64,000 bases of DNA from Prevotella sp. (GTDB lineage: Bacteria; Bacteroidota; Bacteroidia; Bacteroidales; Bacteroidaceae), in the NCBI GenBank assembly GCA_017462915.1, contig JAFTQG010000016.1, positions 19,202 through 83,201 on the forward strand, read 5' to 3'. The position numbers and the translations under genes are program-made. This document shows, piece by piece, positions 1-64,000 of this stretch. Under the pieces are notes generated by a model that worked only from the letters and a program-made list of their open reading frames with translations, was not told where the DNA came from and made no database searches. Within the stretch, counting starts at the first letter, position 1; every line of letters begins with the position of its first letter.

Positions 1-1205
1 AGCAGCAACCTATGGAGCTGCGCGACAATGAACTGTCGAGCGGTGCGCAGACCCTCGGCATCAACGCGCGCCCTGTGCCTCAGGTGCGCCTCGGGCTCAA
101 CGACTACTGGACCATTCCGATACTCGGCAGATGGTTTGCCTTCAAGGGACACTTCGCTTTCGGCATGATGACCGACGGCAACTGGCAGGAATCGTTTGCG
201 AAAGGCACTCCCAACAAGTGGAACAAGAACACGCGCTACCATCAGAAGGCCGGCTACCTGCGCATAGGAAAGGATGATGAGAGGCATCATCTTACATTCA
301 CCATAGGGCTGGAGATGGTCTCACAGTTCGGCGGCACTGTCTATAACTGGGCTGGAACGGACGAGAACGAGAACCATGAGGAGGCGGTGAAGCTGAAGAG
401 TAACCTGAAAAGCTACTGGAATGCCTTTACGGGCATGACGAGTGCCGACGCCGGCGAGGGCATTTACGAGAACGCCGAGGGCAATCTCCTCGGGTCGTGG
501 GTGATGAGGCTGGCATGGAACGACGACCGCATGACGGCAGGACTGTACATGGACCACTACTTCGAGGACCATTCGGGCATGTTCTTCCTGGACTATGACG
601 GCTACGGTTCGGGCGAAAACTGGAACGTGAAGGAGCGCAACCGCTACTTCCTTTACTCGCTGAAGGACTTCCTTCTCGGCTTCGACCTGAAGCTGAAGCG
701 CGTGAAGGCGGTCAACAGCTTTGTCGTGGAATATATGACTACAAAGTACCAGTCGGGACCTATATACCACGACCGCACACAGAACATCAGCGACCACATA
801 GCCGGTCGCGACAATTATTATAACCATTCGAGCCTGTCGGGATGGCAACATTGGGGACAGGTGATAGGCAATCCGCTGTATCTCTCGCCTCTCTACAACG
901 ACAACGGGTATATCGGCACGCAGTGCAACCGCTTCCGCGCCCTGCATCTCGGTGTCTCGGGCGACCCTGTGCCGGGACTGCACTACAGGGTGAAGGCCAG
1001 TTGGCAGAAAGGATGGGGCAAGTACGACGACCCGTACATGGAGCCTCGGGAGAACACGAGCCTGCTCGTCGAGGCATCATACAGGACCGTAGACGAGAGG
1101 TCTTTCCTCCGTCCTGTGACGCTGACATTAGGGCTCGGTGCAGATTTCGGCAAGCTCCGCGGAGACAACAAGGCCGTGCAGCTTACCGTGAAGTACCAGC
1201 TATAA
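1..1205 (+). CDS. Wzi-family capsule-assembly outer-membrane protein (5' truncated)
   Basis: The frame is open to the first base of the window (codons before the ATG at 12 read QQP), so the gene starts upstream and its signal peptide is missing. The 400 visible residues alternate short hydrophobic and aromatic strands with polar loops and end in the strand-like VKYQL with a terminal hydrophobic residue, as in outer-membrane beta-barrels. Overall character (many W, Y and G residues; LGLNDYWTIPILGRWFAFKG near the visible start) resembles the Wzi-like capsule-assembly family of Bacteroidota. Members are thought to help retain or assemble surface polysaccharide. A WecA-type transferase 0.7 kb downstream fits a polysaccharide role. 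The family call is by recognition, not alignment. Confidence 0.7.
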   Translation, partial: QQPMELRDNELSSGAQTLGINARPVPQVRLGLNDYWTIPILGRWFAFKGHFAFGMMTDGNWQESFAKGTPNKWNKNTRYHQKAGYLRIGKDDERHHLTFTIGLEMVSQFGGTVYNWAGTDENENHEEAVKLKSNLKSYWNAFTGMTSADAGEGIYENAEGNLLGSWVMRLAWNDDRMTAGLYMDHYFEDHSGMFFLDYDGYGSGENWNVKERNRYFLYSLKDFLLGFDLKLKRVKAVNSFVVEYMTTKYQSGPIYHDRTQNISDHIAGRDNYYNHSSLSGWQHWGQVIGNPLYLSPLYNDNGYIGTQCNRFRALHLGVSGDPVPGLHYRVKASWQKGWGKYDDPYMEPRENTSLLVEASYRTVDERSFLRPVTLTLGLGADFGKLRGDNKAVQLTVKYQL

Positions 1206-1209
1206 GCCA

Positions 1210-1268
1210 AACTCATAACTTACAACTCACGATTTACAACTCATAACTCATAACTTATAACTCACAAC
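1210..1268. repeat. Degenerate short tandem repeat (ACTCATAACT-like)
   Basis: The gap after the Wzi-like gene is filled with imperfect 8-10-bp words such as ACTCATAACT and ACTTACAACTC. It belongs to the set of degenerate intergenic tandem words found across the window. No promoter is obvious in it. Confidence 0.6.
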
Positions 1269-1374
1269 CACCCACCCCACACCCCTGCAGAGCTTCCTCC
1301 CGTCATCTCCATTGCAGAGACGTGCCACGCGACGGCATTGACGGACAGGCATAAAATAAGAAAAATATATCAGA

Positions 1375-1812
1375 ATGAAAGGAATAATATACGCGATAAT
1401 CCTCTCTGCCGTGCTTGCGGCGTGCTCTCTGCACAGCTCCGACAACGGCAAGCTCGACGGCTTCTGGTCGTTGAGACAGGTGGACACGCTCAGCAGCGGC
1501 ACCTCCGTGGACTATTCCGGCGAACGTGTCTTCTGGTCCTGGCAGGCAGGATTGATGCAGACCACCGATATGCACACGGGCATGATATTCGTGTACCGCT
1601 TCTCCCATGCAAACGACACGGTGGCAGTGACGGAACCTTACCTCTCCGACCGTACCGAAGGGGATGTCAAGGTGACGGAGGACGTGATGTTCTCCGACAT
1701 CAACCGCCACGGCATCAACAGTCTGCGCGACTCGTTTTTCGTGGAACGGCTGACGGGAGACAGGATGGTGCTGCGAGACAAGATGCTGCGTCTGCACTTC
1801 GAGAAATACTGA
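1375..1812 (+). CDS. Small lipoprotein, lipocalin-like
   Basis: This 145-residue protein begins with a lipoprotein signal: MKGIIYAIILSAVLAAC, with lipobox LAAC and Cys17 as the predicted lipidated residue. Mature sequence starts GKLDGFWSL and continues as short beta-strand-like segments ending in MVLRDKMLRLHFEKY, a pattern seen in small lipocalin-like Bacteroidota lipoproteins that begin with a 'G.W.L' motif. It lies 169 bp after the Wzi-like gene and 89 bp before the sugar-phosphate transferase on the same strand. It is probably an envelope lipoprotein; the ligand is unknown and the lipocalin comparison is inference. Confidence 0.65.
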   Translation: MKGIIYAIILSAVLAACSLHSSDNGKLDGFWSLRQVDTLSSGTSVDYSGERVFWSWQAGLMQTTDMHTGMIFVYRFSHANDTVAVTEPYLSDRTEGDVKVTEDVMFSDINRHGINSLRDSFFVERLTGDRMVLRDKMLRLHFEKY

Positions 1813-1901
1813 GCCACACATTAATATTATATATACACGCGCCATGATGTGTATATGTGGCTTGATGATAAACATATAAAACCTAAGTCTGAAGAAACTC
1901 T

Positions 1902-3026
1902 ATGAACGCAATATTAGTATTGGCTGTGACATGTGTCCTGACCCTCTGCATAGGAATGGTCCTCACTCCACGTGTCGTATCGGTGGCGAAGGAGCTGCAT
2001 CTCTATGACCTTCCTGACAGCAGGAAGGTGCACAAGATACCTATACCGAGGATGGGCGGAGTGATGTTCCTCCCCACTGTAGTCATCTCCATGACGGTCG
2101 TGCTGGTCGTGCTGCTGCGCATGGAGGTGCTGGGCAACAAGGTCTGGGAGGGCGCAACGATACAGCATTTCCTGGCATATATGGCAGGGGCGATGATGCT
2201 CTATGTCATAGGCCTTTATGATGATATACGCGGCGTAGGATATAAGGTGAAGTTCTGCGTGCAGATTCTTGCCGCCTCACTGCTCTGTGTCAGCGGCCTG
2301 TGGGTGTCAGACTTCTCCTATGTCTTCTTTATCCGTGAAGTGCCTTTCTGGATAGGTATGCCCTTTACGGTGCTCTTCGTGGTCTATGTCACCAATGCCA
2401 TGAATCTCATAGACGGCATAGATGGACTGGCATCGGGGCTTTCCATCGTGGCGATGGCGGTAATCGCCGGACTTTACATCATGTCGGGAAACTTTATCTG
2501 GGCACTGATACCTATGGCATATCTCGGTGTGCTTGTCTCTTTCTTCTACTATAACGTGTTCTGCAAGAACGACAAGACCTTCATGGGCGACGCCGGAAGC
2601 CTCACCCTCGGCTTCACACTCTCGTTTCTCGTGCTGCATTTCTGGCAGAAAGACCCGGTGTGGAACCATTACATCCACAACATTGGGATAATAGCGCTCA
2701 GCACACTGACAATCCCCTTGCTCGACGTCGTGCGCGTCTTCGCCTCACGTCTCCGTGACGGACGCAACCCGTTCCTGCCGGACAAGAACCATATACACCA
2801 TAAACTGCTCCGTGCAGGCCTTACGGGAAGGCAGACGATGGTGACTATCCTCCTCCTCTCCGTGATGTTCATCGCCATAAATTACCTTGTCTCCAATATC
2901 AGCCAGACACTGATGATTGTCGTCGACATAATCCTTTTTGTCCTCATGCACAACATCATCAATGTCTTCATATACAGGAGAGAAGGCCGGAACGGCAATG
3001 TCTGGGACAGGACTTTCTCCCTGTGA
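1902..3026 (+). CDS. Glycosyltransferase family 4 (WecA/TagO-type undecaprenyl-phosphate sugar-1-phosphate transferase)
   Basis: This 374-residue polytopic membrane protein is of the MraY/WecA superfamily, which moves a sugar-1-phosphate (usually GlcNAc-1-P) from its UDP form to undecaprenyl phosphate and so starts surface polysaccharide or teichoic-acid-type synthesis. Family motifs are in order: DLPDSRKVHKIPIPRMGG near the N-terminus, FMGDAGSLTLGF in the middle (Asp-rich Mg site), NLIDGIDGLASG before it, and the cytoplasmic NPFLPDKNHIHHKLL loop typical of WecA/TagO rather than MraY. About ten hydrophobic segments are visible. The neighbouring Wzi-like gene suggests a shared role in capsule or exopolysaccharide. 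The exact sugar cannot be read from sequence. Confidence 0.9.
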   Translation: MNAILVLAVTCVLTLCIGMVLTPRVVSVAKELHLYDLPDSRKVHKIPIPRMGGVMFLPTVVISMTVVLVVLLRMEVLGNKVWEGATIQHFLAYMAGAMMLYVIGLYDDIRGVGYKVKFCVQILAASLLCVSGLWVSDFSYVFFIREVPFWIGMPFTVLFVVYVTNAMNLIDGIDGLASGLSIVAMAVIAGLYIMSGNFIWALIPMAYLGVLVSFFYYNVFCKNDKTFMGDAGSLTLGFTLSFLVLHFWQKDPVWNHYIHNIGIIALSTLTIPLLDVVRVFASRLRDGRNPFLPDKNHIHHKLLRAGLTGRQTMVTILLLSVMFIAINYLVSNISQTLMIVVDIILFVLMHNIINVFIYRREGRNGNVWDRTFSL

Positions 3027-3033
3027 CATGGGG

Positions 3034-3078
3034 ACTTAACCCTAACCCTAACGATAACCTTAACCCTCACCTTAACGA
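3034..3078. repeat. CCTAAC/CCTTAAC short repeat
   Basis: About 45 bp of imperfect CCCTAAC and CCTTAAC words follow the transferase stop codon. They resemble telomere-type repeats by chance of unit; there is no sign of a chromosome end, since genes continue on both sides. Confidence 0.5.
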
Positions 3079-3110
3079 TACAAAAGCGAAAAAAGTTGTT
3101 TGGTCGTTAA

Positions 3111-3214
3111 GTTGTTTGAGCTTCGCTCGAAGTCCCTTCCGCTCGGCAGAGTTCAAGCCAGCTTGGCTCTGCTCTCGCTTAACCGGAACTTTAGTCGTTT
3201 AGAGTATATCTATT
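3111..3214 (+). repeat. 104-bp element, copy 1 (inverted partner at 13798-13901)
   Basis: This stretch, from GTTGTTTGAGCTTCGCTC to AGAGTATATCTATT, recurs in reverse complement at 13798-13901 with about three differences over 104 bp. Homology extends a little further: upstream both copies have TTGTTTGGTCGTT, and downstream both run into 9-bp ATAGCCG-type words present in different numbers. It contains the small palindrome GCCAGCTTGGC. No coding frame is convincing. The rest of the gap to 3386 holds only AT-rich sequence with no gene I can support. Confidence 0.85.
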
Positions 3215-3386
3215 CCGGCTATCTCCGTATAACCTACATCCGCATAACTTCACCACATACATCCCTAAACCGTTGGTGAGGTTGTGCGGATTTTATTGTT
3301 TTATGTGACGATTATGTCAAACAAATACCCGAAACAATCATTCAAGAGTGAACATACAGAATGTTTTGCAAAATATTTTTTGCATA

Positions 3387-3420
3387 TTTGTATTCAATTC
3401 ACTTTTTTTTCGTATCTTTG
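3387..3420 (+). promoter_or_regulatory. Bacteroidota-type promoter of the candidate structured RNA
   Basis: TATCTTTG at 3413-3420 matches the Bacteroidota -7 consensus TAnnTTTG. A TTTG at 3387-3390 may serve as the -33 element; the 22-nt spacer is slightly longer than the usual 19. Transcription would start near 3426. It is the only clear promoter I find upstream of the GTPase gene set. Confidence 0.7.
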
Positions 3421-3425
3421 CACAT

Positions 3426-3859
3426 GGATTGTCGTGGCCTTGAATAAAATAGCTTCCACCCGGAAGACATCAGGCAAGGCAACCCACGCCGTGCTTGATA
3501 TAGAAAAGTCGGAAGACTATCTATATAGAGCGGACAGGGGAGGGTATGATAATCCAGACATATTGAAGGCGTTTACAAGACGCATAGTTCGGCTGACACT
3601 CTGAAACGTGAGAAATTTCAATGTTACTGCCTCGGACTGTGCAACAGTAGATGTCCAGGGTGTGGTATATACTTCCTGTTGAAGCCTATGCAAGTATGGC
3701 TCTGTACCATTTGATATGTACAGTCCATGCTTTGGTAGCTTATACAGGGATGATTGTATTCATATCGGCGTGGGCTATACTGTTGTTCGTTCAGCAGTAT
3801 AGGGCAATTCTCACGGCCTCAGAGTGTGGATCGGACAACGGACGGTTCACGCTTTTTTT
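3426..3859 (+). ncRNA. Candidate large structured RNA or leader (about 430 nt)
   Basis: The region lies between a good promoter and a strong intrinsic terminator and is rich in local hairpins. CGTGG-CCTTG near 3430 pairs with CAAGG-CAAC-CCACG, enclosing CTTCC-ACCC-GGAAG. AGTC-GGAA-GACT is a tetraloop hairpin nested in ATATAG/CTATAT and CCG/CGG. GCGT/ACGC lies near 3570, a long stem is built on GTATGG-CTCTGTAC and GTACAG-TCCATGC, and CTATACTG pairs with CAGTATAG near 3775-3800. The open frames within it (3284-3604, 3651-3869) cross these stems and resemble no protein I know. I see no RNase P core, tmRNA ends, SRP motif or known riboswitch core. It could be a stand-alone RNA or a regulated leader for the gene set starting at 3943. 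Confidence 0.6.
3824..3859 (+). terminator. Intrinsic terminator of the candidate RNA
   Basis: GTGTGGATCG (3824-3833) pairs with CGGTTCACGC (3843-3852) over ten positions with some G-T pairs, followed directly by seven T residues (3853-3859). Confidence 0.8.
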
Positions 3860-3942
3860 ATGTCCATAAGTTAATATGTAAAAGTAGGACTAAAATACAG
3901 ATGAAATATCATATCCATTATTAATAACTAAAAAATATCCTT

Positions 3943-5016
3943 ATGAACACAAAAGTATTATGGTTCGCCCTCTTCGTTCTTGCCGCAGGCATCTCTTGCT
4001 GGGCGACATCATCATCACTGATCTTGCTGATACCTTCCTTGTTTTCTTCCAATCCTATAGTCAGGCTCATAATGGTATGGCTACTGGTCATTATGATTTA
4101 TGTACTTGCATCAATGTCCATGAAATGGGTTGTTGACTCCATCACCAATGACGGAACGCTGAATCATCCGAAAGCCATGTTGTGGGGAGGTATGGCGACT
4201 TTGGCTGTCACTTGGATCATCGTTTCGCTCCCGACAAATGCGCATACATTCTTCTATAATTTGAAAATAGGTGATGTAATAACGGAAGACCTCTCTACAA
4301 CAAGGTCTTATTGTCAGCAATTGGCGGACAGAAGTGTAGTAGACTCCGCGTACAACACATTGAGAACGGAAGTGCTACATGAATGGGAACTGTTTGAGAA
4401 TGAAGTGAAAGGTGGACACACGGGAAGCGGATTCGGGAGATATGCTGAAAAACATATTGCAAAAATCACCACTATGTTAGGTGAAGAATACCCCATTCCT
4501 ACACCACAGAATACCAATAAAGCAACAGACCTTGAAATCACAAATTTTGTGAACAATTATAAACAACGCTACCTTTTCCCACAATTGGAGAAAGTAAAGT
4601 CTGATAAATATAAAGTTGATCTCAAATGTGCCAAGGAAGCACAAGACGATGTAGAACGCATTGTGACCATGGAAGACTCCATCCATCAGCTGATTTATGC
4701 CAATGAGATATCAAATGAATCGTCCGAACCTGTCATTACACAAGCTGATGGCGTCTTGAAACTGTCGTATTCGCATATAAAGAAAAGTGCAAAATATGTT
4801 GACTTCAACGGAGACGACAAGAAACTCTATACAAAAGATAATATTGAGACACGGACTTCCCGTTTCCTGAACCCGTATTCTGTAATGTGGGATTTCTTCT
4901 CTGGAAAGATTCCCATTACCTTCTCTTTGTGGCTTTTGGTCTCAATAGTAATAGACTTGGCTGGTTTCTTCTTCTTTTACCAGTGGCAGAAAAAGAATAT
5001 ACCTATTTTTAACTAA
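3943..5016 (+). CDS. Four-TM membrane protein with large periplasmic domain, first gene of GTPase set
   Basis: I do not recognise this 357-residue protein. Hydrophobic segments lie at about residues 5-33, 39-61 and 78-98. A polar domain with helical character spans about 100-322, and a last segment covers about 325-347 (SLWLLVSIVIDLAGFFFF) before a short basic tail. With the N-terminus inside, the 220-residue central domain faces the periplasm. The gene is AT-rich compared with the genes before it. It follows the candidate RNA by 83 bp, and no TAnnTTTG box lies in that gap, so it may depend on read-through from 3413. The GTPase begins 21 bp downstream, pointing to co-transcription and a membrane-anchoring or sensing role (inference). 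Confidence 0.75.
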   Translation: MNTKVLWFALFVLAAGISCWATSSSLILLIPSLFSSNPIVRLIMVWLLVIMIYVLASMSMKWVVDSITNDGTLNHPKAMLWGGMATLAVTWIIVSLPTNAHTFFYNLKIGDVITEDLSTTRSYCQQLADRSVVDSAYNTLRTEVLHEWELFENEVKGGHTGSGFGRYAEKHIAKITTMLGEEYPIPTPQNTNKATDLEITNFVNNYKQRYLFPQLEKVKSDKYKVDLKCAKEAQDDVERIVTMEDSIHQLIYANEISNESSEPVITQADGVLKLSYSHIKKSAKYVDFNGDDKKLYTKDNIETRTSRFLNPYSVMWDFFSGKIPITFSLWLLVSIVIDLAGFFFFYQWQKKNIPIFN

Positions 5017-5037
5017 TACATAAAAAAACAATATAAT

Positions 5038-5964
5038 ATGGCAAACGAATTTATTGGTTTGGGCGGTAATACAGATAATGTTACCGTCAATGACGAGACA
5101 AGAACCGTTGAGATTCCCGTGACAGACAATGTAGAAGAACGTCAGCCTACACCTCCAAGCGAGATAGAAGTGCATGTGGAAGACCAGACAGCCCCTATAA
5201 TATTGCTGTTTGGAGCGACTACCAGCGGTAAGTCCATGACATTAGTGCGCCTTGCAAAGTATCTGAGGAAGAAAAACTACAGAATCACTGTAGATATGAA
5301 TTTCTGTACTAATGCGTGGGAATACAAGGAAAATGCAAGAAGATTCAACGATATGCTGGGGACTACAAGAGCCTTAAAAGGAACAGACCGTAATGATTTT
5401 CTATTCATAAAGATTGAGGACAGTAGAGGGACTACTGTCTGTCAGATACTGGAAGGAGCAGGAGAAGATTATTTCCCTTCTAAAAGCATTGAAGGATTTA
5501 ACCGTTCCAACATCCCTTTTCCTCCATATATGGCAACTGTATTTGGTGGAGACAACAAGAAGATATGGGCTTTTCTTACAGAACCTGACTGGGCTGTCCC
5601 ACATAATGACAAGTTAGAGTATGTGGAACGCATAAGATACTGCAAGCAACAACATACAGGAGGCAGGGATAAATTCATTATCCTTTACAATAAGGTTGAC
5701 AAGAGAGGTTTTGCAATAGACAAGACAAGCGTACATACAAAAAACGCCATTAAGGCCTGCAGTAATGAGTACAGCGGTCTGTTTGAGATTTTCAGGAATA
5801 ATTCTCCATTGCCATGGTCTCGAGACTACCTTTGTGAGTTTGTCCCATTCAGCACAGGAATATATGGTCTTCACGCACCAGGGGAGTTGGCACCATATAC
5901 TCCGAGTAATGATGTACATCCTGCTACATTGTGGGCTACTATATTAAAATGTATAAAAGGATAA
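5038..5964 (+). CDS. TRAFAC-like GTPase, cytosolic
   Basis: This 308-residue P-loop protein has no signal or membrane segment. After a disordered, acidic N-terminus (about 1-52) come a beta-strand and Walker A GATTSGKS (residues 59-66). A G3-like EGAGEDYF (139-146) has Glu where the usual DxxG has Asp and carries the AGE seen in some bacterial DO-type GTPases. A clear G4 motif NKVD (218-221) preceded by FIILY favours GTP, and FVPFSTG (269-275) could be G5. Family-level similarity to TRAFAC GTPases of predicted conflict systems is my reading and is untested. It sits 1 bp before the next gene, so the products are surely made together. It is probably the energy or switch component of the set. 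Confidence 0.8.
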   Translation: MANEFIGLGGNTDNVTVNDETRTVEIPVTDNVEERQPTPPSEIEVHVEDQTAPIILLFGATTSGKSMTLVRLAKYLRKKNYRITVDMNFCTNAWEYKENARRFNDMLGTTRALKGTDRNDFLFIKIEDSRGTTVCQILEGAGEDYFPSKSIEGFNRSNIPFPPYMATVFGGDNKKIWAFLTEPDWAVPHNDKLEYVERIRYCKQQHTGGRDKFIILYNKVDKRGFAIDKTSVHTKNAIKACSNEYSGLFEIFRNNSPLPWSRDYLCEFVPFSTGIYGLHAPGELAPYTPSNDVHPATLWATILKCIKG

Positions 5965-5965
5965 T

Positions 5966-7345
5966 ATGGAGATTAACTTTAAAATTTACATACATGGACG
6001 TCCTCAGGGGCAGGATGTCTGGTGTACAGGTAGTTATTCGTCGGACAGATTCTATATCGAGCCGTTCTTGGATTCCAAGATTGGAGCAGATGCAGATGCT
6101 GTCATGGTTCTTGACACATGGGAAGGCAATACATACTATACTTATGTTAGACGCAAGAATGTTTTTGAAAAGGAGCGTGCGCAAGGATATTTTGCCATTA
6201 CCTTGCGGATAAGCAATGGATATTGCCACAATGTAAGCTACTTGTATAGTTTGTTGGAACTGGTATACAACGAGAAATGTCTGAACCATATCTTGAAAAA
6301 AGAGAATGGCGCGGAACGGTTTATGATAGGACGGTTCTCGGAAATAGATAATTATCTGAGAGAGATAGAATCCTTGATAAATGTAAACTTCTCGCAAATA
6401 CAGGATTCCTATGTAAAGCCTATTGACAATAGAAACTCAACAACAGAACAGCCTCTTCAAAGATATTCCTTTGAAGAGGTGGACAGTCCTGCTTTCTTTG
6501 AAGCTGCCAGACATGCAAAGATTGTCATTTCAAAAGACTATGGCACGAAAGCTTCTATCCTGGAGAGACAAATAGCAGACCTGCGTAAGGAGAAGGATGG
6601 GCTTGAGCGAAAACTTTCCAAAGCAAGTGAAACGGTAGAAGCCACCTATAAAGATATATTAGACAGAAAAGACGATGAAATAAGGGCATTGACAAAGCAG
6701 CGTGATGAAACTGAGAGAAAATACAATCAGTTGAAAGAAAACAGAGCAAATGTCAGTGGAAATAGAGCTTTACGTGATAATATCTTGGAAATAAAAACTC
6801 CTTTAGATAATCTTGCTCGCCTTATGGCAAACTTGTTGCCAGACAATGACGGAAAAATATGTGAGTCTGATGCACCACATGTCAAAAACAATACTTGGAC
6901 TTGGCTGCCAAGAATCCGGTTGCAGTGGATTAACACCGTTATGTTGCTTCTTCTTTTATGTATTTCCGTTACTCATAGTTGCAGAGACAATGCGAAACAC
7001 GATGAGCATCAGACCATTCAAATTTCAAGTAAACCTTTAGGTGAGCCGGATAGTGTGAAATATGCACCTTCTGATGATGCAGAGGATGGAGATGATGACA
7101 ATGACAATGATTATAAAATAGACATTGACGGCTATATTGGTTCAGGAGATTTGAAATTAAAAAAAGAATATAAATTGAGTTTAATTGGACCAGAACCCAT
7201 AGAGCAATCACAAGTAATCTGGAGTATCTGTGGAGACAATATAAATATGACAAACGGTTCATTAACCATAACTCAGGCGGGAGATATTAAAATAACTGCA
7301 AGTTACAATGATATATCCACGACAAGAGAACTAACAGCCAAATAA
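5966..7345 (+). CDS. Single-pass coiled-coil membrane protein with Ig-like C-terminus (paralogue of 7857-8984)
   Basis: The family is unrecognised. This 459-residue protein has an N-terminal globular domain (about 1-112) beginning FKIYIHGRPQG and containing YYTYVRRK and YFAITLRISNGYCHN. It then has a linker, a strong coiled coil (about 196-262), one membrane segment (about 320-338, WINTVMLLLLLCISV), an acidic stretch (DDAEDGDDDNDND), and a beta-rich Ig-like C-terminal domain (about 385-459). The likely topology is domain and coil in the cytosol, Ig-like domain in the periplasm. The N-terminal domain and layout recur in the protein at 7857-8984. The start codon at 5966 is 1 bp after the GTPase stop, suggesting translational coupling and direct partnership. 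Confidence 0.75.
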   Translation: MEINFKIYIHGRPQGQDVWCTGSYSSDRFYIEPFLDSKIGADADAVMVLDTWEGNTYYTYVRRKNVFEKERAQGYFAITLRISNGYCHNVSYLYSLLELVYNEKCLNHILKKENGAERFMIGRFSEIDNYLREIESLINVNFSQIQDSYVKPIDNRNSTTEQPLQRYSFEEVDSPAFFEAARHAKIVISKDYGTKASILERQIADLRKEKDGLERKLSKASETVEATYKDILDRKDDEIRALTKQRDETERKYNQLKENRANVSGNRALRDNILEIKTPLDNLARLMANLLPDNDGKICESDAPHVKNNTWTWLPRIRLQWINTVMLLLLLCISVTHSCRDNAKHDEHQTIQISSKPLGEPDSVKYAPSDDAEDGDDDNDNDYKIDIDGYIGSGDLKLKKEYKLSLIGPEPIEQSQVIWSICGDNINMTNGSLTITQAGDIKITASYNDISTTRELTAK

Positions 7346-7352
7346 TCAGTAT

Positions 7353-7853
7353 ATGAAGAGAATATTATTCATAATCTTATCGGTCATTGCTTTTTCGTCA
7401 TGTGACAGTAGTAAGAAGCCACCTGTCAACTTGTCAAGAACAGTTGCCAAGAATGAAATTTCTGTACCGTATTCAGAAATCAATGGAGTAAAGACAATAC
7501 CCGTAAAGCTTAATGGTGTATCAATGGATATGATATATGACCCAGGTTGTTCTGGCGTGCAGATATCTGCATTAGAACTCCAGACTTTATGCAAAAACGG
7601 ACGATTCTCTGAAGACGATATCATAGGAATCGGTACGGCAAGAATTGCTGACGGCAGTATCGTGGAGAATGGTGTCATCAATATTAGAGAAATAGAAATC
7701 GGAGGCAAAGATGGAATCGTACTTTCCAACATTGAAGCTTCTGTCTCACTCAATCAAGAAGCACCTCTCCTGTTAGGAAACGGTGTCCTTGACAAGGTAG
7801 CATCTGTTGAAGTTGATAATGTGAAGAAAACCATTAAATTCAAACGTAATTAG
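7353..7853 (+). CDS. Retropepsin-like aspartyl protease lipoprotein
   Basis: This 166-residue protein has a lipoprotein-type signal (MKRILFIILSVIAFSSC, Cys17 predicted lipidated) and a single retropepsin-like domain. Strand VKTIPVKLNGVSMDMIYDPGCSGVQIS holds the active-site region with Asp63, where the usual D-T/S-G reads D-P-G. A flap-like IADGSIVENGVINI and a LLLGNGVLDK turn typical of clan AA bacterial proteases follow. One Asp per chain implies that a homodimer would be needed for activity. It lies in the periplasm, where the Ig-like domains of the flanking paralogues are also predicted, so these could be substrates (inference). It is separated by 7 bp from the gene before and 3 bp from the gene after. 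Confidence 0.75.
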   Translation: MKRILFIILSVIAFSSCDSSKKPPVNLSRTVAKNEISVPYSEINGVKTIPVKLNGVSMDMIYDPGCSGVQISALELQTLCKNGRFSEDDIIGIGTARIADGSIVENGVINIREIEIGGKDGIVLSNIEASVSLNQEAPLLLGNGVLDKVASVEVDNVKKTIKFKRN

Positions 7854-7856
7854 TAT

Positions 7857-8984
7857 ATGAATATATACTTGTTTGGTGAATTCTGTAGCGGATATACACA
7901 ATATCCCAGCAATGATTCCTGTAAAGTTCTGGAAAGGCTGCATGCCCTGAGCAAAGCTGATACACAGATTGTGATCCATAGAGATGACAATCTGATGTAT
8001 TACGCATATATCAGGAAAATATCCGAGAATAGGTATTGTGGTATATGCATTACAGAAGCAGGTCATTATTATTCCATGCTATCCTCTTTGTTTCCTGTAT
8101 TTGAGAAATGTATAGAACAGATGGCATACAAGGGAAACATCATCCATTTTGACTCGTCAGGAGAGCTGACAACAGATACAGGAGAGCTATATACGAGGCA
8201 TGAAGATGTCATACTTTCCATTTCATCGATAAAGTCTAGTCTGCAAGATATCGTTGAAAAAGCGGAACCATTACCTCCCGCCGATTATTCCATTGATAAA
8301 GATTCTGTTAACTATTGTAATGTCAATGACAATATGGATGATATCATATCTTCATCCTATACATTTGGTTATACAGTCATATTGAAAGAAGAAGACTATA
8401 ACACTGTCCAATTCAACGATTATCGGGCTGTTTTAAGTAGGGTTAATACAGAGAATGCGTGGCTTAAGAGGATAAACAAGGAGATTAAGGATGAGAATAC
8501 CAAGAAGTGCCGTCAGGAAGAGTACAACAGCTTTGGTATTGTAATGGCCGTTATATTTTTTATAATCAGTATCGGAGCATTGGTATGTAATCGTATTACA
8601 CAAAGGAAGCTGGATAATGCGAAGGTTACAATAGCTGAAAGAGACAATATAATAAGTGACAGAAACGAGACAATAGCACAACAGGACGCACAACTGAACG
8701 ATATATTGCAAAAGTGCTATAACCCATGTGTGGTGACATCATGTTCCAACACTAAATACTCTTTTCGTTTTGATTATGATGCTATAGAAGAAAGAAACGT
8801 AACAGTAACCCTCAAGGCCATAAACGAGAACAGTTCAGAAGTTTTAACCAACACACATGATGTGACTTTTGCCAAAGGCGGAGGGTCTATGTCTCTTTAC
8901 TTCTCAGATCCCCTGAACGGTTCTGATTATTATTATATCGTCTTGATTTGTAACGGAAAAGTTTTAGCTGGTAGACGCTGGTGA
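7857..8984 (+). CDS. Single-pass coiled-coil membrane protein, paralogue of 5966-7345
   Basis: The family is unrecognised. The 375 residues repeat the architecture of the product at 5966-7345: an N-terminal domain (about 1-105) starting IYLFGEFCSGYTQ with YYAYIRKI and YCGICITEAGHYYS, aligning by eye with YYTYVRRK and YFAITLRISNGYCHN there. A linker follows, then one membrane segment (about 225-245, GIVMAVIFFIISIGALVC), a short coiled coil on the far side (about 247-287), and a beta-sandwich-like C-terminus (about 296-375) ending AGRRW. Here the coil lies after rather than before the membrane segment. Two divergent copies in one set suggest a heteromeric complex. The start is 3 bp after the protease stop. 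Confidence 0.75.
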   Translation: MNIYLFGEFCSGYTQYPSNDSCKVLERLHALSKADTQIVIHRDDNLMYYAYIRKISENRYCGICITEAGHYYSMLSSLFPVFEKCIEQMAYKGNIIHFDSSGELTTDTGELYTRHEDVILSISSIKSSLQDIVEKAEPLPPADYSIDKDSVNYCNVNDNMDDIISSSYTFGYTVILKEEDYNTVQFNDYRAVLSRVNTENAWLKRINKEIKDENTKKCRQEEYNSFGIVMAVIFFIISIGALVCNRITQRKLDNAKVTIAERDNIISDRNETIAQQDAQLNDILQKCYNPCVVTSCSNTKYSFRFDYDAIEERNVTVTLKAINENSSEVLTNTHDVTFAKGGGSMSLYFSDPLNGSDYYYIVLICNGKVLAGRRW

Positions 8985-9070
8985 TGTCAATATCCTGAAA
9001 AAGAGTAGATAACGTAATAACCATATTAATATTTAGAAGTTGCGCACGACACGTATCAGTGTACATACAA

Positions 9071-9565
9071 ATGAAAGCAAAAGTGTTTTTTACAGTCATC
9101 GCGGTTGTAGCTGTCGTTTTAGGGTTATCAAGTTGTGATGGAGACAAAACGACAATTACACGGAATGATTTGAGTTTCACCGCAGTCAATCTGATTGATG
9201 GGGAAAAGAAACTCTCAGCAACAACAGGTGCGGGCTCTATCGTTACTGTAAATTGGACGGTTGATATTTCCGTGAATGGTGAAACAACAACATTTAGCGG
9301 TACAAAGAGAAGCAATGAATTGCCCGTCCGTCCTGGTGATGAAATAGAACTTACTTTCCAGCCTTCTTGCCCCGAAGAGACAGAAGTTTTCTTTACATTA
9401 CCAGACGGGACTATGCTTAAGGCTACAGCTTCCACACCATCTGTAAAATGGACTATACCGTCCAATTTTACATCAGGGATGGAGATAAAGGGTGAAAGTC
9501 GCTATGAAACAGAGGACTATTTTTATATTACATCAGGAAAAATAATCCTCATAGCACTTGAGTAA
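9071..9565 (+). CDS. Small lipoprotein of the GTPase set
   Basis: The chosen start at 9071 gives a lipoprotein signal (MKAKVFFTVIAVVAVVLGLSSC; lipobox LSSC, Cys22). An ATG at 9059 would only add MYIQ. The mature part (about 142 residues) is acidic and beta-rich, with GSIVTVNWTVDISVNGETTT and RPGDEIELTFQPSC, so it may be another Ig-like fold. It follows the paralogue gene by 86 bp on the same strand, has similar AT-rich composition and shares the envelope theme. I assign it to the set by context; the function is unknown. Confidence 0.65.
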   Translation: MKAKVFFTVIAVVAVVLGLSSCDGDKTTITRNDLSFTAVNLIDGEKKLSATTGAGSIVTVNWTVDISVNGETTTFSGTKRSNELPVRPGDEIELTFQPSCPEETEVFFTLPDGTMLKATASTPSVKWTIPSNFTSGMEIKGESRYETEDYFYITSGKIILIALE

Positions 9566-9590
9566 CTTGCCATTCATGGCAGAAAATAGA

Positions 9591-9641
9591 AGTAGGTCAA
9601 CAAAATCAAGTGATACTATACATTAATTTTGTTGACTTACT
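9591..9641. repeat. Palindromic repeat AGTARGTCAACAAAAT
   Basis: A 16-bp arm (9591-9606) pairs with 9626-9641 with one G-T pair; no T run follows either arm. A related, more degenerate palindrome lies at 19328-19412. The rest of the 269-bp gap between 9565 and 9835 shows no gene I can support and no clear promoter. Confidence 0.65.
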
Positions 9642-9834
9642 ATTGAAGAAACATATATTCTCCAAAAGTGATAGATTCAATGCGGGAGCACACTCTAATA
9701 TATTAGAGGTTTGAGGTTAGCGGCACAATGGCGCAACCATCCAACCGAAAAAACAGTGAGGGTATGGTTACAAACCGTCCTGTCATGACATAAACATCTG
9801 ACAGAATACTATCACGCATAATATAAAAAACAAC

Positions 9835-10275
9835 ATGTCGCTTATGAAAAAAGAAAATGCAGAAGCTCTCGTTAAGCATCTTATGGAAAAGCTCCGTATT
9901 CAGTCTCTGAATCTTGATGACATCATGTGTTACTACACCTCCAAGAGTCTTATGGCACCGATGCTCCTTGCTATTAAGAGATCCCCAATCATTGGATCTC
10001 CACCGAAGGAAGAGAAAGACACGGATGACGACATGCCAGAGTGTGCCTGTAAAGTCTATTTCCAATGGGAGGATGTAATAGGGAGCATCATGGAACATCC
10101 TGACAAAGTGCATTATCTGGAACAGACATGTCCTGATTGCGGAGGGAAGATGTTGCAGATAGATTTCTGGTCGCCTTACTTTATGTGGCATGCGCACTGC
10201 GGACGTTCGGGCCCTATGGTGCTCTGCCCTGAGTGTCCGAGGCAAATAGCATTCTCTCTGACTATTATGAACTGA
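9835..10275 (+). CDS. Zinc-ribbon protein, function unknown
   Basis: The family is unrecognised. The 146-residue protein has a helical N-terminus (about 5-50), a charged linker, and a C-terminal cysteine-rich module: C70-x-C72, C99-P-D-C102, C122, C131-P-E-C134. The two CPxC knuckles are typical of a zinc ribbon. There is no signal or membrane segment, so it should be cytosolic. ATG codons at 9835 and 9844 are both possible starts. It lies 269 bp after the lipoprotein gene and 38 bp before the Sel1-type gene, so it may form a two-gene unit with the latter. Confidence 0.6.
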   Translation: MSLMKKENAEALVKHLMEKLRIQSLNLDDIMCYYTSKSLMAPMLLAIKRSPIIGSPPKEEKDTDDDMPECACKVYFQWEDVIGSIMEHPDKVHYLEQTCPDCGGKMLQIDFWSPYFMWHAHCGRSGPMVLCPECPRQIAFSLTIMN

Positions 10276-10313
10276 GTGAACAGACTTATATAAAACTTTC
10301 AAAAAAAACAAAC

Positions 10314-11141
10314 ATGAAGAAACGTATCATGGCCATTATGGCTGTAATGTTTGTCGGTTGCTCCATCTATTATGTTAGCAATGCAATGGCGACAGCAGGA
10401 ATAAAGCTGGCAGAGGAGACTTCACTAGGGGAAACGGATGTGAAGGCTCTCGCAGAGAAGGCGAGATGTGGCGACGGACAGGCATGTTTGCGGCTTGCCG
10501 ACTGTTACAGGAAAGGGATAGGCGTGAAGAAGAGCCTTATGGGGACTGTCGTAATGTCCCTTCGGGCAAGTCTGTATGGTGCGACAAAGAGCGGCGATGA
10601 ATACTTCGCCAGTCTTCCCGAGGACGATGAGTACAGGATATGCTACAACCTTCTGGAGAAATATGGCACGAGTCAGGAGGATTGCAGCTCCGCTATCAAG
10701 AGGCTTGAGGCGAGCGAAGACCCTGATGTCATAGCCACTTGTGGAGTTTCTCTGGCAAGGCTCGGAGACGCCGAAAAGGGCATGGCTCTCGTAGAGAAGG
10801 CCGAGAAGCGCGGCAGTACCCTCGCCATAATGTTGAAGTATGCCGACAAGGACTCCCTGACAGACAGCGACAAGTCTTTGCTGGAGGAGAAAGCCGAAGC
10901 CTTGCCTTCACTGTACAATCTTCTGGGACAGGCATATCTCACTGCAGACAAAGACGGGAAAACGGACTACAAGAAAGCGGCCTCCTACTATATGAAGGCG
11001 GAAGAGCAAGGAATGCTTGACATGATCGGTGCACGATGGTTGCTCAACTGTCATGAGAAGGGAATGGATATACAGTTGACAGAGGAAGATGTCAAGCGTC
11101 TGAAAGCATTCGTGAGCAAAAGCAAGGCGTCTGATGATTGA
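10314..11141 (+). CDS. Sel1-like repeat protein with signal anchor
   Basis: I choose the ATG at 10314, which yields a membrane anchor or signal (MKKRIMAIMAVMFVGCSIYY); an upstream in-frame ATG at 10233 would overlap the zinc-ribbon gene and hide it. The 275-residue product has Sel1/TPR-type helical repeats: EKARCGDGQACLRLADCYRKG (about 44-64), GVSLARLGDAEKGMALVEKA and LGQAYLTADKDGKTDYKKAA, with A-x-x-Y-Y-M-K-A-E-E-Q-G near the end. Sel1 repeats mediate protein contacts. It is likely exported and envelope-bound. It is richer in GC than the genes at 3.9-9.6 kb, so it may not be part of the same acquired unit. Confidence 0.7.
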   Translation: MKKRIMAIMAVMFVGCSIYYVSNAMATAGIKLAEETSLGETDVKALAEKARCGDGQACLRLADCYRKGIGVKKSLMGTVVMSLRASLYGATKSGDEYFASLPEDDEYRICYNLLEKYGTSQEDCSSAIKRLEASEDPDVIATCGVSLARLGDAEKGMALVEKAEKRGSTLAIMLKYADKDSLTDSDKSLLEEKAEALPSLYNLLGQAYLTADKDGKTDYKKAASYYMKAEEQGMLDMIGARWLLNCHEKGMDIQLTEEDVKRLKAFVSKSKASDD

Positions 11142-11203
11142 TGGTTTCAGGACGTAGGATGTACGGCTTGTGTTTCTTGCTTGCTTTTTATACCAGAAAA
11201 CCT

Positions 11204-11262
11204 CACAACCGCGAAACTGTAAAACCGCCTAACCGAAGAACCGCAAGACCATCCAACCGCAT
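11204..11262. repeat. Degenerate 8-bp AACCG-type tandem words
   Basis: The gap after the Sel1 gene contains imperfect words such as AACCGCCT and AACCGCAT, the same family as ATAACCGT repeats near 18.0 and 63.5 kb. Confidence 0.5.
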
Positions 11263-11316
11263 ATAACGCAATCACGCCGAAAACCCTTTACGAGGTTTTC
11301 GGCGTGATTGCGTTAT
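11263..11316. repeat. Perfect 23-bp inverted repeat between convergent genes
   Basis: The arm at 11263-11285 is the exact reverse complement of 11294-11316, with an 8-nt loop CTTTACGA. It lies between the Sel1 gene (+) and the oxidoreductase gene (-), so it would form a strong 3' hairpin in both transcripts. Neither side has a T run, so it is not a classical intrinsic terminator. Confidence 0.8.
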
Positions 11317-11329
11317 GTCATTACTGCTG

Positions 11330-13678
11330 TTATTCGCTGAGAGCGGCATCCATATTGGCAGCCGCGCGTCGTCCGTCGCCCATCGCGAGGATTACCGTCG
11401 CGCCGCCGCGGACGATGTCGCCGCCGGCATAAAGTCCTCTATGAGACGACTCCATGTGGTCATTGACCACGATGGTGTTCTTGCGTCCGAGCTCCAGTCC
11501 TGCCACAGACTTCGGCACAAGAGGGTTAGGAGAGACACCTACAGCCACGACAACCTGGTCTACATCTATCGTCACGCGCTTGCCTGTGTCTACAGGAGAG
11601 CGGCGTCCCGAGGCGTCAGGCTCTCCGAGCTCCATCACGGCGAGCACCGCCTGCTTTACGGCACCATTCTCGTCGCCTATGTATTCTACAGGATTATGCA
11701 GCGTGAGGAAGTTTATGCCCTCCTCCTTGGCATGTTTCACCTCTTCCAGACGCGCCGGCATCTCTGCCTCGGAACGGCGGTAGACGAGCGTCACCTCTGC
11801 GCCGAGACGCTTTGCTGTGCGGCAGGAGTCCATGGCTGTGTTTCCTCCGCCGACAACGAGGACGGACTTTGCCGGGTTGAGCGGCGTGTCCATTGCCGGG
11901 TTTGCGGCGTCCATGAGGTTGACACGGGTGAGGTATTCGTTGGACGACATGATGTTGAGAAGATTCTCTCCGCCGATGTTCATGAAGTTAGGCAGACCGG
12001 CACCCGAGCCTACAAAGATGCCTTTGAAGCCCTGCTCCTCAAGTTCCTCGACAGAGATTGTCTTGCCGACAACGGTATCTGTGTAGAACTTCACGCCGAG
12101 TTTGCGGAGATTGTCTATCTCGAACTCCACGATGCTGTTAGGAAGACGGAACTCCGGGATGCCGTATTTCAGCACGCCGCCTATCTCGTGGAGAGCCTCG
12201 AAGACATGTACCTCATAGCCTTTCTTCACCATATCGCCGGCGAAAGACAGTCCTGACGGGCCTGAACCGACAACGGCGACCTTTATGCCTTTGGCCGGAG
12301 CACACTCTGGGAGTGCCGCCTTGCCGCTCTCGCGCTCATAGTCGGCGGCGAAACGCTCAAGGTATCCGATAGCCACGGCAGGCTCGTTCATCTTCAGATG
12401 TATACATTTCGACTCGCACTGCTTCTCCTGCGGGCAGACACGTCCGCAGACAGCAGGGAGTGCAGAGGTGGATTTCAGCACCTTTGCGGCGGCAAGGAAC
12501 TCGCCGCGCTCTATGTTCTTGACAAACGAAGGGATATTGATGCTTACCGGACAGCCCTCCACACATTGTGGCTTAGGGCAGTCAAGACAGCGCTTTGCCT
12601 CTACGAGAGCCTGCTCGGCGGTAAGACCCTTGTTGACCTCCTCCGTGCGTGTTGTGGCGCGGTAGACAGGATCCAGTTCTGGCATCCTGACACGCTCTAT
12701 GGCAGTGCGCTCCTTTGGCTTCATGGCCTTGCGCAGTTCCTCGCGCCAAGGGGCGTTGCGGTCGGTCAGTTCCGACAGGGGAGCGTCAGCAGGGTCTGTG
12801 GCACCATCAGCCGCGGCGACAGCCTTACATTCTGTCTCCGTGTCCTCATTGCCAGGCAGATGCTCCTCGAAATGTTCCATCTCGTCGTGCTCCACACGCT
12901 TGAATGTGCCCATGCGCTTGAGCATCTCGTCCCAGTCGACGAGGGCGGCGTCAAACTCAGGGCCGTCGATACACACGAACTTTGTCTTCCCTCCTATGGA
13001 AAGGCGGCATGCACCGCACATTCCGGTGCCGTCGACCATGATGGTATTGAGCGATACCTCTGTAGGGATATTGTTCTTAAGGGTAGTCATCGAGGCGAAT
13101 TTCATCATTATCGCAGGGCCGATGGCTATCGCCTTGTCTATATGCTCCTGTGCGATGAACTTCTCCATGCCCACGGTAACGACACCCTTCTCGCCCTTTG
13201 AGCCGTCGTCGGTCATGACGATCACCTCGTCAGAATACTTCCTTATCTCGTCTTCGAGTATGACAAGGTCTGCTGTCCTGCCAGCAATGACGGAGAGGAC
13301 ACGGTTTCCAGCCGCCTTCAGAGCCTTGACGATAGGGAGCAGCGGTGCTGTTCCCACGCCTCCTGAGGCGCAGAGCACGGTACCGTAGTTCTCGATGCGT
13401 GTGGCGTTGCCCAGCGGTCCTACGATGTCGAGGATAGTGTCGCCGACATTGAGGCGGCAGAGCTTTGTGCTCGACAGTCCCACTTCCTGCACGACAAGCG
13501 TTATCGTGCCCTTGACGGTATCGGCGTCAGCGATTGTCAGCGGCATACGCTCGCCTTTCTTGTCTACACGGACGATGACAAAATGCCCTGCCTTCCGCGA
13601 CTTTGCTATCAGCGGAGCTTCAACCTCAAAGAGGAAAACCTTCTCCGAGAATTGTTCTTTTCTAATGATCTTGTTCAT
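11330..13678 (-). CDS. Fused Nfn-type NADH/NADPH-ferredoxin oxidoreductase (DHOD-B NAD-binding subunit plus GltD-like subunit)
   Basis: This 782-residue protein joins two proteins that are usually separate. Residues 1-280 are a ferredoxin-NADP reductase-like unit with FAD/NAD-binding sequence (RMPLTIADAD) and the [2Fe-2S] cysteines of DGTGMCGACRLSIGG...FVCIDGPEFD. Residues 300-782 are a GltD-like unit with cysteine clusters CLDCPKPQCVEGCP and CGRVCPQEKQCESKC for [4Fe-4S] clusters. They also hold an FAD motif VAVVGSGPSGLSFAGD and an NADPH motif VLVVGGGNTAMDSCRTAKR. The family balances NADH, NADPH and ferredoxin pools, or serves as glutamate synthase small chain; the fusion suggests the Nfn role. 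It has no operon partner and lies inside the 104-bp inverted repeats although its composition is host-like. Confidence 0.88.
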   Translation of the reverse strand: MNKIIRKEQFSEKVFLFEVEAPLIAKSRKAGHFVIVRVDKKGERMPLTIADADTVKGTITLVVQEVGLSSTKLCRLNVGDTILDIVGPLGNATRIENYGTVLCASGGVGTAPLLPIVKALKAAGNRVLSVIAGRTADLVILEDEIRKYSDEVIVMTDDGSKGEKGVVTVGMEKFIAQEHIDKAIAIGPAIMMKFASMTTLKNNIPTEVSLNTIMVDGTGMCGACRLSIGGKTKFVCIDGPEFDAALVDWDEMLKRMGTFKRVEHDEMEHFEEHLPGNEDTETECKAVAAADGATDPADAPLSELTDRNAPWREELRKAMKPKERTAIERVRMPELDPVYRATTRTEEVNKGLTAEQALVEAKRCLDCPKPQCVEGCPVSINIPSFVKNIERGEFLAAAKVLKSTSALPAVCGRVCPQEKQCESKCIHLKMNEPAVAIGYLERFAADYERESGKAALPECAPAKGIKVAVVGSGPSGLSFAGDMVKKGYEVHVFEALHEIGGVLKYGIPEFRLPNSIVEFEIDNLRKLGVKFYTDTVVGKTISVEELEEQGFKGIFVGSGAGLPNFMNIGGENLLNIMSSNEYLTRVNLMDAANPAMDTPLNPAKSVLVVGGGNTAMDSCRTAKRLGAEVTLVYRRSEAEMPARLEEVKHAKEEGINFLTLHNPVEYIGDENGAVKQAVLAVMELGEPDASGRRSPVDTGKRVTIDVDQVVVAVGVSPNPLVPKSVAGLELGRKNTIVVNDHMESSHRGLYAGGDIVRGGATVILAMGDGRRAAANMDAALSE

Positions 13679-13734
13679 ATTCTGTGGTTTTGTTTGTTTA
13701 CTTTCCTTGATTCAGACGGTTACGGTCGGTTATG

Positions 13735-13797
13735 CGGTTTTGCGGTTGGGCGGTTATACGGTTGGGCGGAGATAGCCGAAATAGCCGTGATAGCCGA
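13735..13797. repeat. 9-bp ATAGCCGAA-type and ATACGGTT words
   Basis: Degenerate tandem words (ATAGCCGAA, ATAGCCGTG) run into the inverted element. The same words follow copy 1 at 3214 in reverse complement but in fewer copies. Confidence 0.6.
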
Positions 13798-13901
13798 AAT
13801 AGATATACTCTAAACGACCAAAGTTCCGGTTAAGCGAGAGCAGAGCCAAGCTGGCTTGAACTCAGCCGAGCGGAAGGAACTTCGAGCGAAGCTCAAACAA
13901 C
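13798..13901 (-). repeat. 104-bp element, copy 2 (inverted relative to 3111-3214)
   Basis: Reverse complement of the element at 3111-3214 with about three substitutions. Together the two copies bracket 10.6 kb containing the candidate RNA, the GTPase gene set and the fused oxidoreductase. It lies downstream of the GT9 gene, which reads toward it. Confidence 0.85.
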
Positions 13902-13981
13902 TGAACGACCAAACAACTAAACAACCAAACGACTAAACAACCAAACAACTAAATAACCAAACGACTAAACGACCAAACAAC
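13902..13981. repeat. 8-bp AACTAAAC/AACCAAAC tandem words
   Basis: About ten imperfect 8-bp units (AACGACCA, AACTAAAC, AACCAAAC) fill the space between the inverted element and the end of the GT9 gene. The same family occurs at 25540-25610, 31605-31742 and 63530-63560. Confidence 0.65.
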
Positions 13982-13989
13982 TGTATGTA

Positions 13990-14997
13990 TCACAGATACT
14001 TCTCCACCCTCTGCACGATATCCTCCGGCCTTATGCCGTTGAGGCAGGCATAGTCTCCGCGCATACACGGCTTGTTTCCGTATATGCTGCATGGGCGGCA
14101 CGGCAGCTGCACCTGTACGATGTCCTCCTCTTTCTGTCCCCATCCCATGAATCCGGCATAAGGATGAGTCGCGCCCCATACACTTATCACGGGTGTGCCG
14201 ACAAGAGAGGCGAGGTGCATGTTGCCGGAATCCATGGTAATCATGCACTTCATGCGGCGCATGAGTGCAAGTTCCTCGCCCATGTCCTTGCAGAAATCTC
14301 CGGCGTAGAAGATATTTTCGCCCATGCTGCACCATGTGCCGAACTGTGCCTTGTCCCTCTTTCCGCCGCCGAAGAGGTATATGCTGAGTCCCGGATGCCT
14401 CTGTCTCAAGAGACGCATGACGGTCTCCGTCTTGTCTACAGGGTATATCTTCCCGTCGTGGGCGGCAAAGGGAGCCACGCCTATCGCCATGCCACGGACA
14501 TCCACGGGCGGCTCTCCCGGGCGGAGCGGAGCCTCGTCGGGCATGGTGAAGGTGAAGCCGAGGCGTGAGAACACCGCCTCATATTTCCCGAAAGCGGTAG
14601 TCTGCTGCCGCAGTATCTTGTTCTCCTGCCGTGTTATTTCCTTCCGTGCGGCGCGGTTCTTGTCTATGCAGGATACAGGAATGCCCGCCATACGGAACCG
14701 GAGGCGGGCATATTTCGTGCGCAGGACATCATGCAGGTCGGCCACCATGTCCGGATTCAGGGCGCGGAGGTCATGGTATACATGCTCCAGTCCGCCCATG
14801 CCCTTGTAGCGTTTGTCCTTCAGGTCCATGCCTACAAACTCCACATTAGGTGCAAGTCCTTCATAGAACGCCTTTGCAAACGGTCTGCTGACCATTATTA
14901 TATGTATGTCAGGGCGTGCCACGGCAAGCGCCTTGACGACAGGGACTGTCATGGCTACATCGCCTATGGCAGAGAATCTTATACAGAGTATTCGCAT
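13990..14997 (-). CDS. Glycosyltransferase family 9 (ADP-heptose:LPS heptosyltransferase-like)
   Basis: This 335-residue GT9 protein starts MRILCIRFSAIGDVAMTVPV, the characteristic first strand and loop of heptosyltransferases, and carries the C-terminal donor-site region ITMDSGNMHLASLVGTPVISVWGATHPYAGFMG. The family adds heptose or related sugars to lipopolysaccharide core on the cytosolic face of the inner membrane. A late cysteine-rich stretch (LPCRPCSIYGNKPCMRGDYACLNGI) is common in Bacteroidota GT9 members. It follows the DUF4254 gene by 73 bp on the same strand, and a promoter upstream of that gene should drive both. Confidence 0.88.
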   Translation of the reverse strand: MRILCIRFSAIGDVAMTVPVVKALAVARPDIHIIMVSRPFAKAFYEGLAPNVEFVGMDLKDKRYKGMGGLEHVYHDLRALNPDMVADLHDVLRTKYARLRFRMAGIPVSCIDKNRAARKEITRQENKILRQQTTAFGKYEAVFSRLGFTFTMPDEAPLRPGEPPVDVRGMAIGVAPFAAHDGKIYPVDKTETVMRLLRQRHPGLSIYLFGGGKRDKAQFGTWCSMGENIFYAGDFCKDMGEELALMRRMKCMITMDSGNMHLASLVGTPVISVWGATHPYAGFMGWGQKEEDIVQVQLPCRPCSIYGNKPCMRGDYACLNGIRPEDIVQRVEKYL

Positions 14998-15070
14998 GAT
15001 ATGCTTACTGCACCGTGCCTTTCTTCCTGTGCGGCGTGTCTGCCGTATGCGGGAAGGAGGCTTCGGAGCG

Positions 15071-15682
15071 TCATTGTTTTTTATAGAGTACAGGGTTTGT
15101 CGACGGGTCGTTGTACATCTTCATCTGCCTGTAGACCTTCATGTACTTGCGTCCAGCCTCGATGTCGGCGAGGAGCTGGCCGATGGCTGTAGGGAGGTCG
15201 ATGTTCTGTTCGTTGAGGACATCGAGCTTTGCCCTGCACTTCTCCTTATGTTCTGGCATGGCGTCTTCGCGCTCCACCTGTTCTTTCATGTGGTATATCT
15301 TCAGCTGGAGTATGGAGAGGCGGTCGATGGCCCATGCCGGCGACTCGGTATTGATGGTCGCGCCGTCAAGAATCTTGACATCGGCATACTGCTGGAGGAA
15401 ATACGAGTCTATCTGCTCCACGAGGTCAGTGCGCTCCTGGTTCGACCTGTCTATGCGCCTTTTCAGCGCCAGGGCCTCCACAGGGTCTATCTGAGGGTCG
15501 CGGATGATGTCCTCAAGATGCCATTGCACGGTATCTATCCAGCACTTCAGGTATAGGCGGTTCTCTATTGTGCCGCTCTCGTACGGATTGCTTATAGGGG
15601 TATCAACGCAGTCTTCAACATGGTAGTCGTCAATGGCGCGGTTGAAGATGCTGATGGCGTTTTCGATAAAAGTCATAGACAT
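15071..15682 (-). CDS. DUF4254 family protein
   Basis: The 203-residue protein is helical and charged, without signal or membrane segments. It contains SPAWAIDRLSILQLKIYHMKEQ, which I recognise as the conserved core of DUF4254, a Bacteroidota family often beside GT9 glycosyltransferases, as here. The biochemical role is not established; the pairing suggests lipopolysaccharide assembly. A second ATG two codons in is an alternative start. It is the first gene of the DUF4254-GT9 unit. Confidence 0.85.
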   Translation of the reverse strand: MSMTFIENAISIFNRAIDDYHVEDCVDTPISNPYESGTIENRLYLKCWIDTVQWHLEDIIRDPQIDPVEALALKRRIDRSNQERTDLVEQIDSYFLQQYADVKILDGATINTESPAWAIDRLSILQLKIYHMKEQVEREDAMPEHKEKCRAKLDVLNEQNIDLPTAIGQLLADIEAGRKYMKVYRQMKMYNDPSTNPVLYKKQ

Positions 15683-15704
15683 TCGGTTTGATTTATGTTT
15701 TCTG

Positions 15705-15735
15705 CAAAGGTAGTCATTTTTAGTGATTTGTCAAA
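15705..15735 (-). promoter_or_regulatory. Promoter of the DUF4254-GT9 operon
   Basis: On the minus strand TTTG (15735-15732), an exact 19-nt spacer and TACCTTTG (15712-15705) match the Bacteroidota vegetative promoter. Transcription would start about 15 nt before the ATG at 15682. Confidence 0.85.
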
Positions 15736-15775
15736 ATAAAAAGGTGCTTTATTCGGCATTCTTAAAAAAAATGAG

Positions 15776-15783
15776 TAATTTTG
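15776..15783 (+). promoter_or_regulatory. -7 element upstream of the OPT gene
   Basis: TAATTTTG fits TAnnTTTG and lies 22 bp before the chosen start at 15806. The -33 position is AT-rich (CTTTATTCG) without a clean TTTG. It is divergent from the DUF4254 promoter. Confidence 0.6.
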
Positions 15784-15805
15784 CATCCTGAATTAATTGG
15801 AAATT

Positions 15806-17779
15806 ATGGCAAAACTACCAGAAAATGCCTTCCGCGAGCTTAAGGAGGGCGAGAATTACGAGCCGGTGCTCTCTCCTAAGGAGAGCTATCCGGAGGTCAA
15901 TGCGTGGTCAGTATGCTGGGGTCTGCTCATGGCGGTCATCTTCTCTGCCGCCGCGGCGTTCCTCGGACTGAAAGTAGGTCAGGTCTTCGAGGCCGCCATC
16001 CCTATCGCCATCATCGCCGTGGGAGTCTCCTCGGCGACGAAGCGCTGCAAGGCTCTCGGCGAGAATGTCATCATACAGAGCATCGGAGCCTGCTCGGGAG
16101 TGATTGTCGCAGGCGCGATATTCACGCTTCCGGCTCTCTATATCATACAGGCGAAGTATCCCGAGGTGACGGTTAGCTTCATCCAGGTCTTCCTGTCGTC
16201 CCTCCTCGGAGGCATCCTCGGCATACTGTTCCTCATACCGTTCCGCAAGTTCTTCGTCAAGGAGCAGCACGGCAAGTATCCTTTCCCAGAGGCCACGGCG
16301 ACGACACAGGTGCTCGTCAGCGGCGAGGAGGGCGGCGGTCAGGCGCGCACGCTGCTTGCCGCAGGAGCGATAGGCGGTCTCTATGACTTCCTCGTCTCCA
16401 CCTTCGGCACATGGGCAGAGGCGTTCTCCACACGTGCCATACCTTACGGCGCGGCCCTTGCGGAGAAGGCAAAGCTGGTCTTCAGCATCAACACCAGTGC
16501 GGCGGTGCTTGGCCTCGGATATATCGTCGGACTGAAATATGCGGCAATCATCTGCGCCGGATCGGCAGTGGTGTGGTTCGTTCTCGTGCCTCTCATGCCT
16601 TTCCTCGGCGACGAGATGCTGCAGACGCTCAACCCTACCTTTGACCTCGCCGCCCTCGGCAGTGTCGCAGACATGTCTCCCGAACTGATATTCAAGACCT
16701 TCGCCCGTCATATAGGCATCGGCGGCATAGCCATGGCAGGCCTGATAGGCATCGTCAAGCAGTGGGGCATCATACGCAGCGCCATAGGTCTCGCGAGCCG
16801 CGAGCTGAAAGGTGTCGGCGCCTCCTCTGCAAAAGTGGAGCGCACACAGCAGGACATCTCCATGAAAGTCATCGCCGTGGGTGTCATCATCACCCTCATA
16901 GCGACATTCATCTTCTTCTATACAGGCGTCGTCGAGTTCAATCTCATGCACGCCGTGGTAGGCATACTCGTCATCGGCGTGATAGCGTTCCTCTTCACCA
17001 CGGTGGCCGCCAACGCCATAGCCATCGTCGGCACTAACCCTGTCTCGGGCATGACGCTCATGACACTCATCCTCGCCTCCGTCATAATGGTGGCTGTAGG
17101 CCTCAAGGGCTCGGCAGGAATGGTGGCCGCACTTGTCATGGGCGGTGTCGTCTGCACAGCCCTTTCCACGGCCGGCGGCTTCGTCACAGACCTCAAGATA
17201 GGCTACTGGCTCGGCACTACGCCGAAGAAGCAGGAGATGTGGAAGTTCCTCGGCGTGCTTGTCAGCGCGGCGACAGTGGGAGGAGTGATGATTGTCCTCA
17301 ACAAGACCTTCGGCTTCGTGGGCGACAATGCCCTCGTGGCTCCGCAGGCCAACGCCATGGCGGCGGTGATAGAACCGCTCATGTCGGGCTCCGGCGCGCC
17401 GTGGCTGCTGTACGGCACAGGTGCCCTGCTGGCCTTGGTGCTCAACTACGCCGGTGTCCCTGCGCTCGCCTTCGCCCTCGGCATGTTCATCCCTATGGAG
17501 CTCAACGCCCCTCTCGTCGTGGGCGGCGCGATAAACTGGTACGTCACCACACGCAGCAAGGACAAGGCTGTCAACGCAGAGCGTGGCGAGAAAGGCACTC
17601 TCATCGCCAGCGGACTCATCGCCGGCGGTGCACTGATGGGTGTCGTCTCTGCCTTCATCCGCTTCCTCGAGTATGACTTCGTGAACACCGTATGGCTCGA
17701 GAATCCGATGTCGGAGGTGGCAAGCCTCGTGGCGTATATCCTCCTCATAGCATATTTCGTGAGGGCTACAAGAAAGTAG
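15806..17779 (+). CDS. OPT-family oligopeptide transporter
   Basis: This 657-residue polytopic membrane protein has about 14-16 hydrophobic segments. The N-terminal region PENAFRELKEGENYEPVLSP followed by VNAWSVCWGLLMAVIFSAAAAFLGLKVGQVFEAAIP, then KYPFPEATATTQVLVSGEEGG, are OPT-family features (bacterial branch). Members import oligopeptides or metal-chelates across the inner membrane, probably with protons. The ATG at 15806 is preferred over an upstream TTG at 15797 that would add MEI. It stands alone behind its own -7 element. On the opposite strand a long open frame exists, but it is an artefact of codon bias. Confidence 0.9.
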   Translation: MAKLPENAFRELKEGENYEPVLSPKESYPEVNAWSVCWGLLMAVIFSAAAAFLGLKVGQVFEAAIPIAIIAVGVSSATKRCKALGENVIIQSIGACSGVIVAGAIFTLPALYIIQAKYPEVTVSFIQVFLSSLLGGILGILFLIPFRKFFVKEQHGKYPFPEATATTQVLVSGEEGGGQARTLLAAGAIGGLYDFLVSTFGTWAEAFSTRAIPYGAALAEKAKLVFSINTSAAVLGLGYIVGLKYAAIICAGSAVVWFVLVPLMPFLGDEMLQTLNPTFDLAALGSVADMSPELIFKTFARHIGIGGIAMAGLIGIVKQWGIIRSAIGLASRELKGVGASSAKVERTQQDISMKVIAVGVIITLIATFIFFYTGVVEFNLMHAVVGILVIGVIAFLFTTVAANAIAIVGTNPVSGMTLMTLILASVIMVAVGLKGSAGMVAALVMGGVVCTALSTAGGFVTDLKIGYWLGTTPKKQEMWKFLGVLVSAATVGGVMIVLNKTFGFVGDNALVAPQANAMAAVIEPLMSGSGAPWLLYGTGALLALVLNYAGVPALAFALGMFIPMELNAPLVVGGAINWYVTTRSKDKAVNAERGEKGTLIASGLIAGGALMGVVSAFIRFLEYDFVNTVWLENPMSEVASLVAYILLIAYFVRATRK

Positions 17780-17803
17780 CGCGCGGCCATTCTCCACACG
17801 GCC

Positions 17804-17920
17804 TGTGACGCCATGAATATCCCGTGTCGGCATGATGCGGAGCGGAAGGTCACCCCTTGCCGTGAAAAAGGTCACCTTTCACCATGCGGAGCGTCACCTT
17901 TCGTGACATGAAAGGTCACC
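17804..17920. repeat. 22-bp periodic GGTSACC array A
   Basis: Heptamers GGTCACC/CGTCACC start at 17848, 17870, 17892 and 17914, exactly 22 bp apart, with a degenerate unit (TGTGACG) at 17804. The 15 bp between heptamers are similar but not identical (for example CTTTCACC, CCTCTGCC). It lies after the OPT gene and about 140 bp before metK. Confidence 0.8.
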
Positions 17921-17957
17921 CTCTGCCGGGAGCATGGCAGCTATCGCCAGAACAGAA

Positions 17958-18056
17958 TCTATATAGGCTATATCGGCTATTCCGGCTATAACCTTCAACC
18001 GTATAGCCGCACAACCGCATAACCGTAAAACCGTAAAACCCACTAAACCACCAACC
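17958..18056. repeat. Degenerate 8-9-bp words before metK
   Basis: ATATAGGCT, TATCGGCTATTCCGGCTATA and then ATAACCGTAAAACCG-type words fill the leader of metK up to its ATG. No clean TAnnTTTG promoter is visible, so the metK promoter is not located. Confidence 0.5.
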
Positions 18057-19313
18057 ATGTATCTTTTCACATCAGAATCAGTCTCTGAAGGCCACCCAGA
18101 CAAGGTTGCCGACCAGATAAGCGACGCGCTCCTCGACCAGTTTCTCGCCTACGACGAGAAGTCGCACTGCGCCATAGAGTCATTTGTCACCACCGGACAG
18201 GTAGTCATCATGGGCGAAGTCTCCTCACGCGAGTACGTCGACATGCAGACCATCGCCCGCAAGACCATCAACAGGATAGGCTACACGAAGTCCGAATACC
18301 AGTTTGACGGCAACTCCTGCGGCATCATGACCGCCATCCACGAGCAGTCGGGCGACATCAACCGCGGCGTCTCCCGTGCCGACGAGGAAGACCAGGGAGC
18401 AGGCGACCAGGGCATGATGTTCGGCTACGCCACCACCGAGACCGACCGCTATCTGCCTGCCTCGCTCGACATAGCCCATCTCATCATGAAGACCCTCGCC
18501 GAGATACGCAAGGAGGGCAAGGAGATGACATACCTCCGCCCTGACTCCAAGTCGCAGGTGACTGTGGAGTACAGCGACGACGGCGTGCCGCAGCGCATAG
18601 ACACCATCGTCGTCTCCACACAGCACGACGACTTTGACGAGGACGAGAAGATGCTCGCAAGGATACGCGAGGATGTGCTGAACATCCTCATGCCGCGCGT
18701 GAAGGCACAGCTGCGCAGCGAGAAGATGCTCGCGCTCTTCAATGACGACATCAAGTATTTCGTCAATCCTACAGGGAAATTCGTCATCGGAGGCCCTCAC
18801 GGCGACACAGGTCTCACGGGCCGCAAGATCATCGTAGACACTTACGGAGGCAAGGGAGCGCACGGCGGCGGAGCCTTCTCGGGCAAGGACCCTTCCAAGG
18901 TAGACCGCTCCGCGGCATACGCCGCACGCCACATAGCAAAGAACATGGTCGCCGCCGGCGTTGCCGACGAGATGCTCGTGCAGCTCTCCTACGCCATCGG
19001 CGTGGCACAGCCTGTAAGCATCTATGTGGACACCTACGGCAGGAGCAATGTCGATATGACAGACGGCGAGATAGCCGAGAGGATACGCGCCATGTTCGAC
19101 CTCCGTCCGAAGGCCATCGAGCGTGCGCTGAAGCTCCGCCAGCCTATCTACAGCGAGACGGCTGCCTACGGACACATGGGACGCGAGAACAAGGTGGTGA
19201 AGAAGACCTTCACCTCGCTCTACCACGACACGAAGGAGATGGAGGTGGAGCTCTTCACATGGGAAAAGCTCGACCGCGTGGAGGAGATAAAGAAGGCCTT
19301 TGGCCTCGCGTGA
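18057..19313 (+). CDS. metK: S-adenosylmethionine synthetase
   Basis: This 418-residue MetK makes S-adenosylmethionine from methionine and ATP in the cytosol. Signatures are [18 protein letters not shown] near the N-terminus, the methionine-adenosyltransferase motif [16 protein letters not shown], and the P-loop-like [18 protein letters not shown] followed by [15 protein letters not shown]. Length and order fit the family. The ATG is the first codon of the homologous region ([15 protein letters not shown]). It appears to be single-gene; the downstream gene is separated by a palindromic repeat. Confidence 0.97.
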
Positions 19314-19327
19314 ACATAATATAGACA

Positions 19328-19412
19328 AGTAAGTCGACAAAATCAATGTACACTGCAAGCCTGTGGCACTGCCCCGGGTGCATATAAGTGTCACTTGCTT
19401 TTGCTGACTTGC
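19328..19412. repeat. Degenerate palindrome related to 9591-9641
   Basis: AGTAAGTCGACAAAAT at 19328-19343 matches the arm at 9591-9606 in 14 of 16 positions. Its partner arm (19390-19412) is the imperfect reverse complement, with a 40-bp middle. It follows metK and overlaps the first possible start codon of the DUF4271 gene. Confidence 0.55.
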
Positions 19413-20399
19413 CTGACACACAGGACAAACACAGAAAAGACCTTGCTGCAGGAAACAGACTCCATAGCCAGACCTGCCGATGCAGTGCCGGCGCAACAGG
19501 CACAGGACTCCGCCAGGAGCGTGCCGGAAGCCGGGTTCACCGTCAAGGAAAATCATTGGACGGTGAGCTTGGACTCTGTCCTTATGCCCGATGCCGGCGT
19601 GGAACCGGAGGTGGAGGTGAAGCCCTTGCCTAAGTATTACAAGGACTCCTTCTTCGCCAAGGACTCCCTGCTGCACAGCGAGATACACGGCGGCCGCTAC
19701 GGCATACCGGGCGACCCCGTGCCCTACACGATACAGAGAGACAATGTGCTCACCCCTGTGCTCATCTTCTTCGTGCTGCTTCTCGCGTTCTCCACAAAAC
19801 GCTCGTGGAAGATATTCCGCCTGCAGGCAAAGCATTTCTTCCACAATGTGCGCACAGGCTCCATCATGGAGAAGGAGGCCGTATCGGGAAAGACATACCT
19901 CTTCTTCGCAGGAATATACACCGCGGTGCTCCTCGCACTGCTGTTCTACTTCTATGCCAAGACGTATATCGCCGAGACATACGTGACATACAGCGAGTAT
20001 ACCCTCATGGGCTTCTTCCTCGCGAGTGTCCTGGGGCTGTGGCTTGTGGAGTCGCTGCTCCAGCAACTTGTCAACTATGTCTTCTTCCTCCCCAGGGAAC
20101 GCTCCATGTGGACCACGGTGAAGATGATATCCACGGCATGGATGGGCATACTCCTGACACCGGTCTTCCTCCTCCTCTCTTACTTCGGGCTTTCCGTGGG
20201 AAATGCACTTGTATGCACGCTTATCATCATCATTTTCGTGAAATTATTGCTGTTTTACAAGTGTTTTCTCATCTTTTTCAAGAAAATAGGAGCTTTTCTG
20301 CAGATTTTTTTGTATTTTTGCACACTCGAAGTAGTGCCGCCACTGATATTGTGGGGTATCCTGATAACAATAGCCAACTATCTGAAAGTAAATTATTAA
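19395..20399 (+). CDS. DUF4271 family membrane protein
   Basis: The protein has up to 334 residues. The N-terminal third is polar (rich in D, S, P, V); about residues 120-334 hold several hydrophobic segments (LTPVLIFFVLLLAFSTKRSWK onward) ending ILWGILITIANYLKVNY. I recognise DUF4271, a Bacteroidota inner-membrane family that usually precedes hemD as here. No ATG exists near the 5' end: TTG at 19395 lies inside the palindromic repeat and encodes an odd MLLLTCLTHRTN, whereas TTG at 19443 (MLQETDS) after AGAAAAGA gives a more family-like start. The start is therefore uncertain. It ends 5 bp before hemD. Function is unknown. Confidence 0.75.
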   Translation: MLLLTCLTHRTNTEKTLLQETDSIARPADAVPAQQAQDSARSVPEAGFTVKENHWTVSLDSVLMPDAGVEPEVEVKPLPKYYKDSFFAKDSLLHSEIHGGRYGIPGDPVPYTIQRDNVLTPVLIFFVLLLAFSTKRSWKIFRLQAKHFFHNVRTGSIMEKEAVSGKTYLFFAGIYTAVLLALLFYFYAKTYIAETYVTYSEYTLMGFFLASVLGLWLVESLLQQLVNYVFFLPRERSMWTTVKMISTAWMGILLTPVFLLLSYFGLSVGNALVCTLIIIIFVKLLLFYKCFLIFFKKIGAFLQIFLYFCTLEVVPPLILWGILITIANYLKVNY

Positions 20400-20404
20400 C
20401 TTAG

Positions 20405-21160
20405 ATGATGATAAAGAAAATACTTGTTTCGCAGCCGAGACCGTCAGGAGACAAATCTCCATATTTCGATATAGAGCGAGATTACGGAGTGGAATTGGTG
20501 TTCCGCCCGTTCATAAAAGTAGAGGGAATAAGTTCAAAGGACTTCCGCCAGCAGCACGTCTCCCTCGGAGCATACACAGCCGTGGTGTTCACGTCAAAGC
20601 ATGCGATAGACAATTATTTCTCCCTTGCCAAGGAACTGCGTGTGGAGATACCTGAGACAATGAAGTATTTCTGCACCACAGAGAGCATAGCTCACTACAT
20701 ACAGAAATACGTCCAGTATCGCAAACGTAAGGTGTTCTTCGGCGAGTCGGGCAGAGTGGACGACCTCATCCCTGCCATGCTGAAGCACAGCGGAGAGAAA
20801 TATCTCGTGCCGCTCAGTTCTGTACACAACGACGCTATCAAGGATCTCCTCGACAGCAACAACCTGCAGCACACGGAGTGTGTGATGTATCAGACGGTGA
20901 ACGACGACCTCACGGAGGAAGAGAAGGAGAATTTCGACTTCGACATGATAATCCTCTTCAGCCCTACGGGTGTGAAGACACTCCGCGACAACCTTGACGA
21001 CAAGGTGAAGGACGGCTCGCTGAAAGTGGCGACCTTCGGCACCGCGACGGCAAAGGCGGCAGAAGACCAGGGCTATGAGCTCGAGGTCCAGGCTCCGACA
21101 CCTAAGCAACCGTCCATGGTAGGCGCACTGCGCGCATACCTCCGCGACCTCGAAGACTGA
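20405..21160 (+). CDS. hemD: Uroporphyrinogen-III synthase
   Basis: This 251-residue HemD-type protein converts hydroxymethylbilane to uroporphyrinogen III in tetrapyrrole synthesis. It starts KKILVSQPRPSGDKSPYFDIE and contains AVVFTSKHAIDNYF and the second-domain ILFSPTGVKTLRDNL with FGTATAKAAEDQGYE, the usual two-domain pattern with low overall conservation. It lies directly after the DUF4271 gene and before rnpA, a standard Bacteroidota order. Tandem ATG codons at 20405 and 20408 leave one residue of start ambiguity. Confidence 0.88.
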   Translation: MMIKKILVSQPRPSGDKSPYFDIERDYGVELVFRPFIKVEGISSKDFRQQHVSLGAYTAVVFTSKHAIDNYFSLAKELRVEIPETMKYFCTTESIAHYIQKYVQYRKRKVFFGESGRVDDLIPAMLKHSGEKYLVPLSSVHNDAIKDLLDSNNLQHTECVMYQTVNDDLTEEEKENFDFDMIILFSPTGVKTLRDNLDDKVKDGSLKVATFGTATAKAAEDQGYELEVQAPTPKQPSMVGALRAYLRDLED

Positions 21161-21244
21161 GCCTCGTGACGCGTCGCGGCACGCCGCACGTCACACCGCC
21201 TGAGGCAAAAGCATTTCCGCAACAGAATACAACATAAGCATACA

Positions 21245-21661
21245 TTGAAAAGACTGTCACTCTCGCCGCGCTTGAAGAGCAAGACCCTTATCGACAAGCT
21301 CTTCACAAGCAAGAAGGGAAAGGTGCACACCGTCTATCCGATAAGAATGGTTAGTCTGGAGGTGGACATCGCCCGTGATGCTCCGGGTGGCGACGGCAAG
21401 AGCCGCTGCCCGGTGAGAGTGCTGTTTTCAGTGTCGAAACGCCATTTCAAACATGCCGTAGACCGCAACCGCATCAAACGGCAGATGAGGGAGGCGTACC
21501 GCAAATGTTGCGCGGAGAACAACGCTTTGCCGCAGGAGACGGATGCCGGGACACAGCAGGAGACCAAGACGCTGATAGCCTTCATCTGGCTTGCCGACAA
21601 GCATTTTGAATCAAGGAGGGTGGACAATGCCATACGCAAGGCTCTTGAAAAACTGCATTAG
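21245..21661 (+). CDS. rnpA: Ribonuclease P protein component
   Basis: This 138-residue basic protein binds RNase P RNA and helps process tRNA 5' ends. Hallmarks are [21 protein letters not shown] at the N-terminus and the RNR-type motif [26 protein letters not shown] (about 59-84), followed by [10 protein letters not shown]. The start is a TTG at 21245; no ATG precedes the conserved region. Its 3' end overlaps yidD by 35 bp, the classic rnpA-yidD arrangement. Confidence 0.93.
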
Positions 21662-21866
21662 GCAAGTGCTCCTCGCCCCGATATGGATATACCAGCACGC
21701 CATATCGCCGTTTACCCCTGCTTCCTGCCGCTTCACCCCTACATGCTCGGAATATATGCGGCAGGCCATAATAAAGCACGGACCGCTGAAAGGACTGTGG
21801 CTCGGCATACGGCGCATACTGCGCTGCCACCCATGGGGCGGATCGGGCTATGACCCTGTGCCGTGA
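21627..21866 (+). CDS. yidD: Membrane protein insertion efficiency factor YidD
   Basis: This 79-residue YidD-family protein has the conserved core [31 protein letters not shown] with its cysteines, then [30 protein letters not shown]. The family is thought to aid insertion of inner-membrane proteins alongside YidC. The start at 21627 is fixed by AAGGAGGG 7 bp upstream, one of very few strong Shine-Dalgarno sequences in the window, which lies inside rnpA. This should let ribosomes initiate within the overlapping gene. Confidence 0.92.
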
Positions 21867-21975
21867 GTGCCCGACAGACAGCAGGAAAGGCGACAGGCAA
21901 AGGACTTTGATAAAACGCCTTCCTGCCGGCGGATGACAGGATATATCAAGGAATAAAACAACAGAAAAGACATAG

Positions 21976-23274
21976 ATGAAAAACTTTGTAGAAGAACTTA
22001 AATGGCGCGGAATGCTCGCGCAGATAATGCCTGGCACCGAAGAACTGCTCCAGAAGCAGATGGTAACAGCATACCTCGGCACTGACCCTACGGCCGACTC
22101 TCTCCATATAGGTCACCTCTGCGGCATAATGATGCTGAGACATCTCCAGCAGTGCGGACACAAGCCTATCATCCTCGTGGGAGGAGCGACAGGCATGATA
22201 GGAGACCCTTCGGGCAAATCGCAGGAGCGTAACCTCCTCGATGCCGAGACTCTGTATCATAATCAGGAGTGCATCAAGAAGCAGGTAGCCAAGTTCCTCG
22301 ACTTTGATGCCGAAGGCCCGAATGCCGCGGAGATGGTAAACAACTATGACTGGATGAAGGATTTCACCTTCCTTGACTTCGCACGCACCGTAGGAAAGCA
22401 TATCACCGTCAACTACATGATGGCAAAGGAGTCTGTACAGCAGCGTCTCAACGGCACGGCACGTGACGGCCTCTCCTTCACGGAGTTCACCTACCAGCTC
22501 CTGCAGGGCTATGACTTCCTCCACCTTTATCAGGAGAAGAACTGCCAGCTGCAGCTCGGCGGCAACGACCAGTGGGGCAATATGACTACGGGAACGGAGC
22601 TTATCCGCCGCACTCTCGGCAGCGAGGCAGAGGCGTATGCCCTCACATGCCCGCTCATAACAAAGGCAGACGGCAAGAAATTCGGCAAGACCGAGTCGGG
22701 AAATATCTGGCTCGACCGCAACCGCACGACACCGTACGCCTTCTACCAGTTCTGGCTCAATGTCAGCGACGATGATGCCGAGAAGTACATCAAGATATTC
22801 ACATCGCTCGACAAGGAGACCATCGACGCCCTCGTGGAGGAGCACAGGAAAGACCCGGGATACCGTATCCTGCAGAAGCGCCTTGCCGAGGAGGTGACAG
22901 TGATGTGCCATTCTCAGGAAGACCTTGAGACAGCCAAGGAGGCTTCAAACATCCTCTTCGGCAAATCGACGAAGGACTCACTCCTGAAACTTGACGAGCA
23001 GACCCTCCTCGACGTGTTTGCCGGAGTGCCACACTACGAGGTGGCAAAGGCGGACATCATAGGAAAGGCCGCCATAGAGCTGCTTACCGCTGACGCTCCC
23101 GTATTCCCTTCCAAGGGAGAGATGCGCAAGCTGACACAGGGAGGCGGCGTTTCCATCAACAAGGAGAAGCTCGCAGACCCTACTACCGTCATCACAGAGG
23201 CCGACCTTCTGGACGGAAAATATCTGCTTGCACAGCAGGGAAAGAAGAAATATTTCCTCATTATAGCGAAATAA
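21976..23274 (+). CDS. tyrS: Tyrosyl-tRNA synthetase
   Basis: This 432-residue class I synthetase attaches tyrosine to tRNA-Tyr. The HIGH motif is [11 protein letters not shown] (about 44-54) and the KMSKS counterpart is KFGKTES (about 235-241), as in the TyrRS family. [16 protein letters not shown] is the tyrosine-binding loop, and the C-terminal 70 residues form an S4-like RNA-binding domain ([19 protein letters not shown]). The 110-bp leader contains an imperfect hairpin (CAGGAAAGGCG with CGCCTTCCTG). There is no T-box, as expected outside Firmicutes. Confidence 0.96.
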
Positions 23275-23309
23275 TGGCAAATGTTGCAAGATAATAGAAA
23301 TATTTTTTG

Positions 23310-23317
23310 TACCTTTG
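23310..23317 (+). promoter_or_regulatory. -7 element before the small RNA and tRNA-Gln
   Basis: TACCTTTG fits TAnnTTTG. A weak upstream GTTGCAA near 23283 may supply the -33 contact. Transcription from here would cover the small structured RNA and possibly the tRNA. Confidence 0.6.
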
Positions 23318-23323
23318 CACACG

Positions 23324-23421
23324 AATAACAGGATGTCTTCCTAAAGCCCTGCTGGTGACGGAGGCTACGCTTCCGGAACCTTATCGGGAGGAGGGCCGCG
23401 GAGACAGAATATCCTGTTTTT
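23324..23421 (+). ncRNA. Small rod-like structured RNA (unidentified; SRP- or 6S-like size)
   Basis: About 98 nt fold into an extended rod: AACAGGAT (23327-23334) pairs with ATCCTGTT (23411-23418). Inside it GTC-TCC pairs with GGA-GAC, then GCCCT with AGGGC, and an apical hairpin is built on CGGAGG-CTACG-CTTCCG. The outer stem is followed by a short T run. A -7 element lies just upstream and tRNA-Gln just downstream. Size and shape suit a 4.5S SRP RNA or a 6S-type RNA, but I cannot find the conserved SRP domain IV motif, so identity is open. Confidence 0.55.
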
Positions 23422-23427
23422 CAGGAT

Positions 23428-23498
23428 TGTCCCATGGTGTAATGGTAGCACAACAGGTTTTGGTTCTGTTTGTAGAAGTTCGAATCTTCTTGGGACAA
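23428..23498 (+). tRNA. tRNA-Gln (anticodon TTG)
   Basis: The 7-bp acceptor stem TGTCCCA/TGGGACA has discriminator A. The D arm is GTGTAATGGTAGCAC, the anticodon arm ACAGG-TTTTGGT-TCTGT gives anticodon TTG (reads CAA), and the T arm is AGAAG-TTCGAAT-CTTCT. The 71-nt length and short variable loop fit glutamine tRNA. CCA is not encoded. Confidence 0.95.
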
Positions 23499-23502
23499 CG
23501 TG

Positions 23503-23544
23503 ATGCCGGATGAACGACTGCCGTTCGTCCGGCATTATTTTTTA
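23503..23544 (+). terminator. Terminator after tRNA-Gln
   Basis: A 14-bp stem (23503-23516 with 23522-23535, one G-T pair) and 5-nt loop are followed by TATTTTTTAG. Confidence 0.85.
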
Positions 23545-23572
23545 GGTCATGGGCTTTTTGCTGTGTGTAAAA

Positions 23573-23621
23573 ATGTCAAATGCCGTGGCTCTGTTTCATA
23601 CGTAGCCACGGCATTTGACAT
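23573..23621. repeat. Perfect 18-bp inverted repeat
   Basis: The arm at 23573-23590 is the exact reverse complement of 23604-23621 (core GCCGTGGCT/AGCCACGGC) with a 13-nt loop. It lies between the tRNA terminator and the convergent DUF4833 gene, has no T run, and recalls the 23-bp repeat at 11263. The remaining 170 bp to the DUF4833 gene is AT-rich with no gene. Confidence 0.75.
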
Positions 23622-23788
23622 AGGATTGCATGATTATGGAATTATAGCCTTTATAATTTGTAACAGTGATAATAGGTGTAATAGTTTTGGTAGGCAGATA
23701 AACCGAAACAAAACCTGACCTCTAAATCACGGCCTAATATGCAAAAAGTAGGATAAAAATGATGCTAAATCATAAAACTCCCAGACCA

Positions 23789-24292
23789 CTACTTATTATA
23801 TATCTTCTCCGCCTGCTTGGAACCGTCGGTTGCGGAGACGCCAGACAGCTGTATGTAGACCACGCTGAGAGGGCTCTTGGGCTTCAGCTGTACGTATATC
23901 TCCCGAAGGATGCACCGTTTGCCGTTGATGGTGCATAATGCTACCCAACGGCCATTGCGCTTGCAGACATGCAGGTTGCGCTTCTTATATGCCGTGAGGC
24001 GTATCTCCGCTTCCTGATTGCCGGCTTTCAAGACTTTCACACCGTATGCCATCTTGCGCTGGAAAAACGAAAGTTCGTTCTCATGTCCCGGGTTGTCGGA
24101 ATTGTTGTGCCAGTATACATGCACGGGGTCGCTCATATCCAGTTTGCCGTCCTTGAGTCTTGCGTCGTAGCATACCCAGTTGGGATTCAGGCTTCGTGCT
24201 ATATGAAACAGCCGTTCGTCGGCGCTCGCCGTGGTGACGAGCATCGACAGATGCAGTAGAAGGAGGAGAGTCAGAGAGCTAAGTCTGTTCAT
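23789..24292 (-). CDS. DUF4833 family secreted protein
   Basis: This 167-residue protein has a signal peptide (MNRLSSLTLLLLLHLSMLVTTASA) and then ADERLFHIARSLNPNWVCYDARLKDGKL, which I recognise as the DUF4833 signature; VHVYWHNNSDNPGHENELSFFQRKMAYGV follows. It should be periplasmic. The function of the family is unknown. It lies 94 bp after the YeiH-type gene on the same strand, so it may be co-transcribed. Confidence 0.85.
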   Translation of the reverse strand: MNRLSSLTLLLLLHLSMLVTTASADERLFHIARSLNPNWVCYDARLKDGKLDMSDPVHVYWHNNSDNPGHENELSFFQRKMAYGVKVLKAGNQEAEIRLTAYKKRNLHVCKRNGRWVALCTINGKRCILREIYVQLKPKSPLSVVYIQLSGVSATDGSKQAEKIYNK

Positions 24293-24386
24293 TTGTCAGG
24301 GCAGGAAGTTTAGACTTTATAGTAAAGGAACGGCATTTTTCCGTGCTATGCCGTCCCTTGATGCTGTCATGCGTCAGAGTCTGCCG

Positions 24387-25430
24387 TCATGCGAGACATC
24401 TCACGAGGAAGAAACCGCCTATCACGAGCCATACATACAGTATGCCGGCGAGGTAGAAAGGCTTTGCTCCTGCCTGCTTGAACTTGTCTATGCAGGTGTC
24501 GCTGCCGAGGGCTGTCATGGCGAGTGTGAGCATGAAAGTGGACACTGCCTCCACGATTTTCAGGCCTTCGGTGAGCCATGGCTGTCCGCCGTATATGGCA
24601 TGGAGGCCGCTGTTGACACCTATCATGAGGAGGAAGATGAAGGCAAACCACGGGATGTTTATCTTGCTCTTCTCCTTCTTGCATCCCTGTGCCTCCTTCT
24701 CCTGCCTCTTTCTCTTGCCCAATAGCCACGACATGGCGATGAGCACAGGCACGAGAAGCATCACGCGCACCATCTTCACTATCAGGGAGTCTGTCGCTAT
24801 CTGGTCGCCCATGGCGTTGCCGGCACCGACGACGTGGGCTACCTCATGGAGCGTAGCACCTGTGTAGATGCCCATCTGCTGAGGGCAGAGGAAGTCGCAG
24901 AGGCCGCTTCGGTACATGATAGGGTAGAGGAACATGGAGAGTGTGCCGAATATCACCACTGTGCTGACGGCGACTGCTGTCTGATGAGGCTTACCCTTGA
25001 CGATGGACTCGGCACCGAGGACTGCCGCCGCGCCACAGATGGCGGAGCCGGTGGAGGTCATGAGAGTCGTCTCGCGGTCAAGTCCGAGACGCTTTCCTGC
25101 CCATATTCCGAGGAGGAGGGTCACGATGACGACGATGCAGTCTATGATGACGGCTTTCGGTCCGACGGCTATGACATCCTGGAAGGTGAGCCGGAAGCCG
25201 TAAAGGATGATGCCGAGGCGCAGCATTCGTTTCGAGCAGAACTTTATGCCGCAGTCCCATTCCTTCGGCTGCTTGTATCTTAATGTGTTGGCATAGACCA
25301 TACCGATAAGTATGCCTATGATGAGCGAACTGAATGACAGTGCCTTTACGGCAGGCAGTGTCGCGATGTACCATGCCGCAACGGACATTGCGGCGATGAC
25401 GAGAAATCCTTTTATCGAATTGCTGTTCAT
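24387..25430 (-). CDS. YeiH-family putative sulfate exporter (UPF0324)
   Basis: This 347-residue inner-membrane protein has about ten hydrophobic segments. Conserved parts are KEWDCGIKFCSKRMLRLGIILYGFRLTFQDV, STGSAICGAAAVLGAE and GIYTGATLHEVAHVVGAGNAMGD, the pattern of the YeiH/UPF0324 family, which is annotated as a putative sulfate exporter on limited evidence. It lies between a flavoprotein gene and the DUF4833 gene. The 5' leader is full of short repeats and no clean promoter is visible. Confidence 0.9.
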   Translation of the reverse strand: MNSNSIKGFLVIAAMSVAAWYIATLPAVKALSFSSLIIGILIGMVYANTLRYKQPKEWDCGIKFCSKRMLRLGIILYGFRLTFQDVIAVGPKAVIIDCIVVIVTLLLGIWAGKRLGLDRETTLMTSTGSAICGAAAVLGAESIVKGKPHQTAVAVSTVVIFGTLSMFLYPIMYRSGLCDFLCPQQMGIYTGATLHEVAHVVGAGNAMGDQIATDSLIVKMVRVMLLVPVLIAMSWLLGKRKRQEKEAQGCKKEKSKINIPWFAFIFLLMIGVNSGLHAIYGGQPWLTEGLKIVEAVSTFMLTLAMTALGSDTCIDKFKQAGAKPFYLAGILYVWLVIGGFFLVRCLA

Positions 25431-25461
25431 TATTTTGAGTGTTATACGGTTTTATTTTTTT

Positions 25462-25610
25462 TCTTAGGGTATAGCCAAAATAGCTGGAATAGTCGAAATA
25501 GCCGGAATAGCCGGAATAGCCACAATGGAAAATATATGACTAATAACCAAACAACCAAACAACTAAACCACTAAACAACTAAACCACCAAACGACTAAAC
25601 GACCAAACCA
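25462..25610. repeat. ATAGCCGGA and AACTAAAC tandem words
   Basis: About 60 bp of 9-bp words (ATAGCCGGA, ATAGTCGAA) are followed by about 70 bp of 8-bp words (AACCAAAC, AACTAAAC, GACTAAAC) up to the stop codon of the flavoprotein gene. Confidence 0.65.
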
Positions 25611-26792
25611 CTAATCCGCCGTGATGCTCTGCGCCACGATATAGCCCATGGTCCATGCCGCCTGGAGATTGAAGCCTCCTGTCACGGCATCCACGTCGAG
25701 CACCTCTCCTGCGAAATACAGTCCGGGATAGCGTCGCGCCTCGAGAGTCCCGGGATTGACATTGCCGAGGGCTATGCCTCCGCAGGTCACGAATTCCTCC
25801 TTGAATGTCCCGCGCCCGCCGATATGCAGCGTGTCGCTTGTCAGTATGGCAGCGAGACGGTTCGTCTGCTTGTCACCGATGTCCTGCCAGCGTCTGTCGG
25901 GAGACAGTCCTGCCTTCTGCAGAAGCCAGCACCACAACCTCTGGTTGAGCACGGCAGGGTAGACGCTCGACAGCTGTTTGTGCGGATTTTCTTCACGGTA
26001 GCCGTGCAGTGTCCCGACCGTTTCCTGTGCGTTGCTCTCTCCCAGCCAGTTTATGCAGACATCTGCCTCGTATCCATTCTCCGCAAGGAGCCGCGCCCCG
26101 TATGACGAGAGGCGCAGTATGGCAGGGCCGGACAGTCCCCAATGGGTTATCAGCAGCGGTCCTTCCGCCTGCATCTTTGTGCCGCAGAGCTTGCATGTCG
26201 TATATTCTACGACAGTGCCCATGAGCTCATGCAGTGACTTGTCATTGATGTTGAAGGTAAAGAGCGCAGGCACGGACGCCACCGTCTCCAGTCCGAGAGG
26301 CTCGAGAAAGGCCAGTCCCGAGGCCTTCGGCGCACCGCCTGTCGTCACCACCACGCGGTCATATTCCGCCATGATGCTCCTTATGTCACTGACACGGTGG
26401 TTCAATATCAGTCTTACACCGAGGCTGTCCATGAGCCGTGTCAGCGTGAGGACTATCTCCATGGCATCCTGCGAGACAGGAAACACGCAGTTGTCGTCCT
26501 GCACAGTGAGGCGCACGCCCTCCTCCTCAAACCATCTCATCGTGTCATGGTGCGAGAAGACCTTCAAGGCTCTCTTCATGAGCCTTGCACCGCGCGGATA
26601 GACGCTCTCCATGCTCCGCACACCATGGAAGGAGTTTGTGTGATTACATCTTCCGCCACCAGTCACGGCAACCTTTGCCAGAGGTCTTGTGCCGCTCTCA
26701 TAGACATGCACCTCAGCCTCGGGAAACCTCCGTTTGAGGTTCACCGCGCAGAAGCAGCCGGCGGCGCCGGCACCGATGATAGCTATTCGCAT
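25611..26792 (-). CDS. NAD(P)/FAD-dependent oxidoreductase, HI0933/BaiN family
   Basis: The start at 26792 (MRIAIIGAGAAGCFCAVNLKRRF) puts the FAD-binding GxGxxG at the N-terminus; an upstream ATG at 26831 would add 13 residues. The 393-residue flavoprotein contains VTGGGRCNHTNSF, LSGPAILRLSSYGA, VTCGGIALGNVNPGTLEAR and the C-terminal GLYFAGEVLDVDAVTGGFNLQAAWTMG, all hallmarks of the HI0933-like family. Some members reduce bile-acid or other double bonds; most have no known substrate. The neighbouring genes do not indicate one. Confidence 0.9.
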   Translation of the reverse strand: MRIAIIGAGAAGCFCAVNLKRRFPEAEVHVYESGTRPLAKVAVTGGGRCNHTNSFHGVRSMESVYPRGARLMKRALKVFSHHDTMRWFEEEGVRLTVQDDNCVFPVSQDAMEIVLTLTRLMDSLGVRLILNHRVSDIRSIMAEYDRVVVTTGGAPKASGLAFLEPLGLETVASVPALFTFNINDKSLHELMGTVVEYTTCKLCGTKMQAEGPLLITHWGLSGPAILRLSSYGARLLAENGYEADVCINWLGESNAQETVGTLHGYREENPHKQLSSVYPAVLNQRLWCWLLQKAGLSPDRRWQDIGDKQTNRLAAILTSDTLHIGGRGTFKEEFVTCGGIALGNVNPGTLEARRYPGLYFAGEVLDVDAVTGGFNLQAAWTMGYIVAQSITAD

Positions 26793-26846
26793 GAGATGGA
26801 TATATTGATGTTTGTTGATGACATACGTCACGATATGTTTTCCAGA

Positions 26847-26919
26847 GGTGACCTTTTACACTGCGAAAGGTCACCCTCTGCATGGTAAAAGGTCACCCTC
26901 TACACAGTGAAGGGTCACC
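26847..26919. repeat. 22-bp periodic GGTSACC array B
   Basis: Heptamers GGTGACC at 26847 and GGTCACC at 26869, 26891 and 26913 are exactly 22 bp apart. The last contains the stop codon of the O-methyltransferase gene (TGA, 26915-26917 on the minus strand), so the array reaches into coding sequence. Confidence 0.8.
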
Positions 26920-27592
26920 TTTTGCGGATGATGGTGAGACCGTCGCGCAAAGGAAGTATCACGCGGCTTACGCGAGAGTCTGCCGCGATATAATCGTTGA
27001 AGGCACGTATGCCTTTCGTCTGCCTGTCGTTAAGGTATTCCGGGTCTATGACATGACCGTCCCAGAGGGTGTTGTCGGCAAGGATGAACGCACCCGGCGA
27101 CATCAACGGCAGCAATGCCTCGTATGTGTCTATGTATGTGCGCTTGTCGCCGTCGATGAATGCCATGTCGAACATCTCGCCTACTTTCCCAGCCTCGACG
27201 GCGGCATCGCCTATGATGAACGACACCTTGTCCGCCCACGGCGACTGCTCTATCCACGGCCGCGTGAAATCCTCCTGCTCGTCGTTGATCTCGAATGTCC
27301 ACAGATGTCCGTCATCCGGCAGTCCCTCTGCCATACACAGGGCAGAGTATCCCGAGAATGTCCCCACCTCGATGACCCTCTTCGGACGTATCATCTGCAC
27401 AAGCATCTTCAGCAGACGGCCCTGCAGATGTCCGCTCGCCATGCGCCCGTGGAGCATGTGGACATTAGTGGCGCGCCACAGACGGTACAGATATTCCGGT
27501 TCAGGGTCGCTGTGTCCGATGACATAACTGTCGAGAGCAGCCTCGCCGTCGAGCGTGGTATGGTTGGGATCCTGCGTCCTTGACTTAGCCAT
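26915..27592 (-). CDS. Class I SAM-dependent O-methyltransferase (COMT-like)
   Basis: This 225-residue protein is of the divalent-cation-dependent O-methyltransferase family. SAM-binding motif I is VIEVGTFSGYSALCMAEGL (about 73-91), the acidic metal site is in DMAFIDGDKRTY, and LADNTLWDGHV is the following conserved strand. Such enzymes methylate catechol-like hydroxyls; the substrate here is unknown. Its ATG overlaps the last codons of aroQ by 8 bp (ATGGCTAA), indicating translational coupling with the shikimate-pathway gene. Confidence 0.9.
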   Translation of the reverse strand: MAKSRTQDPNHTTLDGEAALDSYVIGHSDPEPEYLYRLWRATNVHMLHGRMASGHLQGRLLKMLVQMIRPKRVIEVGTFSGYSALCMAEGLPDDGHLWTFEINDEQEDFTRPWIEQSPWADKVSFIIGDAAVEAGKVGEMFDMAFIDGDKRTYIDTYEALLPLMSPGAFILADNTLWDGHVIDPEYLNDRQTKGIRAFNDYIAADSRVSRVILPLRDGLTIIRKR

Positions 27593-28004
27593 TGGCGAGA
27601 GCTGATACTGCGAGGCGGTAGGAGTCGAGCCCGAAACCGCATATCACGCCCTTGCAGGCGGCGGAAATCATGGAGCGGTGACGGAACTCCTCGCGTGTAT
27701 GGACATTGGAGATATGCACCTCGATGACCGGGGTCGTCACGGCGCGTATGCAGTCGTGGAGAGCCACGGAGGTATGGGTGTATGCGCCGGCGTTGAGCAC
27801 AATGCCGTCATACGAGAACCCTGTCTCCTGTATCTTGTCTATCATCTCTCCCTCTATGTTGCTCTGGAAATACTCCAGAGTAATGTCCGGGAACATCTCC
27901 CTGAGCTTCGGCATATAGTCATCGAAGGACATGCTGCCGTAGATTCCCGGCTCGCGGACTCCGAGGAGGTTAAGGTTCGGACCGTTAAGAATAAGGATTT
28001 TCAT
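27585..28004 (-). CDS. aroQ: 3-dehydroquinate dehydratase, type II
   Basis: The start at 28004 gives a 139-residue type II dehydroquinase (KILILNGPNLNLLGVREPGIYG at the N-terminus with the catalytic Tyr, QSNIEGEMID, LNAGAYTHTSVALHDCI, EVHISNVHTREEFRHRS with the catalytic His). It dehydrates 3-dehydroquinate in the shikimate pathway. A longer in-frame reading to 28214 would run through the promoter region and is rejected. It is first in a unit with the O-methyltransferase and has a -7 element 58 bp upstream. Confidence 0.96.
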   Translation of the reverse strand: MKILILNGPNLNLLGVREPGIYGSMSFDDYMPKLREMFPDITLEYFQSNIEGEMIDKIQETGFSYDGIVLNAGAYTHTSVALHDCIRAVTTPVIEVHISNVHTREEFRHRSMISAACKGVICGFGLDSYRLAVSALANG

Positions 28005-28048
28005 CTTTTTTAATTGTCTGCGGAGTGTGGTTTGTGATTTATTTTTGT

Positions 28049-28056
28049 ACTTTTGC
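28049..28056 (+). promoter_or_regulatory. -7 element for xerD
   Basis: TACTTTTG fits TAnnTTTG; transcription would begin near 28063, 80 nt before the xerD ATG. It shares the palindrome TTTGCACGTGCAAA with the opposing aroQ element. Confidence 0.65.
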
Positions 28057-28061
28057 ACGTG

Positions 28062-28069
28062 CAAATTTA
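28062..28069 (-). promoter_or_regulatory. -7 element for aroQ
   Basis: On the minus strand TAAATTTG (28069-28062) fits TAnnTTTG. It faces the xerD element across the shared palindrome, so the two 5' ends would overlap by a few nucleotides. Confidence 0.65.
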
Positions 28070-28144
28070 CATAAAAATCCCGAATTATAAGCCTGTCGGG
28101 ATAAAGAAATTGATTTTTCTTTAGAGGAAAGGTATATAAAATAA

Positions 28145-29098
28145 ATGGAAAAAGCAAATAATGATACGGAAATAACGAGGCGTTTCCGCCGCTATCTCCG
28201 CCTCGAACGCTCATACTCGGAGCATACCATCGAGGCGTATATGAGAGACATCGACAAGCTGAGGACGTTCATGTCGTCGCCCGACGGCAGGGAAGAGACG
28301 GCGGCAGGAAGGTCACTGACAGGAGTCTCCTTGCAGGATCTGCAGGCATTCCTCGCCTCGCTGTTCGACCTCGGCATCTCGCCTCGCTCACAGTCGAGGA
28401 TTCTCAGCGGCATAAGGACCTTCTACAAGTATCTGCTGCTCGACGGATTCATAGAGCAGGACCCGACGGAGCTCCTCGAATCGCCCCGTCTGGGGGAGCA
28501 TCTGCCCGAAGTGCTCAGCGTGGAGGAGATAGATATGCTGGAGGGGGCGATAGACCTCTCCCAGCCTGAGGGACAGCGCAACAAGGCCATCATCGAGATG
28601 CTTTTCTCATGCGGACTGCGCGTATCGGAGCTTGTCAGTCTGCGCCTCTCCAATCTTTACCTCGCCGAGGGCTTTATCCGTGTCGTGGGAAAGGGCAACA
28701 AGGAGCGCCTTGTACCTATCTCGCCGCGTGCGATACAGGAACTCAAGTATTGGTTCATTGACCGTAACGCCCTGAAGATAAAGCCCGGCGAGCAGGATTA
28801 TGTCTTCCTTAACCGCCGCGGCGCACATCTTACGCGCACCATGATACTTATCATGATAAAGCGTCTCGGCATCGCCGCCGGCATAAAGAAGACTATCTCG
28901 CCGCATACTCTGCGCCACTCCTTTGCCACATGTCTTCTGGAAGGCGGTGCCGATCTCCGGTCCATACAGGCTATGCTGGGACACGAGAAGATAGGCACCA
29001 CCGAGATTTATACCCATCTGGATATGTCACGTCTGCGTGAGGATATACTCAACTGCCATCCGCGCAATATCAAGTATGCGCAGGAGCATGGCCTCTGA
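28145..29098 (+). CDS. xerD: Tyrosine recombinase XerD-like
   Basis: This 317-residue tyrosine recombinase has an N-terminal SAM-like domain (about 10-105: YSEHTIEAYMRDIDKLRTF) and a catalytic domain with Arg in SCGLRVSELVSLRLSNL. It also has Lys in VGKGNKERLVPI, the HxxR box HTLRHSFATCLLEGGADLRSIQ, His in MLGHEKIG and nucleophile Tyr in TTEIYTHL. Full length and order fit chromosomal XerC/D proteins that resolve chromosome dimers at dif. No dif-like site was identified here. Its 3' end overlaps the convergent kinase gene by 29 bp. Confidence 0.9.
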   Translation: MEKANNDTEITRRFRRYLRLERSYSEHTIEAYMRDIDKLRTFMSSPDGREETAAGRSLTGVSLQDLQAFLASLFDLGISPRSQSRILSGIRTFYKYLLLDGFIEQDPTELLESPRLGEHLPEVLSVEEIDMLEGAIDLSQPEGQRNKAIIEMLFSCGLRVSELVSLRLSNLYLAEGFIRVVGKGNKERLVPISPRAIQELKYWFIDRNALKIKPGEQDYVFLNRRGAHLTRTMILIMIKRLGIAAGIKKTISPHTLRHSFATCLLEGGADLRSIQAMLGHEKIGTTEIYTHLDMSRLREDILNCHPRNIKYAQEHGL

Positions 29099-30329
29099 AC
29101 TTCTCGTGGATATCGAGCAGCGACCGCTCTCCTCCTACATTGCCGGGGAAGATGATGTACCCGAACTTCTCTGCCATGACGCAAGGGACGCTGTTTATTG
29201 CCTGTCCCATGACTCTTCCTGTCTTTATCTCAAGACCCTTGGTGAGGATGTCGTGGCTCGTGATGCCGCCTTTCGCCACAAGATATGACGGGGTAAAAGG
29301 CAGACGGCGCACGATGCCGACGAGAAAGTCCGACACTGTCTGTCCGAGACGCTGACGCTTCTCGGGGTCGTCTATGCGCACTTCCTTTCTTGCCGTATAG
29401 ACTACGGGCGTCGTTCCCTCACGGAACAGCCGCGACATCTCCGCGAGTGTCTCCTCCATGAGTGTCTCCCCGTCGTCGAGGATACGGTCTATAGGGAGCT
29501 CCAGTCCGCTGACACGGCTGTCGGTGAGCAGGTTCTCCAGCTGTATGGTGGTCTTCCTTACATGTGAACCTACGATGAAGACTCCCGGCGTGTCGCCCTT
29601 TATGCCCAAATCCTCACGCGAGAGATACGGCTTGTCGCTTATTCCTGACATCGAGCGTGGAAGGGATGATGACGAACGGATGACGACAGCGCCGTCGAAG
29701 TCGCGCGTCTCGCTGTAGAGACGGTCACGGAAGGCATCGAGCTGGGCGTAGCTCTCGGCGTCGATGATGTCGTAGTCGTCGGGATTTCCGCCTTTCTCCT
29801 TGATGTATTCCGTGAGCTTCGCGTTCTTGTATTCGAAGACATTGTCGCGCGCAAACTCCGTTTCAGATACAGGAATCAGCGTCTCCTCGCCTGCCTTTCC
29901 CGACGCGGAAGGGACTTTCATGTAGTGCACGCCGTCGACAGTCACCCTGCCGCTCTCTATGAATGCCGGGCAGAAGGGCACGCGCGGCCATACCTTCACG
30001 CCGTGTCTCTCGAGAGTACGGCGCATGACGTCTGTCTCAAGAGGGAAATGACCGCGGAGACAGGAGTCGCTGCGCGACACGCATATCAGTCTGTAGCCCA
30101 ACCTCTCGTTTACTCTCAACACAGCCTCCACCGCGCTCTCCAGCACTCTCTCCGCGTCCGTTGCGGTGAGGGCGCGGCTGTTTGTCAAGACATAGAAGAA
30201 CGGCTGGTCGTCGTTGAAGGCCTTCACGATATTCTCCTCGCTCCAGTCGGTCACGAGGAGACAGCCGTGTACGGTCTGTATTCCTGTAGGGTCGTCGTCG
30301 AAGACAACCATCTTGGTGTTATTGTTCAT
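29070..30329 (-). CDS. Four-carbon acid sugar kinase family protein (DUF1537)
   Basis: This 419-residue protein has the two-domain DUF1537 layout: an N-terminal domain starting VFDDDPTGIQTVHGC with SRSDSCLRGHFPLETD, and a C-terminal nucleotide-binding domain with VGSHVRKTTIQLE, PSYLVAKGGITSHDI and FPGNVGGERSL. The family phosphorylates four-carbon sugar acids such as threonate and erythronate. It overlaps the MFS gene by 11 bp and ends a three-gene unit (BKACE enzyme, permease, kinase), so the substrate is probably an imported acid sugar. Its stop codon region overlaps xerD on the other strand. Confidence 0.88.
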   Translation of the reverse strand: MNNNTKMVVFDDDPTGIQTVHGCLLVTDWSEENIVKAFNDDQPFFYVLTNSRALTATDAERVLESAVEAVLRVNERLGYRLICVSRSDSCLRGHFPLETDVMRRTLERHGVKVWPRVPFCPAFIESGRVTVDGVHYMKVPSASGKAGEETLIPVSETEFARDNVFEYKNAKLTEYIKEKGGNPDDYDIIDAESYAQLDAFRDRLYSETRDFDGAVVIRSSSSLPRSMSGISDKPYLSREDLGIKGDTPGVFIVGSHVRKTTIQLENLLTDSRVSGLELPIDRILDDGETLMEETLAEMSRLFREGTTPVVYTARKEVRIDDPEKRQRLGQTVSDFLVGIVRRLPFTPSYLVAKGGITSHDILTKGLEIKTGRVMGQAINSVPCVMAEKFGYIIFPGNVGGERSLLDIHEKFRGHAPAHT

Positions 30330-31602
30330 CGTCAGTGACTATTGGTTTTGAAGGGTTTATGAATGCGAAGAGTGCCGCACTGAGCAGTAGCATCACGGCA
30401 ATCATGTACAGCGGCAGGTTATAGTTGCCTGTCGACTTGAGCAGGTAGCCGAACATCAGCGAGCAGCAAAAGCCGCCGAGGTTGCCGAAGGTGTTCATCG
30501 CGCCGGAGACAAAGCCTGCATAATGCTTGCCGAGGTCTATGCACAGTGCCCAGGCCGACGGGAGCATGAGGTCGAAGATGCCGAAACAGAGCGAGAGGAA
30601 CACGAAGACGGCAATCTTGCCGGGGATGAAGGCGGCGAGCACCATGCACACTGCCGACACCGCAAGACATACCGTGCCGAGGGCTTTCCTGCCCACTTTG
30701 ATGCCGAAGCGTGCCGTGAGCTTGTCGGTGAGGTATCCGCCGGTGATGTTGCCTGCCATACTCATGAGGAACGGTATCGCCACAGCATATTTCAGTTCGT
30801 CGGCAGTGAAGCCGCGGCCCTGTTTCATGAACTCCGGGAACCATGTGAAGAAGAACCATGATCCGAAGGCATAGAAGAAATACATGCCGCAGATAATCCA
30901 GAACTGCCTGTGGGAAGTAATCTCGCGCCAAGGGATATCCTTGCGCTTCTCCGTTATGATTTCCTTCGCCTGACGTGCCTGATCGGCACCGATATGCACC
31001 TTCTCGTTGGCCTGATGCAACCGCTCGCGCACGGTGCGGTGCGGATGGGTCTTGTCTCGGTAGGTATATATCCATACCAATGCCCAGACGGCGCCGACGG
31101 CTCCGAGCAGGTAGAAGGAGAAGCGCCAGCCGTGACTGGCCACGAGTGGTATGACGAGAAACGGTGCGGCAGCTCCGCCGAGACGTGTCGCAGCCCATAC
31201 GTAGCCCTGCGCCTTGCCTACCTTCTCTTTCTCAAACCATCGGCTGATGACACTCGTAGAGCAGGGCGAAGCGCCTGCCTCGCCTATGCCGAAGCAGAAG
31301 CGTATGGCGAGCATGGACATCAGTCCGCCGGCAAGGCCTGTGAAGCCCGTGAACAGTGACCACCACAAGACTATCAGTGCCAGTACCCAGCGGTGGCCTA
31401 CCTTGTCGCCGAGGGCTCCCAAAGGTATCTGCATGAGGCCGTAGGAGAGGGTGAAGATGCTCATCACCCAGCCCCAGCCGCTCTGGTCTATGCCGAGGTC
31501 TTCCTTTATTTCCATGGACGCGAAGGTGATGCAGGTCCTGTCAAGGAAGGTTATGACGCTCAGTACTACAAGGAGTACCAAGATTATGTTTTTCTTGCTC
31601 AT
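30319..31602 (-). CDS. MFS transporter, anion:cation symporter-like
   Basis: This 427-residue major facilitator protein has 12 predicted membrane segments. The signature GALGDKVGHRWVL lies between segments 2 and 3, IRFCFGIGEAGASPCSTSVISRWF in segment 4-5 is typical of the hexuronate/acid-sugar (ACS) group, and the central loop is charged (about 195-225). It lies between the BKACE and kinase genes, so it probably imports their sugar-acid substrate. The substrate is inferred from context. Confidence 0.88.
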   Translation of the reverse strand: MSKKNIILVLLVVLSVITFLDRTCITFASMEIKEDLGIDQSGWGWVMSIFTLSYGLMQIPLGALGDKVGHRWVLALIVLWWSLFTGFTGLAGGLMSMLAIRFCFGIGEAGASPCSTSVISRWFEKEKVGKAQGYVWAATRLGGAAAPFLVIPLVASHGWRFSFYLLGAVGAVWALVWIYTYRDKTHPHRTVRERLHQANEKVHIGADQARQAKEIITEKRKDIPWREITSHRQFWIICGMYFFYAFGSWFFFTWFPEFMKQGRGFTADELKYAVAIPFLMSMAGNITGGYLTDKLTARFGIKVGRKALGTVCLAVSAVCMVLAAFIPGKIAVFVFLSLCFGIFDLMLPSAWALCIDLGKHYAGFVSGAMNTFGNLGGFCCSLMFGYLLKSTGNYNLPLYMIAVMLLLSAALFAFINPSKPIVTDDEQ

Positions 31603-31604
31603 GA

Positions 31605-31742
31605 TGCAGTTGGTTAGTTAGTTGTTTGGTTGTTTAGTCGTTTAGTTGTCAGTAGGTTTGGCTGCTCTGTGCTTTTGCGTCTCAGAGTATAATGATGTAA
31701 ACATGTGACCAAACCACTAAACCACTAAACGACCAAACCACT
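31605..31742. repeat. 8-bp TTTAGTTG/AACTAAAC words flanking a unique stretch
   Basis: GTTTGGTTGTTTAGTCGTTT-type words (31610-31648) and, 55 bp further, the reverse-complement words ACCAAACCACTAAACC (31707-31742) occupy the gap between the BKACE and MFS genes. The opposite orientations could form a long stem in the operon transcript. Confidence 0.6.
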
Positions 31743-31748
31743 TGAAAA

Positions 31749-32594
31749 TCATTTCTTCCAATAAGTCCCTATCTCCAGCATCTCGCGCGCCTCTGCCGGT
31801 GTGGCAGGCTCGCATCCCATGAGGCGGATAAGCTCCACGAGACGCTCCACAAGTTCGGCATTAGTATGCGCACGCTTGCCCGGAGCGTAGTAGAAACTGT
31901 CCTCGAAGCCCACGCGCACGGCGTTTGCACCCATGCCTATGGCACAGGCAAGCATGGAGAAATCCTTCATGGAGTCATGGTTTATGCCCCATGACGAGCC
32001 CGGCTCTGCCAAGGCATTGAGGAGCGCGAGGTTGCGCCCTGTGGCAGAGAGGTTGCTGCTTGCGCCAGGACCGACACAGAAGTTGTAGTGGAGAGGACGG
32101 CGGATGACACCCTCGTCGGCAAGGCGTGTGCAGCATTCCACATGCGAGAGGTCAAACAGCTCCATCTCCGGCACAACATCGGCGTCCTTCTGCCGCTGTG
32201 CCCAATAGCGCAGGTCAGGATTTGTATTGACATAGACCGTCTCGCCGAAGTTCACCGAACCCATGTTCAGCGATGCTATCTCCACCTCCGGGACGTTGAG
32301 GCTCACACAGCGCTGCTCGAGCGAGAGGGAGGAGAGGCCTCCCGTGGAGCCCTGGACGATGATGTCCGGTGCCTGCTCGCGTATCATGTGTATAGTCTTC
32401 GAGAACACGTCAAGCTCGAATGTAGGGTTGCCCTGCAGGTCGCGTGTGTGCAGGTGCACCTGACATGCGCCAGCCTTATAGCAGTTTACTACGTCCTCCG
32501 TGATTTCCTCTGGTGTGAGAGGGTTCTTGCACTCAGCCGGTATCTCCTTGCCCACATGGCATACAGGGGCAACGGTAACGATGATTTTTCTCAT
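31749..32594 (-). CDS. BKACE-family beta-keto acid cleavage enzyme
   Basis: This 281-residue TIM-barrel protein is of the 3-keto-5-aminohexanoate cleavage (BKACE) family, which uses zinc and acetyl-CoA to split beta-keto acids. It has the N-terminal KIIVTVAPVCHVGKEIPAECKNPLTPEEI, the zinc-binding VHLHTRDLQGNPTFE, QGSTGGLSSLSLEQR, and late GMGANAVRVGFEDSFYYAPGK. It is first in the unit with an MFS permease and a four-carbon acid sugar kinase. The true substrate is unknown; the lysine-fermentation substrate of the founding member is unlikely in this context. Confidence 0.9.
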   Translation of the reverse strand: MRKIIVTVAPVCHVGKEIPAECKNPLTPEEITEDVVNCYKAGACQVHLHTRDLQGNPTFELDVFSKTIHMIREQAPDIIVQGSTGGLSSLSLEQRCVSLNVPEVEIASLNMGSVNFGETVYVNTNPDLRYWAQRQKDADVVPEMELFDLSHVECCTRLADEGVIRRPLHYNFCVGPGASSNLSATGRNLALLNALAEPGSSWGINHDSMKDFSMLACAIGMGANAVRVGFEDSFYYAPGKRAHTNAELVERLVELIRLMGCEPATPAEAREMLEIGTYWKK

Positions 32595-32657
32595 TTTTAC
32601 AGGTTAGTTTCAGTTAGGTTGTTGATGTCATTTGCGCCAATAAACGATTGGCGAAGG

Positions 32658-32665
32658 CAAAGTTA
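32658..32665 (-). promoter_or_regulatory. -7 element of the BKACE operon
   Basis: TAACTTTG on the minus strand (32665-32658) fits TAnnTTTG, 64 bp before the ATG at 32594. A TTTG lies 23 nt further upstream. The remaining gap to 32817 shows no gene. Confidence 0.6.
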
Positions 32666-32817
32666 CGGAAAAATTATGAATTATCCAGCAAAAAGGGAAA
32701 GAATTTCGCGCGGAAAGATTTTATTGCGTCTGGATGCTTCGTCTGTTATCCCGAAATCGGTCATTGGATTTCAGTTTATTGCTGCTTCTCCTGTCGGCAG
32801 GTTGGGTAAGGAAAGAA

Positions 32818-32852
32818 AATAGTCACCGTCCGCATTGCGGCAGGTGACTATT
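32818..32852 (-). terminator. Terminator after the 33.0-34.0 kb gene pair
   Basis: AATAGTCACC pairs with GGTGACTATT, with CCGC/GCGG inside, and on the minus strand the stem is followed by TTCTTTCC. It lies 130 bp downstream of the stop codon at 32985. Confidence 0.65.
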
Positions 32853-32984
32853 GAATGTGGTTGCGGTAACTTTTTTATGGGTGAAGGGCTACCTTTTTTC
32901 TTATGGTTTGTATGTTTCTGAAAGACAATACAATATCGCAGATAGTATAGCTTGTGTATGTTCTCTGTGGTGTGGCAGACGTAT

Positions 32985-33392
32985 TTATTTGTCACGTATA
33001 TCCACTATAGGTACGGTTTTCTGCGTTTCGTCTTTTGTAAGATACCTATAGATACCTATTTGCTTGACGCATTTCCCTGTCGGTACTTTTATGATTTGGT
33101 CGTCATAGTATGACACTCCGTCTTTATTCAAGAAAAGCACTACTAAATTCGTGGGAACGGACAAATCTTCACTTCCTATGCCGAGTGATCTTGTTTCCAT
33201 GGCAAGTGCTCCTTCCGAGCCGATGACTTGGAATACTTTGAAGGAATTGGTACTGATGACACTGCCTTCTTGCTCAAAAAGCGTAACATTAGATGAATCG
33301 CTTGTGCCGTTTCCTGTTATGGCTGTCCCTACGATACAAAATAATATCACTCCGCAGACCATTCCTGCAATGAAGATTCCTGCTTTTTTCAT
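32985..33392 (-). CDS. Small membrane-anchored hypothetical protein
   Basis: The family is unrecognised. The 135-residue protein has an N-terminal membrane segment (AGIFIAGMVCGVILFCIVGTAI, about 4-25) and a small beta-rich exported domain containing SFKVFQVIGSEGALAM and VVLFLNKDGVSYYDDQIIKVP. It is probably anchored in the inner membrane facing the periplasm. It lies 30 bp after the next gene upstream on the same strand, and both are AT-rich relative to the flanks. The operon ends at a hairpin near 32852. Confidence 0.6.
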   Translation of the reverse strand: MKKAGIFIAGMVCGVILFCIVGTAITGNGTSDSSNVTLFEQEGSVISTNSFKVFQVIGSEGALAMETRSLGIGSEDLSVPTNLVVLFLNKDGVSYYDDQIIKVPTGKCVKQIGIYRYLTKDETQKTVPIVDIRDK

Positions 33393-33422
33393 AGTATGTA
33401 TGTTTTATTATTAAGATTAATC

Positions 33423-34007
33423 TTATAAGTCATCCATGGCATTTTCTTGTGCCGCATTGTCGTTTATGTCATCGAAATATACGAGTTTTATGTAACAACT
33501 ATCGTATCCAAAATGTGTTATGCTGAGTTGAATTTCACCATCTTTTGCATCGAAAGCACTTTTATATTTACATTTATCCATTTTAAGGTATGACATTTTC
33601 AGTCCATCATCTGTAGGCTGGGAATATGTTTGGAATGTTTCTTCGCAATAAAATGGTGCACCATATTTTGTAGAAAGCATATTTTTCAGTGACATGTATT
33701 TACTCTCTAGTGGGGCCCATGTATCGTATGATGGGAATTCAACTCCTATTTTGCTGATAGAACCGTTATTGCTTGGTGCAATGACAAATATTAAACAGTC
33801 TTTAGTAGAAGCAAATTCTCCTTTCAAAATTACCGACCCATTGGTCTCTGTAACATATGTATATCCTTTCTGTTTCAGTTTTGCTACAAAATTACTTACT
33901 GTTCCGTCGATTGGGATGCCTTTGAATTTCAGGTGTTCTTGTGTCTCTTGCGCTGACATTCCGATGGCGATGCAGGCGAATATCAGCATTGAAATGATTC
34001 TTTTCAT
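33423..34007 (-). CDS. Secreted hypothetical protein
   Basis: The start at 34007 gives a signal peptide (MKRIISMLIFACIAIGMSA, cleavage before QETQ); a longer frame to 34091 would run into the palindromic leader. The 194-residue product has repeated beta/alpha character: FKGIPIDGTVSNFVAKLKQKGYTYV, GEFASTKDCLIFVIAPSN, and a C-terminal ITHFGYDSCYIKLVYFDD. I do not recognise a named family. It is likely periplasmic. It is first in the pair with the 32985 gene and is preceded by an unusually long leader. Confidence 0.6.
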   Translation of the reverse strand: MKRIISMLIFACIAIGMSAQETQEHLKFKGIPIDGTVSNFVAKLKQKGYTYVTETNGSVILKGEFASTKDCLIFVIAPSNNGSISKIGVEFPSYDTWAPLESKYMSLKNMLSTKYGAPFYCEETFQTYSQPTDDGLKMSYLKMDKCKYKSAFDAKDGEIQLSITHFGYDSCYIKLVYFDDINDNAAQENAMDDL

Positions 34008-34052
34008 GATGTTTCGGATGTGAAAAAGGCGTAAACCATTCTTAGACTTGCT

Positions 34053-34174
34053 ATCTTCTGGGTTACCGCCAAGTGACCTTACATCCTGCAAGTAAAGAAT
34101 AGTTCACGCCTTACTGGCGTGAACCTTCAGTCTACTTGCTCTCGGATGTAGAATATTGGCGGTATTCAGAAGAT
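34053..34174. repeat. 122-bp imperfect palindrome
   Basis: The two halves of the segment are reverse complements with mismatches: ATCTTCTG...TACCGCCAA...ACATCC...AAGTA on the left mirrors TACTT...GGATGT...TTGGCGGTA...CAGAAGAT on the right. The centre is a perfect 9-bp hairpin GTTCACGCC-TTACT-GGCGTGAAC (34102-34124). It sits in the leader of the secreted protein gene. It could be a MITE-like remnant or a structured leader. Confidence 0.75.
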
Positions 34175-34418
34175 GAGAACAAGAGCTAAAAGCTCAATAT
34201 CGTGTTATGTGTTCATTTCAAGTTGTGGAATGGAAACGCTGTGTTGGTTGTTGTTTCTCGTGTGTGAATTACCTTCGGCAGACTGTCATGCCTTGCATTC
34301 AGATGCCTTGTCGCGTTCCTTTCTTGTCTTTTCTGTGTGCCCTCCTTTTTTATGGTTTATAGGTTTGATTGCTGTTTCTCTATGTTTACGCTCCAGCCTG
34401 TTAAGGGCTTAGCGCAGA

Positions 34419-34426
34419 CAAAGTTA
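34419..34426 (-). promoter_or_regulatory. -7 element, possible promoter of the 34.0-33.0 kb pair
   Basis: TAACTTTG on the minus strand fits TAnnTTTG but no TTTG is found at -33. If used, the leader would be about 400 nt and include the 122-bp palindrome. The rest of 34180-34610 is AT-rich with no gene I can support. Confidence 0.4.
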
Positions 34427-34612
34427 ATGATTTTTCTCTTATTTCTGATGGTTTTGGTGATTTTTTATTGTATTGCAGTTCATTTTTCATGAGTTTTCCT
34501 GATTATTCGCTCCTTGTGTGGAATATCTTAGACTGCGTATGGCAAACAGAATCGTTTAGTTGTATATCTTGTTTTTGTGCATTTTTTTGTGAAGAGGATA
34601 TGTTTTTCAACA

Positions 34613-34655
34613 AAAAAACTGCAACGCACGGCGGATGAGATGCTGTGCGTTGCAG
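34613..34655 (-). terminator. Terminator of the DUF4143 ATPase gene (repeat copy 1)
   Basis: On the minus strand CTGCAACGCAC pairs with GTGCGTTGCAG (34655-34619), followed by seven T residues. A near-identical hairpin lies at 36118-36161. Confidence 0.85.
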
Positions 34656-34691
34656 ATGATTTGGGTTATGATATGGTCGTGGTAATATTAC

Positions 34692-35975
34692 TTATGCTTG
34701 CAGCAACCATTTCCAGAGAGGCAGCACTTCGATATGCCCGAATTCGTCATCGATGAGAGTCTCTTCGTCGAATGTAAGTATAAGACGTCGCTTGCATGGC
34801 AGTGCTTTTGGCAGTTTCTTGAGAGCGTTGACCTCACGGGCAAAGGTGTCTTCTGATTTTGAAATGCTATATGAGACTTGTATGGCAAGGCTGTCCTCAG
34901 GTATATAGAAATCCACTTCGACTTTGTCATTGTAGAAGAATACACGTTCGTTGTCTTTGTCGTGTCCGTATTTTCTGAAAAGAGATAGAGCTGCAAGGTT
35001 TTCGAGGAGCGCTGTCTCTCCGTCTAACAGAAAGAGATTGAGCACACCGTTGTCCACGAAATAATATTTGCAGGCGGTCTCTTTATCTGCGAATGGAGCA
35101 GAGATGTTCCTGAGACGTATTATCAGCCATGCGGCCTCACTGAATTCAATGTATTTGCTGACCGTGGGCATGGATATTTTTCCGCTGACGGACGACAGGA
35201 CACCTGCGAGACGGTTGTAGGATATCGGTTGCCTTACATTCTCTGCAAGTCTTTTCAGCATCAGACGCAGATTGTTAGGATTGGATATCTTGTTGCGGCT
35301 GCATATATCTCCTAAATATATTTTCTGGAATGTGCTGCTGAGGTAGTTGCGTTTTACGGGCAGGTCTATGGCCTCGGGCAGTCCTCCCCACATGAAATAT
35401 TCGTTCCATTCACGGGAAATCTTTCCCCTTGCTTCCGTTGCGAGGAGTGAAATTTCGTCAAACGGCACGTTTCTTGCATTGAGGTATTCCTGGAAGCTGT
35501 ATGGGTAGACCTCCTCCATCATGTAGCGTCCTCCCAGTGTGGTCATGATTTCCGCCGACAGCATCTTGGCATTGCTGCCTGTAATCCATACTTTGTATTT
35601 TGCATCGGCAAGCCGTCTTGCAAACTTTTCCCAGCCATCTATGTTTTGGATTTCGTCAAGAAACAGCATAGGGCGTTTGCCGTACATCTCGGAATGACAT
35701 TCCAGAATGAGATTGAAGTCTTCAACTGTGAAGTCACTTAGGCGGTCATCTTCAAAATTCAGATAAAGCATTTCGTCCCATCTTATGCCTGCAGCCAGTC
35801 TTTCCTGCATCTTTTGGTATAGCATAAAAGACTTTCCTGCACGGCGGACTCCGACAAATACCTGTCTTGGAAATGTGTCGGAAGGCAGTTTGCGCGGAGA
35901 AATTCTGTATTGCATCACATCCTCTTGGTTGGATGCCAATATTTGTTTTAAGATGAGTTTGTTCATAAAATTCAA
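34692..35975 (-). CDS. ATP-binding protein, AAA_14/DUF4143 family
   Basis: This 427-residue protein has an N-terminal AAA domain with Walker A-like GVRRAGKSFMLYQ (about 41-53), Walker B MLFLDEIQNIDGWE (about 98-111) and sensor sequence VWITGSNAKMLS, then the DUF4143 region. The latter includes FMWGGLPEAI, LAENVRQPISYNRLAGVLSS and a C-terminal PD-(D/E)XK-like part with KVEVDFYIP. This family is abundant in Bacteroidales; its function is unclear, although it is often found in variable regions. The gene is AT-rich and is bracketed by two copies of the same terminator hairpin. ATG at 35966 is an alternative start. Confidence 0.88.
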   Translation of the reverse strand: MNFMNKLILKQILASNQEDVMQYRISPRKLPSDTFPRQVFVGVRRAGKSFMLYQKMQERLAAGIRWDEMLYLNFEDDRLSDFTVEDFNLILECHSEMYGKRPMLFLDEIQNIDGWEKFARRLADAKYKVWITGSNAKMLSAEIMTTLGGRYMMEEVYPYSFQEYLNARNVPFDEISLLATEARGKISREWNEYFMWGGLPEAIDLPVKRNYLSSTFQKIYLGDICSRNKISNPNNLRLMLKRLAENVRQPISYNRLAGVLSSVSGKISMPTVSKYIEFSEAAWLIIRLRNISAPFADKETACKYYFVDNGVLNLFLLDGETALLENLAALSLFRKYGHDKDNERVFFYNDKVEVDFYIPEDSLAIQVSYSISKSEDTFAREVNALKKLPKALPCKRRLILTFDEETLIDDEFGHIEVLPLWKWLLQA

Positions 35976-35998
35976 AGTGACAGTTTGAAAAACTGCTA

Positions 35999-36006
35999 CA
36001 AAGTTA
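35999..36006 (-). promoter_or_regulatory. -7 element of the ATPase gene
   Basis: TAACTTTG (36006-35999, minus strand) fits TAnnTTTG, with TTTG 22 nt upstream. Transcription would start only about 15 nt before the first ATG. Confidence 0.6.
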
Positions 36007-36117
36007 TAAATTATTTTTTGAATTTTATCAAATAGGAGGAAATAAAATGTAGGTGTTCTTTATTTTATTCTTGTTTTTCCGTGGTATGGGCTGATGTAGA
36101 TTATAATGGCTGTAAAC

Positions 36118-36161
36118 AAAAAACTGCAACGCACAGCGAATGAGACGCTGTGCGTTGCAGT
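36118..36161 (-). terminator. Terminator of rnc (repeat copy 2)
   Basis: A perfect 16-bp stem (36123-36138 with 36146-36161; core CTGCAACGCACAGCG) is followed on the minus strand by TTTTTTG. It ends the acpP-fabF-rnc transcript and is nearly identical to 34613-34655. Confidence 0.85.
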
Positions 36162-36248
36162 TTATGTGGATAGCAGCAGTAATCGAATTTGCCGTTAAGG
36201 CCTATAACGGCGATTGCGACAAACTTATGGATTGTTGCCGCGACGGTG

Positions 36249-37280
36249 TCAGCCTTTGAATGCTGCGGCCTCTGCTGCGGCGATGATGTCCTCGCGTGTA
36301 GGCTCCTTTGCCTCTGTCTGGATATCGGAGAAGTCTATCTCGAAATGTGCCGTCTCTGAGGCTGTGGCTTTGTCCTGTTGATGCTCTTCTGCCGTGGAGG
36401 TGGAGGCGAGGGCGGTGTTTTGCGTGTCTACGATGAGAAACTGCTGTTTCTCCGCCATTTCCTTCTCTATGTCAGGGGCTGCCATTACAGGTTCTTCCTC
36501 CATTTTGGTGCGTGCGGTCTTGGCGGCGAAGATGCTGTCGCAGAATTTCGGTTGCTTGCGGAGCTTCTTCAGGGTCTCTTCTGAGGCGTGCTGGTGGGCT
36601 TCCTTCTTTGAGAATCCCTTTCCCTTGCTGCATTCCACACCTTCGATGATGCACATGCATTCGAAGATGGGTGAGCCGTTCTCGTCTTTTCCTTCGGAGA
36701 TGCTGCGGTATTCCATCGTGACCTTGTTCTTCTGTGTCCATTCTATGAGCTTGGACTTGAAGTTCACTTCCTTGTATGCGACCTTGTCGATATTGACGAG
36801 CTTGGAGAGTATCTGTTTCTGCACGAATTTCATGCAGGCGTCATATCCGTGGTCGAGATATAGCGCGCCGACGAGTGCCTCGAAGGCGTTTCCGCCCATG
36901 TAGGAGTTGTGTGTGGCGGAGCGTCCGCTGGAGAGCACGAGGCGTGTTATGCCCATTTCCTTGGCCAGTTTGCCCAGTGTCTCGCGTTGTACGAGCTTGG
37001 AGCGTGTATTGGTGAGGAATCCTTCTTTCTTGCCGGGGAAATGGTCATAGACGATATGTCCTACGGTGGCGTCGAGGACGGCGTCTCCGAGGAATTCGAG
37101 GCGCTCGTTGTTCACGAGGCGTCCCTTCCCGTTGCGGTGTGCCACGCTTTTGTGCATCAGCGCGAGTTTGTACAGGGAGATGTCGTGGGGTAGGAATCCC
37201 AGTATCTTATACAGAGCAAGATAAAGCTCCTTGTCCTTCCGGAAAGGGAGCTTTATCCTATCAATGATAGCTTTTACCAT
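36249..37280 (-). CDS. rnc: Ribonuclease III
   Basis: This RNase III cuts double-stranded RNA in rRNA and mRNA processing. The catalytic signature NERLEFLGDAVLDATVGHIVYDHFP lies at about residues 59-83, with the second acidic site in NAFEALVGALYLDHGYDA. A double-stranded-RNA-binding domain runs from about 172 (FKSKLIEWTQKNKVTMEYR) to 245 (KEAHQHASEETLKKL). At 343 residues it is about 100 longer than the common length because of a low-complexity C-terminal tail rich in A, E and T. It lies 9 bp after fabF, in the usual Bacteroidota acpP-fabF-rnc order. Confidence 0.95.
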   Translation of the reverse strand: MVKAIIDRIKLPFRKDKELYLALYKILGFLPHDISLYKLALMHKSVAHRNGKGRLVNNERLEFLGDAVLDATVGHIVYDHFPGKKEGFLTNTRSKLVQRETLGKLAKEMGITRLVLSSGRSATHNSYMGGNAFEALVGALYLDHGYDACMKFVQKQILSKLVNIDKVAYKEVNFKSKLIEWTQKNKVTMEYRSISEGKDENGSPIFECMCIIEGVECSKGKGFSKKEAHQHASEETLKKLRKQPKFCDSIFAAKTARTKMEEEPVMAAPDIEKEMAEKQQFLIVDTQNTALASTSTAEEHQQDKATASETAHFEIDFSDIQTEAKEPTREDIIAAAEAAAFKG

Positions 37281-37289
37281 ATATCTCTG

Positions 37290-38555
37290 TTACTCTGCGT
37301 ATTTCTTGAAGATGACGCAGGCGTTGTGTCCTCCGAAGCCGAATGTGTTGGACAGCGCGGCGCGTACCTCGCGCTTCTGTGCCTGGTTGAATGTGAAGTT
37401 GAGGTTGTAGTCTATCTCCGGGTCTTCATCGCCGTCCTCGTGGTTGATGGTAGGAGGGACGATGTCGTTCTTGACTGCGAGGACAGAGAACATTGCCTCT
37501 GCGGCTCCTGCTCCTCCGAGCATGTGTCCTGTCATGGATTTTGTGGAGGATATGTTGAGCTTGTAGGCTGCGTCTCCGAAGACGTCCTTGATGGCTTTTG
37601 CCTCGGAGATGTCTCCTACAGGGGTCGATGTGCCGTGGACGTTGATGTAGTCTATCTCCTCTGGCTTCATGCCGGCGTCGGAGAGGGCGTTCTCCATGAC
37701 AAGTTTCGCTCCGAGGCCTTCAGGGTGTGATGCTGTGATGTGGTATGCATCGGCAGACATTCCTGCACCTGCCATCTCGGCGTAGATCTTCGCTCCGCGT
37801 GCCTTGGCGTGCTCCAGCTCCTCGAGGATGAGGATGGCTGCGCCTTCTGCCATGACGAATCCGTCGCGGCTTGCCGAGAACGGACGGCTTGCGCGCTCAG
37901 GGTCGTCGTTGCGTGTGGAGAGGGCGTGCATGGCGTTGAATCCGCCGAGGCCGCACTCTACTACGGCTGCTTCTGCGCCGCCGCCGACGATGACGTCAGC
38001 CTTGCCGAGGCGTATGAGGTTGAATGCGTCTGCGAGGGCGTTGCTTGATGACGCGCAGGCAGATGATGTGATATAGTTCGGGCCGTGGAATCCGTACTTG
38101 ATGGAGATGTGTCCGCAGGCGATGTCGCCGATCATCTTAGGGATGAAGAACGGGCTGAACTTAGGGCCGAGTGTAGGGCCGTTGATGGCGAAGTTGACTA
38201 TCTCGTCCTGGAAGGTGCGCATACCGCCGATGCCGACGCCCATGACCACGCCTACGCGGTCTTTGTCGAGCTTGTCCATGTCGAAGGCTGCGTCGTCGAT
38301 GGCCTGTGTCGCAGCGGCCAGTGAGTACTGGCAGTATGGGTCCATCTTGCGTGCTTCCTTACGGTCGATGTAGTCTGTTGCATTGAAGTTTTTCACCTGG
38401 CAGGCGAAATGTGTCTTGAAACGCTCTGTGTCGAAGCCTTCGATAGGTGCGCATCCGCTCTTGCCGGCAATGATATTGTTCCAGGTCTCCTCGACATTAT
38501 TGCCGCAAGGTGTGATGCAGCCGAGTCCTGTGACAACAACTCTTTTCAGTTCCAT
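37290..38555 (-). CDS. fabF: 3-oxoacyl-ACP synthase II
   Basis: This 421-residue KAS II elongates acyl-ACP with malonyl-ACP in fatty acid synthesis. Catalytic features are Cys in ITSSACASSSNALADAF, first His in INVHGTSTPVGD and second His in KSMTGHMLGGAGAAEA, plus the C-terminal NTFGFGGHNACVIFKKY. The N-terminus KRVVVTGLGCITPCGNN fits the family start. It lies between acpP (upstream) and rnc (9 bp downstream). Confidence 0.97.
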   Translation of the reverse strand: MELKRVVVTGLGCITPCGNNVEETWNNIIAGKSGCAPIEGFDTERFKTHFACQVKNFNATDYIDRKEARKMDPYCQYSLAAATQAIDDAAFDMDKLDKDRVGVVMGVGIGGMRTFQDEIVNFAINGPTLGPKFSPFFIPKMIGDIACGHISIKYGFHGPNYITSSACASSSNALADAFNLIRLGKADVIVGGGAEAAVVECGLGGFNAMHALSTRNDDPERASRPFSASRDGFVMAEGAAILILEELEHAKARGAKIYAEMAGAGMSADAYHITASHPEGLGAKLVMENALSDAGMKPEEIDYINVHGTSTPVGDISEAKAIKDVFGDAAYKLNISSTKSMTGHMLGGAGAAEAMFSVLAVKNDIVPPTINHEDGDEDPEIDYNLNFTFNQAQKREVRAALSNTFGFGGHNACVIFKKYAE

Positions 38556-38663
38556 ATTGTCTTTTGGTGGAGTTTTGATTTCCGGTTGCTCTCTCCGCTG
38601 TCGCTGTCTGTGCGGGAAGGTGTCTTGCCTTTCACGGGAGCAGCCTGCTTATTTTAACTGATA

Positions 38664-38706
38664 ATCGGAAGCCACGCCCTGACAAAGCCATGGCACGACT
38701 TCCGAT
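38664..38706 (-). promoter_or_regulatory. Hairpin between acpP and fabF
   Basis: ATCGGAAG pairs with CTTCCGAT around an internal partial stem. No run of T follows in the minus direction beyond mixed sequence. It may set the ratio of acpP to fabF transcripts by partial termination or RNA processing (inference). Confidence 0.4.
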
Positions 38707-38730
38707 AAGTCTTATCTTCTTCGAGTATGC

Positions 38731-38967
38731 TTATTTTGCATTCTCCTCGATATAAGCGATTGCGTCGCCTACAGTAGCGATCTTCTCTGCCTTGTCGTCT
38801 GGGATAGAGATGCCGAACTCCTTCTCGAACTCCATAATGAGCTCTACTGTGTCGAGGGAATCAGCGCCGAGATCGTTTGTGAAAGATGCTTCTGGCTTTA
38901 CCTCTGTCTCATCAACGCCGAGCTTGTCAACAATGATGTTCACTACTTTGCTTTCAATTTCTGACAT
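38731..38967 (-). CDS. acpP: Acyl carrier protein
   Basis: This 78-residue acidic ACP has the phosphopantetheine site [16 protein letters not shown], with Ser37 as the attachment residue. Length, helical pattern and [23 protein letters not shown] are all standard. It carries the growing acyl chain for FabF and other enzymes. It is first gene of the acpP-fabF-rnc unit, with a probable promoter (TTACTTTG, minus strand, near 39058-39065) about 90 bp upstream. Confidence 0.97.
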
Positions 38968-39159
38968 AGTTGTAATGTTTTTAATTTATTGTATGTTCTT
39001 TTGGTTAATTAGGGGTGATAATGGGTTTGACTTCCTGCATACGCGGGAAATCGTGTGCAAAGTAACAGATAATTATTGAATTAGGCAAGTATTTTAACAA
39101 TAAACAACACTTTTTGTGCACACGGTGGATAGCTTTGTGCATGTTTTTGGGCGTTTTCT

Positions 39160-39372
39160 TGGTTGTTTGGTTGTCTGGGAGCCGGTGATTTTGTCGTTTG
39201 TTGGCTTATCGGAGTGATAGCCGATATAGTCTATATAGCCGATATAGCCGTGATAGCTAAAATAGTATCTATAGCTTCTATATCTTCTATATCGGCTATT
39301 CCGGCTATTCCATAAAACCTAAAACCTAAGACCTAACACCCTAAACCACTAAACCACTAAACCACCAGACCG
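39160..39372. repeat. ATAGCCGAT, TTGGTTGTT and AAACCTAA tandem words
   Basis: The 405-bp gap between acpP and the GNAT gene has the acpP leader at one side. The rest is degenerate tandem words: ATATAGCCG/ATAGCTAAA (39205-39310) and ACCTAAAACC/ACTAAACC (39312-39372). The last run reaches the GNAT stop codon. No gene is seen. Confidence 0.6.
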
Positions 39373-39912
39373 CTAAACCACTCCCCATTTCCAGTAGGTA
39401 TGTCCGAAGATGAACAGTTCGCCCATGGGCTGGAAGCCTATGTTGCGGTACAGCCGCTGTGCGTTTGTGTTTGCAGGGTCTACGGCGAGCGTTGTCGTGA
39501 GGCCGAGGCTTTTGCCTTGTGATATGGCGTTCTCAAGCAGCTGGCGTCCAAGTCCTTGGCCGCGGTATTGCGGGCATACGGCGAGGGAGTCGAGGTAGTA
39601 TTCCCCGGGGGCTGTCTCGTCGTCCATTCCGGGGAACTCTATGCCGAGGTGTTCCTTCACGAGTTGCATGGTCACCCGGCGCATGTCGCGGTATCTGCTG
39701 CCGTCGTATGCCGTCAGCATTCCTGCCGGTTGCCCGTCGATTTCCGCTATTGTGGTGTTTCGTGCGCTGTAGAGGACATCGTCGCGGCTGCATATCTTTT
39801 CTGCGAACAAGCGGATACGCTCTTCTGCCGTGTCTTCCATGAGCATTGCCATGTGGAAGCCTCTTGCTATGAAGAGCGTGTCCGCCTGTGTCGCTTTTCT
39901 GAATATTGTCAT
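39373..39912 (-). CDS. GNAT-family N-acetyltransferase
   Basis: This 179-residue GNAT protein has acetyl-CoA motif A YLDSLAVCPQYRGQGLGRQLLENAI (about 106-130), with the Q/RxxGxG/A loop as QYRGQGLG, and motif B-like AQRLYRNIGFQPMGELFIFG. It would acetylate an amine in a small molecule or protein; the substrate is unknown. It stands alone between repeat-filled gaps, and its start at 39912 gives MTIFRKATQADTLFIARGF, a standard GNAT start. Confidence 0.88.
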   Translation of the reverse strand: MTIFRKATQADTLFIARGFHMAMLMEDTAEERIRLFAEKICSRDDVLYSARNTTIAEIDGQPAGMLTAYDGSRYRDMRRVTMQLVKEHLGIEFPGMDDETAPGEYYLDSLAVCPQYRGQGLGRQLLENAISQGKSLGLTTTLAVDPANTNAQRLYRNIGFQPMGELFIFGHTYWKWGVV

Positions 39913-39935
39913 CAGTAAAGTGAGCGAATGTGGGT

Positions 39936-39991
39936 AGTAAACAAAACCGGGCTGTGCTGTGCCTTGCGGTGCAGGCGCGGTTTTGTTTACT
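39936..39991 (-). terminator. Terminator-like inverted repeat after the SDR gene
   Basis: AGTAAACAAAACC (39936-39948) pairs with GGTTTTGTTTACT (39979-39991) over 13 bp with a 30-nt, partly self-complementary loop. It lies 58 bp downstream of the SDR stop codon. Confidence 0.6.
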
Positions 39992-40048
39992 TACTTGTGT
40001 TTCAAAACTTATCTGTCAGCAGGGAGATGGTCTCTTCCTGCCGTGGTG

Positions 40049-40849
40049 TCAAGGCTGCTTGCCGATGTATGCGAGGATACCTCCGTCGACGTAGAGCACG
40101 TGGCCGTTCACTGCGTCAGAAGCCTTTGATGCGAGGAACACTGCCGGGCCTCCGAGCTCTGACGGGTCAAGCCAGCGTCCTGCAGGGGTCTTCGCGCAGA
40201 TGAATGAGTCGAACGGATGGCGTGAGCCGTCTGCCTGACGCTCGCGGAGCGGAGCTGTCTGCGGTGTGGCGATGTAGCCTGGGCCGATGCCGTTGCACTG
40301 GATGTTGTACTCGCCGTACTCTGAGCAGATGTTGCGTGTGAGCATCTTCAGACCGCCCTTTGCTGCTGCGTATGCCGATACTGTCTCGCGTCCGAGCTCT
40401 GACATCATGGAGCAGATGTTGATGATCTTGCCTTCCTTGCGCTCCATCATCTCCGGGAGCACTGCCGCAGCGCAGATGTATGGTGCCACGAGGTCGATGT
40501 CGATGACCTGCTGGAACTCTGCACGCTTCATCTCGTGCATAGGGATGCGCTTGATGATGCCGGCGTTGTTGACGAGGATATCTATCTGGCCTACCTCCTC
40601 GTGTATCTTCTCCACGAGAGCCTTTACGCCTACTTCGTCGGTGACGTCGCAGACATAGCCCTTGACGTTTGTGATGCCGGCTTCCTTGTAGTTGGCAAGG
40701 CCGCGCTCGAGTGCTGCCTCGTTGATGTCATTGAAGATGATGGTCTTTGCGCCTGCGGCCACGAATGCCTTGGCGATGTTGAAACCGATACCGTAAGATG
40801 CGCCGGTGATCCAGGCGTTCTTACCTTCGAGTGAGAATGGATTTGCCAT
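40049..40849 (-). CDS. Gluconate 5-dehydrogenase-like SDR
   Basis: This 266-residue short-chain dehydrogenase/reductase has NAD(P) motif TGASYGIGFNIAKAF (about 15-29), NNAGIIKRIP, and catalytic Ser in IINICSMMSELG with Y-x-x-x-K as YAAAKGGLKML; substrate-side sequence GPGYIATPQTAPLRE follows. It closely resembles gluconate 5-dehydrogenase and KduD (2-deoxy-3-keto-gluconate-type) enzymes of Bacteroidales. Since the window also encodes pectin-cleaving enzymes, a KduD-type role in uronate breakdown is plausible but not shown. A -7 element TAATTTTG lies about 150 bp upstream. Confidence 0.9.
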   Translation of the reverse strand: MANPFSLEGKNAWITGASYGIGFNIAKAFVAAGAKTIIFNDINEAALERGLANYKEAGITNVKGYVCDVTDEVGVKALVEKIHEEVGQIDILVNNAGIIKRIPMHEMKRAEFQQVIDIDLVAPYICAAAVLPEMMERKEGKIINICSMMSELGRETVSAYAAAKGGLKMLTRNICSEYGEYNIQCNGIGPGYIATPQTAPLRERQADGSRHPFDSFICAKTPAGRWLDPSELGGPAVFLASKASDAVNGHVLYVDGGILAYIGKQP

Positions 40850-41002
40850 AGTGGTTTGTTTTTGTTATGGTTGTTAATGTCAGTTCGTCGTGTGTGTTGC
40901 CGCTTTCCGTGTCTGTCGAGGGCAAGCTGGGTAAGCGAATGAGAGCGAACGGTACTGTATATGATGGAATAAGTGCTGTTTTGTCTGCCTGCTTACTTGC
41001 TA

Positions 41003-41010
41003 CAAAATTA
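41003..41010 (-). promoter_or_regulatory. -7 element upstream of the SDR gene
   Basis: TAATTTTG on the minus strand fits TAnnTTTG; no clear -33. The leader would be about 145 nt. From 41011 to 41257 I see no gene. Confidence 0.5.
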
Positions 41011-41257
41011 ATAAAAAGTTTTTGTATTATACTTGATGTCTGTCAGTTTTTATAATACATTAACCAAAAGAACGGCGGTGAAACTTGGGAAGTCTTCGTA
41101 TGCTGTCCTGTGTTTCTTGCAGACTGCGGTGTGTGTTCATGGCGTGAAGCATAGCCTTGCGGTGGAGGAGGGTAGCCGATAAGGTGTAGGAAGGAGAACT
41201 TTGCTGTGGGGAAAGGATGTGGATGATGCGGCGGAAAGGCATGGTATGTCTCTTGTC

Positions 41258-41352
41258 CGGCACCGGTCGTCAGGTGAAGGGTGACGGTTTGCCTTGCGGA
41301 GGGTGACCTTCTGTATGCAAAAGGGTCACCTTTCGTCGTGTGAAAGGTGACC
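41258..41352. repeat. 22-bp periodic GGTSACC array C
   Basis: Units start at 41258 (degenerate CGGCACC), 41280 (GGTGACG), 41302 (GGTGACC), 41324 (GGTCACC) and 41346 (GGTGACC), all exactly 22 bp apart. It lies downstream of metY, about 90 bp from its stop codon. Confidence 0.8.
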
Positions 41353-41441
41353 CTTGTAAAATGTTCGATGTCAGCGAGTTGCGTGAGCCGTCACTGACGG
41401 TTGTTATGATGTGTACTTTTGGCTTCGCTGGCGGTGTGGCG

Positions 41442-42719
41442 TCACATCTTGTCCATTGCCTGCTGGAGGTCGGCGATGATGTCCTCGGCGTTCTCGATGC
41501 CTACGGAGAGGCGTACGAGGTCGGGCGCGATGCCTGCTTCGCGGAGCTGCTTGTCGGAGAGCTGGCGGTGGGTGTGCGATGCCGGGTGGAGCACACAGGT
41601 GCGTGCATCGGCAACGTGTGTGACGATGGAGATGAACTCGAGGTTGTCCATGAATCTCGTCGCCTCGTCCCTACTGCCGTTGAGGCCGAAGGCGATGACG
41701 CCGCAGGAGCCGTCAGGCATGTACTTCTGTGCGAGGGAGTAATACTTGTTGGACGGCAGGCCGCAGTAGTTCACCCAACCTACCTTAGGGTTCTTCTCGA
41801 GCCACTCTGCCACTTTCTGCGCGTTGGCGCAGTGCTGGCGCATACGGAGCGCGAGGGTTTCGAGGCCGAGGTTGAGGAGGAAGGAGTTTTGCGGAGCAGG
41901 GATGGAACCGAGGTCTCTCATGAGTTGGGCCACGAGTTTTGTAGTGTATGCCATCTTGCCGAAGGCCTTTGTGTAGGTAAGCCCGTGGTATGACTCGTCT
42001 GGAGTAGTCAGTCCCGGGAATCTTTCGGCATGTTTCTCCCAGTCGAAGTTGCCGGAGTCAACGATACATCCTCCCACCTGTGTGGCGTGGCCGTCCATGT
42101 ATTTTGTCGTGGAGTGAGTGACGATGTCGCATCCCCACTCGAACGGGCGGCAGTTGATAGGCGTCGCGAAGGTGTTGTCGATGATGAGCGGCACGCCGTG
42201 TTTGTGTGCCAGAGCGGCGAAGCGCTCTATGTCGAAGACGTTTCCGCCGGGGTTGGAGATGGTCTCTCCGAAGAAGCACTTGGTGTTTTCCTTGAAACAG
42301 GCCTCAATCTGCTCGTCGGTCCAGTCGGTGTCGATGAAGGTGCACTCGATGCCGAGCTTCTTCATAGTCACTCCGAAGAGGTTGTATGTGCCTCCGTAGA
42401 TGCTGTTGGAGGTGATGAAATGGTCTCCTGCCTGGCAGATATTGAACACGGCATAGAAGTTGGCCGCCTGTCCCGAGGATGTCAGCATGGCTCCGACACC
42501 GCCTTCAAGGGCGCAGATTTTCTTTGCCACGGCGTCGTTTGTCGGATTGGCGAGACGGGTGTAGAAGTATCCTTCGTCTTCGAGGTCGAAGAGGCGTGCC
42601 ATCTGCTCGCTGGTCTCGTACTTGAATGTTGTGGACTGGTAGATGGGGAGCTGCTGCGGTTCGCCCTTCTTTGCCTTCCATCCTCCGTGGATGCAAACTG
42701 TCTCAAGGTTCTTTTTCAT
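41442..42719 (-). CDS. metY: O-acetylhomoserine aminocarboxypropyltransferase (sulfhydrylase)
   Basis: This 425-residue PLP enzyme of the Cys/Met-metabolism family makes homocysteine from O-acetylhomoserine and sulfide. It starts LETVCIHGGWKAKKGEPQQLPIYQSTTFKY and has FYTRLANPTNDAVAKKICALEGG. The PLP lysine lies in VTHSTTKYMDGHATQVGG, and LLNLGLETLALRMRQHCANA is typical of the MetY branch. The insertion and length (about 425, versus about 390 for MetB/MetC) also point to MetY. It is a single gene; array C follows it. Confidence 0.93.
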   Translation of the reverse strand: MKKNLETVCIHGGWKAKKGEPQQLPIYQSTTFKYETSEQMARLFDLEDEGYFYTRLANPTNDAVAKKICALEGGVGAMLTSSGQAANFYAVFNICQAGDHFITSNSIYGGTYNLFGVTMKKLGIECTFIDTDWTDEQIEACFKENTKCFFGETISNPGGNVFDIERFAALAHKHGVPLIIDNTFATPINCRPFEWGCDIVTHSTTKYMDGHATQVGGCIVDSGNFDWEKHAERFPGLTTPDESYHGLTYTKAFGKMAYTTKLVAQLMRDLGSIPAPQNSFLLNLGLETLALRMRQHCANAQKVAEWLEKNPKVGWVNYCGLPSNKYYSLAQKYMPDGSCGVIAFGLNGSRDEATRFMDNLEFISIVTHVADARTCVLHPASHTHRQLSDKQLREAGIAPDLVRLSVGIENAEDIIADLQQAMDKM

Positions 42720-42844
42720 TGCGGAATTGTGTTGTTGTTAAATGTTGCTGTGTGTCTGGAGATATGTCTCATTCAACCTAAACCGGCCATTAGACCGACA
42801 CAATGGAATGTCACTCCGACACAATGGGATATTGGAGTTAAGAA

Positions 42845-42883
42845 AAAAGGCTGCCACTTTCATGTTGAAAGGAGCAGCCTTTT
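42845..42883 (-). terminator. Terminator of secDF
   Basis: AAAAGGCTGC pairs with GCAGCCTTTT, with TTTC/GAAA inside, and on the minus strand it is followed by TTTTTTCTT. It lies 67 bp after the secDF stop. Confidence 0.8.
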
Positions 42884-42950
42884 ATTATGTCTTGCCGGCA
42901 ATGTGCCAGTCCGTTACGGGCTGTGCATCAGTGCCTTGAGCATCATTGTT

Positions 42951-45900
42951 TTACTCCTCGCCTGTGCGCAGGTCACGCACTTTCTTGCCAAGGGTGATGT
43001 AAGCCACCGGTGCGGCAACGAAGATTGATGACAGTGTGCCGAAGATTACGCCGAGAATCATCGCGAACGAGAAGCTGCGGATGCTGTCACCGCCGAGGAT
43101 GAAGATACAGAGCAGCACGATGAGTGTAGAGAGCGATGTATTCACGGTACGGGCGAGGGTCTGGTTGATGGAAGAGTTGAATGTCTTCTGCAAGTCAGCC
43201 TTCGGATGGAGTCCCATGTTCTCGCGTATACGGTCGAAGACAACCACCTTGTCGTTGATGGAGTAGCCTATGACGGTAAGTATGGCACCGATGAATGTCT
43301 GGTCTATCTCAAGCGAGAACGGCAGTATGCCGTAGAAGATCGAGTAGCAGCCGATGACCACGATGGTGTCTATGGCGAGAGCCACGATAGAGCCGATGGA
43401 GAACGCCATGTTGCGGAAACGTGCGAGGATATAGATGAATATCGCGATGAGGGCGACAATCACGGAGATGATTGCTCCGTATGTTATGTCCTTCGCAACG
43501 GATGGTCCTACCTTTGTAGATGATATGATGGAACCGCCTTCGCGTATGTCAGGGTTCTTGAATGCCTCGACATTCTCCTGGTTCACGAAGCCCGCTTTCT
43601 TCAGTGTGTTATAGAGCTTTGTCTCACATTCGTCGTCTACTGCCGGGTTGTTGGACTCGATCTTGTAGTTTGTAGAGATACGGAGAGTCTTTCCGTCTGT
43701 ACCGATGGCAAGGGCAGATGTGTTTGCTCCGTCGAATGTCTCTGCGAGGAGAGGACGTACGCTCTCAGGCTCTACGGCCTTCTCGAAGGCAACCACATAG
43801 TTGCGGCCACCGGTGAAGTCGATGGAGCGTGACAGTCCGCGCACGAAGAATGAAGCGATGAACACGACGATGAATATGCCGTAGACAACGAATGTCTTCT
43901 TGCAGATGGAGATGAAGTGGATATTCGTGTTCTGGAGCAGGTTCTTGCTGATGCCTGTCGTGAATGTAAGTCCGAGCCACTTGTTCTTGGCGAGACGGTT
44001 CTCGTAGATGAGGCGTGTGAGGAATACTGCTGTGAAGAACGAGCAGACGATACCTATAATCCAGGTTGTGGCGAAGCCCTTGATAGGACCTGTACCGATT
44101 GTGAGGAGGATTACGCCTGTGATGATTGACGTGAGGTTAGAGTCGAAGATAGCGGAGAAGGCGTTGCTGTAGCCTGCCTTGAGCGCTTCCTTGATGCCGA
44201 GGCCACGTTTCATCTCTTCCTTGATACGCTCGTAGATGAGCACGTTGGCGTCTACCGCAGTACCGAGTGTCAGCACAATACCTGCTATACCTGGCATGGT
44301 GAGGGCAGACTGGAAGGATGCGAGGATGCCTCCTGTGAAGAAGAGGTTGATGATGAGGGCTCCGTCGGCCATTGCGCCAGGGATGAAGCCGTACATCATT
44401 ATCATATACGCGCAGAGGAGCACGAATGCGATGATGAATGATATCAGACCCTGCTGTATTGACTGTGCACCGAGTGTAGGACCTACGACCTCTTCCTGCA
44501 CGATGCGTGCCGGAGCAGGCATACGTCCGGACTTGAGTGTGTTGGCGAGGTCTTTCGTATCCTCGATGGTGAAGTTGCCGGAAATCTGTGAGTTGCCGCC
44601 GTCAATCTCGCCGTTTACGCGAGGTGCGGAGTATACTACGCCGTCAAGGACGATGGCAATGGCCTTGCCTACGTTTGCTTTCGTGAGCTGTGCCCAGAGG
44701 CGTGCGCCCTCGGAGTTCATCTGCATGGATACGCATGGACGGCCATACTGGTCGAACTCGTCCTTTGCATCGACGATAACGTCGCCCTCAAGCGGAGCGC
44801 GTCCGTTGGAGGTTGTGACCTTCAGGGCGTGGAGCTCGAAGATGTTCTTTGCCTGTATGCCGTCAGCCGGCTTTGCAGACCAGAGGAGTCTTACGTCGGA
44901 AGGGATAATCTGCTTTGCCTCAGGAGAAGCGAGAAGCTGACCGATGTATGCTGTATCGCGCACGTTGGCATAACCTACGACAGAGAGGCTCTGGCCTCCT
45001 GTAGGCTGGAACACGGCGAAGAGAGGGTTCTTCTTCTTTGCCTCGGCAATCATCTTGTCGGTGCTCTTCGCGCTCTTCTCTGCTACTCCGGCGTCGGCCT
45101 GTGCCTCGTTCTTCTTCAACTGGAACTTAGGCTGTGCCTCAGGAGCCTTTGCAGAGTCTGTCTCTGCCTTTGCCTCAGCAACGGCAGGCTGTGCGGCTGT
45201 CGTGTCAGCGACGCTCTCGCCGTTGGCGATACGCTGGTCGAGCTGCTGGAGATAAGGGAGCACCTCGGCTGCGTTGTATGTCTCCCAGAACTCAAGGTTT
45301 GCAGAGCCCTGGAGGAGCTTGCGGACACGCTCAGGCTCGCGGACGCCAGGCATCTCGACCATGATACGTCCGTCTTGTCCTTCCAGCTTCTGGATGTTTG
45401 GCTGGACGACGCCGAACTTGTCGATACGGTTGCGTACAACGTTGAACGAGTTGTCTATGGCCGACTGCACTTCGGCACGGAGAGCGTTCTCCACCTCTGC
45501 GTCTGTAGACTGTGTGGAGACTTTACCTTTCAGCTGCTGTGTGGCGAACACCTCTGCGAGGCGGTGGCCAGGGGCAGCCTTGTGGTATGCGTTGATGAAC
45601 AGGGAGATGAAGTCGGACTGGCTTGTCTCCTCTTCTTTCTTGGCTTCCGCGAGGGCTTTACGGTAAGCGGCGTCAGACTTGTGGTCGGCGAGCACGTCGA
45701 TGACGTCCGGGACGCTTATCTCGAGAATCACGTTCATGCCGCCCTTGAGGTCAAGGCCGAGACCGATCTGTGTCTCGAGACACTTCTGGTAGGTGTAGAC
45801 GCCAAGGTACTTCACAGAGTCCTTGTAGTCCTGCTGGGCAATCGGGTCTTTTATCTCGCTTGCCTTGCTGTCATAGTAACTTGTAGCTACCGAGAAGGAA

Positions 45901-45965
45901 AGGTAGAAGATACTTGCCAGTGTCAGGAGGACTGCTGTTACAATTACAATTCCTTTGTTTTGCAT
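42951..45965 (-). CDS. secDF: Protein translocase subunit SecDF (fused)
   Basis: This 1004-residue protein fuses SecD and SecF, which use the proton gradient to pull secreted proteins through SecYEG. The SecD part (about 1-660) has an N-terminal TM, a large periplasmic region (LGLDLKGGMNVILEI; VEMPGVREPERVRKLLQGSA) and TMs with GTAVDANVLIYERIKEEM. The SecF part (about 690-1000) has RSIDFTGGRNYVVAF and VIGYSINDKVVVFDRIREN. A region of about 240-320, rich in A, E and K, is an extra low-complexity insert within the SecD periplasmic part. The fusion is normal for Bacteroidota. Confidence 0.96.
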   Translation of the reverse strand: MQNKGIVIVTAVLLTLASIFYLSFSVATSYYDSKASEIKDPIAQQDYKDSVKYLGVYTYQKCLETQIGLGLDLKGGMNVILEISVPDVIDVLADHKSDAAYRKALAEAKKEEETSQSDFISLFINAYHKAAPGHRLAEVFATQQLKGKVSTQSTDAEVENALRAEVQSAIDNSFNVVRNRIDKFGVVQPNIQKLEGQDGRIMVEMPGVREPERVRKLLQGSANLEFWETYNAAEVLPYLQQLDQRIANGESVADTTAAQPAVAEAKAETDSAKAPEAQPKFQLKKNEAQADAGVAEKSAKSTDKMIAEAKKKNPLFAVFQPTGGQSLSVVGYANVRDTAYIGQLLASPEAKQIIPSDVRLLWSAKPADGIQAKNIFELHALKVTTSNGRAPLEGDVIVDAKDEFDQYGRPCVSMQMNSEGARLWAQLTKANVGKAIAIVLDGVVYSAPRVNGEIDGGNSQISGNFTIEDTKDLANTLKSGRMPAPARIVQEEVVGPTLGAQSIQQGLISFIIAFVLLCAYMIMMYGFIPGAMADGALIINLFFTGGILASFQSALTMPGIAGIVLTLGTAVDANVLIYERIKEEMKRGLGIKEALKAGYSNAFSAIFDSNLTSIITGVILLTIGTGPIKGFATTWIIGIVCSFFTAVFLTRLIYENRLAKNKWLGLTFTTGISKNLLQNTNIHFISICKKTFVVYGIFIVVFIASFFVRGLSRSIDFTGGRNYVVAFEKAVEPESVRPLLAETFDGANTSALAIGTDGKTLRISTNYKIESNNPAVDDECETKLYNTLKKAGFVNQENVEAFKNPDIREGGSIISSTKVGPSVAKDITYGAIISVIVALIAIFIYILARFRNMAFSIGSIVALAIDTIVVIGCYSIFYGILPFSLEIDQTFIGAILTVIGYSINDKVVVFDRIRENMGLHPKADLQKTFNSSINQTLARTVNTSLSTLIVLLCIFILGGDSIRSFSFAMILGVIFGTLSSIFVAAPVAYITLGKKVRDLRTGEE

Positions 45966-46064
45966 TTTTTATTATTTGTTTTTTGTTATTGTTTCGTTTC
46001 CGTAAAGTCTGCACATGCCCTTGTTGCGGTATGGAGCCAATGGGGGCTATACACAATATGCGTG

Positions 46065-46072
46065 CAAAGTTA
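46065..46072 (-). promoter_or_regulatory. -7 element of secDF
   Basis: TAACTTTG on the minus strand fits TAnnTTTG about 100 bp before the ATG; the sequence upstream is very AT-rich and the -33 is unclear. Confidence 0.55.
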
Positions 46073-46159
46073 ATTAATTTTATCCAAATAAAAGAAAAAG
46101 TTGCTCGTTTTTTTCAAAAAGGCGGCAAAAACGTGGTTTGGCGGTCAGTGGTTTTGGGG

Positions 46160-46285
46160 TTGAGATAGCTGGGATAGCCTGAATGGCCGGGATAGCCGCA
46201 ATAGATATTATAGACACTATGCCCCAAAACCGCCAACCTATAACCTGCAACCTGCAACCTAAAACCCAAAACCGTCAACCCTCTA
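46160..46285. repeat. ATAGCCGGG and AACCTGCA tandem words
   Basis: Degenerate 9-bp words (GATAGCCTG, GATAGCCGC) are followed by AACCTGCAACCTAAAACC words between secDF and the EEP gene. No gene is seen here. Confidence 0.55.
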
Positions 46286-46294
46286 TCTTACAGT

Positions 46295-47365
46295 CTACTT
46301 GAGCTTCATGCGGCAGTAGATAGGGTAGTGGTCGGAGAGAGTGACGGACTTGTCCACGACGCAGTCGTAGACATCCCAGTGGTCGCTGCACATAATATTA
46401 TCTATGCGTACGTACATGGAGTGGTAGTGCATGGAGTATCCTGCCCAATGGCCTGCCTCGCGGTAACAGTCGTTGAGATGGCGTGCTATGGTGTTGTGCA
46501 CGTAAGACAGCGGATGGTCGTTGATGTCTCCGCAGAATATCAGGGGCGTGCCGCTGTTTGCGCGGACATAATCGTCGATTATCCTTGCCTGTGCCGACCT
46601 TATGACTGACGATTCGGCAAGTTTTGTGAGGAGAGTCTTCGACTCCCTCTTCATCTCCCTCCTGTCCGTGTTGCCGTGAACCATCTGGCTGAACATGCTC
46701 TTGTCCTCATTTGAGAATCCGACGGTCTCGAGATGGGCGTTGATTACCTTCACCTGCCGTCCGTCCATCTCCACGGTGAAGACGCCGGCGGCATTCTTGC
46801 TTGACCTTATGTGCAGCTTTTCCTTCGCCTTTATCGGATACTTGCTGTACATGGCTACCGTCACGCTGCCTGCGGAATCGCCCGTGAGAGTGTCGCTGTA
46901 CTGGTAGATGCGGTCCATCTCGCGCCACAGCGAATCCTGTCCGACGATATTGGTGAACTCCTGTATGCACACGATGTCCGCCTCCGACTGTGTGATATAC
47001 TCGAGTATGGGGTTCGGTTCGCCTTCAGGAACGTCGTCGGTGTTGAAGGCGTAGACATTGAACGACAGCACCTTGAGAGCGTCTTCCGGCACATCCCTGT
47101 ATGTGTTTACGGGGAAATATGTCATCACGGGCGAATAGGCGAGCAGGAATCCGACGGCCGGCACATAGACCCTCTTCCAGTCCATGAAGAGCCATACCGC
47201 CACAAAGGCGGCGTTGGCGGCAAGGAATGCCGGGAAAGCAAACCCTGTAAGTTGCAGATATGTGAATTTCTCAGGGTCGAGATGCCCCGAAAAGCCTGTT
47301 GCCAGCATCATCGCGATAATGATGATGTTGGCTGCCAGGAGTATGCTTGTCGTCGCTTTTTTCAT
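46295..47365 (-). CDS. Endonuclease/exonuclease/phosphatase family protein with N-terminal membrane segments
   Basis: This 356-residue protein has three hydrophobic segments at the N-terminus (about 7-25, 36-62, 68-88). It then has an EEP-fold domain with Glu in DIVCIQEF, N-A-H in KVINAHLETVGFSNED, D-x-N in FCGDINDHPLSYVH and terminal SDHYPIYCRM. The active site should face the periplasm. Bacteroidota membrane-anchored EEP proteins have no settled substrate (nucleic acid, phosphoinositide-like or lipid phosphates are all possible). It lies 64 bp after the rhomboid gene on the same strand. Confidence 0.88.
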   Translation of the reverse strand: MKKATTSILLAANIIIIAMMLATGFSGHLDPEKFTYLQLTGFAFPAFLAANAAFVAVWLFMDWKRVYVPAVGFLLAYSPVMTYFPVNTYRDVPEDALKVLSFNVYAFNTDDVPEGEPNPILEYITQSEADIVCIQEFTNIVGQDSLWREMDRIYQYSDTLTGDSAGSVTVAMYSKYPIKAKEKLHIRSSKNAAGVFTVEMDGRQVKVINAHLETVGFSNEDKSMFSQMVHGNTDRREMKRESKTLLTKLAESSVIRSAQARIIDDYVRANSGTPLIFCGDINDHPLSYVHNTIARHLNDCYREAGHWAGYSMHYHSMYVRIDNIMCSDHWDVYDCVVDKSVTLSDHYPIYCRMKLK

Positions 47366-47429
47366 TTCAATTATCCTGTCAAAACCTTTTGTTCTCCCAG
47401 CCTTCTCCGTGCAGGGACGGCTCTGGGCG

Positions 47430-48335
47430 TCATCTCCTGTCGAAGAGTTTCTTGCGCTCCTCCATGGTAAGGGAGTCGTATCCCGAGCGTTTTATCTTGT
47501 CGAGGATGCGGTCTATCTCGGCCTGACGGCGTCGCTCCTTCTCGTTCTCGTCCTCGGGAGCCTTGCCGCCGGAGTCCTTGCCTCCGAATTTCGAGAAGAA
47601 ATCCTTCACCTTCTCCATGAAGCTCCTGCGCTCCTTTATCTCGTATCCGTCCCATCCCTGGAACTGGTAGCGGTGCCTGTACTGGTATTTCCAGTAGTGT
47701 ATGATGGCGTAGCCTATCGCCATGCCGCCGAGATGGGCTATGTGGGCGACGTTGTCCGACGATGTGCCGAGAGCCGAGAACAGCTCTATCGCCGCGTATA
47801 TGCACACGAACCATTTGCCCTTGATAGGCACAGGCAACGGGAAGATGAATATCCTCTCCTCGGGATATGTCATGCCGAATCCGAGAAGTATGCCGTAGAC
47901 GGCTCCCGAGAAGCCCACGGTGTTCCAGAGGTTGAGATATTCCGATGTCGGGATTATCATCCCTCCGATGCTCACGCTGTCGTAGGCGGCAAGTCCCTGC
48001 ACGGCGTATGAGATGAACTGGGCGCACTCCTGGAACAGTCCTGCGCCTATGCCGCAGGCGAGGGTGTAGAAGAGGAAGCGCCTCTGTCCCCAGGCGTTCT
48101 CCACCGTGCAGCCGAACATCCATAGCGCAAACATGTTGAAGAACAGGTGTGCGGCATTGGCGTGCATGAACATGTATGTCACCAGCTGGTACAGGGCGAA
48201 GTCCTCCGCCATGACGAAGTGCAGGCCGAAGACGCTGTTGAGGTCGATGTCTCTCGAGAGCATCACGTAGTGGGCAAGGAATGCCAGCATGTTGATGATG
48301 AGCAGGTTCTTTGTGATAGGTGGTATCTGTCGCAT
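47430..48335 (-). CDS. Rhomboid-family intramembrane serine protease
   Basis: This 301-residue membrane protein has six main hydrophobic segments. Rhomboid marks are AAHLFFNMFALWMFG (HxxxN in TM2), catalytic Ser in NTVGFSGAVYGILLGFGM (GxSG, TM4) and catalytic His in AHIAHLGGMAIGYAI (TM6). The C-terminal 80 residues are a charged cytosolic tail (ERRRQAEIDRILDKIKRSGYDSLTMEERKKLF), common in Bacteroidota rhomboids. It cuts membrane-embedded substrates, unknown here. It is first in a unit with the EEP gene. Confidence 0.92.
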   Translation of the reverse strand: MRQIPPITKNLLIINMLAFLAHYVMLSRDIDLNSVFGLHFVMAEDFALYQLVTYMFMHANAAHLFFNMFALWMFGCTVENAWGQRRFLFYTLACGIGAGLFQECAQFISYAVQGLAAYDSVSIGGMIIPTSEYLNLWNTVGFSGAVYGILLGFGMTYPEERIFIFPLPVPIKGKWFVCIYAAIELFSALGTSSDNVAHIAHLGGMAIGYAIIHYWKYQYRHRYQFQGWDGYEIKERRSFMEKVKDFFSKFGGKDSGGKAPEDENEKERRRQAEIDRILDKIKRSGYDSLTMEERKKLFDRR

Positions 48336-48581
48336 TTTACGTTGGTTTTTATGGCTTGTGGTGTTGTCCTTCTTCCTCTTTCGGCGACCCTTCCGGGCGC
48401 ATTGATGCCGTTATCCGTGCAGATGTCGCGGTCGTCGTGCCTCCGCAGGGACCGGGACACAGGCTTGACAGCCTTCTTGCTTGTTTTTGCGCAAAAGTAC
48501 AAAAAAAAGCCCGAAAAGTCGTAAAAACAGCGTGAAAACGCATTTTTTTCGCTGATTTTAATAACTTTTTTGACAAATTTG

Positions 48582-48612
48582 TTTGTTTTCTGAAACTAAA
48601 ATGCTAAATTTG
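48582..48612 (+). promoter_or_regulatory. Promoter of the HU gene
   Basis: TTTG (48582-48585), an exact 19-nt spacer and TAAATTTG (48605-48612) match the Bacteroidota vegetative promoter, leaving an approximately 75-nt leader. The 358-bp gap from the rhomboid gene otherwise shows no gene. Confidence 0.85.
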
Positions 48613-48693
48613 CCGAATAATTATGTCGCAAACTCTTATTTTTCTTGCATTTAGGAGGCGAAGTACAGTATTAACTTTAATAAACAGCAAATT

Positions 48694-48963
48694 ATGAACA
48701 AGACAGAACTGGTTGAGAAGGTTGCAGCATCTGCAGGTCTCACAAAGGCGGATTCAAAAAAGGCTATCGAGGCAACTCTCTGCGCCATCAAGGAGGCTCT
48801 TGCAGCAAACGATAAGGTTGCTCTCGTAGGTTTCGGAACATTCTCTGTGAACGGGCGCCCTGCTCGTGAGGGCATCAACCCTGCAACAAAGGAGAAGATC
48901 ACAATCGCTGCAAAGAAGGTCGTGAAGTTCAAGGCTGGTGCAGAGCTCAGCTCCGCTCTCTAA
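48694..48963 (+). CDS. HU-family DNA-binding protein
   Basis: This 89-residue nucleoid protein has the complete HU fold: MNKTELVEKVAASAGLTKADSKKAIEATLCAI, then VGFGTFSVNGRPAREGINPATKEKI (the DNA-binding arm with RxxRxGxNPxT) and KKVVKFKAGAELSSAL. It bends and compacts DNA as a dimer. It has its own strong promoter and a terminator 25 bp after the stop. Confidence 0.96.
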   Translation: MNKTELVEKVAASAGLTKADSKKAIEATLCAIKEALAANDKVALVGFGTFSVNGRPAREGINPATKEKITIAAKKVVKFKAGAELSSAL

Positions 48964-48986
48964 TACCTTGACAAAGCAATAAAGGC

Positions 48987-49021
48987 AAAGGCACTGTCCC
49001 GTCTCGGGGCAGTGCCTTTTC
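48987..49021 (+). terminator. Terminator of the HU gene
   Basis: AAAGGCACTG (48987-48996) pairs with CAGTGCCTTT (49010-49019), with CCC/GGG inside, then TTC. The 3' arm is also the first unit of the 22-bp tandem repeat that follows. Confidence 0.8.
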
Positions 49022-49120
49022 TGTCTTGTGATAGTGCCTTTTCTGTCTTGTGATAGTGCCTTTTCTGTCTTGTGATAGTGCCTTTTCTGTCTCGGGGCAG
49101 TGTCTTTTCTGTCTTGTGAT
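49011..49120. repeat. Five near-perfect 22-bp tandem repeats
   Basis: Units of AGTGCCTTTTCTGTCTTGTG plus AT start at 49011, 49033, 49055, 49077 and 49099. The first three are identical, the fourth ends CTCGGGGC like the terminator loop, and the fifth has one change. It looks like expansion of the terminator's 3' arm. Confidence 0.9.
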
Positions 49121-49139
49121 GGGCAGACGTGCTGCGGAG

Positions 49140-49212
49140 GGTGACACTTTGGTGTGTCAGAGGTCACCTTTTGCGCAATAAACCGTCACCTTCCGCACGA
49201 TGAGAGGTCACC
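49140..49212. repeat. 22-bp periodic GGTSACC array D
   Basis: Units at 49140 (GGTGACA), 49162 (GGTCACC), 49184 (CGTCACC) and 49206 (GGTCACC) are exactly 22 bp apart. It follows the perfect tandem repeat, shifted by about 2 bp in phase. Confidence 0.8.
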
Positions 49213-49280
49213 TTTCATCCTGAAAGCCGACGCTTAGAAACTGGTATCCTTGTGTTTTTAGTCTATATCTTGTTGATATA

Positions 49281-49319
49281 CAAAAAGTAAGGAGGTGAGA
49301 ACATTGCTCTCACCTCCTT
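49281..49319 (-). terminator. Terminator of the pectinase gene
   Basis: AAGGAGGTGAGA (49289-49300) pairs with TCTCACCTCCTT (49308-49319) over 12 bp; on the minus strand the stem is followed by ACTTTTTG. It lies 95 bp downstream of the stop at 49414. Confidence 0.8.
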
Positions 49320-49413
49320 GGCTTATAGGTCGCGTAAAGTCACTTTCCTATCAGGATACAGTCCTTCTTGCATAGGCAGACATACGCTGTGTTTATCCTT
49401 ACATGCAGGTCTA

Positions 49414-52400
49414 CTATTTCACTACGACCTTCCTTCCGTTGCTGATGTATATGCCCTTGACAGGCTTCTTCACACGGATACCTTGTATCGTATAGACAGC
49501 ATCGTCGCCGACGGCATTGCCTGTACCGCGGATTTCGTCTATCCCTGTGGAAGCGTTAGGGAAGTTGAGCATAGGAGCACCGTTCTCCACTTTCCACATG
49601 CAAGCGTCTGGGATGTTGATGGCTTCGGCATTGAGCGCGGCTACAGTGGCCTCTACCTCTTCTGCGGAGACAGCCTTGCAGTTTGTTACAGTACCTCCGG
49701 AACTGTTGCCCACATTGATGGCCTCGAGCGGTGTGGCGAAGTAGCGTACCTTGCAGGTGTCTGCCCAGTAGCAGTTCCTTGCCTCGGCAGGAGTGTTCCA
49801 ACCGAGTTCAGGAGACATTGCACCACAGTATTTCAGGCTGGGGACGCTCCAGAAGCGTGGACCGGTCCATCCGCCGTAGTAGCAGTTGTTTATCATGGAA
49901 TTGTTCAGCATCTTGCCTGTGAGGCCGCCCAAGTTGTTCTTTCCCCATATCCATGCGTCAGATGCGCTGTTGAGTATGCGACAGTTGTCGGCGTTGGCTA
50001 TCAGTCCGGCGCTGTATGAGCCTCCGTCGAAGATGATACCGCTGGTGTAGCAGTTGAGTACAGTAGTGCCTATGGCGCGTCCCACGAGAAGGGAAGCATT
50101 GGAATTTCCTGCCACATAGCTGTCTTTCACTATGAGATTCTTGATTACAGCGCCGTCTGTCTCGTTGAAGATGGCGGCGATTCCTGATGCAGTATTCTTT
50201 ACCATGCCTATGATGGCATGACCGTCACCGTCATATACTCCAGAAAATTTCTGGTAGTCATCGTCGTTGTTCTTCTTGCCGATTCCGGAGAATGTCCTGC
50301 TGCCTGACTTTAATGTGTATGTCTCAGGGTCTACATCAAGGTTCTCTTCCTTGAATCCTGGGACATTTGTCAGTCCAGGCTGCTCTGCCAGTGTGTGGCG
50401 TATCCATTTAATGCCGGCAAAGGTATTCTCGGAGAGTACGATATCCTTTGTCTGCTTGAAATACCTGCCTTTGCTGTACTTTCCACCGAAATAAGCCTCC
50501 ACATGCGCCTTGTTCTCGACGTTTACGGCGAGTCTCATGAGCTGTTCAGGTGTCTCTATGAGATAAGGGTCGTCCTTCGTTCCACTGCCTCCGGCATACT
50601 CTTGTGCAGCATAGTGCTCCCACTGGTTTGCGGCATAGTTGGTCGCCGCGGCATCAATGTTGGCGGAGCTCTCCTCCGTTATCGGATCATCTCCAGGGAA
50701 TACGCCGTCGTCTTCAACGCCTTCCTGCGGTGTGTCGTCCTTGTCGCTGTATGTCTTGCCGGCCTCCGCCTCGAGGCTGAGCGAACCGTTTACAGACATC
50801 GAGCGCAACGTATAGACATCACCTTCGCTGTATGTGGCGTCGTTGTATGAGTTTGTCGTGGCGAGAGCGAGGAAGCGTCCGTTCTTATAGACGAGATAAC
50901 CCTTGGCGGCGTCTATCTTTGTCCATTCCAGTGCTCCTGCGTTGTTGGTGAACTTGGCAGGGCGGAGCGGTGAAGCCACCATCGGTTTCGGTGCGAATAC
51001 GCCGTTGCAGTGTACGCTCTGCTCTGCTCCCTTGGCATAGACATACTCTGTGTTGAAGAGTTTGTTTATGAGTGCAGAGGTCATTATCTGCGGGTTATGG
51101 CTCTCGTCCTGTGTGATGCTCCAGCTCACACGCTTGGAGAGGTCGAGCTTGTTGCCGTCGAGATCCATGGAGCCGTACTCGCCGAGGTAACGTGTCGCGC
51201 CGGCGGACATCTCCACGAAGCCCACGTCGCTGATATGGTTGCCCATGCGGCAGTTGATGAAGTATGCGGCAGAAGACTGCTTGCCCCAGTTGCGTCCGAG
51301 ATGTGACGACTTGGAGGCGATGCTGTTGTCGGCAGTCAGCGTACAGTTGCGCAGGAAGAGTCCAAGACCCCATACGTTGCTGTAGCCTGTCGCCTCGCTG
51401 GTGATGTCGCGTCCTACAGAGGCGAAATGGTTGCCCGGAGCGACGATGTATCCTGCCCTGTTCACCTGCTTTATCTCACAGGAGTCAAGGAATGCTATAC
51501 CGCTGTCGAAGATATAGTCCACTGTTCCCTCTACATAGCACTTGTAGAGATATGAGCGGCTGCTGTCGTCGAAGCGCAGACCGTCCTGATTGGCTTTTAT
51601 GGCGACGTTCTTCAGCGTCATGCGGTCACCACGGTTTGTCAGCGCCTCTGCCTGTCCTGCATCAGGACCTGCAGAGTTAACCACGGTGAAGTTCTCGCCG
51701 TAGAAGTCCATGCCCTCTACATACATTGTTGTTGTAACCTTCTCGTCATCGACCTCCTTGTGTGACTTGGCGCGTGTGATGACAACGCCGTCACGGCTCT
51801 CACCGAGTATTGTTATTACCGATGTTGCAGGGATTGTCACCTGCTCGTTGTATGTGCCGTTCTTTATGAAGATGAAGTTGCGTGCGCCGTCCTTTGAGCA
51901 AGCGTCCACGGCAGCCTGTACGGTGGTGAAATCGCCTGTGCCGTCAACTGCTACAATCTTCATGTATGAGCCTGGAGTGGTGAATGTGCCTGTAATATCC
52001 TCGCCCATGAGCGATGCAAGATATTTCTCCAGAGCCGTGTAGCCCTCGCCGTTGATATAGTTTCCGTCAGCGGCATTGTTCTTGTCGAAGCCGTTGGCGT
52101 CCTCCCATGCGTCAGGCATGCCGTCGCCGTCGGTGTCCCATGCCTCAGGACGACTATCCTTTTTCTCGCCTGGGTAATAGTATGAGCCGTTGGCGTTCTT
52201 CTCCATCTCCGCGTCAAGAGGGTCATCGATGATGCCGTAGATTCCTCCGTCGCCAAAGGTTCCTCCGTATGTGGAAGTGCCGTCGGTAGCCTCCTTTACA
52301 AGGCGCAGTTCTATGCCGTCACGTGTGATACAGCCAGCCTTTGCCAGTACATCCTTGTAGGCTTCCTCGGCTGTCTGCATCTTGTCCTTCATGGTATACT

Positions 52401-53544
52401 TGGAGATGTCGAAGCGGTAGCCGGGATAGAATGTCTCAGGCACAAGCCAGTTATCCATGAGTTTGATTAGATTAGGATTCTCGTTTACGACACCATTCTT
52501 GTTATTTTTAGTAATGCCGGCGTGTCCTTCCATATAGTTTCCGCTGAGATGCCACTCCGAAACCATCGTGGCATGCGATGGAATCATGAACTTATATTTT
52601 ATAGGGCTTGACATTGTATGTTTGGTAGCAGGCCCCGGCTTGTAGTAGTTGTTGCAGTAGTTCACCTGATGGCCGCTATACAGACCGTTCTGGTCGTTCT
52701 CACCGCCGTATACGGCTCCCTGGCTTCCCCAGTTGCAGATGACGTTGTTTAGGAACTCGTTGTAGACAACGACATCGCCGGCACTCTTGCGTGCACCCTG
52801 GATGCGTGGCGAGCGGCTGTTGTTGTGGATGAGCATGTTGTGGTGGAATGTGCTCTGTGCACCTCCCCACTGGCAACCGAAGGAGCGCGGCTTGCCTTTA
52901 TGGTGTCCGGCGTCGTAGAGTCCTTCGTGCAGTATGCAGTACTGGTAGGTCTGGAGGTGTGATGTCTGGTTGTTGACAATCTCCTCGGCACTCCATCCGA
53001 AGGTACAATGGTCGAAGATGACATTCTCCGCATTCTCCGCGCAGAGAGCCTGATCAAGAGTTCCCTGTACATTGTTTACGAGATCGGAGCCGTCAAAGCC
53101 CTTGGAACTCGTGCGGAATCGCATGTTGCGCACGACGACATTCTTGGCTCCATTGATGCTGAACATGCGCGGATATACTGTTATTCCCTCGCCAGGAGCT
53201 GTCTGTCCGGCAATGGTGATGCCTGTAGAGCGTGTGATGCGCAGCACGTCTTTCAGGATAATCCAGCCCGAGACGTTGAAGACGACAGTCACAGGTTCGT
53301 TGGGATACTGCTTTACAGCCCAGCGGAGAGAGCCCACCGGCGGATTGACAGCATCGTCCTCAAGTGTAGTGACTGTCACGACGCGTCCTCCGCGTCCACC
53401 CGTGGCATACTTTCCGAAGCCCTCGGCAGTAGGAAAGGCCGGTGTCTGCTGCCATGCCTTGGGGAGGTCAAACGACTGCGCCTGTGCAAGGCCTGCCCAT
53501 ATGCAAAGCATGAGAGCGAGTGACAATAGTCTTTTTCTGTTCAT
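49414..53544 (-). CDS. Secreted pectate lyase-pectinesterase fusion with sorting-type tail
   Basis: This 1376-residue protein has a signal peptide (MNRKRLLSLALMLCIWAGLAQA). A PL1-like pectate lyase domain (about 30-440) includes GFGKYATGGRGGRVVTVTTL, SGWIILKDVLRITRSTGITI and NVIFDHCTFGWSAEE. A calcium-type TDGDGMPDAWEDANGFD motif follows near 470. A CE8 pectinesterase domain (about 525-830) has VAVDGTGDFTTVQAAVDAC, GQAEALTNRGDRM, NQDGLRFDD (usually QDTL), TVDYIFDSG (usually VDFIFG) and SSHLGRNWGKQ. A beta-rich region (about 990-1320) with short parallel-helix repeats comes next, then a tail QGIRVKKPVKGIYISNGRKVVVK like type IX sorting tails. It would cut and demethylate pectin outside the cell. 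Confidence 0.9.
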   Translation of the reverse strand: MNRKRLLSLALMLCIWAGLAQAQSFDLPKAWQQTPAFPTAEGFGKYATGGRGGRVVTVTTLEDDAVNPPVGSLRWAVKQYPNEPVTVVFNVSGWIILKDVLRITRSTGITIAGQTAPGEGITVYPRMFSINGAKNVVVRNMRFRTSSKGFDGSDLVNNVQGTLDQALCAENAENVIFDHCTFGWSAEEIVNNQTSHLQTYQYCILHEGLYDAGHHKGKPRSFGCQWGGAQSTFHHNMLIHNNSRSPRIQGARKSAGDVVVYNEFLNNVICNWGSQGAVYGGENDQNGLYSGHQVNYCNNYYKPGPATKHTMSSPIKYKFMIPSHATMVSEWHLSGNYMEGHAGITKNNKNGVVNENPNLIKLMDNWLVPETFYPGYRFDISKYTMKDKMQTAEEAYKDVLAKAGCITRDGIELRLVKEATDGTSTYGGTFGDGGIYGIIDDPLDAEMEKNANGSYYYPGEKKDSRPEAWDTDGDGMPDAWEDANGFDKNNAADGNYINGEGYTALEKYLASLMGEDITGTFTTPGSYMKIVAVDGTGDFTTVQAAVDACSKDGARNFIFIKNGTYNEQVTIPATSVITILGESRDGVVITRAKSHKEVDDEKVTTTMYVEGMDFYGENFTVVNSAGPDAGQAEALTNRGDRMTLKNVAIKANQDGLRFDDSSRSYLYKCYVEGTVDYIFDSGIAFLDSCEIKQVNRAGYIVAPGNHFASVGRDITSEATGYSNVWGLGLFLRNCTLTADNSIASKSSHLGRNWGKQSSAAYFINCRMGNHISDVGFVEMSAGATRYLGEYGSMDLDGNKLDLSKRVSWSITQDESHNPQIMTSALINKLFNTEYVYAKGAEQSVHCNGVFAPKPMVASPLRPAKFTNNAGALEWTKIDAAKGYLVYKNGRFLALATTNSYNDATYSEGDVYTLRSMSVNGSLSLEAEAGKTYSDKDDTPQEGVEDDGVFPGDDPITEESSANIDAAATNYAANQWEHYAAQEYAGGSGTKDDPYLIETPEQLMRLAVNVENKAHVEAYFGGKYSKGRYFKQTKDIVLSENTFAGIKWIRHTLAEQPGLTNVPGFKEENLDVDPETYTLKSGSRTFSGIGKKNNDDDYQKFSGVYDGDGHAIIGMVKNTASGIAAIFNETDGAVIKNLIVKDSYVAGNSNASLLVGRAIGTTVLNCYTSGIIFDGGSYSAGLIANADNCRILNSASDAWIWGKNNLGGLTGKMLNNSMINNCYYGGWTGPRFWSVPSLKYCGAMSPELGWNTPAEARNCYWADTCKVRYFATPLEAINVGNSSGGTVTNCKAVSAEEVEATVAALNAEAINIPDACMWKVENGAPMLNFPNASTGIDEIRGTGNAVGDDAVYTIQGIRVKKPVKGIYISNGRKVVVK

Positions 53545-53786
53545 TTTGTCAGGTTTTAGTGTTAGTGATAATTATATAGTACCAAATGGTCTTTCATTAA
53601 GCCAGTTGGGTTATATGAAGCCTGTTTTAAGCCTGCCTTTTATGGTAAGACTCTGATTTTCCATGCCATAGCAGAAATCCCTATATCGACGTACCCGATA
53701 TACCATGTCTGGTTTTGACAGGCAGAGCCGCAAGTCATTGTAGACTACTATAGCACAGATGGATTCAAAATAATATTTTGATAGGG

Positions 53787-53794
53787 CAAATTTA
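53787..53794 (-). promoter_or_regulatory. -7 element of the pectinase gene
   Basis: TAAATTTG on the minus strand fits TAnnTTTG; the -33 region is AT-rich without TTTG. The leader would be about 235 nt. No gene is supported between 53545 and 53934. Confidence 0.5.
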
Positions 53795-53934
53795 TAAAAA
53801 TTATGATATAAAATAGTGTACCAAGACACTTATTTAACGTTATTTATGTTATAAATGCCTTGTTGCGGAAATAAGTGTAAATGTAATTACGGTTTTTACA
53901 AATCTCAGTTGTGGGAGCAAGAACTCCCTGCATT

Positions 53935-55542
53935 TTACTTGCTCATTTCCAGCCATTCATCTATCGTGCCGCTCTTTGACGAGAAGTTGACCCCTATACA
54001 ATGGATACGGCGGGAATCGGAAACATAAGGAAGAACATAGCCCTTCTCTTCTATCTGACGCAAAGCGTTATCAGCAGAGCCGTCAAGTTTGAATTCAAAG
54101 ATATACACATCGTTGGCTGTCTCTACAATACAGTCGGCACGTCCTTTGCTGTTCTGCTTCTCTGTATATACAGTGTAACAGCTTATCATACGCATGATGA
54201 GGTATATTGTGTAGTGGAAATAGCGTTCACGCTCTGCTTCACTGTCTTTGCGGCGCATGGTGTAAGGTATGTCTGCAAGGAAGGATGTAAACAGGTCACG
54301 CATAGCGTCTGTATCACCGTCTCTCATAGCCATCACGACATTGATGACCCAGCTGTCAGTGCCAGTCCTTTTCTTGAAATAGTTTGCTGCCACCAAAGAG
54401 ACAAATCCGCTTTTCACCTCATCGTTGGGGAAATCGAGCTTATAGGCATTGACGTCTGGGGCATAGTCCTTAACTGTGAGATAACCGCTTTGATATATCA
54501 TCGGCAACGGCATCTCGACATCTGCCTTATAGTCGATGAATTCTTTCTCCTGATAATATCGGCCTGTGAAATCATTGAGATTTTCCTGCGTATGATTGAG
54601 CAAGCGGATAAGATATGACGGTGTGCCAGTCTTGAACCAGTAGTCGTCGATTTTCATGGCATCAAGCGCATTGAGCACGCTGAAAGGATTGTAGATGTCT
54701 TTCATCTCTTCTGAGAAATGATAGCCGTCATAACGCTTTTTAAGCATAGCCTTCATATCCTCTTCTGTACATCTGTACTTTACCGCCATCTCGGCAATGC
54801 GTGCACGGAAAACACTGTGAAGCTCTTCTTCTGTGATACCACATAGAGATTCGTACCGGGCATCCATACTTATATCCTTAGGCTGATTGAAACCACTGAA
54901 CACGCTGACCTGTGAGAATTTGGTGACACCGGTCAGCAATACAAACCGCAGATCCTGGTCTGCAGCCTTGAAGACCGAGTAGAAGCCTTTTAACAGGTCA
55001 CGGTGTATATCCTCCAATCGTTGTGGAATATTATCGGATGTCAAAACTGAATCATTTCCCATTATACCTGTATCAAGGACATCAAGTATGGGCTTGTCAT
55101 ATTCGTCTATAAGGACCACGGCACGGCGTCCTGTCTTTTCGTGTGCTCTCCTCAGCACATAGCGGAAGCGTGCACCTATAGTCGTCTGCAAAGGATCACG
55201 CCCGTACTCCTGTTCCCATGCCGCTACAGTTCCTTCTATCATTTCTTCAAGAACTCCAGGCTTGGTGAAATTCTCACCGTTGAAATCTATATGAAAGACA
55301 GGATGCTCTGCCCATTCTTTCTCAAGACCGTAGACAGCAAGCCCGCGGAACAGTTCACTATTACCCAGAAAATAATATTTCAGTGTAGAGACAAGCAGAC
55401 TTTTCCCGAATCGCCGTGGACGACTGAGGAAATATGTTTTGCCGTTTGTGACCAAGTCGTATATCAGTTTGGTCTTGTCTATATAGACATAACCGTCTTC
55501 AATGATGCTTTTGAAATCCTGTATTCCTATGGGGTATTTCAT
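53935..55542 (-). CDS. AAA-ATPase-like protein with C-terminal PD-(D/E)XK nuclease domain (DUF1703)
   Basis: The start at 55542 gives MKYPIGIQDFKSIIEDGYVYIDKT, the usual start of this family; a longer frame to 55635 would overlap the promoter. The 535-residue protein has an N-terminal AAA domain (FLSRPRRFGKSLLVSTLKYYF, with Walker A-like RRFGKS; VVLIDEYDKPI as Walker B) and LTGVTKFSQVSVFSGFNQP. The C-terminal nuclease-like domain has GRADCIVETANDVYIFEFKLDGSADNAL (D...E-x-K). The family is much expanded in Bacteroidales with unknown function. The gene is AT-rich and lies beside a toxin-antitoxin pair. Confidence 0.9.
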   Translation of the reverse strand: MKYPIGIQDFKSIIEDGYVYIDKTKLIYDLVTNGKTYFLSRPRRFGKSLLVSTLKYYFLGNSELFRGLAVYGLEKEWAEHPVFHIDFNGENFTKPGVLEEMIEGTVAAWEQEYGRDPLQTTIGARFRYVLRRAHEKTGRRAVVLIDEYDKPILDVLDTGIMGNDSVLTSDNIPQRLEDIHRDLLKGFYSVFKAADQDLRFVLLTGVTKFSQVSVFSGFNQPKDISMDARYESLCGITEEELHSVFRARIAEMAVKYRCTEEDMKAMLKKRYDGYHFSEEMKDIYNPFSVLNALDAMKIDDYWFKTGTPSYLIRLLNHTQENLNDFTGRYYQEKEFIDYKADVEMPLPMIYQSGYLTVKDYAPDVNAYKLDFPNDEVKSGFVSLVAANYFKKRTGTDSWVINVVMAMRDGDTDAMRDLFTSFLADIPYTMRRKDSEAERERYFHYTIYLIMRMISCYTVYTEKQNSKGRADCIVETANDVYIFEFKLDGSADNALRQIEEKGYVLPYVSDSRRIHCIGVNFSSKSGTIDEWLEMSK

Positions 55543-55632
55543 GCCGTATGGAGTTTGTTGCTTTTGTAAAGATAATGCAAACCGAGCGCAATCAAGCTCG
55601 CTTGGAATTACTGAGGTGCAGCTTATCTTATG

Positions 55633-55664
55633 CAAAGATAATGATAATTATTCTTTCTGTCAAG
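55633..55664 (-). promoter_or_regulatory. Promoter of the AAA/nuclease gene
   Basis: On the minus strand CTTG (55664-55661), a 20-nt spacer and TATCTTTG (55640-55633) fit the Bacteroidota promoter and lie between higA and the gene start at 55542. Confidence 0.65.
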
Positions 55665-55714
55665 AAATATTTGGGAAAAGTGACTACAAATACACATCAA
55701 AATGTACATTGGGG

Positions 55715-56077
55715 TCAAAGCATAAGCATCGCTGACGGCTGTATCTTCAATAAATGGCATATACGGCCGGCAGTCATGAGATTTGGCTCTGACTTCCCGG
55801 AGACGAAATCGTTGATGCGTGTCGTACTTAGGCCGAGCTCCTTTGCCAGTTGCTTTTGTGTCATCTTGTTTTCACGAAGACCATCGGCAATAAGTTCTGC
55901 GACCGTCGGTTTCTCTATAGGGAAATGTTCCTTCTCATATTCTATGACAATGTCAGACATCATCATAAGTTCCACAGCCTTAGGGGAATCCAATGGCGTG
56001 CTGTCGTCAACTACAGGAAGCAGTTCCTCTACTCTTGCCTGTGCCAGTCTATATTGCTCTTCTGTTATCTTTCTCAT
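55715..56077 (-). CDS. higA: HigA-like antitoxin (XRE-type HTH)
   Basis: This 120-residue protein has an acidic helical N-terminal half (about 1-60) and a C-terminal XRE helix-turn-helix: KMTQKQLAKELGLSTTRINDFVSGKSEPNLMTAGRIC (about 71-107). It should bind and neutralise the HigB-like toxin encoded 12 bp upstream and repress their shared promoter. Toxin-before-antitoxin order is the usual higBA layout. The pair may stabilise this AT-rich stretch. Confidence 0.85.
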   Translation of the reverse strand: MRKITEEQYRLAQARVEELLPVVDDSTPLDSPKAVELMMMSDIVIEYEKEHFPIEKPTVAELIADGLRENKMTQKQLAKELGLSTTRINDFVSGKSEPNLMTAGRICHLLKIQPSAMLML

Positions 56078-56089
56078 AATGATGTCGAA

Positions 56090-56389
56090 TTATATTGTTG
56101 AAGCATCTATCTTGTCATATTCCTGATGGGTTCCAACAAAACGGACGAATATAAATCCCATGACGAATTTTATCACGACGATTAAACGGTATTTGTTTCC
56201 ACCGATATTAAATACATAATGTTGGTTTCCCACAAAATCAACGGAGCCGAAATCTTGTCGCACTTCTGCGAAGTTATGCCATTCTGCGTTTTCTGCTGTC
56301 TGATACCATCGTTCTAAAGGTATCTTCGCTTCCTCATTGCCCGGCTGTTCATAGAACTCTCTGAGCTTTCTGTGTGATACGACTATCAT
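56090..56389 (-). CDS. higB: HigB-family toxin
   Basis: This 99-residue protein belongs to the HigB toxin group (mRNA interferase fold). Conserved features are SHRKLREFYEQPGNEEAKIPLERWYQ, W-x-x-F-A-E-V as EWHNFAEVRQDFGSVDFVG, YVFNIGGNKYRLIVVIKF and FVRFVGTHQEYDKID. It would cleave mRNA at ribosomes during stress when HigA is degraded. It is followed by higA after 12 bp, and its promoter lies 17 bp upstream. Confidence 0.88.
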   Translation of the reverse strand: MIVVSHRKLREFYEQPGNEEAKIPLERWYQTAENAEWHNFAEVRQDFGSVDFVGNQHYVFNIGGNKYRLIVVIKFVMGFIFVRFVGTHQEYDKIDASTI

Positions 56390-56405
56390 TGCTTATTATT
56401 TTATG

Positions 56406-56436
56406 CAAAACTAACAAATAAGTTCTGCATTACAAA
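56406..56436 (-). promoter_or_regulatory. Promoter of higBA
   Basis: TTTG (56436-56433), an exact 19-nt spacer and TAGTTTTG (56413-56406) on the minus strand match the Bacteroidota consensus; the leader to the higB ATG is only about 10 nt. HigA probably binds here (inference). Confidence 0.8.
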
Positions 56437-56565
56437 ATTATTGTTTAGTAAAATCCCACATTTGAGAATATTTAACAAAAACATCCGCGTTATCTGCACA
56501 ATCTGCGTGCTGTAAACATTATCACGCAGATGACGCAGATTTTAAACCATCAGGATACAAAAGAA

Positions 56566-56596
56566 ACATGGGGAAACCGTGACGGCTTCCCCATGT
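56566..56596 (-). terminator. Terminator after the secreted 279-residue protein
   Basis: ACATGGGGAA pairs with TTCCCCATGT, with CCG/CGG inside, and on the minus strand is followed by TTCTTTTG. It lies 46 bp downstream of the stop at 56643. Confidence 0.75.
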
Positions 56597-56642
56597 CGTT
56601 ATATATAGGCGTAATAGCCGTTTCTATATGAGAACAGGCAAA

Positions 56643-57482
56643 TTACTTAACGCGCTGACCTGCGATGTTGAAGTCGCCGATCATGATCTGACCGTTCTTG
56701 AAGACCTTCTTAGGAGCAACCTTTGTTGCCTCTACAGCCTCTACATTCTCGATGCCTGTGCCTTGTCCAGGAACGAACTTGATTTGATGCAGTGTAAGGT
56801 TCTTGTTTGCACCACCAACGAGGAGGTATGTACGATCTGCCTTTACAGCACCTTCTACGTATGCAGGAGCACCCTTTACTGTTACGTTTCCGTCTTTGTC
56901 GAGTTCTACACCGTCATTACGGAAATTGTTGTAAGAAACGAAAGAGCTCGGCTTGCCTGCGAGAATTTCGTCTATAGATGACACGTCTATGATACCTATA
57001 GAACGAGAGTTGTCGCCAGCGTAAACACCGAAGCCAAGAATGCCGTCAACCTTAGGAGTAACGGCGAAGATACCGTGATTGCCAGTCTTCAGTACAGACA
57101 TGTCATCCTCAAGATTCTCCGGCTCGTTGCCTTTCCAGTTATTCTGTGCGTAAGAAGAACCAACGTTCATGTAGCCGTTGTAGTTAGGGAAGTCCTTCTG
57201 CATGTCAGAGCATTTACCTCCTGAGAAGTAGACAGGAGTCTTGTCCACAGCTGCTGTCATTGTAAACTTGTCATTGTCGATGACTGTATAGCCTGCAGGG
57301 AGAGCCACGCCAATATCCCATGCATCTTTTACCCACTGGGCGTCGAAATTGGCTTTTACTTCGTCAAGAGTTGTAGTCACAGCATAAGTGTTTGGTTCAA
57401 CCTCTGAGTAGAGTTGGAACGTCTGTGCATGGACACCGATAGCCATCAGTGCAGATGCAACGAGAGTAAAGATCTTTTTCAT
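56643..57482 (-). CDS. Secreted protein with sorting-type tail, function unknown
   Basis: This 279-residue protein has a signal peptide (MKKIFTLVASALMAIGVHA, cleavage before QTFQ) and is mostly beta-rich: TYAVTTTLDEVKANFDAQW, TPVYFSGGKCSDMQKDFPNYNGYMNV and RTYLLVGGANKNLTLHQIKFVPGQG. The end (VFKNGQIMIGDFNIAGQRVK) is the short tail common on exported Prevotella-type proteins and linked to type IX secretion. I do not recognise a catalytic domain. It follows the SusD gene by 151 bp on the same strand, so it may be the third, glycan-related surface protein of that locus. Confidence 0.7.
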   Translation of the reverse strand: MKKIFTLVASALMAIGVHAQTFQLYSEVEPNTYAVTTTLDEVKANFDAQWVKDAWDIGVALPAGYTVIDNDKFTMTAAVDKTPVYFSGGKCSDMQKDFPNYNGYMNVGSSYAQNNWKGNEPENLEDDMSVLKTGNHGIFAVTPKVDGILGFGVYAGDNSRSIGIIDVSSIDEILAGKPSSFVSYNNFRNDGVELDKDGNVTVKGAPAYVEGAVKADRTYLLVGGANKNLTLHQIKFVPGQGTGIENVEAVEATKVAPKKVFKNGQIMIGDFNIAGQRVK

Positions 57483-57633
57483 AATTCTTTTACTTTTTGT
57501 TAGTTAATAAATAATTGAATAAATATAAATAACGTGTTATACGTATTTCTTTATTTGCCTATGGAGATGCTGTCCTGTATGGGGCTGCACTCCAAAGGCT
57601 TTTGTTTTGTGCGGTATCAGATGCCGTATGTCA

Positions 57634-59616
57634 TCAATATCCGTTCGTGCCGAACTCGTCAGGATTTGCTATCTGGTCGAGGAATTCCTGTGGTATAGGG
57701 CGCACAGTGTGTTTCTTGTTGTCGAATGTCGTGATGAACGGGTTCATGCCCTTCTGTGTAAGATATTCGGCTGTGAGGCGTCCTGTACGCTTGAGGTCGT
57801 ACCAGCGCCACTGCTCTCCGCAGAGCTCGCGTGCACGCTCTTTCAGGATATAGTCGATGGTCATCTCGTTGAGTGTGACATCCATCTCTGCCGCATCGCC
57901 GGCTACGGCAGCGTGGCGGCGTACAGCGTTCAGGTATTTCAGTCCGTCTTCCGGATGTCCGGCAGTGATAGACGCTTCTGCGGCGATGAGGTAGATATCC
58001 GTGAGGCGGAGGATAGGAATATCCATCAGACAGTACTGGTTGGTATAGACATACTTGAAGCTGTGCCATTTCTTCCATGACGGGAAGAGATTACGGAAAT
58101 ATGTGAACGTCGGTTCTCCTCCATACTTGTCGCTGTTTTTGTCTTCCATGTTGAAATAGTCTGAGATGCCTACACAGAGACGCTTGTTGACAGCGGTCTT
58201 CTCTGAGTCGAGCTCCCAGTTAGGGGTATAACATGCCAGTGCGTCAGGGATGTCCTCGCGCTCATAAATCTCGCTGGAGTTGTTGCTGGCAGCATAGACA
58301 TTCGCGCCAGGGAACTGGAGATTCAGGTTAGCTCCTGTGATGAGTGACGAAGCTATGCGTCGGCCTGCCAGTGTTTTGAAATACGGGTCATCGGTTTTCT
58401 TTCCATAGCGTTCCAGTACAGGAAGCTGCATAGTGAGTTGCTGACCATAATACTTATAATAGAAGGCCTGCTCGAAGCGTGTATCGGCAGTGCGCTCTGG
58501 CGCTGTCTTCCCCTCAGGAATCTTTGCGAGGTTTATGAGTTCCTGATTTGTCTCGGTCTTAGGGAGTTTTGGCTCGAAACACTCAGTGAGGAGGTAGAGT
58601 GTAGGACTCCATACTGTGGCGTTGTCGCGTCCGTAGCGGAGGCCGGAGCCACGCACACCGAAGTTCTGTGCCTGCGAGCTTATCTTCATCATGTAGTACT
58701 GGAAGGAGCGTCCGCGGTTCACGCCCTCCGGGTTGTATGCGTTCTCATGGTCTACAGCCTCGGTGAAGAGCACCTCGCGGTTGCTCTTGTTGTTGTCGCC
58801 GTCCCACATCTGTGCGTCGCCGCTCTTTGTGGCGGTGCTGGCATACAGTCCGCAGTCGAAGTCACGGGCGTTGTCTATGAGTTCCGTGGCTGTCTCGAAT
58901 GCCAGGTCGGCATATTTCTTGCGCTCTGCGCTTCCCTCTGGGTAGAGGCGTGTGCGCTGGAGATAAGCCTTCGCGAGCATACCATAGGCGGCCTTTCTTG
59001 TCGCGCGTCCGCGCTCTGCCTGTGTGACAGGGAGGTTTTCGGCGGCGGTCTTGAGGTCTTCGATAATCAGGTCATAGAAGTCCTCTTCTGAAGAGCGGTA
59101 GCAGTTCTCGGCGGCGATGCCCGATTCGGCGAATGATTCCTTCTGGAGTACCACTCCGCCCCACTGCTCCACGATATGGAAATTGGCGAAGCCACGCAGG
59201 AAATACGCTTCTGCCACCTTTGCCTTGATGCTTTCCGCTGTAAATTCCGTGCCCTTGTTCTGATAGGCTATGGCAGTATTGCAGTAGCCTACGATGGCGT
59301 AGAGGGCGTTCCATATTACCTTTACGGTGCCCGTACTTGGCGTGAGGTCCTCGTTATAGTTGGTGAGGTCGCCGTGTCCGCCGTTGCGCGAGCCGTTTTT
59401 CCAGAGGTCTGTACCCATCTCCATGAGAGGGATGCCGTCGACTTTGCCATACATGAAGTATACGTTCTCGTAGCAGGAGTTTACGATGGCATTCATGCCT
59501 GCCTGGGTGGTGTAGACCTTATCCTTGTCAAGGGCAGAGTAGTTGGTCTCGTCGAGCGAGCAGGAAGCTACTGCGAGAGACATGGCTGCAATGCCTATAT
59601 ATAATGTTTTTCTCAT
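57634..59616 (-). CDS. SusD/RagB-family nutrient-binding outer-membrane lipoprotein
   Basis: The start at 59616 gives MRKTLYIGIAAMSLAVASC, a lipoprotein signal with Cys19; an ATG at 59625 adds MNI. The 660-residue protein has SusD features: SLDETNYSALDKDKVYTTQAGMNAIVNSCYE near the N-terminus (TPR-type helices), KAKVAEAYFLRGFANFHIVEQWGGVVL, and C-terminal LRLTDIYLIAAEASITAG, YLNAVRRHAA, YILKERARELCGEQWRWYDLKRTGRL. It lies on the cell surface, capping the SusC channel and binding a glycan or peptide. It starts 47 bp after the susC-like stop. Confidence 0.93.
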   Translation of the reverse strand: MRKTLYIGIAAMSLAVASCSLDETNYSALDKDKVYTTQAGMNAIVNSCYENVYFMYGKVDGIPLMEMGTDLWKNGSRNGGHGDLTNYNEDLTPSTGTVKVIWNALYAIVGYCNTAIAYQNKGTEFTAESIKAKVAEAYFLRGFANFHIVEQWGGVVLQKESFAESGIAAENCYRSSEEDFYDLIIEDLKTAAENLPVTQAERGRATRKAAYGMLAKAYLQRTRLYPEGSAERKKYADLAFETATELIDNARDFDCGLYASTATKSGDAQMWDGDNNKSNREVLFTEAVDHENAYNPEGVNRGRSFQYYMMKISSQAQNFGVRGSGLRYGRDNATVWSPTLYLLTECFEPKLPKTETNQELINLAKIPEGKTAPERTADTRFEQAFYYKYYGQQLTMQLPVLERYGKKTDDPYFKTLAGRRIASSLITGANLNLQFPGANVYAASNNSSEIYEREDIPDALACYTPNWELDSEKTAVNKRLCVGISDYFNMEDKNSDKYGGEPTFTYFRNLFPSWKKWHSFKYVYTNQYCLMDIPILRLTDIYLIAAEASITAGHPEDGLKYLNAVRRHAAVAGDAAEMDVTLNEMTIDYILKERARELCGEQWRWYDLKRTGRLTAEYLTQKGMNPFITTFDNKKHTVRPIPQEFLDQIANPDEFGTNGY

Positions 59617-59662
59617 TATGTTCATTATGGATTGTTAGTATGAAGATATAAAGATGGGGTGG

Positions 59663-62600
59663 TTAGAATGATGCGTTGACACCGAATACCAGAGTCCTGT
59701 AGAGAGGGAACTTGTCGCTGGCGTTGTTCTCAGGGTCCATGCCCTTGAGCATGTCGCTCTTGCTCCAGATGAATGGATTCTGCACGGTGGCATAGATGCG
59801 GAAGCGTGTCATGTTGATTTTGTTCAGCACGCTCTTTGGCAGAGAGTAGCCAAGAGTGATGTTCTTGATCTTGAAGAATGAGCCGTCAACATAGCGCATG
59901 GCTTCCTTCTGGGCACCGGTTGGGCTTGCTCCGATCTCGTGGCGTGGATACGCGTTGGTCGGGTTGGTCGGTGTCCAGTAGTCATAGCATACCGGCTGAT
60001 TCTTGTCGTCCATGTATGACAGGAGTTCACCGTTGATCATCTGTCCCCAGCGCATAGAGCACATGATGCTGAGGTCGAAGTCCTTCCATTCGAACTGGTT
60101 GGAGAAGCCGAGAGTCCAGTCTGGTGTCTTGTGGCCGAGTATCTGTTTGTCGGTCGTGGAGACGCCGTAGGTATGGTCGCGTGTGAAGTATTCACGCTCG
60201 CCGTTTGCGTTTTCCTTGAAGTATGCGCCCGTATAGGTCTTTGTCACGGTCTCGCTTGCGCCAGTCTCAGGATTCGTTACTGTCTCGTCGCGTGTGTACT
60301 GGTAAGAGCCGTCCCATACAAGTCCAGGGACATTGATGCGCACGTCGCCTGGCTTGCTGCCGAAGCAGGCTGCCATGTCTTCCTGTCCGAGCTGCCAGAT
60401 ACCGTCCTTCTTGTATCCGTAGAAGGTGTTCACAGGTTCGTCGAGGAAGAGGTTGAGGGCTATGAGCTCACTGGTGGTGACGTTGTTGCCGAGGTTGATT
60501 TCCTTGAGTTTCTCAATGTTCTTTGCAAAGGTGAGGGTAGTGCTCCACGAGAAGTTCTTTGTCTCTATGTTGCGGCTGTTGATGGTTACCTCGATACCCT
60601 TGTTCTTGATGCGTGCGATGTTTGACATCTTCTTGTAAGGAGCCTTGGCATGGTAGAGGCCGAGGGCTGTAGGCAACGGGCGGTTGTACAGCACACCCTT
60701 GGTGTCTGTCGTGTAATACTCGATGCTACCGTCGATGCGGCTTCCGAGGATGGCGAAATCAAGACCGAAGTTCCAGTTGTATGACTTTTCCCATGTCAGC
60801 TCGTTGTTAGCCACGTTCTGTGTGAGGATGTATGTCTGCACGCGTCCTCCGCCGAGGTTGAGAGGGTTGGCGGAGCTTGTCACCTCTGTGGTGGTGACAT
60901 AAGGCGAGATGTTGGCGTTGCCTGTGACACCGTAGCCGACACGGAACTTGAGGTTGTCGAGCCAGTTGCGTGTGCCTTTCATGAAGGCTTCGTCGGAGAT
61001 GCGCCAGCCTGCTGAGAAGGCAGGGAATGCACACCACTTGTTATAGAGCTGTGACGCTCCGTCCCAGCGGATGGATGCCGAGAAGAGATACTTGCCGAGG
61101 TAGTTATATGTACCGCGGAAGGCGTAAGACATCTTTGCTGTCTCCTTGTATTCTGATGAGACATCTGGTATAAGGCCGCCTTGGAGGTGATACCATTTGA
61201 ATCCGTCGAACTCGAACTGCTCGTTCGTTGCCGTCGCGCTCTCGTTGTTTGTCTTCGAGTATTCTGTGATGCCTGTCAGCGTTATGCTATGGTTGCCAAG
61301 GTCGAGACCGTATGTGAGGATATTCTGCCATGTATAGCTCCAGCTGTTTCTCGAGTCGTAGCTTGAGATACGCTTGTTGTCTGATGAGCCGGAGAGCTTC
61401 ATGAATGTGTCGAGACCGTCCCACAGTCCTCCGCGGCTGTGGCTTAGAGTTGCGCTGATAAGCGACTTGTATGTCAGGCCCTTTATTGGCTTTATCTCTA
61501 TGAACGGTGCGATGTTGACGTTCGTGCGCTTTGTGTTGTTCTCATACGCATTCGGCTGGTCGTCGGCCAGGATGTTGATGTATGAGTTCATGTCGTCTAT
61601 AGGACGCTGTTTCAGAGAGCCGTCCTCGTTGTAGACATCGCCGAGCGGAAGGTAGTTGAGGGACTTCGAGAGGCGTGAGTTGCGCTTGTCCTGGTTGCGG
61701 TATGTCACTGTGCTCTGGAAGCCTACGCTGAAGACCTTGTTTACATTATATGTAGTACCTGCGCGGAATGTCAGCTGCTCCATCTTGTCGTCCTTGTAGA
61801 GGCCCTTTTCCTGCTGGTAGCCTGCGCTGAGGTAGCTCTTTTGGTGCTCTGTGCCTCCGCGTAGGGAGAGCGAGTAGTTTTGCTCCATACCGGTATGGAG
61901 TATCTCGTCGCGCCAGTTTATCCATTTTCCTTGGTTGTATGCGTCCACGGCTCCGGTAGTGAGGCCTACGACATTGAAAAGTTCCGTGATGTCTTCCGGC
62001 TGGCGACCTTCACGTGCCACGAAGCCTTCGGTAATGAAATCTATCCATGCCTGTCCTGTGTAAGTCTCAGGATATGAAGGGAATGCGTTGACGCCGATAT
62101 ATCCGTTGAAGTCTACTTGTATCTTTCCTGTTATGCCCTGCTTTGTGGTGACGATAATCACGCCGTTTGCGCCGGCCGCACCGTAGATGGCGGTAGAAGA
62201 AGCGTCTTTGAGGACATCGATCGTCTCGATGTCGTTAGGATTTATATCGTCGATGTTGCCACCCTGTACACCGTCGATGACATACAGAGGTGCACAGCTG
62301 GCGTTGAGCGAGCGGTTACCGCGCAATAATATATTAGGTGAGGAACCTGCCTGTCCGCTCTCACGTGTGATGTCAAGTCCGGAGATACGTCCCTGAAGGC
62401 CTTCCATGGCGTTCATGACAGGGGCTTTCTTGATATCCTCGCTCTTTACTGATGATACGGCGCCGGTGAGGTCGCGCTTCTTCTGCGTGCCGTAACCGAT
62501 GACCACGACTTCGTCCATGATATGAGAGTCGGGCTCGAGCTTGACTTTCATGCCGTTACGTGCCTTGACGGTCTGCGTGGTGTAGCCGACATAGGAGAAT

Positions 62601-62869
62601 TCGAGCATAGTGCCGTTGGCGACATTGAGGGAGTAGTTGCCGTCAATGTCGGTGATTGCAGCAGCCTGTGAGCCTTTCGCCTTTACGGTCACTCCGATCA
62701 TAGGCTCTCCTTGCTCATCGACGACTGTGCCGTGGATGGCGCTCTGCTTTGCTTGCTGGAAGGTGTTTGTGCTGATGTCTGCAAATGCCGGGCTTTGAGG
62801 TAATATCATTACCCCTCCCAGTGTAAGCATGACTTTCAGTACACCATAGCTGAAAATGTTCTTTTGCAT
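59663..62869 (-). CDS. SusC/RagA-family TonB-dependent outer-membrane transporter
   Basis: The start at 62869 gives an N-terminus (MQKNIFSYGVLKVMLTLGGVMIL) that serves as a signal peptide; the longer frame to 62962 lacks one. The 1068-residue protein has a carboxypeptidase-like domain (about 45-120: IHGTVVDEQGEPMIGVTVKAKG, SYVGYTTQTVKA). Then come the TonB-box region VVVIGYGTQKKRDLTGAVSSV, the plug (GLQGRISGLDITRESGQAGSSPNILLRG; GANGVIIVTTKQG) and a barrel ending LVFGVNASF. It imports the ligand captured by its SusD partner. The ligand is not evident; no sensor or glycosidase lies between the pair and the Rpn-type gene. Confidence 0.94.
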   Translation of the reverse strand: MQKNIFSYGVLKVMLTLGGVMILPQSPAFADISTNTFQQAKQSAIHGTVVDEQGEPMIGVTVKAKGSQAAAITDIDGNYSLNVANGTMLEFSYVGYTTQTVKARNGMKVKLEPDSHIMDEVVVIGYGTQKKRDLTGAVSSVKSEDIKKAPVMNAMEGLQGRISGLDITRESGQAGSSPNILLRGNRSLNASCAPLYVIDGVQGGNIDDINPNDIETIDVLKDASSTAIYGAAGANGVIIVTTKQGITGKIQVDFNGYIGVNAFPSYPETYTGQAWIDFITEGFVAREGRQPEDITELFNVVGLTTGAVDAYNQGKWINWRDEILHTGMEQNYSLSLRGGTEHQKSYLSAGYQQEKGLYKDDKMEQLTFRAGTTYNVNKVFSVGFQSTVTYRNQDKRNSRLSKSLNYLPLGDVYNEDGSLKQRPIDDMNSYINILADDQPNAYENNTKRTNVNIAPFIEIKPIKGLTYKSLISATLSHSRGGLWDGLDTFMKLSGSSDNKRISSYDSRNSWSYTWQNILTYGLDLGNHSITLTGITEYSKTNNESATATNEQFEFDGFKWYHLQGGLIPDVSSEYKETAKMSYAFRGTYNYLGKYLFSASIRWDGASQLYNKWCAFPAFSAGWRISDEAFMKGTRNWLDNLKFRVGYGVTGNANISPYVTTTEVTSSANPLNLGGGRVQTYILTQNVANNELTWEKSYNWNFGLDFAILGSRIDGSIEYYTTDTKGVLYNRPLPTALGLYHAKAPYKKMSNIARIKNKGIEVTINSRNIETKNFSWSTTLTFAKNIEKLKEINLGNNVTTSELIALNLFLDEPVNTFYGYKKDGIWQLGQEDMAACFGSKPGDVRINVPGLVWDGSYQYTRDETVTNPETGASETVTKTYTGAYFKENANGEREYFTRDHTYGVSTTDKQILGHKTPDWTLGFSNQFEWKDFDLSIMCSMRWGQMINGELLSYMDDKNQPVCYDYWTPTNPTNAYPRHEIGASPTGAQKEAMRYVDGSFFKIKNITLGYSLPKSVLNKINMTRFRIYATVQNPFIWSKSDMLKGMDPENNASDKFPLYRTLVFGVNASF

Positions 62870-63096
62870 AATTCGGTCAGTTGAGTTTATGAATAAAGTT
62901 ATGTTCTTCCAGTTTGAATGTCTCCAGTAGACTCTGCCTCTGATTAAATATAGTATATTCAATTAATACAGGTGTGCCTTCCCTGACAGTGATGGGAATA
63001 ATTCTCTTGCTGTGATAGGTTTTCCGCGCGGTTAGTCAAGTTAGTTTCCCTGTATAGTCAGCCTCAAAAGTTGTTAGTTGTACAATTAAGTGCCTG

Positions 63097-63128
63097 CAAA
63101 TATACGGAATAATATTAAAAAACGCAAA
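63097..63128 (-). promoter_or_regulatory. Promoter of the susC-like gene
   Basis: On the minus strand TTTG (63128-63125), a 20-nt spacer and TATATTTG (63104-63097) fit the Bacteroidota promoter, giving an approximately 220-nt leader before the ATG at 62869. Confidence 0.7.
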
Positions 63129-63437
63129 CAAAAAGCAACATTTTTTACAAAAAGGTATGGAAAAAAGTGTATTTTCCACTTAAAATATAGTTTTGTGACA
63201 TGTTGTCGTGCGTTTTTACGGTTGTATGGTTATAATGTTATATGGTGATGGCCGTAATAGACGTTATAGCCGAGATTGGAAATGTGCGTTTATATACGGT
63301 TATGTGGTGATATGGTTGTCGGTATATTGCGTGGAGCGGAATCTGCATGACACGGGCATTACAGCACGCGGATTTCGCAGATTTCGCAGATTTTTTAATC
63401 TGACCTTACCGGTAAAAAAGCAAAAGACAAAAAGCCC

Positions 63438-63625
63438 TATAACCGTAGTTAGTGGTTTAGCGGTTTGGATAGCAGGAATAGAAACTGTTATTAGTATAAC
63501 CGTATAACCGTATAACCGAAAAACCGTAGTTAGTGGTTTAGTCGTTTAGTTGTTTGGTGGTTTGGATAGCAGGACCAGCCGTAATGGAAGCTGTTGTCCG
63601 CATAACCGTACAACCGTAAATAACC
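63438..63625. repeat. Duplicated intergenic block with ATAACCGT and TTTAGTNG words
   Basis: A block starting AACCGTAGTTAGTGGTTTAG and running through GTTTGGATAGCAGGA to ATAACCGT words occurs twice (from about 63438 and from about 63522), with an extra 17 bp of TTTAGTTG words in the second. The 875-bp region 62870-63744 holds the susC leader, this block and no gene I can support. Confidence 0.65.
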
Positions 63626-63684
63626 GTAAAACCATTTTTTTACAATCTACAGGGTTATGTAACGATAACAGCCTCTTTACAATG

Positions 63685-63725
63685 AATAATCCACTGGTTT
63701 GTGATATAAAAACCAGTGGATTATT
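63685..63725 (-). terminator. Terminator-like inverted repeat after the Rpn-type gene
   Basis: AATAATCCACTGGTTT (63685-63700) is the exact reverse complement of 63710-63725. On the minus strand the loop side contains TTTTTATATCAC; the stem lies 20 bp after the stop at 63745. Confidence 0.65.
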
Positions 63726-63744
63726 ATGTGGAGTTATAAGTCTA

Positions 63745-64000
63745 TTATTGTATGCTCTTGACAAAGTCTGGTGGCAGATTCATGATGGTTGCTATCTGCT
63801 CATTTGTCATTCCCGACTGTTTCATCATACGTATAGCCTTGGCGATTCCTTCTTTCTCGCCTTCAGCTCTTCCTTCCGCTCTTCCCTCGGCACGTCCTTC
63901 CGCTCTACCTTCCTCCCTTTCTGTATTGATATTGTCCTTGAGGATGACAATATTGTCGAGATGACGGTAGTACGCCTTGAGCTCTTCCTTTGACATGCGG
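63745..64000 (-). CDS. Rpn/PD-(D/E)XK-type nuclease-transposase, C-terminal part (gene runs off the window)
   Basis: Only the last 85 or so codons are inside the window; the frame is open at the edge. Visible sequence is MSKEELKAYYRHLDNI, then a repeated GRAEGRAEGRAEGRAEGEKEG stretch (four tandem GRAE units), then a small helical tail (IRMMKQSGMTNEQIATIMNLPPDFVKSI). This arrangement is the usual C-terminus of Bacteroidota Rpn-family recombination-promoting nucleases (PDDEXK_2 transposase-like). The GRAE repeats can vary in number by slippage. The catalytic part would lie upstream and cannot be judged. Confidence 0.75.
   Translation of the reverse strand, partial: RMSKEELKAYYRHLDNIVILKDNINTEREEGRAEGRAEGRAEGRAEGEKEGIAKAIRMMKQSGMTNEQIATIMNLPPDFVKSIQ

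Follow-up and report, generated by a model that had tools for sequence, protein, structure and literature searches.

A compact gene set around a TRAFAC-like GTPase

What kind of system would encode, in neighboring genes, a GTPase, two proteins that cross the inner membrane, and a protease-type lipoprotein? This question is raised by a Prevotella sp. locus within a 64,000-nucleotide stretch of contig JAFTQG010000016.1 (positions 19,202 to 83,201), which was analyzed as a whole and is referred to below as the window. An earlier note on this DNA had described six tightly spaced, AT-rich, co-directional genes, and spacing and composition both bear this out: all six ORFs are on the forward strand (Table 1), the gaps from G1 to G6 are 21, 1, 7, 3, and 74 bp, and G+C content is 0.37 to 0.41 in 2-kb segments from 3001 to 10000 versus 0.52 to 0.60 in the nearby segments of 1 to 3000 and 10001 to 20000. 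Other low-G+C stretches exist in the window, e.g., 33001 to 35000 (0.395).

Table 1. Features of the locus in the window, in order of position (transmembrane [TM] calls and topology from crude hydropathy)
Feature	Position	Strand	Description
Promoter match, Bacteroidales type	3387 to 3420	+	TTTG-N-TANNTTTG; ~520 bp before G1; found by pattern search
Leader RNA (inferred)	3421 to 3860	+	Ends in terminator-like hairpin and T-run; profile covers 3553 to 3858
G1	3943 to 5016	+	Inner-membrane protein; ~3 N-terminal TM helices, loop of ~220 residues, 1 C-terminal TM helix
G2	5038 to 5964	+	TRAFAC-like GTPase; GATTSGKS, LEGAGE, NKVD; no TM segment
N1	5966 to 7345	+	N-domain, coiled coil, single TM helix near residue 317, C-terminal tail
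G4	7353 to 7853	+	Retropepsin-like (clan AA) lipoprotein; facultative in module
N2	7857 to 8984	+	N-domain, single TM helix near residue 226, C-terminal part
G6 (sixth gene)	9059 to 9565	+	Lipoprotein-like product; variable slot after core; not conserved with module

G2 has a P-loop (GxxxxGK[ST]), a DxxG-like switch II, and NKxD, which mark it as a predicted TRAFAC-class GTPase, in agreement with the earlier note. By loose patterns, the P-loop is present in 83 of 86 loci (the remaining 3 are ORFs split or cut by contig ends), the switch motif [ED]x[PASC]G[ED] in all 86, and NKxD in 77; of the 9 loci without NKxD, 7 have HKxD. The Asp of switch II is replaced by Glu in 70 of 70 aligned relatives, across which E139, G142, and E143 are invariant. 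The hydropathy profile of G1 shows five overlapping peaks in the window copy and mostly four in relatives; its long loop would be periplasmic if the N terminus is cytosolic. DUF4407 is a weak Pfam lead for G1 relatives (5 of 73 members, best E of 6e-4).

Iterated profiles seeded with N1 or N2 grew to 196 and 200 ORFs, respectively, and the N1-seeded set includes N2 proteins, so that the N-terminal domain proposed to be common to both is real. The C-terminal parts of N1 and N2, beyond the single TM segment of each, are predicted to be periplasmic, with this N-domain on the cytosolic side. G4 slightly exceeds the cutoff of the Pfam family gag-asp_proteas (28.8 versus 28.2 bits; E of 1.9e-6). It is a predicted protease of the clan AA retropepsin-like type, marked by D-[TS]-G and a second hydrophobic-LLG motif; D[TSP]G[CAS]S occurs in 58 of 60 copies, the window copy reading DPG with its Asp retained. 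All 28 aligned sequences keep the lipobox Cys and the Asp of the D-x-G-x-S motif. The note's retropepsin-like lipoprotein thus finds support.

The gene set as a recurrent, apparently mobile operon

Is this arrangement a unit or a chance neighborhood? We compared 86 loci, i.e., those with non-identical GTPases. In 80 of them, the gene directly before the GTPase is G1, and in 83 the gene directly after it encodes an N-domain protein; a second N-domain protein is found in 69 and G4 in 60, some loci without G4 ending at contig ends. Among 301 Bacteroidaceae genomes, 23 encode the N-domain and 24 the GTPase, all 23 being among those 24 (Fisher 1e-33). The repeated neighborhood and the nesting of these genomes indicate that the grouping is not due to chance, and the operon is refound in different surroundings, a part of the check that the earlier note had named. 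G1, G2, N1, N2, and G4 are therefore a recurrent operon of many host-associated Bacteroidales. Four of these five proteins in the window (G1, G2, N1, and N2) match no Pfam or NCBIfam family at cutoff, yet they travel together. Sequence searches against PDB returned matches at the level of the P-loop or helical stretches only, and a viral contig scan with a single protein gave 8 pattern matches, none of them confirmed. No match to a named system was found in the libraries searched, Pfam, NCBIfam, and PADLOC among them, and literature searches for such a gene system found no account, in line with the note's view of the combination as undescribed.

In 51 complete loci, mirror-tree correlations are 0.74 for G1-G2 and 0.79 for G2-N1 (highest of 200 permutations for G2-N1, 0.17) and lower for N2 pairs (0.46 to 0.57), values that plain co-inheritance would also be expected to yield. 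The established part of the picture thus comprises gene set, order, motifs, co-occurrence, and correlated divergence. Cultured carriers include Segatella copri, Parabacteroides distasonis, Hallella mizrahii, Xylanibacter rodentium, and Bacteroides luti. In a sample of the phylum, 5 of 395 genomes matched, four of them, besides the source genome, by partial matches of 33 to 123 positions. This patchy distribution, together with base composition, suggests horizontal transfer of the module between Bacteroidales.

A possible GTP-controlled envelope module and its alternatives

What might such an operon do? The layout read by the earlier note stands: a nucleotide switch inside, membrane-crossing coiled-coil proteins, and a protease-type lipoprotein, all in a recurrent operon. 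We tentatively favor, as a reading somewhat more apt to be wrong than right, a horizontally mobile inner-membrane GTPase module of Bacteroidales that switches N1 and N2 and acts through periplasmic proteolysis and exported partners. The GTPase would dock on G1 as well as on both N-domains, and GTP binding or hydrolysis would alter the dimer or coiled-coil state of N1/N2 across the membrane. The periplasmic parts of N1/N2 might then recruit or release G4, where present, and further exported partners whose genes occupy the variable slot, so that proteins of the envelope or surface would be processed or assembled in a controlled manner. Signal-triggered proteolysis, as the note had proposed, is possible. 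G4 was not found in 26 of the 86 loci (some of them cut by contig ends); therefore, proteolysis cannot be the sole output, and the view of the protease as the heart of the system finds no support. If this reading is true, the coupling of a periplasmic protease with a GTP switch would represent a novel mode of envelope control.

A role in defense had also been suggested. An anti-phage or other conflict system, with a constant GTPase switch and variable membrane or periplasm effectors, would agree with the patchy distribution, the signs of transfer, and a constant core beside variable neighbors. The xxGE signature of the GTPase is also known from DO-GTPases, and FGE-sulfatase, Big_2, and DUF805 are matched by 1 of 55 N2 members each, FGS effectors being named in PMC7159879. 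However, no positive support for defense emerged. The 89 downstream proteins gave matches to 36 PADLOC families, with one protein each in the 25 families listed of the 36, and the core proteins matched PADLOC models partially, at E of 1e-4 or weaker, in the P-loop or coiled-coil part. A tblastn search with the window GTPase found nothing in 50,697 phage records or in 72,556 plasmid records. Neighbors, among those listed, are mostly housekeeping-like. Membership in the DO-GTPases was rejected: DO-GTPase2 (PF19993) is absent at E up to 1, and the source genome has no match at E of 0.001. An hhalign comparison gave a probability of 91 (E of 1e-6; 118 columns, from the P-loop past xxGE) to a DO-GTPase profile of three sequences, namely DO-GTPase2 matches plus one neighbor. 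GAP1 is absent among matches to eight window proteins and among the best 25 families of N1/N2 relatives; GASH, too, is absent among matches to window proteins. We regard a conflict system as rather unlikely.

The variable slot after the core bears on a second alternative, an envelope biogenesis or trafficking machine in which the GTPase would power the sorting or the assembly of lipoproteins destined for the surface or of outer-membrane proteins. The sixth gene, counted as part of the system in the earlier note, drops out of it: a profile of G6 retrieved itself alone in the loci compared. A zinc protein (9835 to 10275; 1 ORF) and a Sel1-type protein (10233 to 11141; 3 ORFs) were rejected as members in the same way. 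By a crude rule, the first gene after the core is exported in 26 of 46 cases versus 180 of 705 flanking genes (Fisher 2e-5), an enrichment that speaks for the favored GTPase module with its exported partners. Slot products include lipoprotein-like proteins and, judged by eye, barrel-like C termini, with BACON and TPR each matched by 3 of the 89 downstream proteins, as such a machine would lead one to expect. For the favored module, cargo is not obligatory: in 37 of 83 loci the core is not closely followed by a gene in the same direction, and some genes in the slot have obvious housekeeping functions.

The leader RNA, which is common to BspA-type genes, points the same way. It is covarying, has a terminator, and precedes the operon in about half of the loci; in the favored reading, read-through of its terminator, where the leader is present, probably gates expression. 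Upstream of it lies one of 7 matches in the window (0.74 expected) to the Bacteroidales promoter consensus, which we take to be the pattern in Table 1. The leader was rejected as a part specific to the module: the model of its 3' domain matches 229 of 301 genomes and, at E < 1e-9, 11 places in the source genome, its own copy included. Copies also precede NusG-like genes. Antitermination leaders of the UpxY type contain a terminator and lie ahead of a NusG-like gene. In other genomes, NusG or KOW is found in 3 of 5 genes after leader copies (picked by eye from 30 loci); the GTPase operon has no upxY. Rfam gave eight weak matches, far below gathering scores, in positions 2800 to 4200 at E up to 10, and one tRNA and nothing else at gathering in loci L085, L090, and L046; literature searches for such a leader found no account. 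The leader is an independent lead, a regulatory element common to the operon and other genes, BspA-type among them, and their sharing it therefore makes the physiological role of the module testable. Against the envelope machine, no transport family of Pfam or NCBIfam reaches cutoff for the window proteins, and patchy presence speaks against a general machine; we consider it unlikely.

A periplasm-to-cytosol relay, in which ligand sensing by G1 and the periplasmic parts of N1/N2 would determine the state of the GTPase, could account for C-terminal tails that have strongly diverged in the N1/N2 family beside still recognizable N-domains, but the core genes include no evident cytosolic output protein, and we find it quite improbable.

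Comparison with known systems

The favored GTPase module has analogies of design with several known systems. The SRP receptor pair is a GTPase with a roadblock or longin partner, and MglA/MglB, with partners of these kinds, likewise joins a GTPase to a small partner domain. Unlike in these systems, the N-domain reaches no roadblock or longin Pfam family among the matches listed; its likeness to them is by eye, with 4 of 100 members matching C9orf72-like (E of 0.017 at best) and no convincing PDB sequence in a profile search (best E of 0.61). A more far-reaching reading is a bacterial equivalent of the GTPase-longin adaptor machinery: a membrane-docked TRAFAC GTPase would act on two longin-like transmembrane receptors, controlling periplasmic proteolysis and the display of surface proteins from the inside out, and would be expressed within a regulon gated by a shared antitermination leader RNA; we rate this a long shot.

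DO-GTPase/GAP1 systems, as described in PMC7159879, share with the module a TRAFAC-type GTPase, an xxGE switch region, a constant downstream partner, frequent TM parts, variable components, and mobility; 38% of them have two paralogous GTPases. Unlike these systems, the module has no DO-GTPase2 match, GAP1, or GASH, and a second GTPase ORF lies near the core in few loci (L039, L045, and L109 of 86); instead, its GTPase is encoded together with the four-TM G1, the N-domain proteins N1 and N2, and G4 as a lipoprotein of retropepsin type.

The protease of LapD/LapG is a cysteine protease, and that of the module is retropepsin-like. According to PMC3032545 and PMC3032553, LapD/LapG relays a cytosolic nucleotide signal through a receptor in the inner membrane to a protease in the periplasm, a route that we propose for the module by likeness of design, with c-di-GMP there and a GTPase here.

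A GTPase module recurs as a unit

The core of five genes, encoding G1, G2, N1, G4, and N2, is a real, unnamed, envelope-spanning GTPase module. An earlier note had described these genes and a sixth, G6, as packed, co-directional, and AT-rich; all six ORFs were confirmed at the coordinates tabulated, in one direction, separated by gaps of 21, 1, 7, 3, and 74 bp and in a low-G+C stretch of the window. Only G4 passed a Pfam/NCBIfam cutoff, barely (gag-asp_proteas and Asp_protease_2), and PADLOC and PHROGs searches with the window proteins gave only partial or weak matches.

Features of the window and of loci from other contigs or genomes
Feature	Source	Positions	Strand
Flank gene	window	1902-3026	
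Promoter match	window	3387-3420	
Leader RNA (~440 nt, to T-run at 3860)	window	3421-3860	
Leader profile coverage	window	3553-3858	
G1, four-TM protein	window	3943-5016	+
G2, TRAFAC-like GTPase	window	5038-5964	+
N1, N-domain protein	window	5966-7345	+
G4, retropepsin-like lipoprotein	window	7353-7853	+
N2, N-domain protein	window	7857-8984	+
G6, variable slot	window	9059-9565	+
Opposite flank gene	window	11330-13678	
OPT-type transporter gene	window	15797-17779	
OPT-type transporter gene	L085	14212-16209	
Second GTPase ORF	L039	10454-11263	
Second GTPase ORF	L045	6577-7353	
Second GTPase ORF	L109		
Three N-domain genes and peptidase-like gene	L071	10831-17808	
DO-GTPase2-type protein	L137	511-2331	

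The family Bacteroidaceae, to which the window belongs, was sampled with 301 genomes, and the GTPase was found in 24 of them. A scan of genome contigs yielded 87 relatives, of which 80 were kept, on contigs titled mostly Bacteroidales or groups inside Bacteroidales; Firmicutes titles on five contigs of 3 to 5 kb (L060, L089, L093, L096, and L130) presumably reflect mis-binning. Among 86 loci counted after removal of those with an identical GTPase, G1 lies immediately upstream of the GTPase in 80, and an N-domain protein immediately downstream in 83; 60 loci contain a G4 protein and 69 have a second N-domain protein, part of the missing neighbors being contig ends. In this set the G1-G2 gap has a median of 23 bp and the G2-N1 gap one of 4 bp. 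One exception is L124, a GTPase-like ORF of 619 residues without G1 or N-domain neighbors. The N-domain profile matches 23 of the 301 genomes, every one GTPase positive, so that the domain is unseen in the GTPase-negative genomes of this sample; in the remaining positive genome, G068, the contig stops inside the GTPase gene. Three loci have a second GTPase ORF close to the core, and L071 has three N-domain proteins and a gene resembling, by eye, that of a subtilisin-type peptidase.

Architecture of the core proteins and the variable slot

The GTPase carries a P-loop, an LE-x-P-G-E-like switch, and [NH]KxD, with 14 invariant positions (including E139, G142, and E143) across 70 aligned sequences. 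By crude hydropathy, G1 mostly has three N-terminal TM helices and one C-terminal TM helix flanking a long loop; DUF4407 is a weak lead (5 of 73 members) that also turns up in 3 of 75 N1 proteins. In N1 and N2, the N-domain is followed by a TM helix beginning near residue 321 (median; 78 of 83 N1) or 228 (median; 61 of 69 N2) and by strongly divergent tails with medians of 132 and 168 residues, respectively. FGE-sulfatase, Big_2, and DUF805 were each matched by a single N2 member of 55. The N-domain pattern appears, by eye, reminiscent of longin or adaptin-type domains, a lead only. The lipobox Cys and active-site Asp of G4 are invariant across 28 sequences, and D[TSP]G[CAS]S occurs in 58 of 60 copies; proteolysis looks like a facultative branch of the module.

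At least one co-directional gene follows within 200 bp of the core in 46 of 83 loci, for a total of 107 slot genes, 80 of them singletons. By a crude rule, the first slot gene is exported in 26 of 46 loci, compared to 180 of 705 flanking genes. Slot families are mixed (TPR, 3/89; BACON, 3/89; Endonuclease_NS, 2/89) and include housekeeping genes; PADLOC matched 36 families, with one protein apiece among the 25 listed.

Probable mobility of the module

The module is probably mobile. The window GTPase shares 58% identity (best segment) with that of a Paludibacteraceae MAG and 32% with that of G108, a genome of the same genus, in which 2 of 22 listed genomes carry the GTPase. The downstream flank gene is full-length at 73 to 82% identity in 48 of 59 other genomes of the genus, with lower, partial, or paralogue-level matches in the rest. 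This identity pattern, the patchy presence, the flank conservation, and the low G+C content support a putative horizontal transfer. The best full-length genus matches of the upstream flank gene reach only ~40%, suggesting that this flank may itself be variable. The window GTPase had no match in phage and plasmid records. Near the module, the window and L085 carry similar genes judged by eye to encode OPT-type transporters, which may reflect either a shared neighborhood or coincidence.

A predicted leader RNA upstream of G1

Profile searches over 80 loci assigned 33 to leader class A and 8 to class B, which is diverged. Upstream sequence of 500 nt or more was available for 71 loci, of which 37 have a leader of either class and 34 lack one, two of the latter (L027 and L063) having a copy elsewhere in the locus; copies in L029, L039, and L074 end 600 to 874 nt upstream of G1. 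The consensus fold of 28 copies consists of two helices. Tested on the alignment they were derived from, these are paired in 95.5% of cells, against 90.8 after shuffling and no more than 53.3 with slid partners, and show two-sided changes in 36 cells (shuffled, 13.3; 0 of 500 shuffles as high); the 9 pairs with two-sided changes and the 28 further pair types were each attained by 48 of 500 shuffles. A competing hairpin has 86.0% paired versus 84.3 for shuffled, with weak covariation. Read from the sequence, GGCGTGGG could form a helix either with CCCACGCC, which lies upstream, or with the arm of the terminator, pointing to a possible attenuator. The leader stretches tested had no Rfam match.

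R1, a model of the leader's 3' domain, matches 229 of the 301 genomes and 11 places in the window genome (E < 1e-9). Ten other copies were retrieved from this genome; one downstream gene scanned for each of five gave four BspA-type LRR_5 proteins and one without a family. Across genomes, the first gene after 30 copies is exported in 13 (crude rule), and 9 have no close ORF; NusG or KOW domains occur in 3 of 5 genes picked by eye from these. According to PMC7819879, Bacteroides capsule operons have 5' leaders in which UpxY proteins block termination, and by this analogy the leader may be read as an antitermination leader. In L208, a copy precedes a small Cys-rich product and, by eye, an apparent radical-SAM protein.

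Comparison with known systems

None of the known families or systems fits the core, as tested. No paper describing the module was found in a literature mostly outside subscription journals, and this view could change with a subscription-journal paper or a solved fold. What the module does we can only infer, and the defense role raised in the earlier note is unproven. When a profile of 25 GTPase relatives was compared with a DO-GTPase profile built from three sequences, the two aligned from the P-loop to beyond xxGE (probability, 91), but the DO-GTPase2 family itself gave no match. L137, from another genome of the Bacteroidaceae, encodes a protein of DO-GTPase2 type (about 606 residues), preceded by an ORF with a TM-like stretch. 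Unlike the GTPase-centered systems of PMC7159879, the module yielded no DO-GTPase family match, GAP1, or GASH; these systems are nevertheless its nearest concept, and LapD/LapG offers a functional analogy.
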